A stretch of DNA of 64,000 nucleotides. It comes from Flavobacteriales bacterium. GTDB taxonomy: Bacteria > Bacteroidota > Bacteroidia > Flavobacteriales_E > Vicingaceae. The notes under the pieces are model-generated. The model saw nothing but the letters and a program-made list of their open reading frames with translations. It made no database searches and was not told the DNA's origin. The stretch covers positions 1 through 64,000 of the forward strand of contig NVUQ01000001.1 of assembly GCA_002401955.1 (NCBI GenBank), written 5' to 3'. A program made the translations under genes and the position numbers. Below, in pieces: positions 1-64,000 of the stretch; the first letter of the stretch is position 1; each line of letters starts with the position of its first letter.

Positions 1-13
1 ACTGTTAAATAGC

Positions 14-46
14 ATAAAAAAAGTCCTACTATTACTAGTAAGACTT
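14..46 (-). terminator. Terminator downstream of tRNA-Asn
   Basis: On the minus strand an 11-bp stem (AAGTCTTACTA pairing with TAGTAGGACTT, one G-U pair) with a 4-nt loop is followed by a run of T. It lies just after the 3' end of the tRNA and fits a Rho-independent terminator. Confidence 0.8.
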
Positions 47-57
47 CTTTTTTTAAG

Positions 58-131
58 CTCCCCCTCTAGGACTCGAACCTAGGACCCTCTGATTAACAGT
101 CAGATGCTCTAACCAGCTGAGCTAAGGAGGA
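58..131 (-). tRNA. tRNA-Asn (anticodon GTT)
   Basis: Read on the minus strand this folds as a complete tRNA. The acceptor arm is TCCTCCT with AGGGGGA, the anticodon loop is CTGTTAA (anticodon GTT), the T stem is CTAGG/CCTAG with loop TTCGAGT, and the discriminator base is G. No CCA is encoded. The first 14 nt of the tRNA (118-131 on the plus strand) occur again about 360 bp away at 480-493, with a GIY-YIG gene in between. Confidence 0.95.
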
Positions 132-133
132 AT
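118..133. repeat. Direct repeat, tRNA-Asn 5' end, copy 1
   Basis: The 16-mer TGAGCTAAGGAGGAAT is found here and again at 480-495. This copy is the functional tRNA 5' end plus two bases. The GIY-YIG stop codon starts at the next base (134). Confidence 0.9.
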
Positions 134-433
134 TTATTTATATTTTTCTTTTAACTTTAGAATTATTTCAGGATACTTTTTTAAGTTTTTAATGTATGTA
201 ACGCTTTTCATTTTTTTAATATGCGTTTCTACTTTTAACGACTGATTCTTACTATTACATTCAATAATTAAGAATTTTTCCCAATCACTTGCTTTTTTAG
301 TATACGAATTATCGTAAAACCCTGAATTATGTTGTTTTAATCTATTTTCAAAATCATTTGATTCTCCTGTGTAGAAGCTGTTTAAATGTGTTGAATATAA
401 GATATAAACACTGTGTTTTTCCAAAACCACCAA
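134..433 (-). CDS. Small GIY-YIG nuclease-domain protein
   Basis: This 99-residue protein is essentially one GIY-YIG fold. The signature is VYILYS near residue 9, then FYTGES, then the Arg/Lys helix motif NRLKQHN, matching the short UrvC-N/YhbQ-like family of single-domain nucleases. The encoded start is TTG (433), and an in-frame GTG follows directly, so the true start is uncertain. The gene stops exactly at the tRNA-Asn 5' end and its other side carries a copied fragment of that tRNA, which suggests it arrived as a small mobile unit. Solo GIY-YIG genes of this kind are common in Bacteroidota; whether this one cuts DNA is unknown. Confidence 0.85.
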   Translation of the reverse strand: MVVLEKHSVYILYSTHLNSFYTGESNDFENRLKQHNSGFYDNSYTKKASDWEKFLIIECNSKNQSLKVETHIKKMKSVTYIKNLKKYPEIILKLKEKYK

Positions 434-461
434 AATAAGAACGTTCCCTTTTTCTCTAACC

Positions 462-479
462 TCCCGATAGCTATCGGGA
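462..479. repeat. 18-bp perfect palindrome
   Basis: TCCCGATAGCTATCGGGA is its own reverse complement. It lies immediately before the duplicated tRNA fragment, at the upstream end of the GIY-YIG unit. From memory, CCCGATAGCTATCGGG palindromes recur in intergenic regions of flavobacterial genomes. It may be part of the mobile unit or a hairpin. Confidence 0.75.
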
Positions 480-495
480 TGAGCTAAGGAGGAAT
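480..495. repeat. Direct repeat, tRNA-Asn 5' fragment, copy 2
   Basis: Second copy of TGAGCTAAGGAGGAAT. It is not followed by the rest of a tRNA, so it is an orphan fragment and looks like the outer border of an insertion. Confidence 0.9.
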
Positions 496-549
496 GATAT
501 AAATATCAAATCGGCTGCAATATTAGTAGAAAGTTTTATATTATACAAC

Positions 550-557
550 TATATTTG
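550..557 (+). promoter_or_regulatory. Bacteroidota -7 box for the kinase gene
   Basis: TATATTTG matches the TAnnTTTG -7 consensus of Bacteroidota and lies 34 nt before the kinase ATG at 592. No clear -33 TTTG is visible at the usual distance. Confidence 0.45.
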
Positions 558-591
558 TAAAAAAAAATTAAACTAGTAATTTAATCGCGGA

Positions 592-1587
592 ATGAGTAAA
601 AAGTATAATGTATATGGAATAGGCAATGCCTTAGTTGATATAGTAACTGAAGTTGATGATCAATTTTTACAGGATCATAATATAGAAAAAGGGTTTATGA
701 CATTGGTGGATGAGGAAAATCAAACCAGGATTTCAAACGCCATTAATATGAATAATAGTAACAAACAATGTGGAGGTTCTGCAGCAAACTCAATCATTGC
801 GGTGAGTCAATTTGGAGGTTCAAGTTATTATTCCTGTAAAGTTGCCAATGATGAATTAGGCGATTTCTATAAGCAAGACTTAAAATCTAACGGAGTAGAT
901 TCAAACCTTCAAGGAGAGGATTTGGAATCAGGAATTACTGGCAAGTGTTTAGTGATGACTACCGAAGATGCTTCAAGAACTATGAATACTTTTTTAGGTA
1001 TTACATCGGATTACTCTAGATCTGAGATAAAAGAAGGAGCTCTTAAAGATTCTCAATACCTATATATTGAAGGGTATTTAGTAACTTCCGAAAACGGACA
1101 AGATGCTATGAAGCACGCTAAGAAATTAGCTGAAGATAATGGGGTGAGTACAGCATTAACTTTCTCTGACCCAGCAATGGTAAAATACTTTAAAGAGCCG
1201 ATGGAATCCGTTGTTGGTACAGGTGTTGATTTATTATTCTGTAATGAAGAAGAAGCTATGCTTTACACTGGAAAAGACAATCTTTCAGAGGCACAAGAAG
1301 CGTTAAAAAAAGCAGCAAAAAGATTTGTAATTACTCTTGGAGAAAAAGGTGCAATCATTTTTGACGGAGATACATTCATTAATGTAGAACCATACAAAGC
1401 TCAGGCAATTGACACAAATGGAGCTGGAGATTTATTTGCAGGAGCATTCCTTTATGGAATTACAAATGGAAAAAGCTATGCAGATTCCGGTAAACTCGCG
1501 TCTATGGCATCCTCTAAAGTAGTTACTCAATTTGGACCTAGACTTGAATCTAATCAGGCTAAAGAAATACTAAACAAGTTGAACTAA
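592..1587 (+). CDS. PfkB-family carbohydrate/adenosine kinase
   Basis: This 331-residue protein of the ribokinase (PfkB) superfamily is of the adenosine-kinase-like type. It begins with the Rossmann-like strand YNVYGIGNALVDI, carries the substrate-binding GGSAANS at residues 61-67, and has the signature DTNGAGD at 274-280, where Asp280 is the expected catalytic base. Length and motif order are complete. The family phosphorylates sugars or nucleosides with ATP in the cytoplasm. The long adenosine-kinase style N-terminus favours a nucleoside, but the substrate cannot be fixed from sequence alone. It stands alone, with an own promoter box about 35 nt upstream. Confidence 0.9.
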   Translation: MSKKYNVYGIGNALVDIVTEVDDQFLQDHNIEKGFMTLVDEENQTRISNAINMNNSNKQCGGSAANSIIAVSQFGGSSYYSCKVANDELGDFYKQDLKSNGVDSNLQGEDLESGITGKCLVMTTEDASRTMNTFLGITSDYSRSEIKEGALKDSQYLYIEGYLVTSENGQDAMKHAKKLAEDNGVSTALTFSDPAMVKYFKEPMESVVGTGVDLLFCNEEEAMLYTGKDNLSEAQEALKKAAKRFVITLGEKGAIIFDGDTFINVEPYKAQAIDTNGAGDLFAGAFLYGITNGKSYADSGKLASMASSKVVTQFGPRLESNQAKEILNKLN

Positions 1588-1860
1588 TACTAATTATTAA
1601 TAGGATAGGTGTGTTAATTTAATTATTTTTACACTTAGCTTGTTTAATTTAGTAATGGCAAATGTTTAAATAATAGTATATATTTGTTGGATGATACTGA
1701 TATGAAATGGAAATCCTTTGTTTTAATTGGTTAGACAAACGGAAATGATGTTGCCAAGATGTGGATGAAAAGTAGCACTTCACATAGAAATAGTCAACAA
1801 TATGGGGTAGTGAATAAGTAAGAAATGTGTTGGGGAAACTATTCTTTATAAGAAAGTAAA

Positions 1861-2103
1861 ATGGTAAAAAGAGACTTTTATAAACTGTTTTCAGTTGCAG
1901 TAATTTTTGGAATCACGCTTTTTAGTCAGCTTTATGCTGGAGGGCCTCCTGGTGGTGGTGGTCCAGGGATGGGAGGAGCTCCTTGTTGGCCTCCATCCGC
2001 TTGTATTCCGATAAATGATGGGTTATATATTTTACTTGCTGCAGGGTTAATTTATGGATTGGTAAAGTTTAAAAAGATAAACGCTTTAGAAAAAATAAAT
2101 TAA
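1861..2103 (+). CDS. Small exported protein with PID-CTERM-like sorting tail
   Basis: This 80-residue protein has an N-terminal signal segment (residues 7-25), a Gly/Pro-rich stretch (about 27-40), two cysteines, then a tail made of PINDGL, the hydrophobic segment YILLAAGLIYG and a basic end VKFKK. That order (PxDxG motif, membrane segment, basic residues) matches the short PID-CTERM sorting domains annotated in Bacteroidota, which are believed to be recognised by an envelope sorting enzyme. Almost nothing besides signal and tail is present, so this may be a minimal surface peptide. It is convergent with hemD. Function unknown. Confidence 0.65.
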   Translation: MVKRDFYKLFSVAVIFGITLFSQLYAGGPPGGGGPGMGGAPCWPPSACIPINDGLYILLAAGLIYGLVKFKKINALEKIN

Positions 2104-2138
2104 CAGGAATAATTTATAAAATCAATTTAGGAAGGGTG

Positions 2139-2846
2139 TTACAAAAGGTTAATAATTGAATTAACCATCCCATCAATAGTATGAGGATTTGCAATGCCCG
2201 AAATTTTAAGATTATATTTTTTTGCAACTTTTTCTGTTTCAGGACCGATACATATAATTTTTTCTTTGTGTAGTTGAGCTCCCGATTTCATAAAAGAATC
2301 TACAATAGAACCACTAGTAAAAGTAATGTAATCTATTTGTTGAAGGAAGATTTTATTCAATTCTGTTTCTGAATAATCAATCGGACTATTTTTATAAATC
2401 GAAACAGCATTAACAATACATTTTCTATTCTCTAAAACCTCTATAATATTATTTTTGGATAGATTAGATGTTGGAATTAAAACAGATTCATTTTTAGTAA
2501 CAGGAATTTCGTTGGCTAAATTTTTAGCAGTAAATTCTGAAGGAATAAAATCTACTTTTAATCCAATATCTTCAATAGCTTCTTTTGTTTTTTTTCCTAC
2601 AACAGCAATTTTAGATTCAATCGTTTTGTGTGGAATGGATTCAAAAAAATATTTTACAGCATTGGTACTCGTAAAAATTATCCAATCATAATTTTCTGGA
2701 ATAATATCATTAACCTTTATAGGAGTAGTTTTAATTAAAGGAAGAGAAATTGTTTTAGCACCTAAATCTTCTAGTTGTTTTTTAAATTCTGAAGATTGGT
2801 GTTCAGAGCGAGTAATTAAAACAGTTTTGTTTTTAAGAGGTTGCAT
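2139..2846 (-). CDS. hemD: Uroporphyrinogen-III synthase
   Basis: This 235-residue protein has the HemD layout. It opens with KTVLITRSEHQSSEF, followed by the first-domain phrase DWIIFTSTNAVKYFFE and the second-domain phrase DYITFTSGSIVDSFM, then CIGPETEKVAKK near the end. HemD closes hydroxymethylbilane into uroporphyrinogen III with inversion of ring D. Sequence is weakly conserved in this family, but these phrases plus the position directly after hemC make the call firm. Its start codon overlaps the end of the upstream hemA-hemC gene by 14 nt, so the two are probably translationally coupled. Confidence 0.93.
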   Translation of the reverse strand: MQPLKNKTVLITRSEHQSSEFKKQLEDLGAKTISLPLIKTTPIKVNDIIPENYDWIIFTSTNAVKYFFESIPHKTIESKIAVVGKKTKEAIEDIGLKVDFIPSEFTAKNLANEIPVTKNESVLIPTSNLSKNNIIEVLENRKCIVNAVSIYKNSPIDYSETELNKIFLQQIDYITFTSGSIVDSFMKSGAQLHKEKIICIGPETEKVAKKYNLKISGIANPHTIDGMVNSIINLL

Positions 2847-5019
2847 TACTTAAAACTGCTTTTTGTTTATCTTCAATCTTCTCTTTAAGTTGAGTGGCTA
2901 ATGTTCTTGCCAATGTTTTTTTATCCCCTATACTTCCCGAAATTCTAGCCCTCTCAAGGTGTTTTCCATCCTCTGTGGCATAAACTCCTTCAATAGATAT
3001 TTCGGTGTCTGTTGCTTGAGCATAAGCTGCAATTGGCATGTTACATCCACCACCTAAAGCAATTAAAAATGCTCTTTCGGCATCAGCAGCATTCTTGGTA
3101 GGTTCATGTTTTAGTTGTTTAACAAGCTCTAAAATTTCACCAGCTTTATCAATTAATTCAATTCCTAAAATCGCTTGTCCAACAGCTGGTAGCATTACAT
3201 CTGTTTCAAAAATTTCAGTAGCCACATCAAGCATGTTCATTTTTTCTAAACCTGTTGCTGCTAAAACAATAGCATCATAACCTTCGGTTTCCATTTTATG
3301 GATTCTGCTTTCTACGTTGCCTTGAATAAATTTGTATTCTAAATCTGGTCGTATTTGTTTTAATTGAACACTTCTTCTTAAACTTCCTGTTCCAATAACA
3401 GCTCCAGCGGGTAATTCTTTTAATGTTTGTCCAGCTATCGAAATCAAAACATCTCTTGGGTCTCTACGTTTTGTTACTGGAAGAACTCGTAAACCTACAA
3501 CTTCTTCAGTAGGGATGTCTTTATAACTGTGTATAGCAATATCTATTTCTCCAGCAAGCATAGATCGTTGTAGGGCAGAAGTAAAAGCCCCAACAACATC
3601 AATATTTCCATCATCACCACTCGTGCGAATTATTTTGGTTTCAAACTCGTAGTCTGGTTGAATTTTTTTTAATTGATCTATAACCCAATTGGTTTGAGTT
3701 AAAGCTAATTTACTTCCTCTAGTACCAACAATAATCTTTTTTTTCGGAACAAAAACATCAACACCCTCAACATCTAAAATCTTTTTAGCTGTATTTATTG
3801 GGTTGTCTTGTTCGTGTATGTTTTGAGCTATTTTTTTAATCCCTTCAATCGTAGGGTTAGAAATCTTTCGGAGTAAACGATGTGTAAAACGCTTCAATAA
3901 TTCTTCTGTTTTCTCATCGATAGCTCCCATTTTAGGAAGTAGCCATTTTAGCTCTTCTTCCTTAATGTCTTCCATATTATTCCAATACGCTTCAATTACT
4001 GGAGCAACTTTACGGTTTCTTAGCCAAACCATAAACCAATCTAATTCTTCATTTACCAATTTTCTGGCTTTCGGAATTTCATCGTACCTTTTTAATAAGC
4101 CATCGTAGGTTATTTTTTTAATGTCATCTAAATCGTAAAGCGTAATATTTGGATCTTCTTTTAACGAAGGATTAAAATTTCTAGGCACACCAAAATCGAT
4201 AAACAATTTATGTCCACCAGTTTGTAAAGCAAAATTTGCTCTAGGACATTTGCTTTCTGCCATTGTTTCCTCATGCAGTAAATTAATTTCTCCTTGAGTC
4301 CCTCCAATAACTACACTAGCTTCAGATAGTGCTGTATGCATGTTTTCCATATCAACAGCTTCGCCATTCCATTCAGTAGCCATTTCTTTAGCTCGAGTTA
4401 AATCATGACTAGCAACATATAGTTTTTTAATCTTAGTTCTATCTAAAACAGTAGTTACCAAATTAGCCATATTCCCAGTACCGATAACTAAAAAAGTGGT
4501 TTCAGCAAAATCAAAATCATGTTTATTAATAAGCTCAAAACCAACTGTTGCTAGTGATACTGAAAACTTCCCTATGTTTGTTTCTAGCCTCACTCTCTTG
4601 CCAGTATGTAAGCTTTGTCTGACCAATTCATCCAAAACAGGTCCCATCGTTTTTTGCGATCTAGCTAAATCTAACCCATCTCTAATTTGCCCAGTAATTT
4701 GATGCTCTCCAATTGCTTGTGATTCTAATCCCGAAGCAGTAGAAAACAAATTTCTAATTGCAATTTCGCTATCAGGCAAAATAGAAAGATATTGACGGTA
4801 GTTACCAAACCCATCAAAAAAGTTTAAAATTTCGTTGTGACTTTTTCCAAAAGCGTAAATAGATAATCTGTTGCATGTAGAAATAATAAAAACTTCTTTG
4901 TAGCTTTTTTTTAACCCTTGTAAAGCTGCAATGGTTTGCTCTTTGTTAAGGGCCAATCTTTCTCGAACAGCTATTGGTGCAAATCGATGACTAAGTTCTA
5001 CTCCTATTACTTTATCCAT
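2833..5019 (-). CDS. hemAC: Glutamyl-tRNA reductase / hydroxymethylbilane synthase fusion
   Basis: One 728-residue frame carries two haem enzymes. Residues 1 to about 420 are glutamyl-tRNA reductase, with the catalytic Cys49 in STCNR and the NADP-binding GTGNMA. From about residue 425 (IIVGTRGSKLAL) to the end it is porphobilinogen deaminase, with the dipyrromethane-cofactor Cys659 in GGGCNMP. The product would make both glutamate-1-semialdehyde and hydroxymethylbilane, with HemD encoded next. The frame is also open to a TTG at 5040, but ATG at 5019 starts the family's usual N-terminus and the TTG overlaps a -7 box, so ATG is chosen. A fusion of these non-consecutive steps is unusual; hemL and hemB are not in the window. 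Confidence 0.93.
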   Translation of the reverse strand: MDKVIGVELSHRFAPIAVRERLALNKEQTIAALQGLKKSYKEVFIISTCNRLSIYAFGKSHNEILNFFDGFGNYRQYLSILPDSEIAIRNLFSTASGLESQAIGEHQITGQIRDGLDLARSQKTMGPVLDELVRQSLHTGKRVRLETNIGKFSVSLATVGFELINKHDFDFAETTFLVIGTGNMANLVTTVLDRTKIKKLYVASHDLTRAKEMATEWNGEAVDMENMHTALSEASVVIGGTQGEINLLHEETMAESKCPRANFALQTGGHKLFIDFGVPRNFNPSLKEDPNITLYDLDDIKKITYDGLLKRYDEIPKARKLVNEELDWFMVWLRNRKVAPVIEAYWNNMEDIKEEELKWLLPKMGAIDEKTEELLKRFTHRLLRKISNPTIEGIKKIAQNIHEQDNPINTAKKILDVEGVDVFVPKKKIIVGTRGSKLALTQTNWVIDQLKKIQPDYEFETKIIRTSGDDGNIDVVGAFTSALQRSMLAGEIDIAIHSYKDIPTEEVVGLRVLPVTKRRDPRDVLISIAGQTLKELPAGAVIGTGSLRRSVQLKQIRPDLEYKFIQGNVESRIHKMETEGYDAIVLAATGLEKMNMLDVATEIFETDVMLPAVGQAILGIELIDKAGEILELVKQLKHEPTKNAADAERAFLIALGGGCNMPIAAYAQATDTEISIEGVYATEDGKHLERARISGSIGDKKTLARTLATQLKEKIEDKQKAVLSNATS

Positions 5020-5037
5020 ACATCTTTTTAAGGATAG

Positions 5038-5045
5038 CAAATTTA
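5038..5045 (-). promoter_or_regulatory. Bacteroidota -7 box for hemAC
   Basis: On the minus strand TAAATTTG fits the TAnnTTTG consensus, 18 nt before the chosen ATG. A TTG start at 5040 would lie inside this box, which supports the ATG start. No obvious -33 element was found. Confidence 0.5.
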
Positions 5046-5485
5046 CTAAAATTGAGTTAGGTTGTATTCCTTTATATCATAAGAATTATTTGGGCGTTTA
5101 TCGGGTTAGGAATATATTCTGAGAGGAGCCGAAAGGTTGTGTCTTTTTTTAACTTGATTGTTGAGCGGAGTTGAAATTCGGGGGTAGAAAAAAAAGGATG
5201 CCATTTCCATTCCTAACGCAAAACAAAAAAATAATTTGGGGTTTAATTACGTTTTATGATTAATTATTTTACTTACTCAAAATTTCGAAATTAAGAAAGG
5301 CTTGTTAATAAGATTCGTAAAATTCGCCAGAAGATAGTTCCCTTATAACTTATCTTGCTAATTGAAATGTTGAAAAATATAGTGGATGAAATGTTGCATA
5401 AAATCGACCAATCTACTTTATAATTGTACTAGGAATTTTAGCAGTAGAATTCTATTTTTAATTAACGAATAAAACCCTTTCAGGA
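5046..5485. other. Intergenic region between hemAC and nrdJ
   Basis: About 440 bp without a credible gene. It contains the inverted-repeat element at 5105-5217. The part from 5230 to 5485 shows no promoter, riboswitch fold or ORF that I can support. A cobalamin riboswitch was looked for because nrdJ follows, and no B12-box-like sequence was recognised. Confidence 0.6.
5105..5217. repeat. Intergenic inverted-repeat element
   Basis: Nine-base arms GTTAGGAAT (5105-5113) and ATTCCTAAC (5209-5217) enclose about 95 bp. That interior includes GGAGCCGAAAGG, GAGCGGAGTTGAAA and, on the minus strand, GGAAATGGCATCC followed by a T run. From memory, very similar GGAAATGGCATCC elements are dispersed in flavobacterial genomes. 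No coding potential. Confidence 0.6.
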
Positions 5486-8116
5486 ATGGAGAAAACATTA
5501 AATCAAGTGAGCGAGTCTGTGGAAAAAAATAAAGAAAGTTTAGAAGTGTCTAACCCCAAAAATGACGAAATCGTGAAAAAATCATATTCTTTTGACGAAG
5601 TTTTAGTCGAAGCCACAAAATATTTTAAAGGTGATGAACTTGCTGCTAATGTTTGGATTAATAAATATGCCTTAAAAGATTCTGAAGGCAATATCTTTGA
5701 GAGTAATCCTGATCAAATGCATAAGCGTTTGGCAAAGGAAATTGCACGCATAGAAAATAAATACGAGAAGCCATATTCTGAAGAAGAAATATATAATGTA
5801 TTAAAAGATTTTAAATACATTGTCCCTCAAGGTGGGCCAATGACTGGTATTGGAAATGACTATCAAATAGGTTCTTTATCTAACTGTTTTGTAATTGGTA
5901 ATGACGGAAATTCTGATTCCTACGGAGGAGTAATGAAAATTGATGAAGAACAAGTTCAATTAATGAAAAGAAGAGGTGGTGTTGGACATGATTTATCACA
6001 CATAAGACCAAAAGGAAGTGCTGTAAAAAACAGTGCATTAACCTCTACAGGAGTTGTTCCTTTTATGGAGAGATATTCTAATTCAACTAGAGAAGTTGCA
6101 CAGGATGGAAGAAGAGGCGCTTTAATGTTGTCAACTTCTATAAAACACCCTGATGCAGAACATTTTATTGATGCTAAAATGGATGGTACTAAAGTTACCG
6201 GAGCAAATGTTTCTGTAAGAATTGATCATGATTTCATGAAAGCAGTTAAATCAGGAGCTGATTACAAACAACAATATCCAATTAATTCAACTAATCCTCA
6301 ATTTACAAATACAGTAAATGCTAAAAAGTTGTGGGATAAAATTATCCATAATGCTTGGAAGTCTGCTGAGCCAGGAATTTTGTTCTGGGATACAATTATT
6401 GATGAGTCAATACCTGATTGTTATGCCGATTTAGGATTTAGAACAGTATCTACAAACCCATGTGGAGAGATTCCATTATGTCCGTACGATAGCTGTAGAT
6501 TGTTGGCGGTTAACTTATATAGTTATGTAGAAAATCCTTTTACTGAGAGAGCAGCTTTTAACTACGAAAAATTCAATAATCACGTTGGAATGGCACAGCG
6601 TATTATGGATGATATTGTTGATTTAGAAATGGAAAAGGTAAATACGATTATTGAAAAAATCGAATCTGATCCAGAAACTGAAGAAGTAAAAAGAACAGAA
6701 TTAAGTCTTTGGAAAAAAATTAAAACAAAAGCAATAGAAGGAAGAAGAACTGGGGTTGGAATTACAGCTGAAGGAGATATGTTGGCAGCATTAAATTACC
6801 AATATGGAACTCCAGAAGCAACATCTTTTTCTACAGATATTCATAAAAAACTAGCTTTAGCAGCTTACCGTTCTTCGGTTGATATGGCAAGAGATAGAGG
6901 CTCTTTTCCTATTTACGATGCAATGCGTGAAGAGAAAAACCCAATGATTAAGCGTATTAAAGAAGCAGATGAAAATCTGTATAATGATATGGTTAAATAT
7001 GGAAGAAGAAACATTGCTTTGTTAACGATTGCTCCAACAGGAACAACAAGCTTAATGACGCAAACATCTTCAGGTATTGAACCAGTCTTTATGGTTTCTT
7101 ATAAAAGAAGAAAGAAAGTAAACCCTAACGATCAAAATTCAAGAGTTGATTTTGTAGATGAGATTGGAGATTCTTGGGAAGAATACCATGTTTTCCATCA
7201 CAAGTTTGTTATTTGGTTAGAAGTAAACGGTTACGATAAAGATGAGGTGGCATCAATGAGTGCCGAAAATTTAAAAGAAATTGTTGCAAAATCACCTTAT
7301 TACGGAGCTACGGCAAACGATGTTGATTGGGTAGAAAAAGTAAGGCTGCAAGGATCTGTTCAAAAATGGATAGATCATTCAATTAGTGTAACGGTAAATG
7401 TTCCTAACGAATGTACAGAAGAAATGGTAAGTAAGATTTACCAAACAGGATGGGAAGAAGGTTGTAAAGGAATTACCGTTTATAGAGATGGATCTAGAAG
7501 CGGAGTGTTGATTTCTGATGATGAGAAAAAAGAAGAAGAAAAAGATAAAGTAATTAATGCATTTTTAGAAACTCAAGCACCAAAAAGACCAGAAAAATTA
7601 GAGGCAGAAATTGTTAAATTTAATAACGAAAGTGAAAAATGGATTGCTGTAATTGGCTTGTTAGATGGTCGCCCTTATGAGATATTTACAGGTGGAGCAG
7701 AAGAGTCATTCTCAATATTATCTCAAGTAGATAAAGGATGGGTTATAAAAAGCAAAACAGATGATGGTTCAACTCGTTATGACTTCCAATATGAGGATAG
7801 TCATGGTTATAAAACAACTATCGAAGGTTTATCAAGAACATTTAATAAAGAGTATTGGAATTATGCAAGATTGATTTCTGGAGTACTTCGCCATGGTATG
7901 CCATTGAGTTTTGTAGTTGATATGGTAAATAACTTGCATTTAAATGATGAAACATTAAATACATGGAAAAAAGGAGTTGTACGTTCATTAAAACGATTTA
8001 TTCCTGATGGAACAAAGCCTGCTGAAAATGTTTGTCCAAGTTGCAGTGAAGCTTCTTTAGTTTATGAAGAAGGATGTTTAAACTGTAAAAGCTGTGGGCA
8101 CTCTAAGTGCGGTTAA
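5486..8116 (+). CDS. nrdJ: Adenosylcobalamin-dependent ribonucleotide reductase (class II)
   Basis: This 876-residue class II reductase converts ribonucleotides to deoxyribonucleotides using a radical from adenosylcobalamin. Visible are the first redox cysteine in SNCFV (Cys134), the active-site NPCGEIPL (Cys326), the finger-loop region APTGTTS followed by SGIEPVF, and a Cys-rich C-terminus (CPSC, CLNC, CGHSKCG) for redox exchange or zinc binding. The roughly 40-residue Lys/Glu/Ser-rich N-terminal lead is not part of the core. The gene stands alone and is closed by a strong terminator. No class I genes are in the window, so whether this is the only reductase cannot be told. Confidence 0.96.
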   Translation: MEKTLNQVSESVEKNKESLEVSNPKNDEIVKKSYSFDEVLVEATKYFKGDELAANVWINKYALKDSEGNIFESNPDQMHKRLAKEIARIENKYEKPYSEEEIYNVLKDFKYIVPQGGPMTGIGNDYQIGSLSNCFVIGNDGNSDSYGGVMKIDEEQVQLMKRRGGVGHDLSHIRPKGSAVKNSALTSTGVVPFMERYSNSTREVAQDGRRGALMLSTSIKHPDAEHFIDAKMDGTKVTGANVSVRIDHDFMKAVKSGADYKQQYPINSTNPQFTNTVNAKKLWDKIIHNAWKSAEPGILFWDTIIDESIPDCYADLGFRTVSTNPCGEIPLCPYDSCRLLAVNLYSYVENPFTERAAFNYEKFNNHVGMAQRIMDDIVDLEMEKVNTIIEKIESDPETEEVKRTELSLWKKIKTKAIEGRRTGVGITAEGDMLAALNYQYGTPEATSFSTDIHKKLALAAYRSSVDMARDRGSFPIYDAMREEKNPMIKRIKEADENLYNDMVKYGRRNIALLTIAPTGTTSLMTQTSSGIEPVFMVSYKRRKKVNPNDQNSRVDFVDEIGDSWEEYHVFHHKFVIWLEVNGYDKDEVASMSAENLKEIVAKSPYYGATANDVDWVEKVRLQGSVQKWIDHSISVTVNVPNECTEEMVSKIYQTGWEEGCKGITVYRDGSRSGVLISDDEKKEEEKDKVINAFLETQAPKRPEKLEAEIVKFNNESEKWIAVIGLLDGRPYEIFTGGAEESFSILSQVDKGWVIKSKTDDGSTRYDFQYEDSHGYKTTIEGLSRTFNKEYWNYARLISGVLRHGMPLSFVVDMVNNLHLNDETLNTWKKGVVRSLKRFIPDGTKPAENVCPSCSEASLVYEEGCLNCKSCGHSKCG

Positions 8117-8140
8117 AATATTAGAAAAGCGTAAATAAAA

Positions 8141-8173
8141 AAAAGGCTTTGAATTTATTCAAAGCCTTTTTTT
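8141..8173. terminator. Bidirectional terminator between nrdJ and the ECF operon
   Basis: The stem GGCTTTGAA / TTCAAAGCC (8145-8166) with a 4-nt loop is flanked by A on the left and T on the right, so it can end transcription from both convergent sides. Confidence 0.85.
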
Positions 8174-8624
8174 ATAATGTAGCAATAGTAACTGGAGCAC
8201 CATGGTGATCTGATGGACCAATAATTTCGCCTTTAAAATATAGCGAATTGTTTTTTGATAGTAATTCAATGTTGTACTTGTGAGATTGGTTTTTTACTGA
8301 TTTGTTTTGAGGTATTTCACCAATCATTTGGCTATTATAATAAACCAATAATATTTGGCTTCCTTTTTCAGAAGGAATTTTATTGATTTGTTTTCCATTT
8401 TTATAAACAACTAGATCTTTACACAGAACATCTTTAGATTCGCACACCCATTTTATTTCAAGTAAATTTTTATCAATATTTTCATTAGTAGAAACAGTTA
8501 GGGGGTTTCCGTAAACAAAATGTTGAAGATAAGTTATTGGAGTGTTTCCTTTGTTTAAGCTTGGGTGTAAAGCAAATATCCCTGAAAAGAATAGGATGGA
8601 TAATATGTTTTTAGATAAAGTCAT
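8172..8624 (-). CDS. Exported protein of unknown function, end of ECF operon
   Basis: This 150-residue protein has a hydrophobic N-terminus (about residues 5-21) that looks like a signal peptide, though no clear cleavage motif is seen. The mature part is mostly predicted beta strand, has two cysteines close together (WVCESKDVLC) that could form a disulfide, and ends GPSDHHGAPVTIATL. I do not recognise the family. It lies 54 bp after the barrel protein and in the same direction, so it is probably the third gene of the sigma factor operon. Confidence 0.65.
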   Translation of the reverse strand: MTLSKNILSILFFSGIFALHPSLNKGNTPITYLQHFVYGNPLTVSTNENIDKNLLEIKWVCESKDVLCKDLVVYKNGKQINKIPSEKGSQILLVYYNSQMIGEIPQNKSVKNQSHKYNIELLSKNNSLYFKGEIIGPSDHHGAPVTIATL

Positions 8625-8678
8625 TTAATCTTAATTGCTTTATTACTAACACGTGGAAGGTTGTGGAAAGGTTGGAAT

Positions 8679-10238
8679 TTATTTTCCTTTTTTTAAGAAA
8701 ATATATTTAACACCTAGATTAAACTCGAAAGAAAAGTTTCTTGAAGCTGAAAAAGGGCTGCTATCTTTAGCATTGTTGGTTAATCCTTGATTGTATCTTA
8801 TACCTGGCGTAATTACCAACGTTTTTGTAATGTATCTATCTTGTTCAATTCCTAAAACAATCCCAAAATCAGTTTTAGTGTAGTCATCTAGTTTTTTAGA
8901 AGCACCATTTACATAAGAAACAGCTGACCTTAAATAACTTGCGTAAATTCCGCCAATAAGGTTGGTAGAATATACTTTATTGTCAAAAGTAGATTTGGTG
9001 TTCATTTTTTTAGCCAACAAACTAATAGAAGTGTAATTGAGATTTAGATTTTCTTGGTATAAAATGCCTTCTCTGTCAAATTCTCTTTTGTATCCCGAGG
9101 TAGAATTAAGGTTAATATTTGTTTCCATATTTAATTTGTCAGAAACAATAAAACCAACAGTTCCTCCAAAATTGTATCCAAAATCTAGCAAGGTATTTTG
9201 GTTGTATTCAGAAAGTGGCGAGTTTTCTTTAAGAGAGGTAAACATCCCTTGCTTTTTAACACCAGCGTTAAACCCAACGTAAATTCTTCTCGTGTAAATT
9301 CCAAACATAGAGTAAGAAGAAAATCTTTTACTGTTAAACACAATTTTATTATTGTCTTTTTTAACGAGATATTCTCCACTCACATACATTCGAGCAATAT
9401 CTTTTTCAGATAGTTTTTTATGGGTGATGTTTGTGTTGATGTTTCTTTCAGTCTCAGATTTTAATTCATCTAGCTTGTCTTTGTAAATAGAACTATAAAA
9501 TTCTTGGATTTTTTTTATATAAGTATAAGAGGTGTTTTCTTTACTTCTACTGCGTTTGTTAGGTTTTGTGGGGTTTACACTTTCTTTAGCATTTTGAAGG
9601 GTGGCAGCTATTTTTTCTTCAGGAGTTAGGTTTGTTTTGTTGTTAGATATTGTTTTTAAATCGTTTGAGTTGGCACTTAAAGCTGTGTTGTCTTTTTTAG
9701 ATGCTACATTTTTGTCAGCCTGATTAGTTGTGCTTGATTCGTTTTTAGTATCATTTAAAAAGGCAGCTTCGTAAGTTGTAGTGCTTTTGTTTGGAGTGTT
9801 AGTTAAGGAGCTAGCATTATTACTTTTAACAGTGTTTTTTTTAAGAGTAGTTATGTTGCTAGCAATTTGCTTGTTGTTAGTAGAGTAGTTGTCGTAAGCT
9901 AAATAGCTTCCAAAAAGTAAAAGAAAAACTGCAGTTCCTCTAATGGCTATATTTTTCCACCAAATAAGTTGATCATACCTATTTAATGATATCGCTAATT
10001 TATCCCAAACAGAAACTGTATCTAATCGAGTAGAAAGTTTTTCCCAAACCGTATAATCTGGTCGCTCTTCGAGTTTAGTTACTTCTTTTTTATACCATTC
10101 ACTAATCGTTTCGTCAGTTAGTGGTGTACTAGCATCTAGCTCTTCAGAAAGAGATTTCCATAGGTTTTTGTCGGGCTCAACATTGTAGTTGCTCAGCTCG
10201 TCTCTATACCAATCCTCTATGTTGTCTATATCTTTCAA
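8679..10238 (-). CDS. Anti-sigma-like membrane protein with C-terminal beta-barrel
   Basis: 519 residues with an unusual layout. Residues 7-35 and 45-73 are two copies of a roughly 30-residue module (xxxWYxxExxx...PDxxxWxxLSxxLD), with a third partial copy VWDKLAISL at 77-85. A single membrane helix follows (about 96-116), then a long Ser/Thr/Asn/Lys-rich segment (about 117-300), and finally strand-rich sequence (about 310-519) with Gly/aromatic alternation like the outer-membrane beta-barrel family, ending in KYIFLKKGK. Position 9 bp after an ECF sigma factor suggests the N-terminus binds the sigma factor. The protein may link the outer membrane to the cytoplasm; this is inference. Confidence 0.75.
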   Translation of the reverse strand: MKDIDNIEDWYRDELSNYNVEPDKNLWKSLSEELDASTPLTDETISEWYKKEVTKLEERPDYTVWEKLSTRLDTVSVWDKLAISLNRYDQLIWWKNIAIRGTAVFLLLFGSYLAYDNYSTNNKQIASNITTLKKNTVKSNNASSLTNTPNKSTTTYEAAFLNDTKNESSTTNQADKNVASKKDNTALSANSNDLKTISNNKTNLTPEEKIAATLQNAKESVNPTKPNKRSRSKENTSYTYIKKIQEFYSSIYKDKLDELKSETERNINTNITHKKLSEKDIARMYVSGEYLVKKDNNKIVFNSKRFSSYSMFGIYTRRIYVGFNAGVKKQGMFTSLKENSPLSEYNQNTLLDFGYNFGGTVGFIVSDKLNMETNINLNSTSGYKREFDREGILYQENLNLNYTSISLLAKKMNTKSTFDNKVYSTNLIGGIYASYLRSAVSYVNGASKKLDDYTKTDFGIVLGIEQDRYITKTLVITPGIRYNQGLTNNAKDSSPFSASRNFSFEFNLGVKYIFLKKGK

Positions 10239-10247
10239 CCCTTATTC

Positions 10248-10778
10248 TTATCTTATGTAATATTTGTTCACTAAATCTCTCAAAACACTTTTTGCTTTTG
10301 ATAATTGAGACTTTGATGTGCCAACACTAATGTTTAGCATGTCGGCTATTTCTTTATGTTTATATCCTTCAACCGTATAAAGGTTAAAAATGGTTTTTGC
10401 TCCTTTTGGAAGCATGTTTATAATATCAGATAAATCATTTGATTTTGAAATTTCAGAAGTGTCATCAAAGCTTCCAGCCAAGTATGCAGACTCTTGAAAG
10501 TCAACATTAGTCATTCTGTTGGTTTTTCTGAAATGGTCAATAGCTGTATTTACAATAATTCTTCTAATCCATGCATTTAAACTCCATGCATCATTGTATT
10601 TGTCAAACTTCTTAAATACTTTAAAGAAACCATCATGCAAAATGTCTTGAGCTAAGGCTCTGTCTTTAGTGTAAGTTAAACAAACGCCAAACATTTTAGA
10701 AGCAAACATGTTGTAGAGTGCTTCTTGATGTCTTCTGTTGCCTTGATAACAACCTTCTATTATTTCTTCTAAGTCCAA
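10248..10778 (-). CDS. ECF-type RNA polymerase sigma factor
   Basis: This 176-residue sigma-70 family factor contains regions 2 and 4 only. Region 2 is seen in LYNMFASKMFGVCLTY, DILHDGFFKVF and WIRRIIVNTAIDHFR (residues about 21-85). Region 4 is a helix-turn-helix in YKHKEIADMLNISVGTSKSQL (about 140-160). This is the size and layout of ECF factors controlling envelope functions. It is the first gene of a three-gene operon with the anti-sigma-like barrel protein. An imperfect palindrome with TATCG and CGATA arms lies 17-32 bp upstream of its ATG and may be regulatory. Confidence 0.93.
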   Translation of the reverse strand: MDLEEIIEGCYQGNRRHQEALYNMFASKMFGVCLTYTKDRALAQDILHDGFFKVFKKFDKYNDAWSLNAWIRRIIVNTAIDHFRKTNRMTNVDFQESAYLAGSFDDTSEISKSNDLSDIINMLPKGAKTIFNLYTVEGYKHKEIADMLNISVGTSKSQLSKAKSVLRDLVNKYYIR

Positions 10779-10933
10779 GTTTAAATATGAATTATATCGA
10801 AATTACGATAGTAATACGAGCGAATTGCTAAAAAGGTTGTGGTGTTATGATGGATTTATTTTAGGGGATAAAATTATGTTAAAATCTTATGAAAAAAAAG
10901 AGTTGTATAAAACGTTCAGTTTGTCGTTCTTTC

Positions 10934-10941
10934 TAACTTTG
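10934..10941 (+). promoter_or_regulatory. Bacteroidota -7 box for purL
   Basis: TAACTTTG matches TAnnTTTG and lies 23 nt before the purL ATG. The -33 position is poor, so confidence is limited. Confidence 0.45.
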
Positions 10942-10964
10942 CATCTCCTATTAAAAAAAGAAAA

Positions 10965-13900
10965 ATGATAGTATTCTTTAAGACTAAATCAGATAAGATT
11001 ATAGCGGTTCAATTTGATGGTAAAATGAACGGAAGTGATTTGTCTAAATTGAATTGGTTATTGGCTGGAGAGCAATTAAATGATTTAGAATTGTCTGGAT
11101 CTTTTATTGGTCCTAGAGCTGAAATGGTTTCTCCTTGGAGTACCAATGCCGTTGAAATTACTCAGAATATGGCAATAGAAAATATTGTTAGAATAGAAGA
11201 ATACATCATTGCTGAGTCTGTAGGTGTTGCTTACGATCCAATGTTAGCAAACATGTTTACATCATTATCTCAAGAATTATTTGATGTTGATGTTAAACCA
11301 GAAAGTGTTTTATCTATAGATAATATTGCTGCTTATAATCAAGCTGAAGGATTGGCGTTGAGTGAGGATGAGGTAGTTTATCTAGAAAATGTTAGTGTAA
11401 GAGTAGGAAGAAAATTAACAGATAGTGAAGTGTTTGGTTTTTCTCAGGTAAATTCTGAACACTGTCGACATAAAATATTTAACGGGAAATTTATTATTGA
11501 TGGACAAGAAAAACCTTCTTCATTATTTAATTTAATTCGTAAAACATCAAAAGAAAATCCAAACACAATTGTTTCGGCTTATAAGGATAATGTAAGTTTT
11601 GTTGAAGGACCTAAAGCAATGCAATTTGCTCCAGAAACTCAAAATAAAGCCGATTTCTTCGAAACAAAAGAAATAGATACAGTACTTTCTTTAAAGGCAG
11701 AAACACATAATTTTCCAACTACAGTTGAGCCTTTTAACGGTGCCGCAACTGGAGCTGGTGGAGAAATTAGAGATAGAATGGCAGGTGGACAAGGTTCTGT
11801 ACCAATGGCAGGAACTGCAGTTTACATGACTGCTTATTCTCGATTAGAAGATGATAGAGTTTGGGAAGGTGGAATGGAAGAAAGAAAGTGGTTGTACCAA
11901 ACACCAATGGATATTTTAATTAAAGCTTCTGATGGAGCTTCAGATTTTGGAAATAAATTCGGTCAACCACTAATTAACGGTTCTGTTTTAACTTTTGAGC
12001 ATGCTGAAAATGGAAAGAAATTTGGTTTCGATAAAGTGATAATGCAAGCCGGAGGAATTGGTTATGGCAAACATGAAGATGCCTTAAAACATGTGCCTGC
12101 AAAAGGAGATAAAATTGTTGTTTTAGGAGGAGATAACTATAGAATTGGAATGGGAGGGAGTTCTGTTTCTTCTGTGGCAACTGGAGAGTTTGCTAGTAAT
12201 ATTGAATTAAATGCGATACAACGTTCTAATCCTGAAATGCAAAAAAGAGCATGTAATGCTGTTAGAGCTTTTGTTGAATCAACTAATAATCCAATTATTT
12301 CTATACATGATCATGGTGCTGGTGGACATTTAAATTGTCTTTCAGAGTTGGTGGAAGAAGTTGGTGGAACAATTAACTTAAGAAGCCTGCCTATAGGAGA
12401 TCCTACTTTATCAGCTAAAGAAATTGTGGGTAACGAATCTCAAGAAAGAATGGGGTTGGTTATTAAAGAAGAAGATGTTGCTTTGTTACAAGAAATTTGT
12501 GACAGAGAAAGATCTCCAATCTACGTAGTTGGAGAAATAACAATGGATCACAATTTTAAATTTGAAGATGAAGAAACGGGAGAAAATCCAATTGACCTTC
12601 AAATAGAAGATATGTTTGGTAGTCCTCCAAAAACAGTAATTACTGATAATACTTTAAACACAAAATTTAAAGCTATTGAATATGAAAGTAATCAAATTGA
12701 AAGCTACTTAAAACAAGTATTGCAATTAGAAGCTGTTGCTTGTAAAGATTGGTTAACAAACAAAGTAGATCGATCTGTAACTGGTAAAATTGCCAAACAA
12801 CAAACGACTGGAGAAATTCAATTACCATTAAATAATTTAGGCGTTGTTGCAATAGATTTTAAAGGAGAAGCAGGAATTGCAACAGCTTTAGGGCATGCTC
12901 CAGTTAACGCTTTAATTAATCCGAAAAATGGAAGTAAAATGGCGATTTCCGAAGCGCTAACAAACATTGTTTGGGCTCCATTTAAAGAAGGGTTAAAATC
13001 AGTTTCATTAAGTGCAAACTGGATGTGGCCTTGTAAAAACGAAGGAGAAGATGCTCGTTTATATGAGGCTGTTGAAGCAATAAGTGATTTTGCATGTAAC
13101 TTAGGAATCAATATTCCAACAGGAAAGGATTCTCTTTCTATGGTTCAGAAATATAAAGATGATGCGGTTTATGCACCAGGAACAGTAATTATCTCTGCTT
13201 CTGGAGAAGTATCTGATGTTAAAAAAGTAATTGAACCAACTTTAGTTAATGAAGAAAATACTTCGTTAATATTAGTTGATTTTGCTAAAGGGAAATTTGA
13301 ATTGGGTGGTTCTTCATTTGCACAAGTGGTTAATACGTTAGGAGATGTTTCTCCAACAGTAACTGATGATGAATATTTCGCGAGAACGTTTAATGCAATT
13401 CAAAAATTAATCAATGATGGAGTTGTTCTAGCGGGGCACGATGTTTCTGCAGGAGGATTGATTACGACATTGTTGGAAATGAATTTTCCAAATGTGACTG
13501 GAGGATTAAACATTAATTTGGCGTCATTAGAAGAAAGAGACATTGTAAAAATATTGTTTAGCGAAATTGCGGCAGTTGTTATTCAAGTAAAAAATAGCGA
13601 TGCTGTTGTTTCTGAATTTGGTAAAAATGGTATTCATGCTCATATTATAGGAATGCCAACAACTGAAAGAATAATTAATATTAAGCATCACGGTGCTGAG
13701 TTGAATTTTGATATTGATGAGATGAGAGATGTTTGGTACAAGACATCTTACTTATTAGATCAAAAACAATCTACAGAGAAATTAGCAACAGAACGTTTTG
13801 AAACGTATAAAAACACCATTTTAAATTATAAATTCCCTGAGAATTTTACTGGAAAACTTTCTGATTATGCAGCAGAGCATGGGAGAAAAAATAAAACAGG

Positions 13901-14645
13901 AGTTAAAGCAGCTATTATACGTGAGAAAGGGGTGAATGGAGATAGAGAAATGGCTTATTCTCTATTCTTGGCAGGATTTGATGTGAAAGATATTCATATG
14001 ACAGATTTAATCTCTGGAAGAGAAGATCTAAGCGATGTAAATATGATTGTTTATGTTGGAGGATTCTCTAATTCGGATGTATTAGGTTCTGCTAAAGGTT
14101 GGGCTGGAGCATTCTTATATAATCCAAAAGCAAAACAAGCCCTAGATAATTTTTATGCTAGACCAGATACTTTAAGTTTAGGTGTTTGCAATGGTTGTCA
14201 GTTAATGATGGAGTTAGGTTTAATTGAGTCTAAAGGAGCAACTCAGCCAATGCATCATAACGCCTCAGGTAAGTTTGAATCAGGGTATCTAAATGTTGTT
14301 ATTCCAGAAAATAATTCTGTTATGTTAAATTCATTAGCAGGAAGTAATTTAGGGATTTGGGTTGCTCATGGAGAAGGTCGTTTCTTGTTTGAAGGAGCTG
14401 AAGAAGATTATAATATTTCAATGAAATATAGTTCAAATCACTATCCAGCTAATCCAAATGCTTCAGAATTTAATACAGCAGGAATCTGTTCTAATGATGG
14501 TCGTCATTTAGCAATGATGCCGCACTTAGAAAGAATTATTTTCCCATGGCAAGCAGCACATTATCCATCAGATAAAAAACAAGATGAGGTAACTCCTTGG
14601 TTTGAAGCTTTTGTAAATGCGAAGAAGTGGGTAGAGAAACAATAG
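10965..14645 (+). CDS. purL: Phosphoribosylformylglycinamidine synthase, single-chain
   Basis: This 1226-residue large PurL carries out the glutamine- and ATP-dependent fourth step of purine synthesis (FGAR to FGAM). The synthetase half shows VNSEHCRHKIFNG, LKAETHNFPTTVEPFNGAATGAGG and the repeat-domain HDVSAGGL. The C-terminal class I glutaminase has its nucleophile Cys1075 in GVCNGCQ and the matching MPHLERIIFPWQ near the end. Length fits the one-chain form (about 1,290 residues in Proteobacteria) rather than the PurS/PurQ/PurL three-subunit form. It is monocistronic. Confidence 0.97.
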   Translation: MIVFFKTKSDKIIAVQFDGKMNGSDLSKLNWLLAGEQLNDLELSGSFIGPRAEMVSPWSTNAVEITQNMAIENIVRIEEYIIAESVGVAYDPMLANMFTSLSQELFDVDVKPESVLSIDNIAAYNQAEGLALSEDEVVYLENVSVRVGRKLTDSEVFGFSQVNSEHCRHKIFNGKFIIDGQEKPSSLFNLIRKTSKENPNTIVSAYKDNVSFVEGPKAMQFAPETQNKADFFETKEIDTVLSLKAETHNFPTTVEPFNGAATGAGGEIRDRMAGGQGSVPMAGTAVYMTAYSRLEDDRVWEGGMEERKWLYQTPMDILIKASDGASDFGNKFGQPLINGSVLTFEHAENGKKFGFDKVIMQAGGIGYGKHEDALKHVPAKGDKIVVLGGDNYRIGMGGSSVSSVATGEFASNIELNAIQRSNPEMQKRACNAVRAFVESTNNPIISIHDHGAGGHLNCLSELVEEVGGTINLRSLPIGDPTLSAKEIVGNESQERMGLVIKEEDVALLQEICDRERSPIYVVGEITMDHNFKFEDEETGENPIDLQIEDMFGSPPKTVITDNTLNTKFKAIEYESNQIESYLKQVLQLEAVACKDWLTNKVDRSVTGKIAKQQTTGEIQLPLNNLGVVAIDFKGEAGIATALGHAPVNALINPKNGSKMAISEALTNIVWAPFKEGLKSVSLSANWMWPCKNEGEDARLYEAVEAISDFACNLGINIPTGKDSLSMVQKYKDDAVYAPGTVIISASGEVSDVKKVIEPTLVNEENTSLILVDFAKGKFELGGSSFAQVVNTLGDVSPTVTDDEYFARTFNAIQKLINDGVVLAGHDVSAGGLITTLLEMNFPNVTGGLNINLASLEERDIVKILFSEIAAVVIQVKNSDAVVSEFGKNGIHAHIIGMPTTERIINIKHHGAELNFDIDEMRDVWYKTSYLLDQKQSTEKLATERFETYKNTILNYKFPENFTGKLSDYAAEHGRKNKTGVKAAIIREKGVNGDREMAYSLFLAGFDVKDIHMTDLISGREDLSDVNMIVYVGGFSNSDVLGSAKGWAGAFLYNPKAKQALDNFYARPDTLSLGVCNGCQLMMELGLIESKGATQPMHHNASGKFESGYLNVVIPENNSVMLNSLAGSNLGIWVAHGEGRFLFEGAEEDYNISMKYSSNHYPANPNASEFNTAGICSNDGRHLAMMPHLERIIFPWQAAHYPSDKKQDEVTPWFEAFVNAKKWVEKQ

Positions 14646-14684
14646 TTGTTAGTGTTTGGTTTTTAGTTGATAGAAATTAAACAA

Positions 14685-14830
14685 AACACGTCATTGCGGG
14701 CTTGACTCGCAACCTCATTTAATGTCATTCTCAGCTTGACTGGGAATCTAAAGAAACAGAGGGATCTTTTGAAAACTTTGAAAAAAAGTTAAAGATACCT
14801 CGGCTAAGCTCGGTGTGACATTCTCAATTG
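14685..14830. repeat. Dispersed intergenic repeat cluster
   Basis: The spacer between purL and the transporter holds three related phrases: TCATTGCGGGCTTGACTCGC, TCATTCTCAGCTTGACTGGG and, inverted, CTCGGCTAAGCTCGGTGTGA. These resemble the TGTCATTCCGAGCTTGACTCGG-type repeats scattered between genes in many Bacteroidota. A shorter relative is at 19593-19630. No ORF or clear terminator. Confidence 0.65.
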
Positions 14831-14847
14831 GTACATCGCCACAATCA

Positions 14848-15711
14848 TTACACCTTTTTAGAAATAGATTTCATACCATAAGCAATAATAATCCCGCCTG
14901 TAAAAAACATGATTAAGCTATAAACAGCAGGTGCTATCGCAAAAGCGGTATTAGATAATGAAACTGTTGCAATTGCAATTGCCATTGTTCCGTTTTGAAT
15001 ACCAGATTCGATAGAAATAGAAACTGCTTGTCTTTGAGTTAGACGAGTAATTTTTGCCGAGAAAAAACCTAAAGTCATAGTTACTAAGTTAAGTGTTAAA
15101 GCGATTAAACCTGCTTGCTGAAAATAAGGGATAAGATTTTCTTTTTCTTTTAAAATAATACCTATAATCACCAATAACAATACTAAAGCAGATGCAACTT
15201 TAACAGGCTTTCCCATTTTGTCTGCAAAATTCGATTTGTAATGTTTAATCAACATCCCAATGGAAATAGGAATTATGATAATTACAAAAATCTGAGCTAT
15301 AGTTTGAGGGATGTTTAGCTGTATCATTTCACCCGCATCTAGAAACTGAGTTAATGCAAAGTTGATTACAAATGGAATGGTAATGATGGTTAATAGGCTA
15401 TTTGCTGCAGTTAATGAAACAGATAGAGCAGTATCTCCTTTAGCTAAGTGGGTAATTAGATTTGATGTGGCACCACCAGGGCAGGCTGCTAAAATCATTA
15501 TTCCTATTGCGATATCTTTGTTTACATCAAAAACAGAAATAAGTGCAAAGGCGATAATTGGCAATAAAATAAGTTGATTAATTAATCCAACAATTATGGC
15601 TTTTGGCTCTTTGAAAATTCGTAAAAAGTCTTCTTTTACAAGGGATAACCCCATGCCAAGCATAATAATAATTAATGATACAGCTAAGGCGATTGTTGTT
15701 GCGTTATTCAT
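14848..15711 (-). CDS. Bile acid:sodium symporter-family transporter (SBF-like)
   Basis: 287 residues with about nine hydrophobic segments. The core phrase AACPGGATSNLITHLAKGD (about residues 78-96) is the conserved sodium-site region of the BASS family, followed by the second crossover region ESGIQNGTMAIAIA. Bacterial members carry small organic acids such as pyruvate, pantoate or bile-acid-like anions with Na+. The substrate cannot be predicted. It is convergent with purL and has no functional partner nearby. Confidence 0.9.
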   Translation of the reverse strand: MNNATTIALAVSLIIIMLGMGLSLVKEDFLRIFKEPKAIIVGLINQLILLPIIAFALISVFDVNKDIAIGIMILAACPGGATSNLITHLAKGDTALSVSLTAANSLLTIITIPFVINFALTQFLDAGEMIQLNIPQTIAQIFVIIIIPISIGMLIKHYKSNFADKMGKPVKVASALVLLLVIIGIILKEKENLIPYFQQAGLIALTLNLVTMTLGFFSAKITRLTQRQAVSISIESGIQNGTMAIAIATVSLSNTAFAIAPAVYSLIMFFTGGIIIAYGMKSISKKV

Positions 15712-15854
15712 AGTTAAACGATTTTGTTTTATCAGGCACTAAAATAATAAAGTGATGTGAACTATTAATGCTTTTTTTAGCCTCCTAAATTCAACAATTT
15801 ATTGCTAAATAGTATAGTGAACTCTTCAATAAGTTTTATAATCAGAAAAACTTA

Positions 15855-15884
15855 TTGTAAAAAAGGTAAAAAATAGTATTTTTG
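15855..15884 (+). promoter_or_regulatory. Promoter of tRNA-Leu
   Basis: A TTG at 15855-15857 and TATTTTTG at 15877-15884 are 19 bp apart, matching the Bacteroidota -33/-7 arrangement. The -7 box ends 10 nt before the tRNA. Confidence 0.7.
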
Positions 15885-15894
15885 CACTCCTTTT

Positions 15895-15976
15895 GCAGGT
15901 GTGGTGGAATTGGTAGACACGCTAGACTTAGGATCTAGTGCCGCGAGGTGTGAGAGTTCGAGTCTCTCCACCTGTA
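15895..15976 (+). tRNA. tRNA-Leu (anticodon TAG)
   Basis: This is a class II tRNA of 82 nt. The acceptor GCAGGTG pairs with CACCTGT, the anticodon stem-loop is CTAGA-CTTAGGA-TCTAG giving anticodon TAG (leucine CUA codons), there is a short variable arm TGCCGCGAGGTG, and the T arm is GAGAG-TTCGAGT-CTCTC. No CCA is encoded. Confidence 0.95.
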
Positions 15977-15982
15977 CAAAGA

Positions 15983-16014
15983 AAAGGTATAAGGGTTAAC
16001 CTTGTACCTTTTTT
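15983..16014 (+). terminator. Terminator after tRNA-Leu
   Basis: A hairpin pairs AAAGGTA with TACCTTT and AAGG with CCTT across one mismatch, with loop GTTAA, followed by a T run. It separates the tRNA from trigger factor. Confidence 0.75.
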
Positions 16015-16045
16015 ATTAAAAACAAACTTTACAAAAAAGTAACAA

Positions 16046-17407
16046 ATGAATATTACTAAACAAAAAGTTGACGATTTAAATGCAGTTATTAAAGTGCAAT
16101 TAGATCAAGCCGATTATCAAGAAAAAGTTGATAAGGTTTTGAAAGATCATCGTAAAAATGCAAACATTCCTGGTTTTAGAAAAGGTCATGTTCCTATGGG
16201 GATGATTAAGAAGCAAGTTGGAGTGAGTGTTATGGTTGATGAAATCAATAAGGTGTTATCTGAATCTTTACATAAGTTTATTACTGATGAAGATTTAAAC
16301 CTTTTAGGTAATCCTCTTCCAAAGTTGGATGATCAAGAAAAAATTGATTGGGCAAATCAAAAAGATTTTGAGTTTAATTATGAGGTTGGTATTGCACCAG
16401 AATTTAATATTGATGTTGTTTCTAAATTAAAAGTTGACTACTATAAGATTAAGGTTGCTGAAAAAGATGTAGATAAATACATTACTGATGTGGCTAAGCG
16501 TTACGGTAAAATGAGTAATCCAGATGTTGCTGGAGCTGATGATATGATTTTTGGAAAGTTTGAGGAATTAGACGGAACAGGAAATGTTAAAGAAGGTGGA
16601 ATTAATCATTCTTCAGTTATCATTATTGAAGCAGTAACAGATAAAAAAGTTCAAAAGAGTTTAGTTGGTGCAAAAGCTAATGATACATTTGATATAGATC
16701 CAAAAATTGTTTCTGTAAATGTATCTGACCAAGCTGCTGCAATTGGAGTTGATGTTGCTACATTAAGTAAAATTATATCTAAGTTTAAATTTACTGTTGA
16801 GAAAATAAATAAAATTATTCCAGCAGAAATTAATCAAGAATTATTTGATAAAGTTTACGGACCAGGAGTTGTTTCAGAAGTGAAAGAATTTAGAACTATG
16901 GTCTCTGATGAATTAGGAAAAGGATTGTCTACCGATGCGGATAGAAAATTAAAAGCAGATATTCAAGATAAATTAATTGAGAAATTAAAATTAAAATTGC
17001 CTGATACTTTCTTAAAAAGATGGATAAAAGAATCTAACGAAAAGCCTATTACCGCAGAGCAGGTTGAAGAAGAATATGAAAACTATTCTAAAGGTTTACA
17101 ATGGCAATTAATCGAAAATAAATTAATTCAGAGTAATGATATTAAAGTTACTCCAGAAGAAGTTGTAGAGCATACAAAAGGATTGTTAGCACAACAAATG
17201 GCAGGAATGGGATTGCCAGGAGGAACTAATGATGAAGAATTAACAGAAACTGCCAATAGAGTGCTTCAAAATGAAGAAGAGGCAAAAAATTTATACATGA
17301 TGATGTATGATATGAAGTTAATGGATCTTTATAAAAGTACTTTAAAGCTAAAAGAAAAGGAAGTCACTTATGAAGACTTTATAAAAATAGCTTACGACAA
17401 AAAATAA
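16046..17407 (+). CDS. tig: Trigger factor (ribosome-associated chaperone)
   Basis: This 453-residue protein has the trigger factor layout. The N-terminal ribosome-binding domain contains IPGFRKGHVPMGMIKKQ (about residues 41-57), where the GFRxGxxP loop docks on ribosomal protein L23. A diverged PPIase-like middle domain (about 150-250) and a long helical C-terminal substrate-binding domain follow. The peptidyl-prolyl isomerase region is poorly conserved, as is usual in Bacteroidota. It folds nascent chains in the cytoplasm. clpP follows, separated by a terminator, which keeps the common tig-clpP pairing. Confidence 0.95.
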   Translation: MNITKQKVDDLNAVIKVQLDQADYQEKVDKVLKDHRKNANIPGFRKGHVPMGMIKKQVGVSVMVDEINKVLSESLHKFITDEDLNLLGNPLPKLDDQEKIDWANQKDFEFNYEVGIAPEFNIDVVSKLKVDYYKIKVAEKDVDKYITDVAKRYGKMSNPDVAGADDMIFGKFEELDGTGNVKEGGINHSSVIIIEAVTDKKVQKSLVGAKANDTFDIDPKIVSVNVSDQAAAIGVDVATLSKIISKFKFTVEKINKIIPAEINQELFDKVYGPGVVSEVKEFRTMVSDELGKGLSTDADRKLKADIQDKLIEKLKLKLPDTFLKRWIKESNEKPITAEQVEEEYENYSKGLQWQLIENKLIQSNDIKVTPEEVVEHTKGLLAQQMAGMGLPGGTNDEELTETANRVLQNEEEAKNLYMMMYDMKLMDLYKSTLKLKEKEVTYEDFIKIAYDKK

Positions 17408-17412
17408 AAATT

Positions 17413-17439
17413 AAAGCCTCACATTGTGGGGCTTTTTTT
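17413..17439 (+). terminator. Terminator after tig
   Basis: A ten-base-pair stem AAAGCCTCAC / GTGGGGCTTT with a 3-nt loop and a T run lies just after the tig stop codon. Confidence 0.85.
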
Positions 17440-17545
17440 ATGCTGATAAGTTGTTCTTAAAAATTCATAAAAACCAAAAAGAGAATAACAATATTATAGT
17501 AAATTAGTCGTCTAATTTTAGGATACAAATTAAAACAAAAGAAAT

Positions 17546-18223
17546 ATGTTCGATAAAGATGAATTCAGAAAGTATGCTACTAAGCATGCAGGTATAAGTA
17601 GTACAACTTACGATAAATATACTTCTATTTATGGGAATTATATTTCTCCAACAATTATTGAAGAAAGACAAATGAATGTAGCATCTATGGATGTGTTCTC
17701 TCGATTAATGATGGATAGAATTATTTTTCTTGGAGTAGGAATTAATGATCATGTTGCAAATATTATTCAAGCACAATTGTTGTTTTTAGAATCAGTTGAT
17801 GCAAAAAAAGACATTCAGATTTATTTAAATTCTCCTGGAGGATCTGTTTATGCAGGTTTAGGGATTTATGATACCATGCAATATATTACTCCCGATGTGG
17901 CAACAATTTGTACAGGAATGGCAGCCTCGATGGGTGCTGTTTTATTGTGTGCTGGAGCTGAAGGGAAAAGAACTGCTTTAAAACATGCTAGAGTAATGAT
18001 TCACCAACCAATGGGTGGAGCTCAAGGACAGGCAACGGATATGGAAATTACAGTAAAAGAAATTTTAAAGTTGAAGAAAGAACTTTACGAAATCATTTCA
18101 GATCATTCAGGGAAATCAATGAAGGAAGTTGAAAAAGATAGCGATAGAGATTACTGGATGACTGCCACAGAAGCAAAAGCCTACGGAATGATTGATGAAG
18201 TTTTAGTTAGAGAGAAAAAATAA
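17546..18223 (+). CDS. clpP: ATP-dependent Clp protease proteolytic subunit
   Basis: 225 residues. The serine protease signature GMAASMGAVLL contains catalytic Ser128, and ARVMIHQPMGG contains His153, giving the normal Ser-His spacing of 25. The oxyanion region NSPGGSVYAGL is also present. The N-terminus (about 30 residues) before ISPTIIEERQM is a propeptide-like extension. It forms the barrel protease that works with ClpX or ClpA. In most bacteria clpX follows directly; here eno follows and no Clp ATPase is in the window. Confidence 0.96.
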   Translation: MFDKDEFRKYATKHAGISSTTYDKYTSIYGNYISPTIIEERQMNVASMDVFSRLMMDRIIFLGVGINDHVANIIQAQLLFLESVDAKKDIQIYLNSPGGSVYAGLGIYDTMQYITPDVATICTGMAASMGAVLLCAGAEGKRTALKHARVMIHQPMGGAQGQATDMEITVKEILKLKKELYEIISDHSGKSMKEVEKDSDRDYWMTATEAKAYGMIDEVLVREKK

Positions 18224-18234
18224 ATTAATATTAG

Positions 18235-19590
<1,356 letters not shown>

Positions 19591-19592
19591 AG

Positions 19593-19630
19593 CTGTCAAC
19601 CTGAGCATGTTTTTCGATAAGAGAAAAAGC
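19593..19630. repeat. Fragment of dispersed repeat after eno
   Basis: TGTCAACCTGAGCATG followed by AAGCTTCTAAGA resembles the TGTCATCCTGAGC-type repeat that also appears at 14685-14830. Short and degraded. Confidence 0.4.
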
Positions 19631-19661
19631 TTCTAAGACTAAATAATTTATAAAAATAAAA

Positions 19662-19693
19662 AAACCATTTGTTAACTAACGGATGGTTTTTTT
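19662..19693 (+). terminator. Terminator after eno
   Basis: The stem AAACCATTTGTTA / TAACGGATGGTTT (two G-U pairs) is followed by a T run. Confidence 0.8.
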
Positions 19694-19746
19694 TATGTCT
19701 AAAAGTTTACAAAATCTGTTAATTAATTGCCATTTAGCTTTAATCA

Positions 19747-19778
19747 TTTGGAAAATCGTATTCTGATGATTATATTCG
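19747..19778 (+). promoter_or_regulatory. Promoter of citrate synthase
   Basis: TTTG at 19747-19750 and TATATTCG at 19771-19778 (one mismatch to TAnnTTTG) are 20 bp apart, which is the Bacteroidota spacing. Confidence 0.55.
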
Positions 19779-19829
19779 CAAGGCTCTGAAAATTCTCAGG
19801 GAGATTAACAAAAAAAAAGAGGTAGAAAA

Positions 19830-21116
19830 ATGGCAGAAGTAGCAAAATTAGAATTAGACGGAAAAGTATATGAATTCCCAGTAATTGAGGGTTCTGAAAA
19901 TGAAAAAGCAATTGATATTAGTAAGTTAAGAGGAATGACTGGCTATATTACAATTGATCCAGGATTTAAAAATACAGGTTCTACAAAAAGTGGAATTACG
20001 TTTTTAAATGGTGAAGAAGGAATTTTGCGTTACAGAGGTTATCCGATAGAACAATTAGCTGAAAAAGCTCAATTTTTAGAGGTAGCTTATTTGCTTATTT
20101 ATGGTGATCTGCCAACTGCTACAGAATATGCTGATTTTAAAGAAAATATTACAAAGCACACATTGATTCACGAAGATATGAGAATGTTCTTTGAAGCATA
20201 CCCAGCTAAAGCACATCCTATGGGGATTTTAGCTGCTTCATTAAGTACAATCTCTACTTTTTATCCAGAGTCGCAAGATCCAAACAGAGCTCAAGATGCC
20301 GTAGATTTAACAATCCATCGTTTAATGGCTAAGGTTCCAACATTGGCTGCTTGGGCATTTAAAAATGCAATGCGTCATCCAGTTGTTTATCCAAATAACA
20401 GATTAGATTATTGTGAGAATTTCCTAAACATGATGTTTTCAATGCCAACTGATGATTACAATGTTGACCCAATGATCGCAAAAGCATTAAATAAGCTTTT
20501 AATCTTGCATGCTGATCATGAGCAAAACTGTTCTACAGCAACGGTAAGAGTTGTAGGGTCTTCTCAAGCTAACTTATATACATCTATTGCAGCAGGAGTT
20601 TCTGCACTTTGGGGTCCATTACATGGTGGAGCCAATCAGGCTGTAATTGAAATGTTAGAGGCTATCAGAAATGATGGAGGAAACGTAGATAAGTGGATTA
20701 ATAAAGCTAAAGATAAAGAAGATCCGTTTAGATTAATGGGGTTCGGGCATAGGGTTTATAAGAATTTTGATCCAAGAGCAACTATTATTAAAAAAGCTGC
20801 TGATGATGTATTAAATGCTTTAGGTGTTGATGATCCAGTATTAGATATTGCAAGAAAATTAGAAGAAGTTGCTTTAAATGATGAGTATTTCAAATCAAGA
20901 GGATTGTATCCAAATGTTGATTTTTACTCAGGAATTATTTACAGAGCTTTAGGAATTCCTACAGAAATGTTTACTGTAATGTTTGCTTTAGGAAGATTGC
21001 CAGGTTGGATTGCTCAATGGAAAGAAATGGTTGAAGACGGTGCTCCAATTGGAAGGCCAAGACAAGTTTATACAGGTGCAACAGATAGAGATTTTGTTGA
21101 TATCGCAAATAGATAA
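19830..21116 (+). CDS. gltA: Citrate synthase
   Basis: This 428-residue type II (long-form) citrate synthase condenses acetyl-CoA with oxaloacetate at the entry to the TCA cycle. Visible are YRGYPIEQLAE, the active-site histidine phrases LHADHEQNCST and WGPLHGGANQAV, the signature GFGHRVYKNFDPR and the catalytic-Asp region YPNVDFYSGIIYRALG. The N-terminal 50 residues (ELDGKVYEFPVIEG) are the typical extra domain of this form. Monocistronic, with its own promoter and terminator. Confidence 0.97.
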   Translation: MAEVAKLELDGKVYEFPVIEGSENEKAIDISKLRGMTGYITIDPGFKNTGSTKSGITFLNGEEGILRYRGYPIEQLAEKAQFLEVAYLLIYGDLPTATEYADFKENITKHTLIHEDMRMFFEAYPAKAHPMGILAASLSTISTFYPESQDPNRAQDAVDLTIHRLMAKVPTLAAWAFKNAMRHPVVYPNNRLDYCENFLNMMFSMPTDDYNVDPMIAKALNKLLILHADHEQNCSTATVRVVGSSQANLYTSIAAGVSALWGPLHGGANQAVIEMLEAIRNDGGNVDKWINKAKDKEDPFRLMGFGHRVYKNFDPRATIIKKAADDVLNALGVDDPVLDIARKLEEVALNDEYFKSRGLYPNVDFYSGIIYRALGIPTEMFTVMFALGRLPGWIAQWKEMVEDGAPIGRPRQVYTGATDRDFVDIANR

Positions 21117-21137
21117 ATTATTTTATTTTTTAATAAT

Positions 21138-21167
21138 AAAAGCTGTTCCAACGAACAGCTTTTTTTT
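21138..21167 (+). terminator. Terminator after gltA
   Basis: A perfect 11-bp stem AAAAGCTGTTC / GAACAGCTTTT with loop CAAC is followed by T. Confidence 0.9.
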
Positions 21168-21221
21168 GCCGTTTATGTAAATAATTTTCTCTTTCATTTT
21201 ATAAAAAATTATATTTGAGCA

Positions 21222-22172
21222 ATGGATTTATTGCAAGTAAAAAGAGTTTATAAAAGTTATGCTGATCATCAGGCTTTGCATAATATTTCTTTGCATATTA
21301 AAAAGCAAAGTATTTTTGGATTGCTTGGTCCTAATGGAGCAGGAAAAACTACTCTAATTCGTATTATCAATCAAATTACTGGACCCGATAAAGGAGAAGT
21401 TTTTTTTGAGAAAGAAAAATTAGCACCAAAACACATTTCACAAATTGGTTATTTACCAGAAGAAAGAGGTTTGTATAAAAAGATGAAAGTGGGTGAGCAA
21501 GCATTGTATTTGGCTCAGCTAAAAGGAATGGATAGAGGTGAAGCAAAATACAAACTAAATCAATGGTTCGAGAAGTTCGAAATTAACGAATGGTGGGATA
21601 AAAAAGTGGAAGAGTTGTCTAAAGGTATGGCTCAAAAAGTTCAATTTATTACCACTGTTTTACACGAACCTAAACTGTTAATATTAGATGAGCCTTTTTC
21701 TGGATTTGATCCAATTAATACGAATTTGATTAAAAAAGAAATTTTAGAGCTGAGAGAAAAAGGCTCAACCATTATTTTTTCTACACATAATATGGAATCG
21801 GTAGAAGAAATTTGTGATGACATTGCCCTGATTAATAAATCTAAAAAAATATTAGAAGGTAAAGTTGTTGATATTAAAGAAGCTTATAAATCTAATGTGT
21901 TTGAAATTGTGTTTGTTGGAAATATGATTGCTTTTTCTACTGCATTATGGACAGCCTTTGAGATTTTAGATAAAAAGCAAGTTGACAATAGGATTCATGT
22001 GAAAATTAGAGCTAGTAAATCGAGCGATGTAAATGAATTGCTTCAGTTAATTGTTACTAAAGTTCAAGTAATTTCTGTTCATGAAATTGCTCCAAGTATG
22101 AATGATATTTTTATTCAGAAAGTTCAAGAAGTAATGCCAGAGACAATGGAAGAGGAGGTTGTAGGTGAATAA
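21222..22172 (+). CDS. ABC transporter ATP-binding protein (NatA-like)
   Basis: This 316-residue ATPase has Walker A LGPNGAGKTT (residues 35-44), the ABC signature LSKGMAQK, Walker B LLILDEPFSGFDP and the switch histidine in FSTHNMESVEE. The C-terminal 90 residues form the extra domain typical of NatA/DrrA-type exporters. It overlaps the permease gene by 8 bp, so the two form one ABC-2 transporter. In Bacillus the NatAB pair exports sodium, but homologues carry other things; the substrate here is open. Confidence 0.92.
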   Translation: MDLLQVKRVYKSYADHQALHNISLHIKKQSIFGLLGPNGAGKTTLIRIINQITGPDKGEVFFEKEKLAPKHISQIGYLPEERGLYKKMKVGEQALYLAQLKGMDRGEAKYKLNQWFEKFEINEWWDKKVEELSKGMAQKVQFITTVLHEPKLLILDEPFSGFDPINTNLIKKEILELREKGSTIIFSTHNMESVEEICDDIALINKSKKILEGKVVDIKEAYKSNVFEIVFVGNMIAFSTALWTAFEILDKKQVDNRIHVKIRASKSSDVNELLQLIVTKVQVISVHEIAPSMNDIFIQKVQEVMPETMEEEVVGE

Positions 22173-23469
22173 AATTAAATTAATAATAATAAGAGAGTAT
22201 TTAACGAGAGTTAAAAAGAAGTCGTTTATTATCATGACTTTGATAGGGCCATTGTTAATGGCAGGTTTAATGATTATTCCGGGTTGGTTAATGATGAGGG
22301 ATAAAGATATGCAACGAATTGAGGTGGTTGATGAAACTGAACTTTTTATCAATCAATTTGAAAATACAACAGAATTACAATTTAAGCATGAATTTAGAAG
22401 TATAGAACAAGCCAAAGCAAATTTATACAATGATGTTTATACTTCAATCCTTCACATCAAGAGTGTGGAAAAGAATTCTGAAGTGACCATGTATTACAAA
22501 AAACAGCCTGGTATGATGACCATTGCTAAAATTGAAAAAACTGTAGAGAGTGTAATTCGAAGCAATGAAATTCAGCGTAGATTTAAAATAAACAAAGAGG
22601 AGTTGTTAGAAATACAGCCGAATATAACTGTTAAGCCAATATCAGTTGATGCTGATGGTGCAGAAGAATCTAAAAATGTAGGAGCAAGTACTGGAATTGG
22701 ATTTTTTGGAGCTATTCTAATTTATTTTTTCATCTTTATGTATGGTGTTCAAATTATGAGAGGAGTTATTGAGGAAAAGACCAGTAGAATAGTAGAAATT
22801 ATTATTTCATCGGTAAAACCGTTTCAATTAATGATGGGTAAAATTGTTGGAATAGCTCTGGTAGGTTTAACACAGTTTCTGTTGTGGTCTATACTAACTG
22901 GAGTAATATATGTGGTTGTAATGAGTGTTTTAGGGATTGATCCATCAACAGTTTCACAAGCTAATGAAATGATGGAGGGTGTAGATGTTCCGGGTATGTC
23001 TGATAATGTGCTTGTTTCTTCCATTAATGAAATTAAGTCTTTACCATTGTTGCAAATATTTATCTCATTTATATTTTATTTTTTAGGGGGTTACTTATTG
23101 TATGGGGCATTATTAGCAGCAGTTGGCTCTGCAGTAGATAGTGAGGCTGATACACAGCAGTTTATGTTGCCGATAACTATGCCGTTAATATTTTCATTTG
23201 TAGTTGCTCAAACGGTAATGGAAAATCCAGATGGAACGATGGCTTTTTGGCTTTCTATAATTCCGTTTACTTCTCCAGTTATTATGATGGTAAGAATACC
23301 TTTTGGAGGTGTAGAAACATGGGAGCTATTACTTTCAATGTTTTTATTGATTTTAGGATTTCTAGGAACCACTTGGGTAGCAGCAAAAATATACCGCACA
23401 GGAATATTAATGTATGGTAAAAAAGTAACCTATAAAGAGCTGTGGAAATGGCTTTTTTATAAAGGATAA
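22165..23469 (+). CDS. ABC-2 type transporter permease (NatB-like)
   Basis: 434 residues. One N-terminal membrane segment (about 22-42) is followed by a large extracytoplasmic domain (about 45-175) and then roughly five to six membrane helices, the usual NatB/YhaP plan. The motif EEKTSRIVEIIISSVKPFQLMMGKI after the second helix is the coupling helix region of this family. It pairs with the ATPase upstream (8-bp overlap). A roughly 75-bp spacer with low-complexity repeats separates it from the sigma-54 regulator. Confidence 0.92.
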   Translation: MNKIKLIIIREYLTRVKKKSFIIMTLIGPLLMAGLMIIPGWLMMRDKDMQRIEVVDETELFINQFENTTELQFKHEFRSIEQAKANLYNDVYTSILHIKSVEKNSEVTMYYKKQPGMMTIAKIEKTVESVIRSNEIQRRFKINKEELLEIQPNITVKPISVDADGAEESKNVGASTGIGFFGAILIYFFIFMYGVQIMRGVIEEKTSRIVEIIISSVKPFQLMMGKIVGIALVGLTQFLLWSILTGVIYVVVMSVLGIDPSTVSQANEMMEGVDVPGMSDNVLVSSINEIKSLPLLQIFISFIFYFLGGYLLYGALLAAVGSAVDSEADTQQFMLPITMPLIFSFVVAQTVMENPDGTMAFWLSIIPFTSPVIMMVRIPFGGVETWELLLSMFLLILGFLGTTWVAAKIYRTGILMYGKKVTYKELWKWLFYKG

Positions 23470-23472
23470 ATT

Positions 23473-23544
23473 GTGGCTTGTTGTTTGTTGTCGTTTGCTT
23501 GTAAATTGGCTAGACACTAACAATCAAAAACTAACAACTAAAAT
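23473..23544. repeat. Low-complexity spacer before the sigma-54 regulator
   Basis: TTGTTGTTTGTTGTCG on the left is loosely complementary to ACTAACAATC and ACTAACAACTA on the right, ending directly at the next ATG. It is the same kind of spacer as at 18236-18300. Confidence 0.5.
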
Positions 23545-24714
23545 ATGGCTAGTATATTAATTATAGATGACGAAAGACCAATAAGGAATACTCTAAAAGA
23601 AATTTTAGAGTACGAAAAATTTAAGGTAGATGAAGCAGAGGATGGTCAGGCTGGTTTAGAGAAAATTAAAGCAGGTAAATATGATTTAATCATGTGTGAT
23701 ATTAAGATGCCAAAAATGGATGGTATTGAGGTGTTAGAAGCAGCAGTTAATCAAGGGATAGATACGCCAATTGTAATGATTTCTGGCCATGGAACCATAG
23801 AAACAGCTGTAGAAGCATTAAAGAAAGGTGCTTACGATTTTATTTCTAAACCATTGGATTTAAATCGCTTATTGGTTACGGTTCGTAATGCGATAGATAG
23901 AAAAGAGTTGGTTCAAGAAACCAAAAAATTAAGAAGAAAAGTAAGTGCAGGAAAAGGACAGACTGAAATCGTTGGAGAATCAGAAGGGATTCTTCATGTA
24001 AAAGAAATGATTGATAAAGTTGCTCCGAGCGATGCTAGAGTATTAATTACTGGAGCTAATGGCACTGGTAAAGAATTAGTTGCTCGTAGTTTGCATGAGA
24101 AATCAGATAGAAATAAACAGCCTTTTGTTGAGGTTAACTGTGCGGCAATTCCATCAGAATTGATAGAGAGTGAATTGTTTGGTCATGAAAAAGGGGCTTT
24201 TACATCTGCTATAAAGCAACGTAAAGGTTGTTTTGAACAGGCCGAAGGTGGAACTCTTTTTATGGATGAGATTGGAGATATGAGTCTTTCTGCCCAAGCT
24301 AAAGTGTTAAGAGCTTTGCAAGAGAGTAGAATAACCCGTGTAGGAGGAGAAAAGGAGATTAAAGTTAATGTTAGAATATTAGCAGCAACAAATAAAGACT
24401 TGGTAAAAGAAATTGCAGCAGGTAATTTTAGAGAGGATTTATACCATCGTTTAAGTGTTATTTTGGTTCACGTTCCGTCTTTAAATGATCGAAAAAATGA
24501 TATTCCTATTTTGGCAGAATACTTTTTAAATCAACTTTCTCAAGATCATGGTAGAGATATTGAGTTTGATGCTAAAGCTTTGGAAGAACTCAAAAATGTG
24601 GACTGGACAGGTAACATTCGTGAGCTAAGAAACATCGTAGAGCGTCTAATTATCCTGTGCGATAAAACAATTACTGCTGCAGATATTAAAATGTATGCTA
24701 ACCCTAAGGGATAG
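23545..24714 (+). CDS. Sigma-54-dependent response regulator lacking a DNA-binding domain
   Basis: 389 residues. An N-terminal receiver domain has its phospho-acceptor Asp52 in IMCDIKMPKMDG, followed by an AAA+ domain (about 145-370) with GANGTGKE, Walker B GTLFMDEIGDM and the sigma-54 contact loop GAFTSA (consensus GAFTGA). The protein ends soon after the AAA+ lid (WTGNIRELRNIVERL), so the Fis-type helix-turn-helix of NtrC-like proteins is missing. It may act from solution on sigma-54 holoenzyme or pair with another DNA-binding protein. No histidine kinase lies next to it. Confidence 0.93.
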   Translation: MASILIIDDERPIRNTLKEILEYEKFKVDEAEDGQAGLEKIKAGKYDLIMCDIKMPKMDGIEVLEAAVNQGIDTPIVMISGHGTIETAVEALKKGAYDFISKPLDLNRLLVTVRNAIDRKELVQETKKLRRKVSAGKGQTEIVGESEGILHVKEMIDKVAPSDARVLITGANGTGKELVARSLHEKSDRNKQPFVEVNCAAIPSELIESELFGHEKGAFTSAIKQRKGCFEQAEGGTLFMDEIGDMSLSAQAKVLRALQESRITRVGGEKEIKVNVRILAATNKDLVKEIAAGNFREDLYHRLSVILVHVPSLNDRKNDIPILAEYFLNQLSQDHGRDIEFDAKALEELKNVDWTGNIRELRNIVERLIILCDKTITAADIKMYANPKG

Positions 24715-25252
24715 GTCTTAAACTTACTTCTGTTGTTTCTAGTAATATTTTTTCTTGTTCCAATATGATTTTTTCTTGTTTTTTGAGCATTTGTTCTGTG
24801 TATTTTGGGGCAAAGTCAAAATCTTGTAACTTTTCATTATATTCTATTCGGGTTATCGGAAAATCTAGGTCACTATAGTCAATTCCGTCAATATTTTGTA
24901 ACATTATTACTTCTAAGTTGAAGGGTTTAATGTTAATTGTTTTAGAGTTGGTTCTTGTGTCAAATAAAAACCTCTTAGTTATAAAGTTTTCTTTTTCAAA
25001 TTCTAGAACTGTATAAGAGTTTTCGGGGATGATAATTTCAAATTTCCCTTTTTTATTAGTGCTATAAGTATATAGTTTTTTATTGTATTCATAAATATGA
25101 ATTTTAACTTTGTTTAAACGACTTTTTTCAAAATGTTCAGTGGTGCTAGTAATTCCTTTTATTATGATTTTACTTTCTTCGCTCAAAGAATTTGATTGAG
25201 CAGATAAAATGATGCTTGTTAATAGGAATAGGCTTGTGATTGGTTTTTTCAT
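24704..25252 (-). CDS. Exported protein with carboxypeptidase-regulatory-like fold
   Basis: 182 residues. A signal peptide (residues 1-20, ending ILSAQS) is followed by a beta-rich segment (about 28-115) with the pattern KVKIHIYEYNKK, TNKKGKFEIIIPENSY, which resembles CarboxypepD-regulatory-like domains of Bacteroidota surface proteins. The C-terminus is helical and charged (QEKIILEQEKILLE). Its 3' end overlaps the convergent sigma-54 regulator by 11 bp. No specific function can be given. Confidence 0.7.
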   Translation of the reverse strand: MKKPITSLFLLTSIILSAQSNSLSEESKIIIKGITSTTEHFEKSRLNKVKIHIYEYNKKLYTYSTNKKGKFEIIIPENSYTVLEFEKENFITKRFLFDTRTNSKTINIKPFNLEVIMLQNIDGIDYSDLDFPITRIEYNEKLQDFDFAPKYTEQMLKKQEKIILEQEKILLETTEVSLRPIP

Positions 25253-25568
25253 CTTGTTGTTTTTTTTTGGTTTTAGTTATGTACTAAATTAGAGTCGCAC
25301 ATAGGGTGTCGCAAGAGTTGAATTACCGTTTTTGATTTGGGTGAATTAACTTAGTTAGGAGGGAGATAAGGGTGGTGAAAGAGTAGAAATAATCTTTTTA
25401 AATGAGTATTATTGATGATGTTGGATGAGGTAGAATAATACCGATTTGTAATCAAAATGCCCGATAATTTCGTTATTCTCATTCTCTGGCTTTGATTATC
25501 TATCGGCATTATAGAAAAACCATTGTTGGGTGTTTTGAAATTAAATTGGTATAACTTATAGTTCTACT
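25253..25568. other. Intergenic region, nothing recognised
   Basis: About 316 bp with no ORF of interest, no clear promoter box and no strong hairpin with a T run. It separates two minus-strand genes for exported proteins. Confidence 0.5.
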
Positions 25569-28220
25569 TTAACGCAATAAATTAAGCTGTCCAGTCCGTT
25601 CGTGTATTTTAAAATCAATTGTTTTTAGTTTAATTCTCCAAGTGTAAACTTCTGTTGGTGATGGTTGACCTTTGAAAGTTCCATCCCATTTACTTGTAAC
25701 ATTACGTGATTGAAATAAAAGCTCTCCCCACCTGTCATATATAGAGAAGGTGTACCCTTCAGCATCAAGCCCTCTTAATACTGGAAAGAAGTAATCGTTT
25801 AATCCATCACCATTAGGTGTAAAAGTATTAGGGACAATGAATAAAAAATCAGGTTTAATCCAAATTTCTTGAGAGGAGCTATCTTTACAGTTGAATTCAT
25901 TTATTACAAATTGTTCAAACAGATAATGACCAGACTCCATGTAAGAGTAGTCAACCTGTCGATCTGTATATACGTTGCCATCTCCAAAGTGAAATTCTTG
26001 AAAAAACACTCCAGATTGATCTTCAGCTGTGATAACATGGTTTAAGAAATATGTCTCAACAGGGTTGATAATAAATTTAGATTCAGGCTTAGGATTTACA
26101 GTAATTAAGTTGTTTAATAACAGAGTGTTGGTGTCTATACATCCAGAGTTAGTTATTATAGTTAATGAAACATCAAAAATTCCTGGATTTAAATAAGTGT
26201 GTGTTGGATTTGATGATGAGGAAGTGTTTCCATCACCAAAATCCCAATGATAAGAAAGAGGGCTCCAAGAAAAAGAATCGTCTTCAAACGATGTTGAAAA
26301 GGGCTGGCATCCAGCTTTAGCTAATAAAGTGAAATTTGCTTTTGGTAGGGGAAAAACAAATAAAGTGTCATGATATGAACTTGAACAACCATAGTTTTGA
26401 ATGGTTAAACTTACGGCATGAGAACCAGTATCTGAAAATGAAACTTGTGTCTGTGCCCCTGTAGATGTTGTAGGGACTCCTGATGGTCCGTAATTCCAAT
26501 TTATAATAGCTGTTGAATTAAAATTTCCTAAAGCATTCAATGTAAAACTATTGTTAGGGAAGCATTGTGTTGCTTGAGGAGTAAATGTGCCAACCAGCGC
26601 TGGATAAACATTGTAAATATTAAGTGTAGTATCATAACAAACACCTTGTTGGCTTGCAATGAGGGATACGTTATAAATCCCGCTATCAGCATAATTGTGA
26701 GTTGGAGCGATTAAATTATTGATAGTAGATCCATCATCGAAATCCCAAAAATAGTGAGTAGCGTTATTGCTGTTATTGTTGAAAGAGACATTAAGTCCAT
26801 CACAAAAAATAGTTTGAGGAGAAAAAATTGCTGTTGGATTATCTAAAATAGTAATAGTATCAATATAGTTTTTATTACAACCATGGTTTTTAATGGTTAG
26901 TTCAATGGGGTATGAGCCTAGAGAGGCAAACGAGACATTAACAGTATCTCCCGTAGTTGTATTTGAAGTAGCGGAACTTCCAAAAACCCAAGAGATACTA
27001 TCTGTAGGGTTGCTACCGATAGCACTTAGTTCAAACACATTATTTAATAAACATTGATCATCTGGAGAATTAAAAAAAGGTGTGATGTCTTCATGAATCG
27101 TGTATTCATGAAAAATAGTATCAGCACAAAAATAACCAGGATTAGCAATTAGCATGATGTTGAATGTGCCAGTATCTGAAAAAGTGTGGATAGGACTCCA
27201 TAATAATGAGGTGTCAGCATTGATAGAGAGTTCTCCAAAATCCCAAAAGGAAAGAGAAGTGTTGAGGCTAGAGTTTTGAAACTGGACAGTTGTGCCAGTG
27301 CAAAAATCAGTTTGCACAGGAAAATCAGCAACTGTATTTACTTGACAACTCATAACAACAAGTAAAAAATCTCGGTTAATTTCATTGAGGTAAACACCGT
27401 TTCTATATTCTTTTACTTTAATACCAAACGTGTAAAAACCAGCAGAAGTAGGTGTTCCTGAAAGTAAACCTGTCTGGGGATCTATTGTGAATTGAGGGTT
27501 TGCATCTATTTGATAATTGGTAGAGTACCCTGTATTCCAGGTTATATTTGAATAAGGGGGAGGGCTTGTTGGTGAAGGAGCTGGATTGTTGATGCTACCT
27601 CCGTTAAGAACATCGGCAAATTCATAGAGTAATGAATCTCCATCAGGATCATTTGCACTTAAATCATAATCAAATTGATAACCCATACACATTATGGTAG
27701 GGGGAGTATTGTTAAATTTTGGACTGTTGTTACAGCTGGCTAAACTAGGGTCGGGAATATGAACCTTATAAGTTGATCCCATGGTTGATGGAGAAACAAT
27801 GTTGATGGCATTGCTATTTCTGCAGCAGCGTTGATACACAACCTCAAGCCCGCCAGCTGATGGTGCTATAGTTGTGGTAAAAGTGTATTCGGCTCTTTGT
27901 ATACAAACATTAGGGGGGGATATTAAACAAGGGTTATTAATGATTATTGGAACATTACTGGTGCTCGTTTGTGGAACCATTTCTGTGCTGATAAGTTGTC
28001 CTCCTGCATTAAAAATAGAAATGGGAGCATTTATATCAAATGGGGTAGCAGCTGAGCAGTCTCGATATACTGTGAGGGTGATTCTGTAAAAATTATTACT
28101 CAAACATTCGTAAAACATCGAACCCCCCACTAAGTGAGATGCATTTGCTGCGGGTTTTGCCATAAAAAAAATGACAAAAAGAAACAAAAACCTAGTAATA
28201 TAGTTAACATACTTTTGCAT
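25569..28220 (-). CDS. Large PKD-repeat surface protein with gliding-type (T9SS type B) C-terminus
   Basis: 883 residues from the second in-frame ATG (the frame is open to 28244). A signal peptide ends near AANASHLVGG. A 250-residue N-terminal region with ITLTVYRDC and SLLYEFAD follows, as in many gliding-associated proteins, and then about six PKD-like units (phrases such as WDFDDG, HWDFGDGN, FHFGDGN). The last 85 residues, from FIVPNTFTPNGDGLND through FSIYDRWGELLF to the end, are the gliding-motility-associated C-terminal domain that targets cargo to the type IX secretion system. It is probably a surface adhesin-like protein. Confidence 0.92.
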   Translation of the reverse strand: MQKYVNYITRFLFLFVIFFMAKPAANASHLVGGSMFYECLSNNFYRITLTVYRDCSAATPFDINAPISIFNAGGQLISTEMVPQTSTSNVPIIINNPCLISPPNVCIQRAEYTFTTTIAPSAGGLEVVYQRCCRNSNAINIVSPSTMGSTYKVHIPDPSLASCNNSPKFNNTPPTIMCMGYQFDYDLSANDPDGDSLLYEFADVLNGGSINNPAPSPTSPPPYSNITWNTGYSTNYQIDANPQFTIDPQTGLLSGTPTSAGFYTFGIKVKEYRNGVYLNEINRDFLLVVMSCQVNTVADFPVQTDFCTGTTVQFQNSSLNTSLSFWDFGELSINADTSLLWSPIHTFSDTGTFNIMLIANPGYFCADTIFHEYTIHEDITPFFNSPDDQCLLNNVFELSAIGSNPTDSISWVFGSSATSNTTTGDTVNVSFASLGSYPIELTIKNHGCNKNYIDTITILDNPTAIFSPQTIFCDGLNVSFNNNSNNATHYFWDFDDGSTINNLIAPTHNYADSGIYNVSLIASQQGVCYDTTLNIYNVYPALVGTFTPQATQCFPNNSFTLNALGNFNSTAIINWNYGPSGVPTTSTGAQTQVSFSDTGSHAVSLTIQNYGCSSSYHDTLFVFPLPKANFTLLAKAGCQPFSTSFEDDSFSWSPLSYHWDFGDGNTSSSSNPTHTYLNPGIFDVSLTIITNSGCIDTNTLLLNNLITVNPKPESKFIINPVETYFLNHVITAEDQSGVFFQEFHFGDGNVYTDRQVDYSYMESGHYLFEQFVINEFNCKDSSSQEIWIKPDFLFIVPNTFTPNGDGLNDYFFPVLRGLDAEGYTFSIYDRWGELLFQSRNVTSKWDGTFKGQPSPTEVYTWRIKLKTIDFKIHERTGQLNLLR

Positions 28221-28404
28221 AAAGGATAAAGTGTTAGTGGCCATAAAGATAGGAGATAGTTAAGTCACTTTTTTCTATATGCAGACACCTTTTGTTAAAG
28301 GTGTTAATTCATGTTTTAAAGGTGATAATTCTTATTTTAACGGTTAAAATTCTTGTCTTTTTAGAGTAGCTATTTTAATTTAACGCGATTTTTTGAAGTG
28401 CTTC

Positions 28405-29871
28405 TTAGATTTTCAATTCTAACCACTCGACTAAATTAAAATTAACAGTTGCATTTCGTTCAAAAGGGTCTTGTTTAAATTCTGATAATTTTTTTCGATA
28501 ATCATTCCACAGGTTTCCTTTTATCTTTTTGTTACTCGTTAAACAAAGTTTGTTTAAAAGATTTATTGTGGTTTCTTCAAATAAGAAAAAACGTTTTTTT
28601 TGTTTGAGGTATCGTTCTAATGATCGAATTCCGTTTTCAACAACATCTGTATTTTCAAGTTCTAAATGTAAGATTAAAAACAAGAAACGAATTAAGATAT
28701 AAGCGTCTTGCTGGCTTTCTGAGTGGGGTGAATTAAGAAATGTATTTATTAGATAAAGTGCTTTTTTGTTCTGCCCGAGCATCATTTGTGATTTAACCCT
28801 ACCAAATAACATTAGGTTACGTTCGGTTGCTAATATATTTTCAATTTCAAATTTTATCTCCAATTGATCTAGTTGATGGTTTTCTGTTGAAAATTCAATA
28901 GCATGTTGGTAATCTCCTTTTTCTACCATTTGAGAAAACTTTAGAACATAACACCAATAGTTGATTTGGTTGTTTAAGCGTTGTGTTTTTCCAACGCAAT
29001 TTTTTAGGTCAGCATAACTTTTTCTAAAAGAATCTGAAGATCTTGTTTTTATAGATAGTAGTGAAATATTTGCAAGTGTTCTAGCTTGTTCAAACTGAAA
29101 TTCTGAATTAATATGAGGATGTTCGGTAAAAGATTGGTCCTGTTTCTTAAACCATTTAAGACTTTCTGTGAAATCTCCAGATAAATAGTGATAAAGTCCT
29201 TTTGTGTAATAAAATTGAATTTTTGAATGAAAGGATCCGATCTGTTCAGTATTTATTTTAAATATTTGTGTAGTAGATTTTTTTAGATTTTCTAGTTCTT
29301 CTTTATTACGTATAAATTCACGCTCACTATTTGCTTTTACGAAATGGATATAGGCATTTTCGATTATCAATTCCTTGTCTAATAATTGAACTAACTCTGG
29401 AATTTCAAGACGCATGTTTTTTATGTGTTTATCTAGTGTGTCAGCATTTGTTGTTGCTACATATAATTCTGTTTCAGCTTGTTTTATTCGTATTAACTCT
29501 GTAAATAATTCAAAATCTTCTGCTATCTGTTTCGCCTTTTTTAGCTTTTTCTCAGCATGTTTAAATATTGATTTGTTTAGCAGAATTCTAAATTCAGCTA
29601 AGAGTTCATCTAGAATTGAATGAGCATTTTTTCCCTGATGAAATGATTTTAGACTATCCATCAATTTATATTGAAGCAACATTTTTTTTTGAGCAAAATG
29701 TGTCCCGCCAAAAGAAGATTTAAGTTTTGTTTCGTTGTATTTCGATTGTTGAGCGATTAAATCAAAAAGTTTTAAAAGTGGTCGATTTTCTTTTTTGTAG
29801 ATACGAGATGCATAAATTTTAAAGTAACGCTTCTCGCTTTGACTCATGGATTGTATTAATTCATATAACAT
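28405..29871 (-). CDS. Helical repeat protein of unknown function
   Basis: 488 residues from the ATG at 29871 (open frame to 29889). It begins MLYELIQSMSQSEKRYFK, an N-terminus I recall from uncharacterised Bacteroidota proteins of about this length. The rest is alpha-helical, with TPR-like pairs such as YTKGLYHYLSGDFTESLKWFKKQ and ARTLANISLLSIK. No signal peptide or membrane segment, so cytoplasmic. It probably mediates protein contacts; no enzyme motif is seen. It is divergent from the M20 peptidase gene. Confidence 0.75.
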   Translation of the reverse strand: MLYELIQSMSQSEKRYFKIYASRIYKKENRPLLKLFDLIAQQSKYNETKLKSSFGGTHFAQKKMLLQYKLMDSLKSFHQGKNAHSILDELLAEFRILLNKSIFKHAEKKLKKAKQIAEDFELFTELIRIKQAETELYVATTNADTLDKHIKNMRLEIPELVQLLDKELIIENAYIHFVKANSEREFIRNKEELENLKKSTTQIFKINTEQIGSFHSKIQFYYTKGLYHYLSGDFTESLKWFKKQDQSFTEHPHINSEFQFEQARTLANISLLSIKTRSSDSFRKSYADLKNCVGKTQRLNNQINYWCYVLKFSQMVEKGDYQHAIEFSTENHQLDQLEIKFEIENILATERNLMLFGRVKSQMMLGQNKKALYLINTFLNSPHSESQQDAYILIRFLFLILHLELENTDVVENGIRSLERYLKQKKRFFLFEETTINLLNKLCLTSNKKIKGNLWNDYRKKLSEFKQDPFERNATVNFNLVEWLELKI

Positions 29872-30017
29872 ATTGCTAATATAAAACATTATAATTAAAC
29901 ATCATAAAATACTGATAATAAGATGTGTAAGATTATAATAGTTATATATAAAACATTATAAAAGTTGCATTCTTGTTTTTTTTGGATAGATACGTCAAGT
30001 ATTTTTGGAGTCAAATT

Positions 30018-31394
30018 ATGAAAGAATATATTGAAATACATAGAGAGCGGTTTCTTGAAGAACTTAAGGATTTTTTGAGGATACCGTCTGTTAGTGCCAA
30101 TCCAGCTTATTCGGATGATATTTATAAAGCATCTAAATTCTTAATTAGTGCTATGGAAGAAATGGGAATCCAAGCTGAAGAATTTTCTGCTGGAGGTCAT
30201 CCTATAGTTTATGGAAATATCCATGTAAACGATGAGCTTCCAACGGTTTTGATTTATGGTCATTATGATGTGCAGCCAGCTGATCCAATTGAATTGTGGG
30301 ATACACCTCCTTTTGAACCTACAATTAGAGATGGTAAAATTTATGCAAGAGGAGCTTGCGATGATAAAGCACAGGTCTACTTAGTTTTAAAAGCTCTTGA
30401 AACAATGTTGGCTGATAATTCTCTGGAATGTAACATTAAATTGATGTTTGAGGGCGAAGAGGAAGTCGGGTCTTGCACATTGGAGTCATTCATTTGTTCT
30501 CATAAATCCATGTTATCTGCAGATGCCTTTTTGATTTGCGATACATTTATGGAGAGTGAAAATCAACCTGCTATGATTAATAGTTTGAGAGGCATATGCT
30601 ATGCTGAAATTACTGTATCTGGAGCTCCAGAAGATCTGCATTCAGGAATGTTAGGAGGAGTAATTATTAATCCACTTACTGTTCTTTGTTCGATGCTAGG
30701 TAAACTAAAAAGTGAAGATCATCAAATTTTAATCCCTGGATTTTATGATGGAATTTCTAATGTTGAAGATGATGATTTAGATTTTGTTGTGGATGCTGAT
30801 TTAGCTTCTTTCCAAGCAGGTGAATCTGGTTTTAGCGCCTATAAACGAATGACTATCCGTCCAACACTCGATGTTCATGGTGTTTCGGGAGGTTATTCAG
30901 GAGAAGGTCCTAAAACAGTAATTCCTTCAAAAGTATCTGCAAAAGTTTCAATGCGTTTAGTTGAAGGACAGGATGAGAAAATTGTTTTTTCTCAGTTAGA
31001 AAATTATATCAATTTACTTGCCCCAAAAGAAGTAGCTGTTCAATTGAAAAAAATGGCAGGAAGCAATGCAGTTCAAACTAAAATTGATTCCATCGCATGT
31101 CAGTCTGCTGACTATGCACTAGAAACCGTTTTTGGAAACAAGCCTGTTTATCAGAAAATAGGAGGAACTATACCTGTGGTTTCTATGGTAAAACAACATT
31201 TAAATTTAGATCCTATACTTATGGGCTTTGGTCTTGATAGTGATAATATCCATGGACCTAATGAGCATTTCCATATTTCTAATTTCTTTCGGGGAATTGA
31301 AACAGTATCACTATTTATTAAAACTTACGGACAAAATAAAAAGAAAGATATACAAGCTAATCATTTAACATATAACTTAAATACACAATTATGA
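30018..31394 (+). CDS. M20 family metallodipeptidase
   Basis: 458 residues from ATG 30018; the frame is open back to a TTG at 29973, which adds an unlikely lead. Zinc ligands and catalytic residues of M20 are visible: YGHYDVQPAD (His82, Asp84), ARGACDDKAQ, the base in EGEEEVGS, and a late histidine in GPNEHFHISN. The size and GACDDKAQ motif fit the CNDP/DUG1-like dipeptidase branch. No signal peptide, so cytoplasmic peptide breakdown. It overlaps the next gene by 4 bp (ATGA), implying coupled translation. Confidence 0.92.
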   Translation: MKEYIEIHRERFLEELKDFLRIPSVSANPAYSDDIYKASKFLISAMEEMGIQAEEFSAGGHPIVYGNIHVNDELPTVLIYGHYDVQPADPIELWDTPPFEPTIRDGKIYARGACDDKAQVYLVLKALETMLADNSLECNIKLMFEGEEEVGSCTLESFICSHKSMLSADAFLICDTFMESENQPAMINSLRGICYAEITVSGAPEDLHSGMLGGVIINPLTVLCSMLGKLKSEDHQILIPGFYDGISNVEDDDLDFVVDADLASFQAGESGFSAYKRMTIRPTLDVHGVSGGYSGEGPKTVIPSKVSAKVSMRLVEGQDEKIVFSQLENYINLLAPKEVAVQLKKMAGSNAVQTKIDSIACQSADYALETVFGNKPVYQKIGGTIPVVSMVKQHLNLDPILMGFGLDSDNIHGPNEHFHISNFFRGIETVSLFIKTYGQNKKKDIQANHLTYNLNTQL

Positions 31395-32782
31395 AAACGA
31401 TACAATTTACACTAAAACCAATGATGTTTGCATTGTTGCTAACATTAACATTTTCTGGGCAGGCACAAACACCACCAGTAAGCATTTCTAATTCACTTCA
31501 AAATATTTTAGATAATTCATTACCGAGTACTTTTGCTCAATCTGGTGCAGTAATGCGAGTTATTGTTCCTGGAGTTTGGGATTGGTCAGGAGCTAGTGGA
31601 AATGCGATTGCAGGAATAACCTCAGGTCAGCCACTATCTATGGCTACTTATGATATGCAATTTAGAGTTGGTAGTATTACAAAAATGATGGTAGCAACAT
31701 GCATTATGAAGCTTGAACAAGATGGTTTACTTTCTATTGATGACACGATTGGTGTTTATCTTCGTGCAACTTTAATTAATGATACTTTAATTCCTAGTGC
31801 TCCAATTACTATACGTCATTTGTTAAACCATACAAGTGGAGTTGCCAATTCAGCAGATAATAATGCATGTCAAACCGATGTTTTAACAAACCCTTTAGGA
31901 AGTCATACGTTAGAAGATGCTGTCTACTGTGGAGGAATTCAAGGAGAATTTTTTACTCCAGGCTTAATGTGGGGTTATTCTAATACGAACTATTCACTTT
32001 TGGCTATGATTATTGAGGAAGTAACAGGTCAAAGTTATGCGTCTTTTCTTACTCAAACCATTATAACTCCGTTGGGCTTAGCCAATACAATTGCTCATCC
32101 GGCTAATCAAATAGTGAGTCCTCATATGGGTTGTTATTGGAATATTGGATCATGGATAGATCTTACTATTATCAATTCTACAACCTATACAGGATGGGCA
32201 GATATTACTTCAACTACAGAAGATTTGATTGAGTTTTATTCTCAATTATTAGATGAAAATATTATTAATGCAACCCAGTTGGCACGAATGAAAACCATAG
32301 ATGCAGCTTCTTTTGATTATGGTATGGGTTTAGATTTTTATGAATTACTTAATACAGATTATTATGGTCATTATGGAGAAGTTGCCAATACTAGCGGATT
32401 ATTTTTTGTTGATATGAATTCTCAAGTAGCACCTAATGGATATTATATATCGTATAATTTTAATGTGCAAGGAGCAAATACCCCAATATCAATTGATGAA
32501 CCAGTAATAGCATTATTAAGTCAAGCCTTAAGTGTAAACGAGGAAATGGTTAGCAGTTTTAATCTTTTTCCAAACCCCACTAAGAATAGTTGTACAATTT
32601 CTTTGGATAAAACAGAAGAGGATCAGTTTTTAGAAGTTTATGATTTTAAAGGTAGTAAAGTTCATGTACAGTCAATCCCTAAAAATACATCAAGTATTAC
32701 ATTAGATGTTAGTGATTATGAAAGAGGTATGTATTTCTTGCGCTTACAAGGAATGAAAGTTCAACGTTTAATTGTTGACTAG
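31391..32782 (+). CDS. Secreted serine hydrolase (beta-lactamase family) with T9SS tail
   Basis: 463 residues. The signal peptide (1-25) ends at SGQAQ. The class C beta-lactamase/DD-peptidase fold shows SxxK in GSITKMM (Ser95, Lys98), the Tyr motif YSNTNYSLLA and a late HYGEVANTSG in place of KTG. The last 75 residues start FNLFPNPTKN and end GMYFLRLQGMKVQRLIVD, a type A sorting domain for the type IX system. Members hydrolyse peptides or esters rather than antibiotics. It follows the M20 dipeptidase with a 4-bp overlap, so both may process peptides outside and inside the cell. Confidence 0.92.
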   Translation: MKTIQFTLKPMMFALLLTLTFSGQAQTPPVSISNSLQNILDNSLPSTFAQSGAVMRVIVPGVWDWSGASGNAIAGITSGQPLSMATYDMQFRVGSITKMMVATCIMKLEQDGLLSIDDTIGVYLRATLINDTLIPSAPITIRHLLNHTSGVANSADNNACQTDVLTNPLGSHTLEDAVYCGGIQGEFFTPGLMWGYSNTNYSLLAMIIEEVTGQSYASFLTQTIITPLGLANTIAHPANQIVSPHMGCYWNIGSWIDLTIINSTTYTGWADITSTTEDLIEFYSQLLDENIINATQLARMKTIDAASFDYGMGLDFYELLNTDYYGHYGEVANTSGLFFVDMNSQVAPNGYYISYNFNVQGANTPISIDEPVIALLSQALSVNEEMVSSFNLFPNPTKNSCTISLDKTEEDQFLEVYDFKGSKVHVQSIPKNTSSITLDVSDYERGMYFLRLQGMKVQRLIVD

Positions 32783-32783
32783 A

Positions 32784-33650
32784 ATGAGGTTAAGTGGTGA
32801 GTTGAAAATACTCCTTGGAGCATCATTATTTGCCTTCATACCTGTTGGCGTAAAAATGGATCCAGCATCAAGTTTATGTTCGTTAATTTTTGGACGTTTG
32901 CTAGTGGCTAGTATTGTTTTGTACCTCCTAAATAGGAGGTGCAAAACTTTTTTTAAATTAGGTAGAGCTGAGTTTTTTCATCTTGTTGTGTGGGCGGGAT
33001 TAATGTTGTTTGCTATGTTGTTTTACTTTTATGCAATTACTGAAATTGGAGTAGCTGTTTCATCCGCTTTACTTGGTATTCAGCCCTTGGTATTAGTGTT
33101 AATGTCAGCTTTTTTTATTGGCGAAAAAATTTCCTTTCAAGCTTGGGCTGCTTGCATACTTACACTTTTAGGAATAGTTAGTATTCTAGATTTGAACTTT
33201 TTTACTCAGGGTTCATTTGGTTTAGGTCAGTTTGCAGCACTATTTTCTGCTGTTTTATTAGGATTTGTGTTTGTTTATCAAAAAAAATATTTAAGTGGTA
33301 TCGGAACTCAAAAAGCAGTTTTTTATCAAAGTGCATTTCAATTACCTATCCTTCTTCCATTAACTTTTATTTATCCTCCAATTTTTTCAGTTGATTATGT
33401 TTCTTCCATAATTGTTCTTGGAATTTTATGTACAGTTGTTTCTTATGGTTTGATATATTCTGGAGTAAAAAATGTTGCTGTACAAAAAATAGGAATACTA
33501 CAAAGTGTTGAGTATGTTATTCCTGTTTTTATTGGTTTGTTTTTTTATAACGAAATTTTAAGTTGGAAAGCAATTGTAGGAACAGTATTAATATTGGCTG
33601 CGTGTATTTGTGTTAAGGTAAGAGTTAAGAAAATAAGTCTAAATAGTTAG
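32784..33650 (+). CDS. EamA/DMT-family transporter
   Basis: 288 residues from ATG 32784, one base after the stop of the preceding gene (a TTG at 32772 also opens the frame). Ten hydrophobic helices in two repeats of five, with EamA-type phrases such as GVAVSSALLGIQPLVLVLMSAFFIGEKIS closing each half. Such proteins export amino acids or other metabolites. It is co-oriented with the peptidase and serine hydrolase genes and likely in the same operon, which would fit export of amino acids released from peptides; this is inference. Confidence 0.9.
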   Translation: MRLSGELKILLGASLFAFIPVGVKMDPASSLCSLIFGRLLVASIVLYLLNRRCKTFFKLGRAEFFHLVVWAGLMLFAMLFYFYAITEIGVAVSSALLGIQPLVLVLMSAFFIGEKISFQAWAACILTLLGIVSILDLNFFTQGSFGLGQFAALFSAVLLGFVFVYQKKYLSGIGTQKAVFYQSAFQLPILLPLTFIYPPIFSVDYVSSIIVLGILCTVVSYGLIYSGVKNVAVQKIGILQSVEYVIPVFIGLFFYNEILSWKAIVGTVLILAACICVKVRVKKISLNS

Positions 33651-33685
33651 ATTAGGCTGATTATGAGGGGGTTAATCTTGTTTTT

Positions 33686-33856
33686 CGTTTAGCGAGCTGG
33701 TTATGAGTAGTTTGGGATTTGAAAGTATAAACCCTAATATTCCTGTTGTCATTATTTCATTTTTATATTGCACCTAATCTACTTATTGGTCGTGTTTTAA
33801 TAAAGCATTAAAGTTTTAGTTTAGTAAGCTTGTGCCTATTTGCTATATACACTGTT
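33686..33856 (-). repeat. Cassette-boundary-like element A
   Basis: Read on the minus strand it starts with AACAGTGTATATAGCAAATAGG, which includes the last codons of the alpha/beta hydrolase gene, and ends with CATAACCAGCTCGCTAAACG. Both ends match element F at 63718-63914 (for example CGTTTAGCGAGCTGG versus CGTTTAACGACCCGG on the plus strand). Its 78-bp part at 33779-33856 matches element B with about six differences. Confidence 0.75.
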
Positions 33857-34762
33857 GGTGTTAGTTTTTAATCGTTTATTGAACCAAGTTATTACTAAAT
33901 CGTTTAATTCCGTTTTTTTATTAGAAAAGAAATGGTCAGTTTCAAACTTCCTTAATTCAAAGTCGTAATCAAGCTCTTTTAATTTGTTCGCAATTTTATC
34001 CGCCTGTTCTGGGTTTACTCTTTTGTCATTTGTTCCGCACAAAATTAGCAAGCTACTATTCTGATCTAATTCGTTAGCCCAATAAATTGCTGAACGTTTT
34101 TTTAATTCCGATTCTTTGTTTTTCCAATAATTAGGTATGCATTCCGCAAATACATTGGTCTCCATTATGGGCCTAAATTTTACGGTGTTAAATAAATCAG
34201 ATGCCCCATTTCCAATAATTGCAGTTTTTATTTTGTCCGATTTCTGAAGAGCTAAATATGTCATCATGCCACCTCTCGACCATCCAAACATTCCTATTCG
34301 ATTTGGGTCTGCTTTCTTAATACCTTTTACAGTTTCAGTTAGGTGTAGAACATCATTTATTTCTGCACCACCAAATTCATCTTTTTCTCGATAGTTACTT
34401 CCAATTATGACATAACCTTGTTCGGCCAATTTGGAAGTTAACATTATCATTGTAGCAATTGTTAATTGGCCAAAATCTCTATTTCCACCACGATTAAAAA
34501 TCACAACTGGATACTTTCCCTCTTTTTTTGGTTCAACTAATATGCCTTTTACTATAAGGTTATCACTTTGGTAGGTTATAAAGTGAAAATCTAGTTTGTT
34601 TAAATGTTTAAAATTCGTTTTTAAAGTATCGTTTTTAGAAACTTTATTCCAAATAGGAGTTTGGCTAATATTGACTAATTTTTTAGATAGAAGTTCCCCG
34701 TTTTGAGCAAACCCAAAAACTGTAAAAAAAAGAGAAAATATTAAAAGTGTGGTTTTTATCAT
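33836..34762 (-). CDS. Exported alpha/beta hydrolase (S9/dienelactone hydrolase-like)
   Basis: 308 residues. Signal peptide 1-19 (ending VFGFAQ). The catalytic triad can be placed: Ser162 in GWSRGG, Asp246 in CGTNDKRV and His277 in ETDHFF, the order of prolyl-oligopeptidase-like and dienelactone hydrolase-like enzymes without a propeller domain. It acts in the periplasm on an unknown ester or peptide. Its last codons (NTNSVYSK) lie within a repeated element, shared with the downstream end of the next gene over. It stands between elements A and B like a single-gene cassette. Confidence 0.88.
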   Translation of the reverse strand: MIKTTLLIFSLFFTVFGFAQNGELLSKKLVNISQTPIWNKVSKNDTLKTNFKHLNKLDFHFITYQSDNLIVKGILVEPKKEGKYPVVIFNRGGNRDFGQLTIATMIMLTSKLAEQGYVIIGSNYREKDEFGGAEINDVLHLTETVKGIKKADPNRIGMFGWSRGGMMTYLALQKSDKIKTAIIGNGASDLFNTVKFRPIMETNVFAECIPNYWKNKESELKKRSAIYWANELDQNSSLLILCGTNDKRVNPEQADKIANKLKELDYDFELRKFETDHFFSNKKTELNDLVITWFNKRLKTNTNSVYSK

Positions 34763-34785
34763 TTGTTGTTTTAATTACCGTTATT

Positions 34786-34863
34786 CTACTTATTGGTCGT
34801 GTATTAATAAAGCATTAAAGTTTTAGTTTAGTAAGCCTGTACCTATTTGCTAGATATAGTGTT
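34786..34863 (-). repeat. Cassette-boundary-like element B
   Basis: 78 bp matching 33779-33856 at about 72 positions. It begins, on the minus strand, within the last codons of the serine hydrolase gene (AACACTATATCTAGCAAATAG) and runs to CGACCAATAAGTAG. It lacks the far end seen in A and F, so it is shorter. Confidence 0.8.
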
Positions 34864-36528
34864 GCCTACAGCACTTTTGTTTTTTATAAACCACATATCA
34901 TTAATTCTATTCAAACTTACCGAAATACCTATTATTTCACCGTTTATATCCCTTTTATATTTTGAAAACGCCATTCCCGACCAGCTTGTAACATCTTTTT
35001 TTAATAGTTCGATATAGAACTCTCCGTGCCTATAGTGATACCCAATTAGATTGCCATTTATTAGTGAAATGAGATAGGTCGTTTCAAGTTCAGGACTATA
35101 AAATGATCCAACATATTCTTGCAATTGTTTTTTTGTTGCAGGAGTGCTGTCGTATTTAATAAATATAGCTGGAAGATTATTTCCATCTTTAACAATCATT
35201 TTTTTTTGATTATCATCATTAAACTTCACAGTAATAATATCGCCTTTTATTTCTCCCATTTGAAATTTATGTTCGTCAATTGGTATTAAAGGTGATTTGC
35301 TACCATTGGTTCTTTGATACCAAAGTGTATCGTTTTTGAAGTAAATTTTTCGAGCGTAATTGTCTTTATCATTCCAATAATCCCCAGAATATTTTTTTAC
35401 AAGGTCTAATATTAGTGCAATCGGTTTTAATGTCTTTTGTTTACTTGCTTTTGGTTTATGTTGTTTGTTTTTTAAGAATAACTGAGTTAATCTTATGTTT
35501 TGATGGTTTACTTGTTGTGAAGTTAAATTAGTAAGGAGTACGATTGTTAATTCCTCTTCGGGGTAGCATGTGGCAAACGATAAGTAGCCTGGCACACCTC
35601 CAGTATGTTGTACTCTTTTATTACCAAAAAATTCATCAACAAATACCCCATAGGCATAATTGTTAGCAGTTCCGTTAATTAAGGTATCGGTAGTTTTTAG
35701 TAAACTAAATGCTTTTGCCCATTGTTGAGATGGCTTATAAAAGTTTTGCATCCATACTGTTAAGTCTTGTACAGAACTATATATGTTTGAAGCTCCAATG
35801 TCTAGGCTGCTATTTTCGCCAACAATATATTGTTGCTCACCCACCATCATATAAGGAGTTGCAATATTTGCATTTGAATTACTATTAGATTCATCAACAA
35901 ATGTGCTTGTCATATTTAATGGAATAAAAATATTCTCTTTCATCCATTCATTAAAATTTTGTTGTGTAACGGTTTCTATTATTTTGGCTAATAATATATA
36001 TCCAGAATTAGAATACATGAACTCACTACCAGGTTCAAAATTTAAATGGGTTTGTTTACATAAATAACGATAGTCATCATCTGTGGTAATGGCATCACCA
36101 TCTCTCCATCCAGCTAGTCCAAATAATTCAGGAGTGCTTCGAATTCCGCTTGTATGATGCAGTAAATGACGAATGCTAACTTGATGGTTAAACCCTTTTA
36201 ATTCAGGTAAATATTTACAAATGTCATCATCAATTGAAAGTTTGTTGTCTAAGTGTAGAAGTACAATTCCCATTGCTGTGAATTGTTTTGAAACAGAACC
36301 GATATTGAATATAGTTTCGGTTTTGTTCTGGATGTTGTATTTGATGTTTGCCAAACCATAAGCTTTTGAAAAAATAAGTTGATCTTTCTTCATTATTGAA
36401 ACAACTCCCCCAGGATGGTTGGGTTGATTCCATTCATTAAAAATTAGGTTAATTTTATCATTAAGGTTTTGAGCTGATGCATATAAACTAAAGATTGAAG
36501 CAAATAGGATTAAGATATTTTTTTTCAT
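34843..36528 (-). CDS. Exported serine hydrolase (beta-lactamase family)
   Basis: 561 residues. The signal peptide ends YASAQ (residue 20). SxxK is GSVSKQF (Ser78, Lys81), the Tyr motif is MYSNSGYILLA and the third motif is HTGGVPGY. About 170 further residues follow the catalytic domain, as in Pab87/EstB-like secreted hydrolases with a C-terminal lipocalin-like domain. There is no type IX tail. It lies downstream of a LytTR two-component pair in the same direction, which may control it. Its stop codon is inside element B. Confidence 0.9.
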   Translation of the reverse strand: MKKNILILFASIFSLYASAQNLNDKINLIFNEWNQPNHPGGVVSIMKKDQLIFSKAYGLANIKYNIQNKTETIFNIGSVSKQFTAMGIVLLHLDNKLSIDDDICKYLPELKGFNHQVSIRHLLHHTSGIRSTPELFGLAGWRDGDAITTDDDYRYLCKQTHLNFEPGSEFMYSNSGYILLAKIIETVTQQNFNEWMKENIFIPLNMTSTFVDESNSNSNANIATPYMMVGEQQYIVGENSSLDIGASNIYSSVQDLTVWMQNFYKPSQQWAKAFSLLKTTDTLINGTANNYAYGVFVDEFFGNKRVQHTGGVPGYLSFATCYPEEELTIVLLTNLTSQQVNHQNIRLTQLFLKNKQHKPKASKQKTLKPIALILDLVKKYSGDYWNDKDNYARKIYFKNDTLWYQRTNGSKSPLIPIDEHKFQMGEIKGDIITVKFNDDNQKKMIVKDGNNLPAIFIKYDSTPATKKQLQEYVGSFYSPELETTYLISLINGNLIGYHYRHGEFYIELLKKDVTSWSGMAFSKYKRDINGEIIGISVSLNRINDMWFIKNKSAVGNTISSK

Positions 36529-36647
36529 TTCATTATTTTTAATTGATTAATAGTTCAACAAAAATCAATGAAAAGTAATGGTGTTCAAAAGTTAATATGC
36601 AAGGAGGTAATTGTTGTCTGTAAAAAGTGATTTATTATCTGTAAACC

Positions 36648-37334
36648 TTATTTTATCAGCTTAAAAAAATGTTCTTTATAAGTATCCGAAATAGGAATTA
36701 ATTTATCAGTAATCTTTATTCTACTTCGTTCTATAGATTCTATTTTGTCTATAGCTACCATATAAGATTTATGAACCCTACAAACAATACTTGATGGGAT
36801 AAGTTGTTCTAACTCTCCAAAGTTTTGTAAAGTCATAATCTTGTTAAATCGTGTATGAATTCTTCGATAATCACTCATGCCTTCAATGTAAATAATATCA
36901 CTTAAATTGACCTTTTCTAACCGATTTTCAGTTTTAATGAAAATGAAATCTTTCGTTATATCAGGCGTGGTTTTTCTTATAATTTCATGCACTTTGTTTA
37001 CCGCAGTCAAAAACCTATCGAAGGTAAATGGTTTCAGTAAATAGTCGGTAACATTAAGTTCATAACCTTTTAGTGCATATTCTTGGTAAGCGGTTGTGAT
37101 AATAACTTGACTATCTATTTTTGAACTTTGCAGTAATTCAATACCAGAAAGTTCATCCATATTAATATCTAAAAAAAGTATATCTACAACATTTGATTTT
37201 AGATAGGCAAGACCATCAAGAGCGTTATCAAAAACAGCACATAGTTTTAGAAAAGGTATTTTCTCAACAAAACCTTTAGTTCTTTCAAGAGCTAAAGGTT
37301 CGTCTTCTATTATGATGCAGTTATACTTATTCAT
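36648..37334 (-). CDS. LytTR-family response regulator
   Basis: 228 residues. The receiver domain has acidic residues IIIEDEP, phospho-acceptor Asp56 in LFLDINMDELSG and the conserved Lys in YLLKPFTFDRF. The C-terminal LytTR DNA-binding domain (about 130-228) contains DIIYIEGMSDYRRIHT and RVHKSYMVAIDKIESIER. It overlaps the sensor gene by 8 bp, so the pair works together. The serine hydrolase gene lies 119 bp downstream in the same direction and is a plausible target. Confidence 0.93.
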   Translation of the reverse strand: MNKYNCIIIEDEPLALERTKGFVEKIPFLKLCAVFDNALDGLAYLKSNVVDILFLDINMDELSGIELLQSSKIDSQVIITTAYQEYALKGYELNVTDYLLKPFTFDRFLTAVNKVHEIIRKTTPDITKDFIFIKTENRLEKVNLSDIIYIEGMSDYRRIHTRFNKIMTLQNFGELEQLIPSSIVCRVHKSYMVAIDKIESIERSRIKITDKLIPISDTYKEHFFKLIK

Positions 37335-38364
37335 TGTTTATGATCAAAGATACGCTATAAAGACCATTTTTATTAAATACTTCTAATTTATGCTTGTCTT
37401 TATAGATTAGGTTTAAACGTTTCTGAATCAATCTATTACCTAATCCGTTAGTCTCTTGTTGTTTTATTTCATTTGCATTGAATTTGTTTTCGCATTTCAT
37501 TTTTATGTTATCTTTCTCAATAGAAATGTTCACGTTAATGGCATTATCTTCTTTTTTATTTGAAGTATGTTTAAAAGCATTTTCAATAAAGGGGATAAAA
37601 ACCATTGGAGCAATTTTTTTACCCTCTGGATTACCATTTACCGAGAAGTTTACATAGTTTGAATTGGAAGTACGTATTTTTTGTAATTCAATATACTTTT
37701 TAATGTATTCTAGCTCTTTTGTAAGTGAGATACTATCCGTTTTGTTGTCAAATAACATAAAGCGCATGATGTCAGATAGTTTATTTAAATAGTTTGAAGC
37801 TTCTTCAGGAGATTTTAGAATCAAAACATCAATATTGTTTATCGTGTTAAATAAAAAGTGTGGGTCTAATTTAGATTTAATTAAGGCTAACTCCATTTCA
37901 TGATTCTTTTGAGACAACTCTTCTTTTATTTTTAATTCTTCATACCAACTAATAAATCCTTTTAAAATAAGACCGACTATTCCACATATAAGAGCTATAA
38001 AATACATGAAAATAAGTTCGCCAAAAAAGGAGTTATATTGGTCTTGAAACATAAAATTAGCTCCAAACATTATGGATAAAATAATGCTTCCGATTAAGGC
38101 AGAGCCAATTGAAATACCTATTCCATAGATAACGCACAGAAGCACCTTTTTGTACTTTAGATACTTAGGAAGCAAGAATAGGTAAAATAAATAAAACGAA
38201 ATTATAGAGGGAATTATCGCAAACCCTAAAATAAGTTTAATAACATACGTTAAAGGAGGTATTGCTGTTTGTCCTTGAGATGTTGCTGCTAGTATTATTA
38301 GTAAGAGGAGAGAATAACATCCCCAAAAACCTACGTGTAATGTAATAATTAATGATTTTTTCAT
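37327..38364 (-). CDS. LytS/YehU-type sensor histidine kinase
   Basis: 345 residues. Four membrane helices (about 7-27, 44-65, 77-100, 115-137) are followed by a His_kinase domain of the LytS type. The phosphorylated histidine is His169 in DPHFLFNTINNID, the N box is PFIENAFKHT and the G box GLGNRLIQKR is near the end. No extracytoplasmic sensor domain, so it probably senses within the membrane. Together with the LytTR regulator it forms a complete two-component system. Confidence 0.92.
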   Translation of the reverse strand: MKKSLIITLHVGFWGCYSLLLLIILAATSQGQTAIPPLTYVIKLILGFAIIPSIISFYLFYLFLLPKYLKYKKVLLCVIYGIGISIGSALIGSIILSIMFGANFMFQDQYNSFFGELIFMYFIALICGIVGLILKGFISWYEELKIKEELSQKNHEMELALIKSKLDPHFLFNTINNIDVLILKSPEEASNYLNKLSDIMRFMLFDNKTDSISLTKELEYIKKYIELQKIRTSNSNYVNFSVNGNPEGKKIAPMVFIPFIENAFKHTSNKKEDNAINVNISIEKDNIKMKCENKFNANEIKQQETNGLGNRLIQKRLNLIYKDKHKLEVFNKNGLYSVSLIINNE

Positions 38365-38501
38365 AGTTTAAATTTTTTTATTGATTAATTTAAATCAAAA
38401 GTCATTGATTAAGGGATACTTAGAAAAAGTATTATGTAAACGGGAGGTATTCATCTGTGATTAATGAATTTTAATCTGTAACATTTTTTCATTGTAGGCA
38501 A

Positions 38502-38560
38502 TCTACTTATTGGTCGCGTTTCACTTCGACTTACATTTTGTAAAACGAAGTTAGCTTTTT
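38502..38560 (-). repeat. Cassette-boundary-like element C (partial)
   Basis: TCTACTTATTGGTCG (38502-38516) is shared with elements A and B. It is followed by a hairpin with arms ACTTCG/CGAAGT and TTAC/GTAA. It lies upstream of the histidine kinase gene, where the end of the preceding cassette would be expected. Confidence 0.6.
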
Positions 38561-38647
38561 TTAAAGAGAAAGTAAAGAGCTATTACTTAAGGTGTATCCT
38601 TTTTAATTTTTTGTATTACAAGTGTATCAACCAAATCTTTAATTGTA

Positions 38648-39328
38648 ATGCGTGTAATATTATTGGTAGTGTTAGTTAGTATGATAGGAAGCGTTTTTGC
38701 TCAAAAAACGAAAACTTACAATCAGCTTATTGCTGATGTCAAATTAGAAAGAGGGATGTTAAGTTCTTCCTATCTAGGTGGTGATTCAGCAAAACAACAC
38801 AAGTCAGTCTTTGCAGCTAAAGATTATATTTACACGCAGCTGATAGAGAATATTTTTCCGAGTTGGTACGGAACCGAATGGGCTTATGAAGGTTACTCTA
38901 ATGTACCTAAAAAAGGATTAATTGCTTGTGGTTATTTTGTTGCCACCACCTTAAAACACATTGGATTTAATCTAAATCGTTATAAATTGGCTCAGCAATA
39001 TTCAACCGGAATAGTTAAAACACTTTGTAGCAATATTCAATATGTTCGAAATAACGATACTGAAAAACTGTTTCGATACATTAATTCAAAACCAAAGCAG
39101 TTGTATGTAGTTGGGTTGGATAACCATGTTGGGTTTATCTCTAAAGAAAAAGATGGTGTTTATTTTATTCATTCTTCATATCTCGATGAATCAGTTGTGA
39201 TAAAAGAAAATGCTCAAACTTCAGAAGCGTTAATTTCTTCCAATCTCTTTGTGTTAGGAGAATTTACACAAAATGATGCGCTTGTTAAATCTTGGTTGTT
39301 GAATAGGGAAGTTGTAATCAGGAAATGA
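38648..39328 (+). CDS. Exported papain-fold-like protein (putative cysteine peptidase)
   Basis: 226 residues. Signal peptide 1-19 (ending SVFAQ). A cysteine at the start of a helix, Cys94 in LIACGYFVATTL, and a histidine at the start of a strand, His160 in GLDNHVGFI, followed by VYFIHSSY (His175), are arranged as in NlpC/P60 and related papain-like amidases. I do not recognise the exact family, and cell-wall amidase or peptidase activity is a guess. It is the only plus-strand gene in the cassette-like stretch and is convergent with the orphan gene across element D. Confidence 0.7.
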   Translation: MRVILLVVLVSMIGSVFAQKTKTYNQLIADVKLERGMLSSSYLGGDSAKQHKSVFAAKDYIYTQLIENIFPSWYGTEWAYEGYSNVPKKGLIACGYFVATTLKHIGFNLNRYKLAQQYSTGIVKTLCSNIQYVRNNDTEKLFRYINSKPKQLYVVGLDNHVGFISKEKDGVYFIHSSYLDESVVIKENAQTSEALISSNLFVLGEFTQNDALVKSWLLNREVVIRK

Positions 39329-39345
39329 AAAGAATTGTTCTTGGT

Positions 39346-39584
39346 AACGACAACTGTATGTTGCGTTTATTACAGTTGTTTAATTGCACCAAAGTAATGA
39401 AATTTTGTAGATGTACCACACAGCAATTGACAATTAAGTAGGAGAAAAGCTAATTAACAGAAGCAAGGATGCAACTTGCAAAACCCTTAGATAACCACCT
39501 ACAAAATGAATGGCACTAACTCACCAAATTCAAAAAAAAACTACAACTGCTCGCAGCCCAAATGCAATATACAAATTGTTGGGG
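39346..39584 (-). repeat. Cassette-boundary-like element D (about 239 bp)
   Basis: Near-copy of element E at 40180-40417. The first 134 nt on the plus strand (39346-39479) are identical as far as I can see, and the rest is similar with small changes. The ends are inverted-repeat-like: CAACGAC/CAACTGTATG at one side and CAATTTGTATATTGC at the other on the minus strand. It abuts the stop codon of the orphan gene at 39585. Confidence 0.9.
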
Positions 39585-40163
39585 TTAGTTTAGTTCTTTC
39601 CCTAGTTTCTCAAATATGTTGAAATGGTGTCTATCTGTGCTTATTTGTATAGAGAGAATATTTTTCTTAAGAATAACTTGAAACATTTCCCCAGAGTCAA
39701 AAAATGGTCTTAATGTAGTTGTTAATTTCTGCAATAAGTCTTGATTTTCTTGATTAGAAAAAACAATGTATTTACGGTTTTCGGAATATAGATTTGCATT
39801 TTTAATGCTTAATAACAGAAAAACATCCCAAATAGTTTTTCTACGAATTTTTAATGACCCGTATCCTTCGAGTTTTGTTTCCCACTTGGCAATTAAGGAG
39901 AGAACATATTCCTTGTATTCTTTTTCACTCTGAAGAATTGGTGTTGAACCGAGAGAAGTGTTGTTAGATTTCTTGTATGACAAAACCCATTCTTTTGGAA
40001 CATTAATTTTTCCTGATACATAATATGCCCAAACATTAAATTTTCCTTTCACTTGTCCATTTCGCTCTAGGACATATTTTTCAAATTCCTCACAAAAATT
40101 TTTGTTAGCAATGTAAAAAGGATTGTCAAGTTCGTCTGGTAGAGAATTTGATTTTATAGCCAT
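39585..40163 (-). CDS. Orphan protein flanked by near-identical repeats
   Basis: 192 residues starting at the ATG at 40163 (MAIKSNSLPDELDN); the frame runs on upstream into element E but that lead is not plausible. No signal peptide, membrane segment or recognised motif. The middle is helical and charged, with a strand-rich end (QVILKKNILSIQIST). The gene sits exactly between elements E and D, with its stop codon touching D, like a one-gene cassette. I cannot assign a function. Confidence 0.7.
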   Translation of the reverse strand: MAIKSNSLPDELDNPFYIANKNFCEEFEKYVLERNGQVKGKFNVWAYYVSGKINVPKEWVLSYKKSNNTSLGSTPILQSEKEYKEYVLSLIAKWETKLEGYGSLKIRRKTIWDVFLLLSIKNANLYSENRKYIVFSNQENQDLLQKLTTTLRPFFDSGEMFQVILKKNILSIQISTDRHHFNIFEKLGKELN

Positions 40164-40179
40164 AATATTTATTAACACC

Positions 40180-40417
40180 AACGACAACTGTATGTTGCGT
40201 TTATTACAGTTGTTTAATTGCACCAAAGTAATGAAATTTTGTAGATGTACCACACAGCAATTGACAATTAAGTAGGAGAAAAGCTAATTAACAGAAGCAA
40301 GGATGCAACTTGCGAAGCTTTTAAATAAACACCTACAAAATGAATGGCACTAACTCACAAAATTGTCAAAAAGTTAAAACTGCTCGCAACCCAAATGCAA
40401 TATTACAACTTGTTGGG
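40180..40417 (-). repeat. Cassette-boundary-like element E (about 238 bp)
   Basis: Partner of element D, 834 bp away. On the minus strand it begins ACCCAACAAGTTGTAATATT, 23 bp after the stop codon of the lipoprotein gene, and ends CATACAGTTGTCGTTGG, 17 bp before the ATG of the orphan gene. Inside it has complementary segments such as ATTTTGTAGATGT and ACACCTACAAAAT, so it could fold as one long imperfect hairpin. Confidence 0.9.
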
Positions 40418-40439
40418 TTTTCGTTATTAATAACTAAGA

Positions 40440-41522
40440 TTACTTACTTTTTGTCATTAAGTCACTATTGCCTACATACATAGCAAAGTAAGGGAATTTA
40501 CTGTTTTCTCGTTTTAAAAGAATAATATATGGCTTGTCAAAGACTAAATTCTTAGGTGTTGGTTTTTCTTCTGGTTCTTCCATCGCAGCCTCTTCAACAC
40601 ATTCTTCTTCAGCAAAACTTTCCACTATAGCGCCATTTTCATCAAGAATAAATGCATTTTTTTGATAGAATTGAACAATATTAAAAGTGTCCATATTTTC
40701 CAATGAGAACTGAGTACCTTCAATATTGGTGAAATGATGGTCTAAATGAAATTTAATTATAGGTATTCTTACTTTGTCTTCATCTGTTATTCTATATTTC
40801 CATTTGTTATTTGGTGAATATTTTTCTTTACGGGATTTTTCACTTTCTGTTAATTTATTTATTTCATCATGCATTATAATGTTCTCCTGAAATGAGGATT
40901 TGATTAGAATAATTTCATGTTCCTCGTCATCTGGGTACAATTTTAATGCAAAATCGTCATCATTATTGTAGTATAGAATTTGAGCTGGTCCATAATGATC
41001 AAATCCGAAACTAGCAACATTGTCATTAAAAAAGGAAACTTCGTCTTCATATTTGTTTAATGGGTATGAAAAAGGTAGTCCTTTTTTGAAATAGGCCTGA
41101 GCTTTAATTTCACGTTGATTGGTTATTGGATCTTTGAATACTTGGATTGATGTTCTATATTCATTTTGTTTTAATACATTCTGAAAACTCTTAGAGTTAG
41201 TCATTAAAGTTAGGTCATTACTTTCGCAACTTTCTATGGCAGACCCAATAGTATCTTGAATTTGATTCCAAGCCATACATAGGGTTGCCGAATAAATGGC
41301 GTTTGTTTTATTATTGAAGGATGATTCAAGTGTTGAAAGAAAAATGGTATTCCCGTTAGAATTTAAGGTTTGTAATTCAGGAAAAGAGGAGTCAAAACTA
41401 ATATTACTTAAATCTTCATTCTCAATTTTGATTTCTGTAATGATTTCATTTTCATCATTATTGGAATTTGGATGACAACCAACAATTACAAGAACTAAGA
41501 TGAAGAATATTAATCGATTCAT
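40440..41522 (-). CDS. Lipoprotein with serpin-like C-terminus
   Basis: 360 residues from ATG 41522. A lipoprotein signal (LVLVIVGC) puts the lipid-bearing Cys near residue 16. The C-terminal region resembles serpins in order. VRIPIIKFHLDHHF recalls the strand before the reactive loop, AFILDENGAIVESFAEEE resembles the hinge, then comes a Glu/Pro-rich loop, and KPYIILLKRENSKFPYFAMYVGN matches the serpin ending PFLFLI...FMGRV. Serpins trap proteases irreversibly. This match is by eye only; length suits the fold. It is followed by element E. Confidence 0.6.
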   Translation of the reverse strand: MNRLIFFILVLVIVGCHPNSNNDENEIITEIKIENEDLSNISFDSSFPELQTLNSNGNTIFLSTLESSFNNKTNAIYSATLCMAWNQIQDTIGSAIESCESNDLTLMTNSKSFQNVLKQNEYRTSIQVFKDPITNQREIKAQAYFKKGLPFSYPLNKYEDEVSFFNDNVASFGFDHYGPAQILYYNNDDDFALKLYPDDEEHEIILIKSSFQENIIMHDEINKLTESEKSRKEKYSPNNKWKYRITDEDKVRIPIIKFHLDHHFTNIEGTQFSLENMDTFNIVQFYQKNAFILDENGAIVESFAEEECVEEAAMEEPEEKPTPKNLVFDKPYIILLKRENSKFPYFAMYVGNSDLMTKSK

Positions 41523-41555
41523 ATTTATTATTTTGATGTAATGAAACCCAACAAT

Positions 41556-41583
41556 CAAATAAACGCACTAGTACGTTTATTTG
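41556..41583 (-). terminator. Hairpin after the PHP-domain gene
   Basis: The stem CAAATAAACG / CGTTTATTTG (10 bp) has an inner ACTAGT palindrome. It lies just after the stop of the PHP-domain gene, but the T run is weak, so it may be an attenuator or processing site. Confidence 0.5.
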
Positions 41584-41589
41584 TTTAAT

Positions 41590-44238
41590 TTACTGTTTAA
41601 TAATCTTTTTAACTATTGGTGCGTTGTTTTCTTGGTAGATTATTAAGTTGTAAAACCCTTTACTTAAGTGAGAAACATCAATAAACTCAAAGTTGTTGTT
41701 AATTTTATTCTGAGTAATTAGCTGACCTAAATTATTAAATAAACTATACGTTGAAAATTCACTTGGGTTAGTTGTTTTAATTACCAATTGGTTAGTTGCT
41801 GGGTTTGGAAAAACAACTAAGTTGTTGCTTTGTTCCTCTTCAATTCCTGTAGGTTGTCCCCAGGTAATCCAAACGGGGTTGGTGTACGAATGAAAATAAT
41901 CATGGGTGGTTCTATGTTCATTAGTCGTAGCAGAATAATCAACATAAGTTTCAATTTCTGAACGTACATACAAGTATTGGTTGATTGGAGTATTTCCAAC
42001 ACCAAAAACAGAATCTAATAAATCCATTAAGTTGTAACTTTTAAGAATATCTCCAGATGAGGCTGTTAAGCTTAACTCTTTTTTGATTTCACCAGTAGGA
42101 GTACCTACTATAAAGGTGAATTTTGTAAAATCTCCAAATTCTGGAGTTGTGGTATAGTTGAAGTTTACAAAAATAGTTGATTGAGAATTTACATCAAGAA
42201 CAGAGTCTTCGCCCATCAATATTTCATTGCTAGTGTTATTTCCATCAAGACTTATCCCCATCGTGATTAATGGGCCGTCAGACATGCTGATATGTCCATT
42301 GTATAATGCTTTCAAAACTTCAGAACCGTTCGTTCCCATCCCGTTTGGACAATAAGCTAAGGTGTTTAACTTCCCTACAGCATTATTATTTATGGAGCCT
42401 GTGCCTCCTAAATTATCAGTATTGTTAGAGTTAAAAGAACCATGAGCATCAGAACCAGCAGAGTAATACATTTTCCAATTTTGAATAGAGTTATTAGCGT
42501 TTTTAGCTGTAAGACCTAACTGATTAATGTGGTTTATAACTTCTTGCCCCTGCTTTAATCGTTTATGATGAAATGAATGTAATGAAGTGTCCACTTGATT
42601 CATTGCCGCTCCAATATTTGTAACATCCCAAGGGTCATTATCATAGCCTGTTAAACCACTAACTTCAATGTTTGAACGGACATTCCAAATCTGACCACCT
42701 TTAATAGCATCTTTTATTAATTTGTTAGATGAAGCATCTAAAATGTCTGAATTTACCCCCGTATTATTACAAATAATATTTCCTCCTATTCCAGGAAAAG
42801 AATTTCCATTTACAGGAAATCCTGCATCGCCTAAGTTCCAGATGCCTCCATTTACCGGAACTAATGGTAGTGCGTCTTCAGTGGCAAAAGGGTGTGCACA
42901 ATAAGAAAACCCATCAGCTGAAACCAATTGACTTACCACGCTATCAATATTGACTCCCGTAGCTATTAAATCACCATAACCATCTCCAAGAAAAGGAAAA
43001 ACAGTAGGGCTATTATAGCTTGGATAAGCTAGCATGTGAACCAGTTTGTTTTCACTATTTGTAGTGGCAACTTCTTGTCCTGCTATATAAATTAAGGAAT
43101 TGTCATTTGCATTAAGAGATGTTACTTCGTTTTGAAGTGCAGTCCAATTAGTGTTGATGTTAAAATTTCCATAATTGTCAAAATCAGAAGTATGATCAGT
43201 AGTGGTTATCCAGTCAAGACCAATAAGTTTTGCTGCTTCTTTAGTTGCGCAAAGTGGTAAACCTAATTCAGCATCATTTTGAGTGTATACAGAGTGTAAA
43301 TGGGTATCACCTCTATAATAATTTGCTTGAGAAGGAATATCATCATTAGATCTGAAAATACGCATTCGTATTACATCATCAGTAGTTATAAGAGTGTTGG
43401 CATAATTAACGGTTACTTCAATGTCAATTATATCATCTAGTCCTATTAGATCTGAAGCAGGTATATTAAAATTAAAATACCAGAAAGCATTAGGAACACT
43501 TACGTAATCGTCAAAGAAGTCAGATTCGCTATCAAAATCCATTGTGTAACTTGATGTTGGGGTTAAGGCCGTTACATCAAATGCTTTAATATCCAATCCA
43601 GGATCGTTGATAGAAGGGCAAGAAAACATGTTGTTGAAAGTGTTTGTAGGGATTGTGTTGTAAGTTAGAATACTTCCGAATGCAGGACTTGAAGCACTTT
43701 TTATTTTAATGTTGATGTAATCTACTTTTAAAGTAAACCCTATTATTTGATCTGCATCGTGTAGAAAAAAATGTAGAGGTATAGGTAAATCGTTTCCTGA
43801 ACCATCCGTTTTTTTCATTCTCCAAGGAGCATCTACATAAAATTCAGAGAATACTGAATTAGTTTGTTTTAAGATAGTAGGGGAATCCCATCCGCCCCAG
43901 TCATGTGTCTTATTAAATATTTTAGTTATTTCAATTTGGATTAAATCTGTTTCAGGATTGATATCTTTTTCGTTAAACGTGAAATGATCATCAATAAACT
44001 TTTTGTCTCCTGATATCAATTTAAAAAAATGTGATTGTATAGATTTTCCATTTTTTAAAAAATCTATTTGTACATTTTCAAAAGGAGTGTTGGTAATGTT
44101 TTCAATTTTAAAAGAGTAGGTAATTTTTCCAGTTTCAGAATTTGAAATTTCAACCTGTTCAATGCTTAGGTATTCACCTCGGTGAGCCATTGTGTTAAAA
44201 CTTATCACAATTAATGCTAACGAAAAAAAGATTTTCAT
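41590..44238 (-). CDS. Secreted PHP-domain protein with T9SS type A tail
   Basis: 882 residues from ATG 44238 (open frame to 44289). The signal peptide ends near NTMAHRG. A beta-rich N-terminal third is followed by a PHP metal-dependent phosphoesterase-like domain. It has the metal motif DTHLHSVYT (His313, His315), then WITTTDHTSD, YIAGQEVATT and HMLAYPSY, as in the CehA/McbA type. The C-terminus VVFPNPATNQ...GFYNLIIY is a type A sorting domain. It is probably a cell-surface or secreted hydrolase. The promoter lies close to that of the divergent marR gene. Confidence 0.9.
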   Translation of the reverse strand: MKIFFSLALIVISFNTMAHRGEYLSIEQVEISNSETGKITYSFKIENITNTPFENVQIDFLKNGKSIQSHFFKLISGDKKFIDDHFTFNEKDINPETDLIQIEITKIFNKTHDWGGWDSPTILKQTNSVFSEFYVDAPWRMKKTDGSGNDLPIPLHFFLHDADQIIGFTLKVDYINIKIKSASSPAFGSILTYNTIPTNTFNNMFSCPSINDPGLDIKAFDVTALTPTSSYTMDFDSESDFFDDYVSVPNAFWYFNFNIPASDLIGLDDIIDIEVTVNYANTLITTDDVIRMRIFRSNDDIPSQANYYRGDTHLHSVYTQNDAELGLPLCATKEAAKLIGLDWITTTDHTSDFDNYGNFNINTNWTALQNEVTSLNANDNSLIYIAGQEVATTNSENKLVHMLAYPSYNSPTVFPFLGDGYGDLIATGVNIDSVVSQLVSADGFSYCAHPFATEDALPLVPVNGGIWNLGDAGFPVNGNSFPGIGGNIICNNTGVNSDILDASSNKLIKDAIKGGQIWNVRSNIEVSGLTGYDNDPWDVTNIGAAMNQVDTSLHSFHHKRLKQGQEVINHINQLGLTAKNANNSIQNWKMYYSAGSDAHGSFNSNNTDNLGGTGSINNNAVGKLNTLAYCPNGMGTNGSEVLKALYNGHISMSDGPLITMGISLDGNNTSNEILMGEDSVLDVNSQSTIFVNFNYTTTPEFGDFTKFTFIVGTPTGEIKKELSLTASSGDILKSYNLMDLLDSVFGVGNTPINQYLYVRSEIETYVDYSATTNEHRTTHDYFHSYTNPVWITWGQPTGIEEEQSNNLVVFPNPATNQLVIKTTNPSEFSTYSLFNNLGQLITQNKINNNFEFIDVSHLSKGFYNLIIYQENNAPIVKKIIKQ

Positions 44239-44293
44239 AAGTATGGTTTTGTGTTGATTTGTTAAAGTTAATAAAATATTTCTCAACATATAT

Positions 44294-44337
44294 TATGTTT
44301 GCATAATAAATTTCATTAATATTGTTATGTAAACATA
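44294..44337 (+). promoter_or_regulatory. marR promoter and paired operator candidate
   Basis: Two half-palindromes of the form TATG-N4-CATA occur at 44294-44305 (TATGTTTGCATA) and 44326-44337 (TATGTAAACATA), exactly 32 bp apart, about three helical turns. As 13-mers the arms are inverted repeats with one mismatch. The first overlaps TATGTTTG, a perfect TAnnTTTG -7 box, so a protein bound there would block the marR promoter. MarR proteins typically bind such palindromes and repress themselves. Confidence 0.65.
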
Positions 44338-44341
44338 GATA

Positions 44342-44782
44342 ATGAGTCAAAACAACACCGTAGATCATCATATAAAATCAACTTGGCATAACATGTTTAA
44401 GATGTATAATCAGGTGGCAGCTAGGTATGGAACTACTCAGGCAACAGGCTTGGTGTTGTTGGGTATTAATAAAGAAGGAACCCCTTCAACTTCTATCGCA
44501 CCATCTTTAGGGATGGAAGCTACTAGTTTAAGCCGGGTACTGAAAACCTTAGAAGATAACGATTTAATTTATCGTAAAAAAGACAAAAAGGACAAGAGAA
44601 TGGTTAGGATTTTTCTAACAGAAAAAGGAGTGGAGAAAAGAAGAGTTGCTAAAAAGGTAGTTTCGGGCTTTCAAGAATTAATTACCGAAGAAATACCACA
44701 AAGCAAACTCAGTATGTTTTTTGAAGTAATGGATTCAGTTAATCGTGTTATTGATAAATATAAAGAACAAAATAAATTATAA
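44342..44782 (+). CDS. MarR-family transcriptional regulator
   Basis: 146 residues with a winged helix. The recognition region is SIAPSLGMEATSLSRVLKTLEDNDLIYRK, and the wing is DKKDKRMVRIFLTEKG. Dimerisation helices lie at both ends. It overlaps the start of fadN by one base (TAATG), so it is the first gene of the beta-oxidation operon. Two TATG-N4-CATA sites in its promoter make autoregulation likely. The expected ligand is an acyl-CoA or fatty acid by analogy with other fad regulators, which is inference. Confidence 0.92.
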   Translation: MSQNNTVDHHIKSTWHNMFKMYNQVAARYGTTQATGLVLLGINKEGTPSTSIAPSLGMEATSLSRVLKTLEDNDLIYRKKDKKDKRMVRIFLTEKGVEKRRVAKKVVSGFQELITEEIPQSKLSMFFEVMDSVNRVIDKYKEQNKL

Positions 44783-47160
44783 TGAATAGAAAAATTAACA
44801 AAGTAGCAGTTTTAGGCTCTGGTGTAATGGGATCAAGAATAGCATGTCATTTTGCTAATGTTGGTGTAGAAGTTCTTCTTTTAGATATTGTTCCAAAAGA
44901 GGCTAAGGATTCTAGTAATTCAAAAGCTCGAAATAGCATTGTAAATGATGCATTAAAATTTGCTTTAAAATCGAATCCTTCGCCAATTTATAGCAAGTCC
45001 TATGCAAGCAGAGTAACTACGGGTAATTTTGATGATGATTTACCAAAAATTAAAGACTGTGACTGGGTTATTGAAGTTGTTATTGAAAATCTGGATATTA
45101 AACATCAAGTTTTTGCTAATGTAGAAAAATACAGAACACCTGGAACTTTAATTACATCTAATACTTCGGGTATTCCAATTGAGATGATGTTAGAGGGGAG
45201 AAGTGAAGATTTTCAGAAGCACTTTTGCGGAACACATTTTTTTAATCCTCCACGATATTTAAGATTGTTAGAATTGATTCCTTCTTCAAAAACAGATTTA
45301 TCTGTAATAGATTTTTTAGAAGATTACGGACAGCGTTTCTTGGGGAAAACAACGGTAGTTTGTAAAGATTCTCCAGCATTTATTGCAAACAGAGTTGGTG
45401 TTTATTCTATTATGGCACTGTTTCATACTGTTTCTGAAATGGGTTTAACTGTTGAAGAAGTTGATAAATTAACTGGTCCAGTTATGGGTAGACCAAAATC
45501 AGCCACTTTTAGAACATGCGATGTTGTTGGTTTAGATACGTTGGTTCATGTAGCTAATGGTGTAAAAGACAACTGTAAGAAGGATGAGCAAAATGGATTG
45601 TTTACCATTCCTGATTATGTTTCTAAAATGGTAGAAAAAAACATGTTGGGTTCTAAAACAAAACAAGGTTTTTATAAGAAGGTAAAAGGTGATGATGGGA
45701 AAAGTAAAATACTTACACTAGATTTAAATACTTTAGAATATCGAGAAAAACAAAAGGCAAAATTTCCAACATTAGAGTTAACTAAATCCATTGATGATTT
45801 AAAAGAAAGAACAAAGGTTTTAGCTGGAGGAAAAGATAAGGCAGGAGAGTTTTATCGTAAATCATTTTACGGTTTGTTTGCTTATGTTTCTAATCGAATT
45901 CCAGAAATTACAGATGCCTTATATAAAATTGATGATGCTTTATGTGCTGGTTTTGCATGGCAATTAGGTCCTTTTACCACTTGGGATGTTTTAGGCGTTG
46001 AAAAAACATTACCACAAATTGAAGCGGCAGGATTTAAAGTAGACGATTGGGTAAAAGAAATGGTAACGGCTGGTTGTCCAACGTTTTATAAAGTAGAAAA
46101 TGGAATAAAATATTATTATGATATCGATTCAAAATCGTATCAAATAATTCCAGGATCTTCAACTGTGTTATCTCTAGAAACATTAAGAGATGACAATACT
46201 GTTTGGAAAAATTCTGGAAGTACTATTGTTGATTTAGGAGATGGAATTTTAAATTTAGAATTTCATACTAAAATGAACACGATTGGTGCAGAGGTAATAG
46301 AAGGTATTAATAAAGCCATTGATTTAGCGGAAACTAAATACAAAGGTTTGGTTATTTCTAATGATGGAGAACATTTTTCTGCTGGAGCCAATGTAGGAAT
46401 GATATTTATGATGGCTGTAGAGCAGGAATATGATGAGTTAAATTTTGCCATTAAAACATTTCAAGATACAATGATGCGTGTTCGTTATTCCTCTACTCCG
46501 GTAATTGTTGCACCACATAGTTTGGCTTTAGGTGGAGGGTGTGAAATGAGTATGCATGCTGATAAAGTGATTGCTCATGCTGAAACTTATATGGGTTTAG
46601 TTGAATTTGGAGTTGGAGTTATTCCTGGAGGCGGAGGAACTAAAGAGTTTGCTTTACGAGCTTCTGATGAGTTTAAAGATGGAATACGATTGAATGTTAT
46701 GAGAACCAGATTTTTAACCATAGGACAAGCCCAAGTGGCAACTTCGGCAAAAGAAGCTTTTGAATTGGGCTATTTAAGAGAAGGGATTGATGAGATTGTT
46801 GTAAGTAGAGCACATCAGTTAACCAGAGCAAAAGAGGCTGCATTAAGTCTAGCAAATAAAGGTTACACTAAACCAATTCAAAGAAAAGACATTAAAGTAT
46901 TAGGAAAAGAAGGTTTAGGTATTGTTTATGTTGGAGCAAATACTATGAAATCAGGAAACTACATTTCAGAGCATGATCAATTAATTTCAGAAAAATTAGG
47001 TTATGTGTTGTGTGGTGGAGATTTATCAACTCCAACAGAGGTTAGCGAGCAATATCTTTTAGAGATGGAACGCAAGGCATTTTTAGAGCTATGTACAGAA
47101 AGAAAAACACTAGAAAGATTACAAAGTATAATTCAATCTGGTAAAGTGCTCAGAAATTAG
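44782..47160 (+). CDS. fadN: 3-hydroxyacyl-CoA dehydrogenase / enoyl-CoA hydratase
   Basis: 792 residues. The dehydrogenase comes first, with the NAD-binding VLGSGVMGSRIACHFA at residues 9-24, GTHFFNPPRYLRLLELI and the CDVVGLDTLVHV C-terminal part. The enoyl-CoA hydratase domain follows, from about residue 490, with ISNDGEHFSAGANVGMI forming the oxyanion hole and GLVEFGVGVIPGGGGT. This order (dehydrogenase then hydratase) and length match Bacillus FadN rather than E. coli FadB, where the order is reversed. It carries out hydration of enoyl-CoA and oxidation of 3-hydroxyacyl-CoA. Confidence 0.93.
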   Translation: MNRKINKVAVLGSGVMGSRIACHFANVGVEVLLLDIVPKEAKDSSNSKARNSIVNDALKFALKSNPSPIYSKSYASRVTTGNFDDDLPKIKDCDWVIEVVIENLDIKHQVFANVEKYRTPGTLITSNTSGIPIEMMLEGRSEDFQKHFCGTHFFNPPRYLRLLELIPSSKTDLSVIDFLEDYGQRFLGKTTVVCKDSPAFIANRVGVYSIMALFHTVSEMGLTVEEVDKLTGPVMGRPKSATFRTCDVVGLDTLVHVANGVKDNCKKDEQNGLFTIPDYVSKMVEKNMLGSKTKQGFYKKVKGDDGKSKILTLDLNTLEYREKQKAKFPTLELTKSIDDLKERTKVLAGGKDKAGEFYRKSFYGLFAYVSNRIPEITDALYKIDDALCAGFAWQLGPFTTWDVLGVEKTLPQIEAAGFKVDDWVKEMVTAGCPTFYKVENGIKYYYDIDSKSYQIIPGSSTVLSLETLRDDNTVWKNSGSTIVDLGDGILNLEFHTKMNTIGAEVIEGINKAIDLAETKYKGLVISNDGEHFSAGANVGMIFMMAVEQEYDELNFAIKTFQDTMMRVRYSSTPVIVAPHSLALGGGCEMSMHADKVIAHAETYMGLVEFGVGVIPGGGGTKEFALRASDEFKDGIRLNVMRTRFLTIGQAQVATSAKEAFELGYLREGIDEIVVSRAHQLTRAKEAALSLANKGYTKPIQRKDIKVLGKEGLGIVYVGANTMKSGNYISEHDQLISEKLGYVLCGGDLSTPTEVSEQYLLEMERKAFLELCTERKTLERLQSIIQSGKVLRN

Positions 47161-47238
47161 AAATGTTGAGTGTTAAATGTTGAATTAAACACTCAGAAAA
47201 TAGTTAAAACTTAAAATTCACAATTTAAAATTTCAGAA
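47161..47238. repeat. Hairpin-bearing spacer between fadN and fadA
   Basis: GAGTGTT and AACACTC arms (about 47167-47193) form a hairpin, followed by A/T-rich phrases (AAACTTAAAATTCACAATTTAAAATTT) up to the fadA ATG. No T run, so it is not a typical terminator. It may stabilise or process the mRNA. Confidence 0.5.
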
Positions 47239-48417
47239 ATGAACGCATATATAGTAGCAGGATTTAGATCAGCAGTTGGAAAAGCTCCAAGAGGACTTTT
47301 TAGATTTATGAGACCAGATGATTTGGCAGCTGGAGTTGTAAAACATTTAGTAGATAGTATTCCAAATTTGGACAAAGAATCTATTGATGATGTAATTGTT
47401 GGTTGTGCAACTCCTGAGGCTGAACAAGGGTTGAATATAGGAAGGATGATTTCTTTAATTGGGCTAAATACCGATACAGTTCCTGGTATGACAGTTAACC
47501 GATATTGTTCTTCAGGATTAGAAACAATAGCAATGGCATCTGCAAAAATTGATGCTGGTTTAGCTGATTGTATTATTGCTGGAGGAGTAGAAACAATGAG
47601 TCCAATTCCTTTTGGTGGTTGGCGTATTGTTCCTAATGCTGATGTGGCAAAAGAGAATCCAAATTGGTATTGGGGAATGGGGTTAACTGCTGAAGCAGTT
47701 GCTAAACAGTACAATATTTCAAGAGATGTTCAAGATGAATTTGCATTACAATCGCATTTAAAAGCATTAAATGCAATAGAAGCAGGTCGATTTAAAGATG
47801 ATATTGTTCCGATAGAAGTAGAAGAAATATTTTTAGGAAAGGACGAGAAAAGAGAAACAAGATCATTTATTGTTGATACCGATGAAGGGCCTCGTAAAGG
47901 CTCTAATATTGAAGGTTTACAAAAGCTGAAACCAGTTTTTACTCAAGGCGGAAGTGTAACTGCGGGTAATTCATCTCAGACTTCAGATGGGGCTGCTTTT
48001 GTGATGGTGATGAGTGAGAAAAAAGTGAAAGAATTAGGATTGGAACCAATTGCTCGTATGGTAAGTTATTCTGTTGTAGGAGTTGAGCCAAGAATTATGG
48101 GGATAGGACCAGTAAAAGCAATTCCGGCAGTTTTAAAACGTGCAGGAATGAAGATAGAAGACATTGAACAAATAGAATTGAACGAAGCTTTTGCATCACA
48201 ATCAGTTGCTGTATTAAATGAATTAAAATTAAATTCAGATATTGTAAATGTTAATGGAGGAGCAATTGCAATGGGGCACCCATTAGGGTGTACTGGAGCA
48301 AAACTATCAGTTCAATTGTTTAATGAAATGAGAAGAAGAAAACAAAAATATGGAATGGTAACCATGTGTGTAGGTGCAGGACAAGGTGCGGCAGGTATTT
48401 ACGAATTATTAAAATAA
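47239..48417 (+). CDS. fadA: Acetyl-CoA C-acyltransferase (3-ketoacyl-CoA thiolase)
   Basis: This 392-residue thiolase catalyses the last step of beta-oxidation, releasing acetyl-CoA. The acyl-accepting cysteine is in MTVNRYCSSGLETIAMA (about residue 92), the active-site His is in ELNEAFASQS and GGAIAMGHPLGCTGA, and the second Cys is in TMCVGAGQGAAG near the end. Size equals Bacillus FadA (391). It follows fadN by 78 bp and precedes fadE by 5 bp. Confidence 0.95.
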   Translation: MNAYIVAGFRSAVGKAPRGLFRFMRPDDLAAGVVKHLVDSIPNLDKESIDDVIVGCATPEAEQGLNIGRMISLIGLNTDTVPGMTVNRYCSSGLETIAMASAKIDAGLADCIIAGGVETMSPIPFGGWRIVPNADVAKENPNWYWGMGLTAEAVAKQYNISRDVQDEFALQSHLKALNAIEAGRFKDDIVPIEVEEIFLGKDEKRETRSFIVDTDEGPRKGSNIEGLQKLKPVFTQGGSVTAGNSSQTSDGAAFVMVMSEKKVKELGLEPIARMVSYSVVGVEPRIMGIGPVKAIPAVLKRAGMKIEDIEQIELNEAFASQSVAVLNELKLNSDIVNVNGGAIAMGHPLGCTGAKLSVQLFNEMRRRKQKYGMVTMCVGAGQGAAGIYELLK

Positions 48418-48422
48418 GAATT

Positions 48423-50207
48423 ATGGATAAAGATGAAGTAATAAAAGGAGGAGAATTCCTTATAAAAGAAACCAAAGCAGAGAATGTTTTTATTCCAGAA
48501 GAGTTTGATGAGGAACAGAAGATGATTGGAGATATGTGTCTTGATTTTGTTGATAAAGAGATACTTCCAAATATAGATAGAATAGAAACCTTGGAAGAAG
48601 GTTATACAGCTTCTTTACTTAAAAAAGCAGGCGAATTAGGGTTGTTAGGAATTACTGTTCCTGAGAATTTAGGAGGTTTCGGAAAAAACTTTGTTACCGG
48701 AATGTTGGCTACAGAGAAGCTAGGCGGAAGTTATTCCTTTGCGGTGTCTTTGTCGGCCCACACAGGTATAGGTACTTTGCCAATTTTGTATTATGGAACT
48801 GAATCTCAAAAGGAAAAATACATTCCAAAATTAGCTAGTGGTGAATGGGCAGCATCTTATTGCTTAACAGAACCAAGTGCTGGATCTGATGCTAATTCAG
48901 GAAAAACTAAAGCTGTTTTGAGCGATGATGGAACACATTATTTGATTACAGGTCAAAAAATGTGGATTACCAATGCAGGTTTTGCAGAGATATTTACTGT
49001 TTTTGCAAAAATTGGTGACGATAAGAATTTAACAGCTTTTATTATTGAAAAAGGTTTTGGAGGAATTACTATTAATGCTGAAGAAAAGAAAATGGGAATT
49101 AAGGGCTCTTCAACCTGTCAAGTGTTTTTTAATAATACGAAAGTTCCAGTTGAAAATTTATTAGGAGAAAGGGAAGGCGGATTTAAAATAGCATTAAATA
49201 TTTTAAATGTTGGCCGTGTAAAATTGGCAGGTGCAGCAATTGGAGCATCAAAAAAAGTGATTGATGAATCTATTCAATATGCGAATGAAAGAGAGCAGTT
49301 TGGAAGACCTATTTCAAAATATGGAGCCATTAGACATAAATTGGCTGAACAAGCAATAAAAACTTATGCTTGTAATGCAGCTATTTATCGTTGTAGTCAA
49401 AATATTGACGATGCAATTAGTGCTCTAGTTTTAGATGGAATGGAGAAGGAAAAAGCAACTTTAGAAGGGATTAGACAGTTTGCTGCAGAAGCAGCAATAT
49501 TAAAAGTTCATGGATCTGAAGTGTTAGATTATGTTGTTGATGAAGGTGTTCAGATTTTTGGAGGAATGGGTTATTCAGCGGAAGCACCTATGGAAAGAGC
49601 TTATCGTGATGCCCGTATTAATAGAATATTTGAGGGGACAAATGAGATTAACAGAATGTTAATTGTTGATACATTACTTAAAAAAGCAATGAAAGGAGAG
49701 TTGGATTTGATGGGGCCAGCTCAAGCTATAGCTAAAGAATTAACAAGTGTTCCGAGTTTTGGGGCGCAGCCTACTGATGAGTTTGAAAAGGCTCATGAAC
49801 AAATTAAGAACTTTAAAAAAGCGGCTTTAATGGTGGCAGGAAGTGCAGCTCAAAAATTAATGATGGAGTTGGCAAAAGAGCAAGAAGTTTTAATGAATAT
49901 TTCTGATATGATTATTGAGCTTTATGTTGCCGAATCCGTTTTACTTAGAGTAGAAAAACTAACAAAAGGAAATAATAGTGTTGAAATTTCTGAGCAAATT
50001 GATATCATGAATGTATATTTGTACGATGCTGCCGATAAGCTGAATAAGTTTGGCAAAGATGCGTTAAATTCTTTTGCAGAAGGAGATGAATTAAAAATGA
50101 TGTTAATGGGATTAAAGCGTTTTACAAAGCAATCCCCTTTTAATGTAAAAGAAGCAAGAAGAAGGATTGCGGCACATTTAATAGAAGAAGAAAAGTATTG
50201 TTATTAA
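48423..50207 (+). CDS. fadE: Acyl-CoA dehydrogenase
   Basis: 594 residues from ATG 48423; the frame extends back into fadA but that lead is an overlap artefact. Flavoprotein motifs are clear: AASYCLTEPSAGSDA, QKMWITNAGFAEIF, GIKGSSTCQVFF and YREARINRIFEGTNEINR (as YRDARINRIFEGTNEI). The roughly 170-residue C-terminal extension beyond the usual 380-residue core is like FadE of Bacillus (594 residues) and mitochondrial VLCAD, which favours long chains. It makes enoyl-CoA in the first step of beta-oxidation. A co-transcribed ETF pair is not in the window. Confidence 0.94.
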   Translation: MDKDEVIKGGEFLIKETKAENVFIPEEFDEEQKMIGDMCLDFVDKEILPNIDRIETLEEGYTASLLKKAGELGLLGITVPENLGGFGKNFVTGMLATEKLGGSYSFAVSLSAHTGIGTLPILYYGTESQKEKYIPKLASGEWAASYCLTEPSAGSDANSGKTKAVLSDDGTHYLITGQKMWITNAGFAEIFTVFAKIGDDKNLTAFIIEKGFGGITINAEEKKMGIKGSSTCQVFFNNTKVPVENLLGEREGGFKIALNILNVGRVKLAGAAIGASKKVIDESIQYANEREQFGRPISKYGAIRHKLAEQAIKTYACNAAIYRCSQNIDDAISALVLDGMEKEKATLEGIRQFAAEAAILKVHGSEVLDYVVDEGVQIFGGMGYSAEAPMERAYRDARINRIFEGTNEINRMLIVDTLLKKAMKGELDLMGPAQAIAKELTSVPSFGAQPTDEFEKAHEQIKNFKKAALMVAGSAAQKLMMELAKEQEVLMNISDMIIELYVAESVLLRVEKLTKGNNSVEISEQIDIMNVYLYDAADKLNKFGKDALNSFAEGDELKMMLMGLKRFTKQSPFNVKEARRRIAAHLIEEEKYCY

Positions 50208-50212
50208 CTAAA

Positions 50213-50596
50213 ATGGAAGACTTAAAAATACCTAACACAGCAAAAACACCTGGCATTGATTTTAATTCAGTTACAGGTGATTTCTTTGTATCCGGAATTT
50301 CTGTTCCTGAAAACCCTAAAGGCTTTTATACTACGGTTATTGAGTGGCTTAAGGAATATGTTAAAATCCCTGCTGAAAATACCAAAATGGTGTTCGAATT
50401 GAGTTATGTTAATACGAGTTCACTTCAATATTTTTATGATTTATTAATGTTGCTCGATGGTGTAAATGGTAAAAAAACAACTGTTAATATTGAGTGGTAT
50501 TACCTTGAAGATGATGTTGATATGCAAGAAATGGGACAAGATTTTAAAGACGCTTTAAGTGTAGATTTTTCTTTCATTCCTATTGAAGATAGTTAA
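50213..50596 (+). CDS. SiaC-like (DUF1987) phosphoprotein
   Basis: 127 residues from ATG 50213, 5 bp after the fadE stop. It has the family pattern KTPGIDFNSVTGDFFVSGIS, then PENPKGFYTTVIEWLKEYV, then SYVNTSSLQYFYDLL, where the phosphorylatable Ser/Thr cluster of SiaC lies. In Pseudomonas SiaC binds and activates a diguanylate cyclase and is controlled by SiaA/SiaB. None of those partners are next to this copy. Its place at the end of the fad operon is unusual. Confidence 0.8.
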   Translation: MEDLKIPNTAKTPGIDFNSVTGDFFVSGISVPENPKGFYTTVIEWLKEYVKIPAENTKMVFELSYVNTSSLQYFYDLLMLLDGVNGKKTTVNIEWYYLEDDVDMQEMGQDFKDALSVDFSFIPIEDS

Positions 50597-50665
50597 CACC
50601 TTCACTATTGCCCAAGCTTTTCAAAAAGGAAATATAAATATTAATGTCGGTTTAGCAGTTAAGTT

Positions 50666-51949
50666 CTAAAGTTTACCAACTACAATTTCTGTTAACTCAG
50701 ATTTGTCAAAATATTTAATTCCTAATTCTAATAAAGTTTTTGGAGTTATTTCTTTTATGGATTTTATATAGTTGTTATAAAATTCATAATCTAAACCATA
50801 TTCATTAACACTTTCAAATAATGAAGCCATATTGAAAGGCCCATCACAAGAAGTTAAAAGCTGACCTAACATATAGTTTTTAACCAAATCTAGTTCTTCT
50901 TTTGATATTTCCTGTGTTCTGATAGTTTCTATCTCTTTATAAATTTCAATTAACGCATCTTTTGTTACATCACTACCAACTTCGGTAGAAATAAAAAAGT
51001 AACCAGTATTTTTAAGAGATAATATCCCAGAGCCTATTCCGTAAGTATATCCTTTATCCTCTCTAATGTTATTCATTAATCTAGAACCAAAATAACCTCC
51101 TAAAACTGTGTTTAGTACCTGTAGTCCAAAATAATCCTTATGGAGTTTGTTGGGGAAAATTCTTCCAATTCTAATAGCGGATTGTAAAGCATTTTCTTTT
51201 TCGATATAAACCTTTTTACTATCAATATTTAAGTTTAAATCTCCTTGTGTTTTAGCTGTAGATTGTGATGTTATTTCTTTTCCGAAAAATGTATTAAGTA
51301 AGTTAATACTCGTTTTGTCAACTTTTCCAGAAACAATAATATTACAATTTCCTAGATTGTAATTGTTGTGATAAAACTCTTTAAGATCATCTAAACAAAG
51401 TTTGCTATAATCATTAATATTTACAGTTCCGCCATAAGGGTGTTTTTCTGAAAAAATAGCATTCATAAACTCTTTTCTAGCAAGAAAAGAAACTTTTTCT
51501 AAATTTATTTTAAATCGCTCAATAGCATTTTCTTTAAATATTTCGAATTCCTTTTTAGAAAATTCTGGTTGTAAAAGAACCTCTTTTACATATGGTAATA
51601 CATTACTTAAATGTTTCGTTAAAGTATACAGTGTAAGAGTTGCAGTGTCATACGAATTTTCTACTTCAAAAAAAGATCCGTACTTATCAATCCCTTCTGA
51701 AATTTCAAAAGAAGAATATTTTTTTGTTCCTTCTTTCATTAGTTGATTCGTAGAGGAAGCAGTTAACGGTTTGCTTTGAAATAAATTTCCAGCATTAAAT
51801 ATGAAATCTATTTTTAAAATTTCTTGACTTCCCCCATCAATATAATTGACTTCAATTCCATTATCAAGATGTGTTTTAGTAACATCTAAAAATTTAATGT
51901 TGTTTACTTGTTGAAAAGAAGGTGCTTTTTTTCTGTCTAATGTTGTCAT
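50666..51949 (-). CDS. M16 peptidase family, non-catalytic subunit
   Basis: 427 residues of the pitrilysin/insulinase fold. It lacks the HxxEH zinc motif in its N-terminal domain, but keeps the C-terminal Arg/Tyr signature GSRLMNNIREDKGYTYGIG, which binds substrate in the partner subunit. Together with the adjacent HxxEH protein it most likely forms a two-subunit metallopeptidase, as in other bacterial M16B pairs. No signal peptide is visible, so location is uncertain. The 69-bp gap suggests the same operon. Confidence 0.9.
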   Translation of the reverse strand: MTTLDRKKAPSFQQVNNIKFLDVTKTHLDNGIEVNYIDGGSQEILKIDFIFNAGNLFQSKPLTASSTNQLMKEGTKKYSSFEISEGIDKYGSFFEVENSYDTATLTLYTLTKHLSNVLPYVKEVLLQPEFSKKEFEIFKENAIERFKINLEKVSFLARKEFMNAIFSEKHPYGGTVNINDYSKLCLDDLKEFYHNNYNLGNCNIIVSGKVDKTSINLLNTFFGKEITSQSTAKTQGDLNLNIDSKKVYIEKENALQSAIRIGRIFPNKLHKDYFGLQVLNTVLGGYFGSRLMNNIREDKGYTYGIGSGILSLKNTGYFFISTEVGSDVTKDALIEIYKEIETIRTQEISKEELDLVKNYMLGQLLTSCDGPFNMASLFESVNEYGLDYEFYNNYIKSIKEITPKTLLELGIKYFDKSELTEIVVGKL

Positions 51950-52018
51950 TTTATTTTCAATAAATATAAAGAAATTACCTAATGGTGTAAAGGTAATTTA
52001 AGATAAATAGCTTGTTCA

Positions 52019-53272
52019 TTAATTATTAGCAGGCATTGTTTGCTTGGCATAAATTAGAGTTGAACAATTTGATTCGTTTAACACTTCATTAGCAACTCTT
52101 TTAATACCGTTTGCATTTACTTTTTGATAGTGTTCAATCTCAAGGTTTACATCATTTGCATCACCAAGTAATTCAGCAAAAGATAAGTTCATGGCTTTAT
52201 TTAATACGCTTGTTTCAGAAAATTGACTAGTAGACTCAATTTTGTTTTTTACTTTTGATAACTCATTATTAGTAATCAAATCAACTTTAATAATCTCAAG
52301 TTCTTTAATAATTGACTGCTCGGCATTTTCGAAAGAAATACCATCTAATAATTTTCCGCTTATAGTCAATAAGCCCTCATCAAAATCTCCAGATATATAG
52401 GCGTTAATCTCACTAAATAATTTTTGTTCCTTAACTAATGAAACGTATAATCGTGAAGATTTTCCAAGAGAAAGTATATCACTTAATAAATCAGTAGTGT
52501 GATAATCAGCATGTTTTTTGCTGCACATTTTATAAGCTTTATAAATCGCATTTGCAGGAACATCACGCTCTACTTTTAGCCTTTTTGCTTCGGTTTGCTT
52601 CGGTTCTTTGGGTAAATTTCTTTTATGGGCATTCCCCGAAGGAATGTTTCCAAACCATTTTTCAGCTAACTGTTTAATGTCTTCCACATCAATATTTCCT
52701 GCAACAGTTAATATGGCGTTGTTTGGAAGGTAGTGTTTGTAGAAAAATGATTTTACATCTTTCATTGTCGCATTTTCAATGTGACTAACTTCTTTTCCAA
52801 TTGTTGCCCATTTATAAGGATGAACTTGATATGCTAAGGGTCTTAAAAGTAGCCAAACATCTCCGTAAGGTTGATTGAGATAATTTTGTTTAAACTCTTC
52901 AATAACTACACTTCGTTGAACTTCTAGGCTCTTTTCTGTAAATGCTAAACTTAGCATCCTGTCAGAATCTAACCAAAAGGCAGTTTCTAAGTTGTCTTTT
53001 GGTAGAGTAATGTAATAGTTGGTAATATCATTAGAGGTAAAAGCATTGTTTGTTCCGCCAACCTTTTGCAAAGGTTCGTCAAAACTAGGAATGTTTACAG
53101 ATCCTCCAAACATCAAATGTTCAAACAAATGAGCAAAACCAGTTTGGTTTTCATCTTCATCTCTTGCACCAACATTGTACAGTAAATTAAAAGCCACAAT
53201 TGGTGTAGATTCGTCTTTATGTACAATAACTTTTAAACCGTTTTTTAAAGTAAACTTGTCGAAATTTATCAT
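52019..53272 (-). CDS. M16 metallopeptidase, catalytic subunit
   Basis: 417 residues. The inverted zinc motif HLFEH (His48, Glu51, His52, in GFAHLFEHLMF) is present, with the third ligand in the downstream Glu-rich helix (VVIEEFKQNYLN). It lacks the Arg/Tyr motif found in its neighbour, so the two complement each other. It degrades peptides of unknown identity. No signal peptide. It is 3 bp after the nitronate monooxygenase-like gene, so the three minus-strand genes form one operon. Confidence 0.92.
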   Translation of the reverse strand: MINFDKFTLKNGLKVIVHKDESTPIVAFNLLYNVGARDEDENQTGFAHLFEHLMFGGSVNIPSFDEPLQKVGGTNNAFTSNDITNYYITLPKDNLETAFWLDSDRMLSLAFTEKSLEVQRSVVIEEFKQNYLNQPYGDVWLLLRPLAYQVHPYKWATIGKEVSHIENATMKDVKSFFYKHYLPNNAILTVAGNIDVEDIKQLAEKWFGNIPSGNAHKRNLPKEPKQTEAKRLKVERDVPANAIYKAYKMCSKKHADYHTTDLLSDILSLGKSSRLYVSLVKEQKLFSEINAYISGDFDEGLLTISGKLLDGISFENAEQSIIKELEIIKVDLITNNELSKVKNKIESTSQFSETSVLNKAMNLSFAELLGDANDVNLEIEHYQKVNANGIKRVANEVLNESNCSTLIYAKQTMPANN

Positions 53273-53275
53273 AAA

Positions 53276-54229
53276 TTAAAAGTTGTATTTTTCAATATTT
53301 ATATCAATTAAAGCTTGTTTGTATTCTGTAATAATATCATCAATAATTTTACTTACAGGATCTATAGAGTCAATTAATCCAGCAATTTGTCCAATTTCTA
53401 GTTCACCTTCATCTAAATCCCCTTCAAACATTCCTTTTTTTGCTCTTCCCCTTCCTAAAATTTCTTTTAGTTCTTCAGGTGTTGCACCATCTGTGATGGC
53501 TTCAGTAATTTGTTTATAAAATTTGTTTTTTATTAATCGCACAGGAGTAACATCTTTAAGGGTAAGAATTGTTGCACCATCCTTTGCTTTTACAATTTCT
53601 TTTTTAAAATTAATGTGAGAAGAACCTTCTTTTGAAGCTGCAAACCTACTGCCCATCTGAATCCCGTCAGCACCTAAAATCATTGCTGCTAACATGCCTT
53701 TTCCTGAACCTATTCCTCCAGCAGCAATCACAGGAACATTAATTTCTTTTTTTATCATAGGTATTAAACAAAATGTGGTGGTTTCATCTCTTCCATTGTG
53801 GCCTCCGGCTTCAAAACCTTCAGTAACTATGGCGTCTACTCCAGCATCCTGAGCTTTAAGAGCAAATTTTACTCCAGGAACTACGTGTGCAACTTTTATG
53901 TCGTTTTGATGGAAAAAATCAGTATATTTTTTTGGATTACCGGCTGAAGTGAATACAATTTTAACTTTTTCTTCAATAATAATTTTAATTAATTCATCTA
54001 TCTGAGGGTACATTAAAGGCAAATTAACACCAAAAGATTTGTTGGTTGCCTCTTTGCATTTTTGAATATGTTCTCTAAATGTATCAGGATGCATAGATCC
54101 AGCCCCAATTAATCCTAATCCTCCATTGTTACTAACAGCTGAAGCAAGTTTCCATCCACTGGTCCATATCATGCCTCCTTGAACAATAGGAAATTTAATG
54201 TTAAAAAGAGAAGTAATTTTGTTCTTCAT
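53276..54229 (-). CDS. Nitronate monooxygenase / FabK-like FMN enzyme
   Basis: 317-residue TIM-barrel flavoprotein. It starts with FPIVQGGMIWTSGWKLASAVSNNGGLGLIGAG, has the active-site phrase EGFEAGGHNGR and the FMN-phosphate loop AAGGIGSGKGMLAAMILGADGIQMGSRF. Members oxidise alkyl nitronates or, as FabK, reduce enoyl-ACP. The GGHNG motif is found in both groups, so the specific reaction is not settled. First gene of the operon with the M16 pair; the functional link is not evident. Confidence 0.85.
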   Translation of the reverse strand: MKNKITSLFNIKFPIVQGGMIWTSGWKLASAVSNNGGLGLIGAGSMHPDTFREHIQKCKEATNKSFGVNLPLMYPQIDELIKIIIEEKVKIVFTSAGNPKKYTDFFHQNDIKVAHVVPGVKFALKAQDAGVDAIVTEGFEAGGHNGRDETTTFCLIPMIKKEINVPVIAAGGIGSGKGMLAAMILGADGIQMGSRFAASKEGSSHINFKKEIVKAKDGATILTLKDVTPVRLIKNKFYKQITEAITDGATPEELKEILGRGRAKKGMFEGDLDEGELEIGQIAGLIDSIDPVSKIIDDIITEYKQALIDINIEKYNF

Positions 54230-54309
54230 AATTGATACTAAGCTTTATTAAGAATTTTACGAAAATACTAAATACTAATATTTTAGAGGTAGATAAAAGG
54301 CAAGATAAA

Positions 54310-54342
54310 TTTGCATTGATTAATATAAGTTTTATATATTTG
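54310..54342 (+). promoter_or_regulatory. Promoter of the PorG-like gene, very short leader
   Basis: TTTG at 54310-54313 and TATATTTG at 54335-54342 are 21 bp apart, a full match to the Bacteroidota promoter. The ATG is only 6 nt beyond the -7 box, so the mRNA may be leaderless or nearly so, unless a further promoter exists upstream. Confidence 0.65.
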
Positions 54343-54347
54343 CATTC

Positions 54348-55262
54348 ATGCGAAAATTGCTACTAACATTAGTCTTTACTATAACCATGACACTCTCAGG
54401 ATATAGTCAATATAATATTGATTATGGCTTTTCTGTTGGGGCATCTAATTATTTAGGAGAGTTTGGTGGTGGAGATGGAGATGGAAGAGCTTTTGTAGCT
54501 GATTTAGAGTTTAGTTATACAAGATGGACTGCAGGAGCATTTTTTAGATACAAGTTATCTCCGAAAATTGCTACCAAAATATCGTTGAATTATATTAGAT
54601 TATCTGGCGATGATGTTAAATCTGGCAATCCATCTAGAAGAGCCAGAAATTTAAACTTCAAGAATGACATGTTTGAATTTTTGATTAACGGAGAATATTA
54701 TATATATAAGGTAAATGATGTTGGGGGAACTGGGCGTTATACCACAGATTTTAATCTGTATTTATTTGGTGGATTAGGGTTGTTTTATAGTAATCCGAAA
54801 GGACAGACAATTACTGGTGAATGGGTTTCTTTAAAACCTCTTGAAACTGAAGGAGTTTCATATAGTAGTTTAAATTTTGCTATCCCATTAGGAATAGGGT
54901 TTTATTACACAATTCAAAGAAAATACAGATTAGGATTAGAAATAGGATGGAGAACAACATTTACTGACTACATAGATGATGCTAGTACCGTATATGCCAA
55001 TGGAATCGGAGGTGTAGGTAATAATACTGATCAGAAGTTATTAGATGAAATAAATGCTGAAGGGGGAGAGCCACAATTGGTTGCAGGTAATTATGAGGCA
55101 GGGGATATAAGAGGAGATCCTGATAATAATGATGCTTACATGACAGCAACAGTTAATTTTAGTTGGGCTATTAGAGGGAGAAGTAAGTTTTATAAAGCTA
55201 AACATAGTTTTGTACTTGGCAGGAAGAAAAGAAGAAGAAGAAAGTCTAGAGCGAAATTCTAA
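54348..55262 (+). CDS. Outer-membrane beta-barrel protein, PorG/DUF6089-like
   Basis: 304 residues. The signal peptide ends near SGYSQ. The mature N-terminus YNIDYGFSVGASNYLGEFGG and later NLYLFGGLGLFYSNPKG, GFYYTIQRKYRLGLEIGWRTTFTDYIDD are the conserved phrases of the DUF6089 family, to which the type IX component PorG belongs. PorG links the PorK/PorN ring to the outer membrane. The tail RKKRRRRKSRAKF is strongly basic. Since the window encodes several type IX cargo proteins, a role in that system is reasonable, but other paralogues of the family exist. Confidence 0.8.
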   Translation: MRKLLLTLVFTITMTLSGYSQYNIDYGFSVGASNYLGEFGGGDGDGRAFVADLEFSYTRWTAGAFFRYKLSPKIATKISLNYIRLSGDDVKSGNPSRRARNLNFKNDMFEFLINGEYYIYKVNDVGGTGRYTTDFNLYLFGGLGLFYSNPKGQTITGEWVSLKPLETEGVSYSSLNFAIPLGIGFYYTIQRKYRLGLEIGWRTTFTDYIDDASTVYANGIGGVGNNTDQKLLDEINAEGGEPQLVAGNYEAGDIRGDPDNNDAYMTATVNFSWAIRGRSKFYKAKHSFVLGRKKRRRRKSRAKF

Positions 55263-55275
55263 AAGAAATAAACTA

Positions 55276-55306
55276 AAAAAAGTCTCGAATTTATCGAGAC
55301 TTTTTT
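55276..55306 (+). terminator. Terminator after the PorG-like gene
   Basis: The stem AGTCTCGA / TCGAGACT is extended by A/T pairs, with loop ATTTA and a T run. Confidence 0.88.
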
Positions 55307-55341
55307 ATTTCGTTTGTTTTATATATCCAGAATACATTATT

Positions 55342-55349
55342 TACTTTTG
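55342..55349 (+). promoter_or_regulatory. Bacteroidota -7 box for cysDN
   Basis: TACTTTTG matches TAnnTTTG, 20 nt before the cysD ATG. A -33 element at normal distance is not evident. Confidence 0.4.
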
Positions 55350-55369
55350 ATACTTGAAAAAAATAAGGT

Positions 55370-56275
55370 ATGGAATCATATAGTTTAACACACTTACAAG
55401 AGTTAGAGTCTGAAGCAATTTATGTCTTAAGAGAAGTAGCTTCTCAGTTCGAGAATCCTGCTTTGTTATTTTCTGGAGGGAAAGACTCTATAATTGTTGC
55501 ACACATGGCCCGAAAAGCATTTTGGCCAGGGAAAATGCCTTTTCCTTTGGTTCATGTTGATACAGGTCATAATTTTCCTGAAACAATAGCATTTAGAGAT
55601 AAATATGTTAAAGACATTGGTGCAAACCTTATTGTAGGTTCTGTACAACAATCTATAGATGAAAGAAAATCTATAGAAGAAACAGGGTACAATGCAAGTA
55701 GAAATGCTTTGCAGACAGTTACTTTACTAGACACCATTGAAGAATATAAGTTTGATTGTGCAATGGGTGGAGCTAGAAGAGATGAGGAAAAAGCGAGAGC
55801 AAAAGAACGCTTCTTTTCACACAGAGATGATTTTGGACAATGGGATCCAAAAAATCAGCGACCAGAATTATGGAATATTTTTAACGGGTTAAAAAATATG
55901 GGAGAACATTTTAGAGTTTTTCCAATTAGTAACTGGACTGAAATGGACGTTTGGCAGTATATTCTACAAGAAAAAATTGATATACCATCTATCTACTTGG
56001 CACACGAAAGAGATGTTTTTGTTAGAGATGGTGTTATTATGTCTGCTTGTGATTTTATTGAACAAAGAGATTCAGAACCAACATTTAAACAAACAGTTAG
56101 ATTTAGAACAATTGGAGATGCCACTTGTACAGGAGCTGTAGAATCTGATGCAGATTCAATAGGAAAAATAATAGAAGAAGTTGCTGCAGCAAGAACAACA
56201 GAAAGGGGTACACGTTCTGATGATAAACGTTCTGAAGCAGCAATGGAAGATAGAAAAAAACAAGGTTATTTTTAA
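55370..56275 (+). CDS. cysD: Sulfate adenylyltransferase subunit 2
   Basis: This 301-residue PP-loop ATP pyrophosphatase makes adenylylsulfate (APS) from ATP and sulfate. PP-loop LLFSGGKDSIIVAHMA, then VHVDTGHNFPE, CAMGGARRDEEKARAKER and VRFRTIGDATCTGAVES are all diagnostic. It works with the GTPase CysN, whose gene starts 3 bp later. No APS kinase, APS/PAPS reductase or sulfotransferase gene is in the window, so it may serve assimilation or sulfation. Confidence 0.97.
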   Translation: MESYSLTHLQELESEAIYVLREVASQFENPALLFSGGKDSIIVAHMARKAFWPGKMPFPLVHVDTGHNFPETIAFRDKYVKDIGANLIVGSVQQSIDERKSIEETGYNASRNALQTVTLLDTIEEYKFDCAMGGARRDEEKARAKERFFSHRDDFGQWDPKNQRPELWNIFNGLKNMGEHFRVFPISNWTEMDVWQYILQEKIDIPSIYLAHERDVFVRDGVIMSACDFIEQRDSEPTFKQTVRFRTIGDATCTGAVESDADSIGKIIEEVAAARTTERGTRSDDKRSEAAMEDRKKQGYF

Positions 56276-56278
56276 GAT

Positions 56279-57544
56279 ATGGAAACGAACTCGTATTTAG
56301 ATATGGAACTTTTACGTTTTTCAACAGCTGGTAGTGTTGATGATGGGAAAAGTACGCTTATAGGAAGGTTATTATATGATTCTAAATCTATATTTCAAGA
56401 CCAGTATGAAGCAATAGAAGAATCTAGTAGAAGAAAAGGTGATGAAACAGTTAATCTTGCATTGTTAACCGATGGTTTAAGGGCGGAAAGGGAGCAAGGT
56501 ATAACTATAGATGTAGCTTACCGTTATTTTGCTACACCAAAACGTAAATTTATTATTGCAGATACACCAGGTCATATTCAATATACAAGGAATATGGTTA
56601 CAGGCTCTTCAACATCTAACTTGTCAATTATTTTAGTTGATGCTAGGCACGGTGTTGTAGAACAAACATGCAGACATACTTTCCTATCTTCTTTATTAGG
56701 AATACCACATGTTGTGTTCTGTATCAATAAAATGGATTTGGTAGATTATTCTGAAGAAGTTTTTGAAGAAATAAAATCTGATTTAGAAGCATTTTCATCA
56801 AAATTAAATGTAAAGGATATTCATTTTTTACCAATGAGTGCCTTAAATGGAGACAATGTGGTAAACAAGTCTAAAAACATGGATTGGTATCAAGGTTCAA
56901 CCTTGATGTATTTGTTAGAAAATATACATATAGGAAGTGATTATAATCATATTGATTGTCGTTTTCCAGTACAATATGTAGTTAGACCTAAATCAGAAAA
57001 ATATCCTGATTACAGAGGGTATGCAGGAAGAATTGCAGGAGGTGTTTTTAAACCAGGAGATGAGGTAGCTGTTTTGCCATCTGGGTTTACTTCAAAAATT
57101 AATTCAATAGAGACCATGGATGGTTCATTAGCAGAAGCATTTGCACCAATGTCTGTAACGATAACGTTGGAAGATGATATTGATGTAAGTAGAGGAGATA
57201 TGATTGTGAGAGAAAATAATCAGCCAACTGTATCTCAAGATATTGATGTGATGATTTGTTGGTTAAATGATAAGAAAATGATTCTTAGAGGAAAATATGC
57301 GATCAAACATACCTCAAATGATGTAAGGTGTATTATTAAGGAAGTAAAGTATAAAATGAACATTAATACCCTACATAGAATTGAAGATGATAAAGAGATT
57401 GCTATGAACGATATTGCAAGAATATCCATTAGAACAACAAAACCTTTATTGTATGATAAGTATACTCGAAATAGAGCTACAGGAAGTTTAATACTTATTG
57501 ATGAAGCAACCAACGAAACTGTTGGTGCAGGAATGTTAATTTAA
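56279..57544 (+). CDS. cysN: Sulfate adenylyltransferase subunit 1 (GTPase)
   Basis: 421-residue EF-Tu-like GTPase that drives APS synthesis. G motifs: GSVDDGKSTLIGRLLYD (G1), the ERGITID-type switch here as REQGITIDVAYRYF (G2), ADTPGHIQYTRNM (G3), NKMDLVDY (G4). Two beta-barrel domains follow. It ends GAGMLI without a fused APS kinase domain, so this is CysN and not the bifunctional NodQ/CysNC form. A perfect palindromic terminator closes the operon. Confidence 0.97.
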   Translation: METNSYLDMELLRFSTAGSVDDGKSTLIGRLLYDSKSIFQDQYEAIEESSRRKGDETVNLALLTDGLRAEREQGITIDVAYRYFATPKRKFIIADTPGHIQYTRNMVTGSSTSNLSIILVDARHGVVEQTCRHTFLSSLLGIPHVVFCINKMDLVDYSEEVFEEIKSDLEAFSSKLNVKDIHFLPMSALNGDNVVNKSKNMDWYQGSTLMYLLENIHIGSDYNHIDCRFPVQYVVRPKSEKYPDYRGYAGRIAGGVFKPGDEVAVLPSGFTSKINSIETMDGSLAEAFAPMSVTITLEDDIDVSRGDMIVRENNQPTVSQDIDVMICWLNDKKMILRGKYAIKHTSNDVRCIIKEVKYKMNINTLHRIEDDKEIAMNDIARISIRTTKPLLYDKYTRNRATGSLILIDEATNETVGAGMLI

Positions 57545-57549
57545 AATTA

Positions 57550-57587
57550 AAAAAGGCTCTGATTTTAAAATCAGAGCCTTTTTTATT
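57550..57587. terminator. Bidirectional terminator after cysN
   Basis: A perfect 17-bp inverted repeat (AAAAAGGCTCTGATTTT and its complement) has A and T flanks, so it serves cysN and the convergent HMA gene. Confidence 0.92.
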
Positions 57588-57939
57588 AATGATTCATTCC
57601 ACCTAATTTGCAGCATCCAGGTAAAGCATCATATGCTTTTGGATCAGCTTTAATGTCATCAGCATCATAACCAACTTTACTTATTGCTGCTCTTATTTTT
57701 TCGGGCGTAGTTTTAGCAAGCTTATATTTAACGGTTAATTCAGCTTTATCTACATCTAAACTCGAAGATAATACCCCTTTTTCGTAAGCCATGGCTTTTT
57801 CTATTCTGGTTTTACACATGCCACATTGGGTTGATGTTTTGATAATTATTGTTTCTACTTTTTTTGCTTTTTGAGCCATTACATCATTAGAAGTTGTTGT
57901 AATAAGAGTAATGATGATTAGTGTTATTAGATTTTTCAT
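57586..57939 (-). CDS. Exported heavy-metal-associated (HMA) domain protein
   Basis: 117 residues. The signal peptide (1-22) ends VMAQK. The HMA domain (about 25-95) has the metal-binding loop TQCGMCKTRIEKAM, and the C-terminus LPGCCKLGGMNH adds two cysteines and a histidine. It is a periplasmic metallochaperone-like protein, most likely for copper or another soft metal. It follows a TonB receptor in the same direction by about 43 bp, which suggests a shared operon for metal uptake or handling. Confidence 0.9.
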   Translation of the reverse strand: MKNLITLIIITLITTTSNDVMAQKAKKVETIIIKTSTQCGMCKTRIEKAMAYEKGVLSSSLDVDKAELTVKYKLAKTTPEKIRAAISKVGYDADDIKADPKAYDALPGCCKLGGMNH

Positions 57940-57982
57940 GGTTTTATATTATTTAGTTTAATTAATTTAGGGATAGCCCTTT

Positions 57983-60175
57983 TTATTTTATTTTATATCT
58001 CAATCCAAAATAGATGTTTCTTCCCATAACAGGACCCCATATCAATGATGCATCAAAATTTGATCCATTAGGATTGTTTGCCGAAATTATAGGGTTTTCT
58101 TGCTTGTAATTTAAGATGTTTTCAACTCCAGCATAAACTTCAAACTTTTTAAAAGCCCTTGTAACTTGTCCGTTTAAGGTGTAAAAGGGGAGTGATTTAG
58201 CATCTATAACATACTCAGGCGAATTACTTGTGGTGCTCGGAATCCTACTTACATCATACCAATGACCTGTTAAATCAAACTTCCATTTATCAAAATTAGT
58301 GATGTATCCCAAATTAACTAACACTCTATTTTTTGGAGTTAATGGTTTGTCTTTTAACTCACCACTGTAAGTTGTTTTGATGTTGTACCATTTGTAAGCA
58401 GCTTTTAATTCTAAAGCTTTGGTTATTTCAATATTATATTCAACTTGTAAACTGTGCGAAAATGATTTTCCATCTAAATTATAAAAAGAAATTTCTCGAG
58501 GATTTTCATAATCAACAACTACTTTATTGGTAAAATCTGTGTAGTAATAATCAAGAGAGATTCCCATTTCTTTTTGAGCCAATTCAAATTTGTGTGTGAT
58601 GCTTGTTCCGTAATTCCAGGCAATTTCTGGTAATAAATCAGTATCATTAAAAACGATATTTCTTGCACTTGCCATAGCCGCTCCTGAATTTTCTATAATG
58701 GGGTTGGCAGTTCTAAAACCTCTACCAGCAGATAATCTAAAAGCAGACCTGTCGGTAAAACTATATTTATAATGAGCTCTAGGAGTAATAAATGCACCAA
58801 AAGTGTTGTGATGATCTCCTCTTAGCCCTAAAACCAATGCTGTTTTTTTCTCATTATTATAAGCATACTCTACAAACGCACCAGGAACCATCTCAACTTT
58901 CCCAAACTTATAAGATTTGTTCAAGTTTTTATCATAATTATCGTAAACAAAACTTCCGCCCATTTTTATTTTATGATCGGTACTATTTAGAATTGTTTGA
59001 TAAATCACATTCATGTACCCACTGTATTGTTGAGCATTATATGATTTTTGTCCGTATTTAGATTGGTGATCGTGAAATCTAAAGCTATTAATAATACCAA
59101 TGCTTTTGTATGGTTTTTTAGGAAACAAAAATCCATTTTTGGTAAAAACTTCAAACTGTTTTGTTTTAACACCAATATAGTATAGTGGTTCTTGTTCATT
59201 TGCTTTTATTTGTCCAGCACTTAAATCATCAAAAACAGCTCTAAAACCTGCTTGAAACATGCGTTTTTTTCCTCTGTATTTCCAACGGTTAAATACATTG
59301 TATTGAGTTCGTATCGGATGATCGTGAAAATTATCATTGTTATTATCATGACTAATTTGTTGTGTACTTGTGTGGAGCATTGTTAAAGTACTCCATTTAT
59401 TATTTAATTTTTGGGCAGCCTGTAAGTTTATTTCACCTCTACTCATAATGTTTCCATAAAGGTTTAAATATAGCTTATCAGCTTTGTCTGGTTTTTGAAG
59501 TTCAATGTTTATTTGACCCGTAATAGATTCATAACCATTAATAACAGAACCTGCACCTTTTTTTATTTGTATTGAACTTGCTTGAGTTCCTGGAACAAAA
59601 GTTAAACCGTAAGCAGCAGATAACCCTCGGACTAAAGGAAGGTTTTCGTATTGAATTTGAGTGTAAATTCCATCTAAACCTAGCATCTGAATTTTCTTAG
59701 CTCCAGAAACAGCATCTGTAAAATTTACATCAACAGAGGCGTTTGTTTCGAAACTTTCGGAAATATTACAGCAAGCAGCTTTTGCTAATTCATTAGATGT
59801 TAATGTTTCCACATGAATTGGATCTATTGTGTTTATAAAAGTGCCTGATTGCCTTTCTATCACTTGAAACTCATCCAAACCAACAACACTTTGTAATTCT
59901 ACTTTTATTTTGTTTTGAAAAGCATTTAATGTGATAGTATCAGATTGGTAGCCTACAAAACTTACAATTAATGTAGCAGGATAAGTTGTAGGTTCTATAA
60001 TTACAAAATTACCATTAGCATCCGCAACAACTCCAATTGTAGTGTTTTTCCAATAAACATTTGCTAATGGAACACTTTCTTTGTTAGTATCAATTACAGA
60101 TCCTTTAATGCTTTTTTGAGCATTAACTGAAAGCATCAGAAGTAGAAATGTAAGTGTTAATATTATCGTTTTCAT
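57983..60175 (-). CDS. TonB-dependent receptor with carboxypeptidase-regulatory domain
   Basis: 730 residues from ATG 60175 (open frame to 60208). The signal peptide ends SVNAQ. The CarboxypepD_reg-like domain (KGSVIDTNKESVPLANVYWK) is followed by a plug domain with ELAKAACCNISESFETNASVDV and a 22-strand barrel ending NIYFGLRYKIK. The CCNISESFETN phrase is, in my memory, typical of Bacteroidota receptors that sit next to HMA proteins. With the HMA protein and the Cys-rich exported protein it probably imports or senses a metal complex. Confidence 0.92.
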   Translation of the reverse strand: MKTIILTLTFLLLMLSVNAQKSIKGSVIDTNKESVPLANVYWKNTTIGVVADANGNFVIIEPTTYPATLIVSFVGYQSDTITLNAFQNKIKVELQSVVGLDEFQVIERQSGTFINTIDPIHVETLTSNELAKAACCNISESFETNASVDVNFTDAVSGAKKIQMLGLDGIYTQIQYENLPLVRGLSAAYGLTFVPGTQASSIQIKKGAGSVINGYESITGQINIELQKPDKADKLYLNLYGNIMSRGEINLQAAQKLNNKWSTLTMLHTSTQQISHDNNNDNFHDHPIRTQYNVFNRWKYRGKKRMFQAGFRAVFDDLSAGQIKANEQEPLYYIGVKTKQFEVFTKNGFLFPKKPYKSIGIINSFRFHDHQSKYGQKSYNAQQYSGYMNVIYQTILNSTDHKIKMGGSFVYDNYDKNLNKSYKFGKVEMVPGAFVEYAYNNEKKTALVLGLRGDHHNTFGAFITPRAHYKYSFTDRSAFRLSAGRGFRTANPIIENSGAAMASARNIVFNDTDLLPEIAWNYGTSITHKFELAQKEMGISLDYYYTDFTNKVVVDYENPREISFYNLDGKSFSHSLQVEYNIEITKALELKAAYKWYNIKTTYSGELKDKPLTPKNRVLVNLGYITNFDKWKFDLTGHWYDVSRIPSTTSNSPEYVIDAKSLPFYTLNGQVTRAFKKFEVYAGVENILNYKQENPIISANNPNGSNFDASLIWGPVMGRNIYFGLRYKIK

Positions 60176-60297
60176 TTGTTTAAAATTCTTAATAATTATT
60201 TCAGGCATAGCCTGTTTTAATAAAATGAATAATCATTTATCTTAAGTGTGATGAATATATCACACACTTAATCCTAAAACGGATTAAGAAAAAAGAA

Positions 60298-60690
60298 TCA
60301 AAGTCTGAAAACTTGAACTATTTTAAGTAGTTCGTAGCCACTTGGTGGCGGTAGGTTGGTGTAAAAATTAAAATCAGAAGTTCTAAAAACTGTTTTTAAT
60401 AAAACAGTACTTATTTCTAGTGCTAATATGTTGTTATTAAATAATTTAACTTTCGTTAAAGTGTTGCTGTCGTAATCAAAATCTAAAGTGATGTCATGAA
60501 AATCACAACATTTTTGAGAAATAGCATTCTCATCTTTAGATGCTTTATTACAATCATCAAAACTAGATAAGCTTATTTGAGTGTTACCACTCATTAAACA
60601 CTCCATTTTATACAAACTAAATTGAAGCGTTGATACTAGCAAAACTAGTATCATTGAAAAACTGAGTGTGTATTTAAATATGGTTTTCAT
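60298..60690 (-). CDS. Small exported Cys-rich protein (HYC_CC_PP-like)
   Basis: 130 residues from ATG 60690. An N-terminal membrane segment or signal (about 8-25) is followed by a short region with cysteines (MECLMSG, DDCNKA, KCCDFHDI) and ends TNLPPPSGYELLKIVQVFRL. The KCC pair and the Pro-rich end resemble the small HYC_CC_PP family proteins found beside HMA and TonB receptor genes in Bacteroidota. It probably binds a metal in the periplasm, but this is inference from neighbours and cysteines. It lies 122 bp upstream of the receptor gene in the same direction. Confidence 0.65.
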   Translation of the reverse strand: MKTIFKYTLSFSMILVLLVSTLQFSLYKMECLMSGNTQISLSSFDDCNKASKDENAISQKCCDFHDITLDFDYDSNTLTKVKLFNNNILALEISTVLLKTVFRTSDFNFYTNLPPPSGYELLKIVQVFRL

Positions 60691-60751
60691 AAACTTATAC
60701 AACAAAATTACGAAAAAAAGGCTCAGATATTTTGTGGTAGTAAAGTAGTGC

Positions 60752-63007
60752 TTATTCTTTAACTATTTTTATAACCTTACTTCCATCGTTATTATTGAAT
60801 TTTAAGAGATAAATTCCTTTATAATAGGATTGTAGGTTTACAATAATAGAATTGTTTTTTACCGATTGAGCAAAAACAACTTTACCAAGTAAGTTTACAA
60901 TTTCTATGGATGAATTTGACAAGTTATTATTGCCTAAATTAATATGAATTTGATTAGATGTTGGATTCGGATAAACATGTATTTCATCAATTTTATTGTT
61001 AATTGATTCAATATTTGTAGCGTCATATCCTTGGAAATAAGCAACACCACCAGAAAGGTTTCCAACCAATAAATCTAAATAAGTATCGTTATTAATATCT
61101 GCTAAACCAACATTTGATTGTACCCCTTCCCAAATTCCTAGAAAGGTAGAATCGATAGAAAAAGTTCCTGTTAAATTACCATCAATATTCTCGAATTTAT
61201 AAAGGTAGCCGTTAGATGAACCAGATAACATTTTATAATTTCCTCCCTCATCGTAAATAAAAGGACTACTATTTCCTTGAAAATCTGTAGATCTTTTTGT
61301 GTTTATGTTTCCTAATGAAGTAGTTATAAGTGTGAAAGCAGGACTGTTTACAGTTCCTGTATTTTCATAGTAAGTAAAAAAACCAGCCTCTGTTCCAATT
61401 ACTAAATCAAGTTTGCTATCTCTATTTAAATCAATAAGCTGAGGTGTGGCTGTTCCTCCAATATCTATATTGTTGTACTGTGCTTGGTTTAGCACAAAGT
61501 TTGCTGGATTTCCTGCTCCAGCAGTATTTTCAAAGTAATGCATATAGCCAATGTAGTCTCCAACAATCATATCTTGATCACCATCACCATCTAAATCACC
61601 AAAAGTAGGGTGTAATCCTAAGGTTTTTCTGTTGTTTTGCAGGTCTAAAGTTAAGTTTGATATGTTTACATAATTAGAATCTACCAATTGGTAATATGGA
61701 TTGATTGCAGTTCCTTTATTTTCATAAAGCCATAATGATGAAACATAATACTCTGCAATATTTTCATCATACAATCCATAATTTCCTATGATGATATCTA
61801 GTAAGCCATCAGCATTATAATCAAAAAAGGTAGGGTGAGATCCTTGTCCTAATTCTATCATTCCATCTTGTAAAAATGCTTTTGTTTTTAAGTTAAAATC
61901 AGGATTATTTGTAAGGTTATCATTTTGGTAAAGCCAAACATTGTTGGTGTTTTCACTATACGAAGGACTATTAGTAGAACAAATTAAATCTTTAACACCA
62001 TCATTATTTACATCCGTATAAAAACCTGCTACAAAATGTTGAATATCGAGCTTTGTAGTGCTTAAATTATTTAATGGAAAATTAAAATCTTGAGTAGTAA
62101 TTGATGATGAAGTTAGGTTAGGGCTTAGGTCATCATTAATTAAAAGCAATAAATTTTTGTAAGAATTACCACCTAAAAGTAGGTCTTTGTTGTTGTTTCC
62201 ATCAATATCTAATGTTAGGAAAGAAGAACCTCCAACGTGCTTATCATTTGTTGCAGTTTTTTCTGGATTTCCAACATTAACAAAACAAGTATCGTAAAAG
62301 ATAGCTTTGTTTTGACCTGGGTTTTCTTTAATGAATCCCCAACATTTATTTCGTAATTGAAAATCTAATTGACTACAATCACCATTTCTTTCCATGGATA
62401 AATTTTTATGATATTCAATTCGTCCACCAATAATACTTAGGGTAAGAATGTCCAAATCCCCATCATTGTCAATATCATCAAAAGCAGGTAAATTTGCAGT
62501 GCTGATAAATATATTGGTATAGCTTGGTGTTAGTGAATCTGGCTGAACATCAGAATGAATTTGGTTAGTGTCTAAAACAAAACTAAGTTGACTTGTAGAA
62601 GTGTTTTTATAAGCTCCAATTCCACCTGAAGAAGAAGTGAAAATATCCATTTTACCATCGCAATTGTAATCTCTTAATAAAACCCAATCGCGTAACCCAG
62701 TGGGAAAATATTGAATGTAGCTGGGATCATGAGTATAAGTAATTTGATTGGCTTCACCAGAATTAATAAAGGTAGAAATACGATTGCCTGTTCTATCAAA
62801 AACAAACAAATCATTTATACCATCTAAATTAAGGTCTATTTCGGAAAATTGTACAGCGTTAAAACCACCTGCCCAAGGGTTTTTTAGCGTATCTCCATTT
62901 ATAGATAAAATTGTTAGATTATCGTTTCTAGTAAAACTGTGTTGAGCTTTACAAAAAGTAGTAAATAATAAACTACAGACTAGTAAATAAAAAGTAATAC
63001 ATCTCAT
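60752..63007 (-). CDS. FG-GAP/VCBS repeat surface protein with T9SS type A tail
   Basis: 751 residues. The signal peptide ends TFCKAQ. At least nine Asp-rich calcium-loop repeats of the form DxNxDGxxDxxxG can be seen (for example DLNLDGINDLFV, DIDNDGDLDILT, DLDGDGDQDMIVG, DLNRDSKLDLVIG), typical of integrin-like beta-propellers. The last 80 residues, from VYPNPTSNQIHIN to IVKE, are a type A sorting domain. It should be exported and attached to the surface by the type IX system. Role unknown, probably binding or adhesion. Confidence 0.92.
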   Translation of the reverse strand: MRCITFYLLVCSLLFTTFCKAQHSFTRNDNLTILSINGDTLKNPWAGGFNAVQFSEIDLNLDGINDLFVFDRTGNRISTFINSGEANQITYTHDPSYIQYFPTGLRDWVLLRDYNCDGKMDIFTSSSGGIGAYKNTSTSQLSFVLDTNQIHSDVQPDSLTPSYTNIFISTANLPAFDDIDNDGDLDILTLSIIGGRIEYHKNLSMERNGDCSQLDFQLRNKCWGFIKENPGQNKAIFYDTCFVNVGNPEKTATNDKHVGGSSFLTLDIDGNNNKDLLLGGNSYKNLLLLINDDLSPNLTSSSITTQDFNFPLNNLSTTKLDIQHFVAGFYTDVNNDGVKDLICSTNSPSYSENTNNVWLYQNDNLTNNPDFNLKTKAFLQDGMIELGQGSHPTFFDYNADGLLDIIIGNYGLYDENIAEYYVSSLWLYENKGTAINPYYQLVDSNYVNISNLTLDLQNNRKTLGLHPTFGDLDGDGDQDMIVGDYIGYMHYFENTAGAGNPANFVLNQAQYNNIDIGGTATPQLIDLNRDSKLDLVIGTEAGFFTYYENTGTVNSPAFTLITTSLGNINTKRSTDFQGNSSPFIYDEGGNYKMLSGSSNGYLYKFENIDGNLTGTFSIDSTFLGIWEGVQSNVGLADINNDTYLDLLVGNLSGGVAYFQGYDATNIESINNKIDEIHVYPNPTSNQIHINLGNNNLSNSSIEIVNLLGKVVFAQSVKNNSIIVNLQSYYKGIYLLKFNNNDGSKVIKIVKE

Positions 63008-63032
63008 AATAGTGAATAAAAGTACTCAAAAA

Positions 63033-63064
63033 ATGAAGCTTCATCTTATTCTTAATTATCTTTG
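63033..63064 (+). promoter_or_regulatory. nfu -7 box and palindrome between divergent genes
   Basis: TATCTTTG (63057-63064) matches the -7 consensus and lies 21 nt before the nfu ATG. A perfect 12-bp palindrome ATGAAGCTTCAT at 63033-63044 covers the -33 area and could be an operator. Confidence 0.45.
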
Positions 63065-63085
63065 TAATATAAAACCAAAAAAATA

Positions 63086-63712
63086 ATGGAAACAACACAA
63101 GCACCATACACGATTTATGCAGAAAGCACACCTAACCCGAATACAATGAAATTTGTATCGAACAGGTGGTTAATTACCAATAACAAATCTTATGAGGTAT
63201 TAGCCGATCAGCGTGTTGGAAGCCCATCACCATTGGCAGAGAAGTTGTTTAGCTTTCCGTTTATTAATGGTGTTTTTATTTCTGCAAACTTTGTTACAGT
63301 TACTAAATCAGAATCTATAGAATGGACCGATGTAATGATAGAATTGAGAGATTTTATTTCTAATTATCTCAATACTAAAGGTATGGAAGTAATTCGAGAA
63401 GAATTTTTAACTGAAGATACTGTAGCAGAAACAACAGGAGATACTGGTACAGCTCAATCAACTTCTAAAAAAGAGTTGACAGATTTTGATAAGAAGATAG
63501 TAGAAATATTAGATGAATACATAAAACCTGCAGTAGAAAGCGATGGTGGAGCAATAGAATTTGATTCTTTTGAAGATGGTATTGTAAAAGTGATTTTAAA
63601 AGGGGCTTGTAGCGGATGTCCTTCATCTACTGCTACGCTAAAAGGAGGAATAGAATCTTTACTAAAAAGTATGCTCCCTGAAGTAAAAGAGGTTGAAGCT
63701 ATTAATGGGTAA
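63086..63712 (+). CDS. nfu: Nfu-type iron-sulfur cluster carrier
   Basis: 208 residues in two parts. The N-terminal Nfu_N domain (about 8-95) begins IYAESTPNPNTMKFV. After a Thr/Ser/Glu linker, the NifU C-terminal domain (about 130-205) has the cluster-binding CxxC in KGACSGCPSSTATLKGG (Cys175, Cys178). It carries 4Fe-4S clusters to apoproteins in the cytoplasm. The gene is monocistronic, and the repeat element F begins right after it. No isc or suf genes are in the window. Confidence 0.94.
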   Translation: METTQAPYTIYAESTPNPNTMKFVSNRWLITNNKSYEVLADQRVGSPSPLAEKLFSFPFINGVFISANFVTVTKSESIEWTDVMIELRDFISNYLNTKGMEVIREEFLTEDTVAETTGDTGTAQSTSKKELTDFDKKIVEILDEYIKPAVESDGGAIEFDSFEDGIVKVILKGACSGCPSSTATLKGGIESLLKSMLPEVKEVEAING

Positions 63713-63717
63713 ATGTT

Positions 63718-63914
63718 CGTTTAACGACCCGGCTATGTTTTTGTAGGGCGATTTAAAAGTACTTATTTTCGTTTAGCTAATTAGCCAAAGCTTAGGATTT
63801 GGGTTTTAACTTTTTTCTGATAAAACGTCAAAACAAAGTTTTGGCGGAGTTTATTAATAGCACGGAACTTTCGTAAACCAACGAACGTCTATTTGTTATA
63901 TACAGTGTTACCTG
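63718..63914 (-). repeat. Cassette-boundary-like element F
   Basis: On the minus strand it starts AACACTGTATATAACAAATAG, overlapping the stop codon of the partial gene, and ends CATAGCCGGGTCGTTAAACG, 5 bp from the nfu stop. Both ends match element A at 33686-33856, 30 kb away. Inside is a hairpin with CAAAAC/GTTTTG arms near 63828-63845. Confidence 0.75.
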
Positions 63915-64000
63915 TTTTCATTCTTAAAAGAACCGTTAATTCGCAATTTTTTATAGTTATCATCCCTGTTTCCGAAATTACTAAATTGAAGTTTAATGTG
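63908..64000 (-). CDS. 3' end of a gene cut by the window edge
   Basis: A minus-strand open frame enters from the right edge and stops with TAA at 63908-63910. Thirty residues are visible (including KLQFSNFGNRDDNYKKLRI and ending FKNENR). Composition is normal for a coding region here. Another frame that ends TAG at 63892 is also open, so the exact reading frame is not certain. The stop codon lies in the leading edge of element F, as in the cassette-like genes at 33836 and 34843. Confidence 0.45.
   Translation of the reverse strand, partial: HIKLQFSNFGNRDDNYKKLRINGSFKNENR

Follow-up and report, generated by a model that had tools for sequence, protein, structure and literature searches.

The window, that is, the whole stretch of 64,000 nucleotides analysed here, belongs to a draft genome of a Flavobacteriales bacterium (G000; 4.19 Mb in 150 contigs, 83% complete) and contains six repeated elements, A to F, on the minus strand. 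A sequence-only reading had taken the elements for the 3' ends of cassettes in an integron-like array. They were indeed found to be repeats: D (39346-39586) and E (40180-40420) are near copies with 92.6% identity across 242 nt, and E as the query gave 41 matches in the genome, of which ~20 were substantial and many lay in clusters on small other contigs. A and B form a second pair (33775-33857 and 34782-34864, 91.6% identity across 83 nt), C has only 18-40 nt in common with A and B and is a fragment, and F resembles A and B only in ends of ~21-25 nt (E value ~0.01 in the window-level comparison). The common ends that had been described for A, D, E and F are weakly alike inside the window and are secured by the genome-wide families, and their description as imperfect inverted repeats with unequal spacers was accurate. 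An Rfam search of the window returned tRNAs only and no family for the elements.

In an integron, what follows GTT is already part of the next cassette. The attC of a cassette carries an R'' box that complements the 5' end of the same cassette, and hence the previous boundary rather than its own. Elements D and E close two such cassettes, whose common start point, overlooked in the first reading, is an attI-like site at 41550-41583 (minus strand) consisting of the imperfect palindrome CAAATAAACGTACTAGTGCGTTTATTTG, ATT and the boundary GTTGGGTTTC. The palindrome (41556-41583) starts 6 bases past the stop codon of a gene for an 899-aa secreted protein; this neighbour gene was absent in all 13 congeners searched. 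Cassette 1 (40183-41552, minus strand) runs from this boundary to the attC-like site E, which has the R'' box ACCCAAC at 40412-40418 and the R' GTT at 40180-40182 followed by the tail GTTGGTGTTAAT; reverse-complementing the attI-like boundary gives the R'' of E (AAAACCCAAC). Its open reading frame (40440-41558, likely ATG start at 41522) matched no Pfam family. Cassette 2 (39349-40182, minus strand) runs from the boundary GTTGGTGTTA to the attC-like site D, the last of the mini-array, and its open reading frame, with a likely ATG at 40163 and its end at 39585, matched no Pfam family either. The R'' of D (CCCCAAC) shows one mismatch to the boundary of cassette 2, and its R' is GTTACCAAGAAC; D adjoins the 3' end of a 226-aa gene in the opposite orientation. 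As had been observed, the window holds no integrase gene, and the genome carries one on contig C5. The attI-like site with its two cassettes would represent a platform whose integrase has been lost, or else an ectopic target resembling attI.

The remaining elements on this side of the window have decayed and are interpretable only in part. The attC-like site A, formerly placed at 33686-33856, actually extends over about 33775-33865. B (34782-34866) has the R'' TGTAGGCAAC, and C (38482-38521; CCAATAAGTAGATTGCCTACAATG) is what remains of the 3' part of a site that has decayed. By our own reading of the sequence, the R'' of B still matches the tail of C, although GTT has decayed to GATT. Elements A to C look like the remains of an older array.

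Genome-wide arrays and a probable patchless integrase

Alignment of the copies of E revealed a variable interior and conserved ends, in which AAC and a short spacer lead into one stem arm, and the complementary arm leads through a longer spacer to GTT. Further families, which measure 51-296 nt from AAC to GTT and differ in their interiors, carry the same ends and alternate with these copies in the same arrays, of which many further fragments were found in G000. The copies lie 3' of unrelated genes, an outcome that had been named in advance as support. The arrays run one way, each cassette consisting of one or more genes and a 3' attC; in ten arrays, 98 of 108 open reading frames were on the array strand. 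Cassettes begin with the pattern GTT-N6-[CA]AT, and their cargo is varied, with secreted proteins that bear a Por sorting tail, a TonB receptor and its neighbours, a methyltransferase, a CAAX protease, an amidohydrolase, Sua5 and unknowns. None of the eight array cassette proteins tested matched the defence genes of PADLOC, which gave one weak match for the protein of the cassette ending in F.

A search for a tyrosine recombinase elsewhere in the genome, as had been advised, was successful. When the classical integron-integrase profile was run against G000 and 59 relatives, only sub-threshold matches were obtained, and the best of these fell into two parts that left the middle of the profile uncovered. 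One of the matches is a 382-aa tyrosine recombinase encoded in G000 on contig C5 (L093:16488-17636), close to the contig end. A palindromic stretch of 30 nt starts 10 bases past its stop codon and is followed by ATT and GTTAGCCAC, and a site with the R'' GTGGCTAAC lies 0.7 kb beyond this attI, giving the order integrase, attI, cassette. The integron of G000 is split over many contigs, and C5 and the array contigs are unjoined in this draft assembly. Orthologues of the C5 integrase were found in Vicingaceae and Flavobacteriales metagenome-assembled genomes, Aquimarina latercula, another Aquimarina, Tenacibaculum ovolyticum and a Saprospiraceae metagenome-assembled genome. The copy of T. ovolyticum is broken in appearance.

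The tyrosine recombinase genes stand beside arrays. At four loci (L118, L120, L121 and L126) attI comes next after the integrase, with one site or a chain of sites beyond it, and the same order was observed in more distant members of the Bacteroidota and in most of 19 loci from single-contig or long-contig genomes. At 25 of 35 integrase loci, including those of Aquimarina, T. ovolyticum and single-contig genomes, a GTT occurs 33-125 nt past the stop codon, and its next six bases are complemented 6/6 by a downstream R'', so that attI is the first boundary of the array; at the other ten, the simple finder recovered no such match. In one clade, a palindromic attI with changing letters follows 18 of 18 orthologous integrases. 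The arm ATAAACGTAC of the attI-like palindrome in the window is identical in the integrase-adjacent attI of N3M and G030. A profile built from 14 diverse members matched 83 of 247 Bacteroidota genomes, drawn evenly, at E < 1e-60, a figure that counts recombinases rather than proven arrays; weaker matches include other recombinases.

Alignment with IntI1 and IntI2 from plasmid records demonstrated that the stretch forming the additional domain of IntI (I2, or the patch) between strands of the catalytic domain is absent in every aligned Bacteroidota integrase. TIGR02249 was above its cut-off in none of the 60 genomes (G000 and the relatives) as against 27 of 75 Gammaproteobacteria, where the match to classical IntI is contiguous. 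Pfam recognised only the phage-integrase catalytic domain and SAM-like domains in the integrase, and the nearest solved structures were XerA (5hxy) and then IntI4 (2a3v). The AlphaFold model was of moderate quality (pLDDT 70); its N-terminal part, modelled with low confidence, may be a domain of mixed alpha/beta type. When a tree was built from the shared core, 15 IntI proteins formed one clade (100/100) among the patchless Bacteroidota proteins; the IntI clade together with G023C1 had a support of 97/92, and support was weaker further out. Four Xer proteins lay outside in a clade of their own (100/100), so that no grouping with XerC/XerD was obtained, the deep root being weak. Given this root and the thin sampling, the order of events that the tree may indicate is only a lead.

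It might be supposed that the window holds an ordinary attC cluster (CALIN) whose classical IntI is encoded elsewhere or lost from the draft, the patchless recombinase beside the arrays being unrelated to them. The window without an integrase and the ~17% of the genome that is missing agree with this, and classical integrons have been reported in a few Bacteroidetes such as Salinibacter ruber (PMC9024848). However, the relatives gave no IntI above the cut-off, and a patchless recombinase directly precedes an attI matched by the downstream cassette at most loci, complete genomes included. We consider the ordinary cluster improbable. The first reading had left the choice between an array lacking an integrase and a distinct exchange system of Bacteroidota, and each alternative holds in part: the window has a small array beside an attI-like site with the integrase elsewhere in the genome, and this array very probably belongs to such a system.

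Chained boundaries and differing gene content

Subsequently, the R'' boxes were compared with the boundaries along the arrays. Over 48 consecutive site pairs, R'' agreed with the previous boundary at a mean of 4.71 of 6 positions, and 33 pairs were perfect (6/6); the mean was 2.40 of 6 against the own boundary and 2.02 against shuffled boundaries, with a maximum of 2.62 in 1000 rounds. For example, the next site after the boundary GTTGTACAC at C142:3165 has the R'' GTGTACAAC. The test is independent, since sites are located by AAC, GTT and the inner stem alone, with no use of the bases tested for chaining. Boundary-supported sites amounted to 5.55 per 10 kb in the arrays, compared with 0.09 for the remainder of the window and 0.13 for reversed arrays. 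These comparisons demonstrate that cassettes are joined at GTT and that R'' complements the 5' end of the cassette.

The idea of a cassette array was accordingly right in essence, and it is the chained boundaries, not a canonical consensus, that settle it. Fits to RYYYAAC and GTTRRRY, to which the first reading had pointed, proved incidental: among 61 boundary-supported sites they occurred in 8 and 6, respectively, the fixed letters being AAC and GTT alone. The canonical attC consensus was therefore rejected as proof.

The gene content at one site was also found to differ among relatives. Site F (63723-63912, minus strand), with the R' tail GTTAAACGAA, is the attC-like end of a one-cassette insertion beside NifU (63086-63712), and the cassette carries a gene for a 263-aa protein (contig C89, 63908-64699). 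This insertion splits a lone attC site (TTCGTTTAAC...GGAC / GTTAAACGAA), the R' tail of F being its other half. The same two halves flank other genes in the relatives G001 and G004, so that G000, G001 and G004 have different genes at one shared site; in G006 and G008 the lone attC is absent, with neither of its halves found. Such swapping at element borders is what the earlier reading had asked for, and the differences are consistent with integrase-catalysed recombination. Furthermore, a 640-nt cassette occurs twice in tandem in G357 with 99.4% identity, both ends lying at boundaries.

Conserved regulatory or terminator hairpins at the 3' ends of genes would likewise lie just past stop codons and fold, as the elements do. 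As a full explanation, terminators are rejected by the chaining and by the differing genes at the NifU-side site in related genomes: the chaining to the previous element involves sequence outside the hairpin, and the sites, despite their range of lengths, are alike only in the architecture of their ends. We regard this explanation as very unlikely, and a side role of the elements as terminators is possible. Least credible, and rejected as contradicted by the chaining, is the insertion of MITE, REP or IS-like repeats independently near gene ends, which would suit the inverted-repeat ends, the high copy number and the several size classes, but can neither yield an R'' that is the reverse complement of the outer flank of the neighbouring element nor put an integrase-adjacent palindrome into the same chain; no boundary required target duplications as its explanation.

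attC stems and the proposed mechanism

We also analysed the terminal stems of the 61 boundary-supported sites. Among 124 mismatches, 109 were A (5' arm).C (3' arm) and 2 were C.A, figures that apply to Bacteroidota sites alone, as the finder recovered 0 usable sites from the classical attC control regions. At least two A.C mismatches were present in 47 of the 61 sites, and in 38 the pair was exactly five positions apart; several copies of the D/E type contain a bulged base, and the two-wobble pattern is general. An A.C mismatch on one strand is a G.T wobble on the other, and the bottom strand is therefore expected to fold better. Indeed, this strand was predicted to be the more stable one in 49 of the 61 whole sites (p 7e-9) and in 54 of the 61 ends-only constructs (p 7e-11), for which mononucleotide shuffles served as the folding control. 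Extrahelical bases of attC are read by the I2 helix of the classical IntI. Classical integrons use the bottom strand as the substrate, and extrahelical bases determine the choice of strand (PMC4792948); by analogy, the wobbles may do here what extrahelical bases do there.

Taken together, these findings indicate that the elements are very probably the attC-like recombination sites of an integron system with a wide distribution among Bacteroidota. Its putative integrase of ~380 aa, encoded directly upstream of its own attI and codirectional with it, has an N-terminal extension of ~100 residues, followed by a SAM-like core-binding domain and by a catalytic domain of the Xer/IntI type without the additional domain of IntI. 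Circular cassettes, consisting of one or a few genes and an attC, would be inserted at the GTT of attI and excised again by this patchless integrase. Each cassette of the array would start with the bases after GTT and carry their reverse complement in its own R'' box. The bottom strand of attC, in single-stranded form, would probably fold into the hairpin that is used, with two conserved G.T wobbles marking strand and position instead of extrahelical bases. The window would then represent two cassettes at an integrase-less attI-like site and one cassette in the lone attC beside NifU.

Tentatively, and as a possibility rather than an expectation, the Bacteroidota integrons might be a class of which the classical patch-bearing integrons form a derived branch. 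The recombination of cassettes as single strands would then be older than I2, and attC would be read via the G.T wobbles and a different part of the protein, perhaps the N-terminal domain.

Comparison with known systems

The I2 domain has been described as needed for cassette capture, and integron integrases as the only enzymes with this domain and with single-strand recombination (PMC7790495). Integron surveys require the domain (PMC9668308, PMC2426708), and published surveys would miss the Bacteroidota system because they demand a domain that its integrase lacks. The integrons of Salinibacter, Chlorobi, Ignavibacteriae and Archaea were found by searches needing the IntI-specific domain (PMC9024848, PMC9668308); they resemble the present system in that integrons exist near or within the Bacteroidetes/Chlorobi group, where such searches gave In0 elements and one complete integron, that of S. 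ruber (PMC9024848). Our literature search, with subscription papers and preprints outside its scope and earlier reports possible, found no report of Bacteroidota integrons without the domain. In the available text of a survey of an 'integron-like subgroup' (Smyshlyaev 2021, PMC8138268), the insertion in the catalytic domain is incompletely conserved, which fits patchless members; the same text holds the insertion essential for integron function and, unlike the present analysis, mentions neither arrays nor attI or attC for them. If the interpretation is true, patchless integrons in up to a third of the sampled Bacteroidota would be a large uncounted store of mobile genes, the origin of integrons would become testable, and a natural comparison for the recognition of folded strands would be at hand.

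With Xer and XerA recombinases, the Bacteroidota integrase shares a catalytic domain without the insertion, its best PDB match being XerA. In contrast to them, it has an extra N-terminal domain, adjoining attI and arrays, and several copies per genome, and the tree sets it apart from the Xer proteins.

Judged from its sequences, the system appears integron-like in every visible feature, yet not classical, in that the integrase is devoid of the additional domain and the R boxes depart from the consensus. Compared with classical integrons (IntI1, IntI2 and the Vibrio superintegron; TIGR02249), the integrase lacks I2 and has the N-terminal extension; the R boxes are any six bases next to AAC or GTT rather than RYYYAAC and GTTRRRY; and cassettes start with their own GTT-N6-[CA]AT pattern. 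Paired A.C mismatches, measured on Bacteroidota sites alone, mark the stem, and attI is palindromic in one clade and is located on the 3' side of the integrase gene, an arrangement also reported for archaeal integrons. Common to both are a tyrosine recombinase gene, an adjacent attI and a one-way cassette array; an attC that is an imperfect inverted repeat from AAC to GTT, with the boundary at GTT and an R'' complementing the 5' end of the cassette; and lone attC sites as secondary targets.

A duplicated cassette, a repeated gene and a possible large cassette

At locus L213 of genome G357, one 640-nt cassette was observed twice in tandem, ~7497-8777 past the integrase end, with 99.4% identity. 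Both ends of the copy coincided with cassette boundaries; this identity and these ends indicate that the pair is a recent duplication. At another integrase-bearing locus, L117 (C_MB131), two 1.18-kb stretches (5393-6568 and 7193-8369 past the integrase end) were 99.7% identical, and divergence started just inside the downstream attC of each. Judged from the sequences, this pair represents one gene carried with two different sites. In the window, a serine-hydrolase gene and those of a LytTR response regulator and a histidine kinase lie on the minus strand (34843-38364) between the decayed attC-like remnants B and C, and this segment is perhaps a single large old cassette.

Regions flanking the integrase gene

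Upstream of the integrase in L098 (upstream of 8134), a divergent gene encoding a 124-aa zinc-ribbon-like protein (weak Prok-RING_1 match) was found, as at orthologous loci of the integrase clade. Repeated ACGTTTAA motifs lie between this gene and the integrase; the gene or the repeats may be a regulator or operator. In Saprospiraceae L122, two tandem copies of an attI-like palindrome were observed downstream of the integrase (after 11131). In Tenacibaculum ovolyticum, attI and chained cassettes were still present despite an apparently interrupted integrase reading frame (L126, 10001-11106).

A plasmid-borne candidate

A 395-kb plasmid of Persicobacter sp. JZB09 carries a full-length patchless integrase (L155, 15001-16400; 43% identical). 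The site finder gave no matched site for the attI-like ATATACAATTGTTGGCGGTAAT that follows it. This locus is possibly a plasmid-borne integron of the patchless type.
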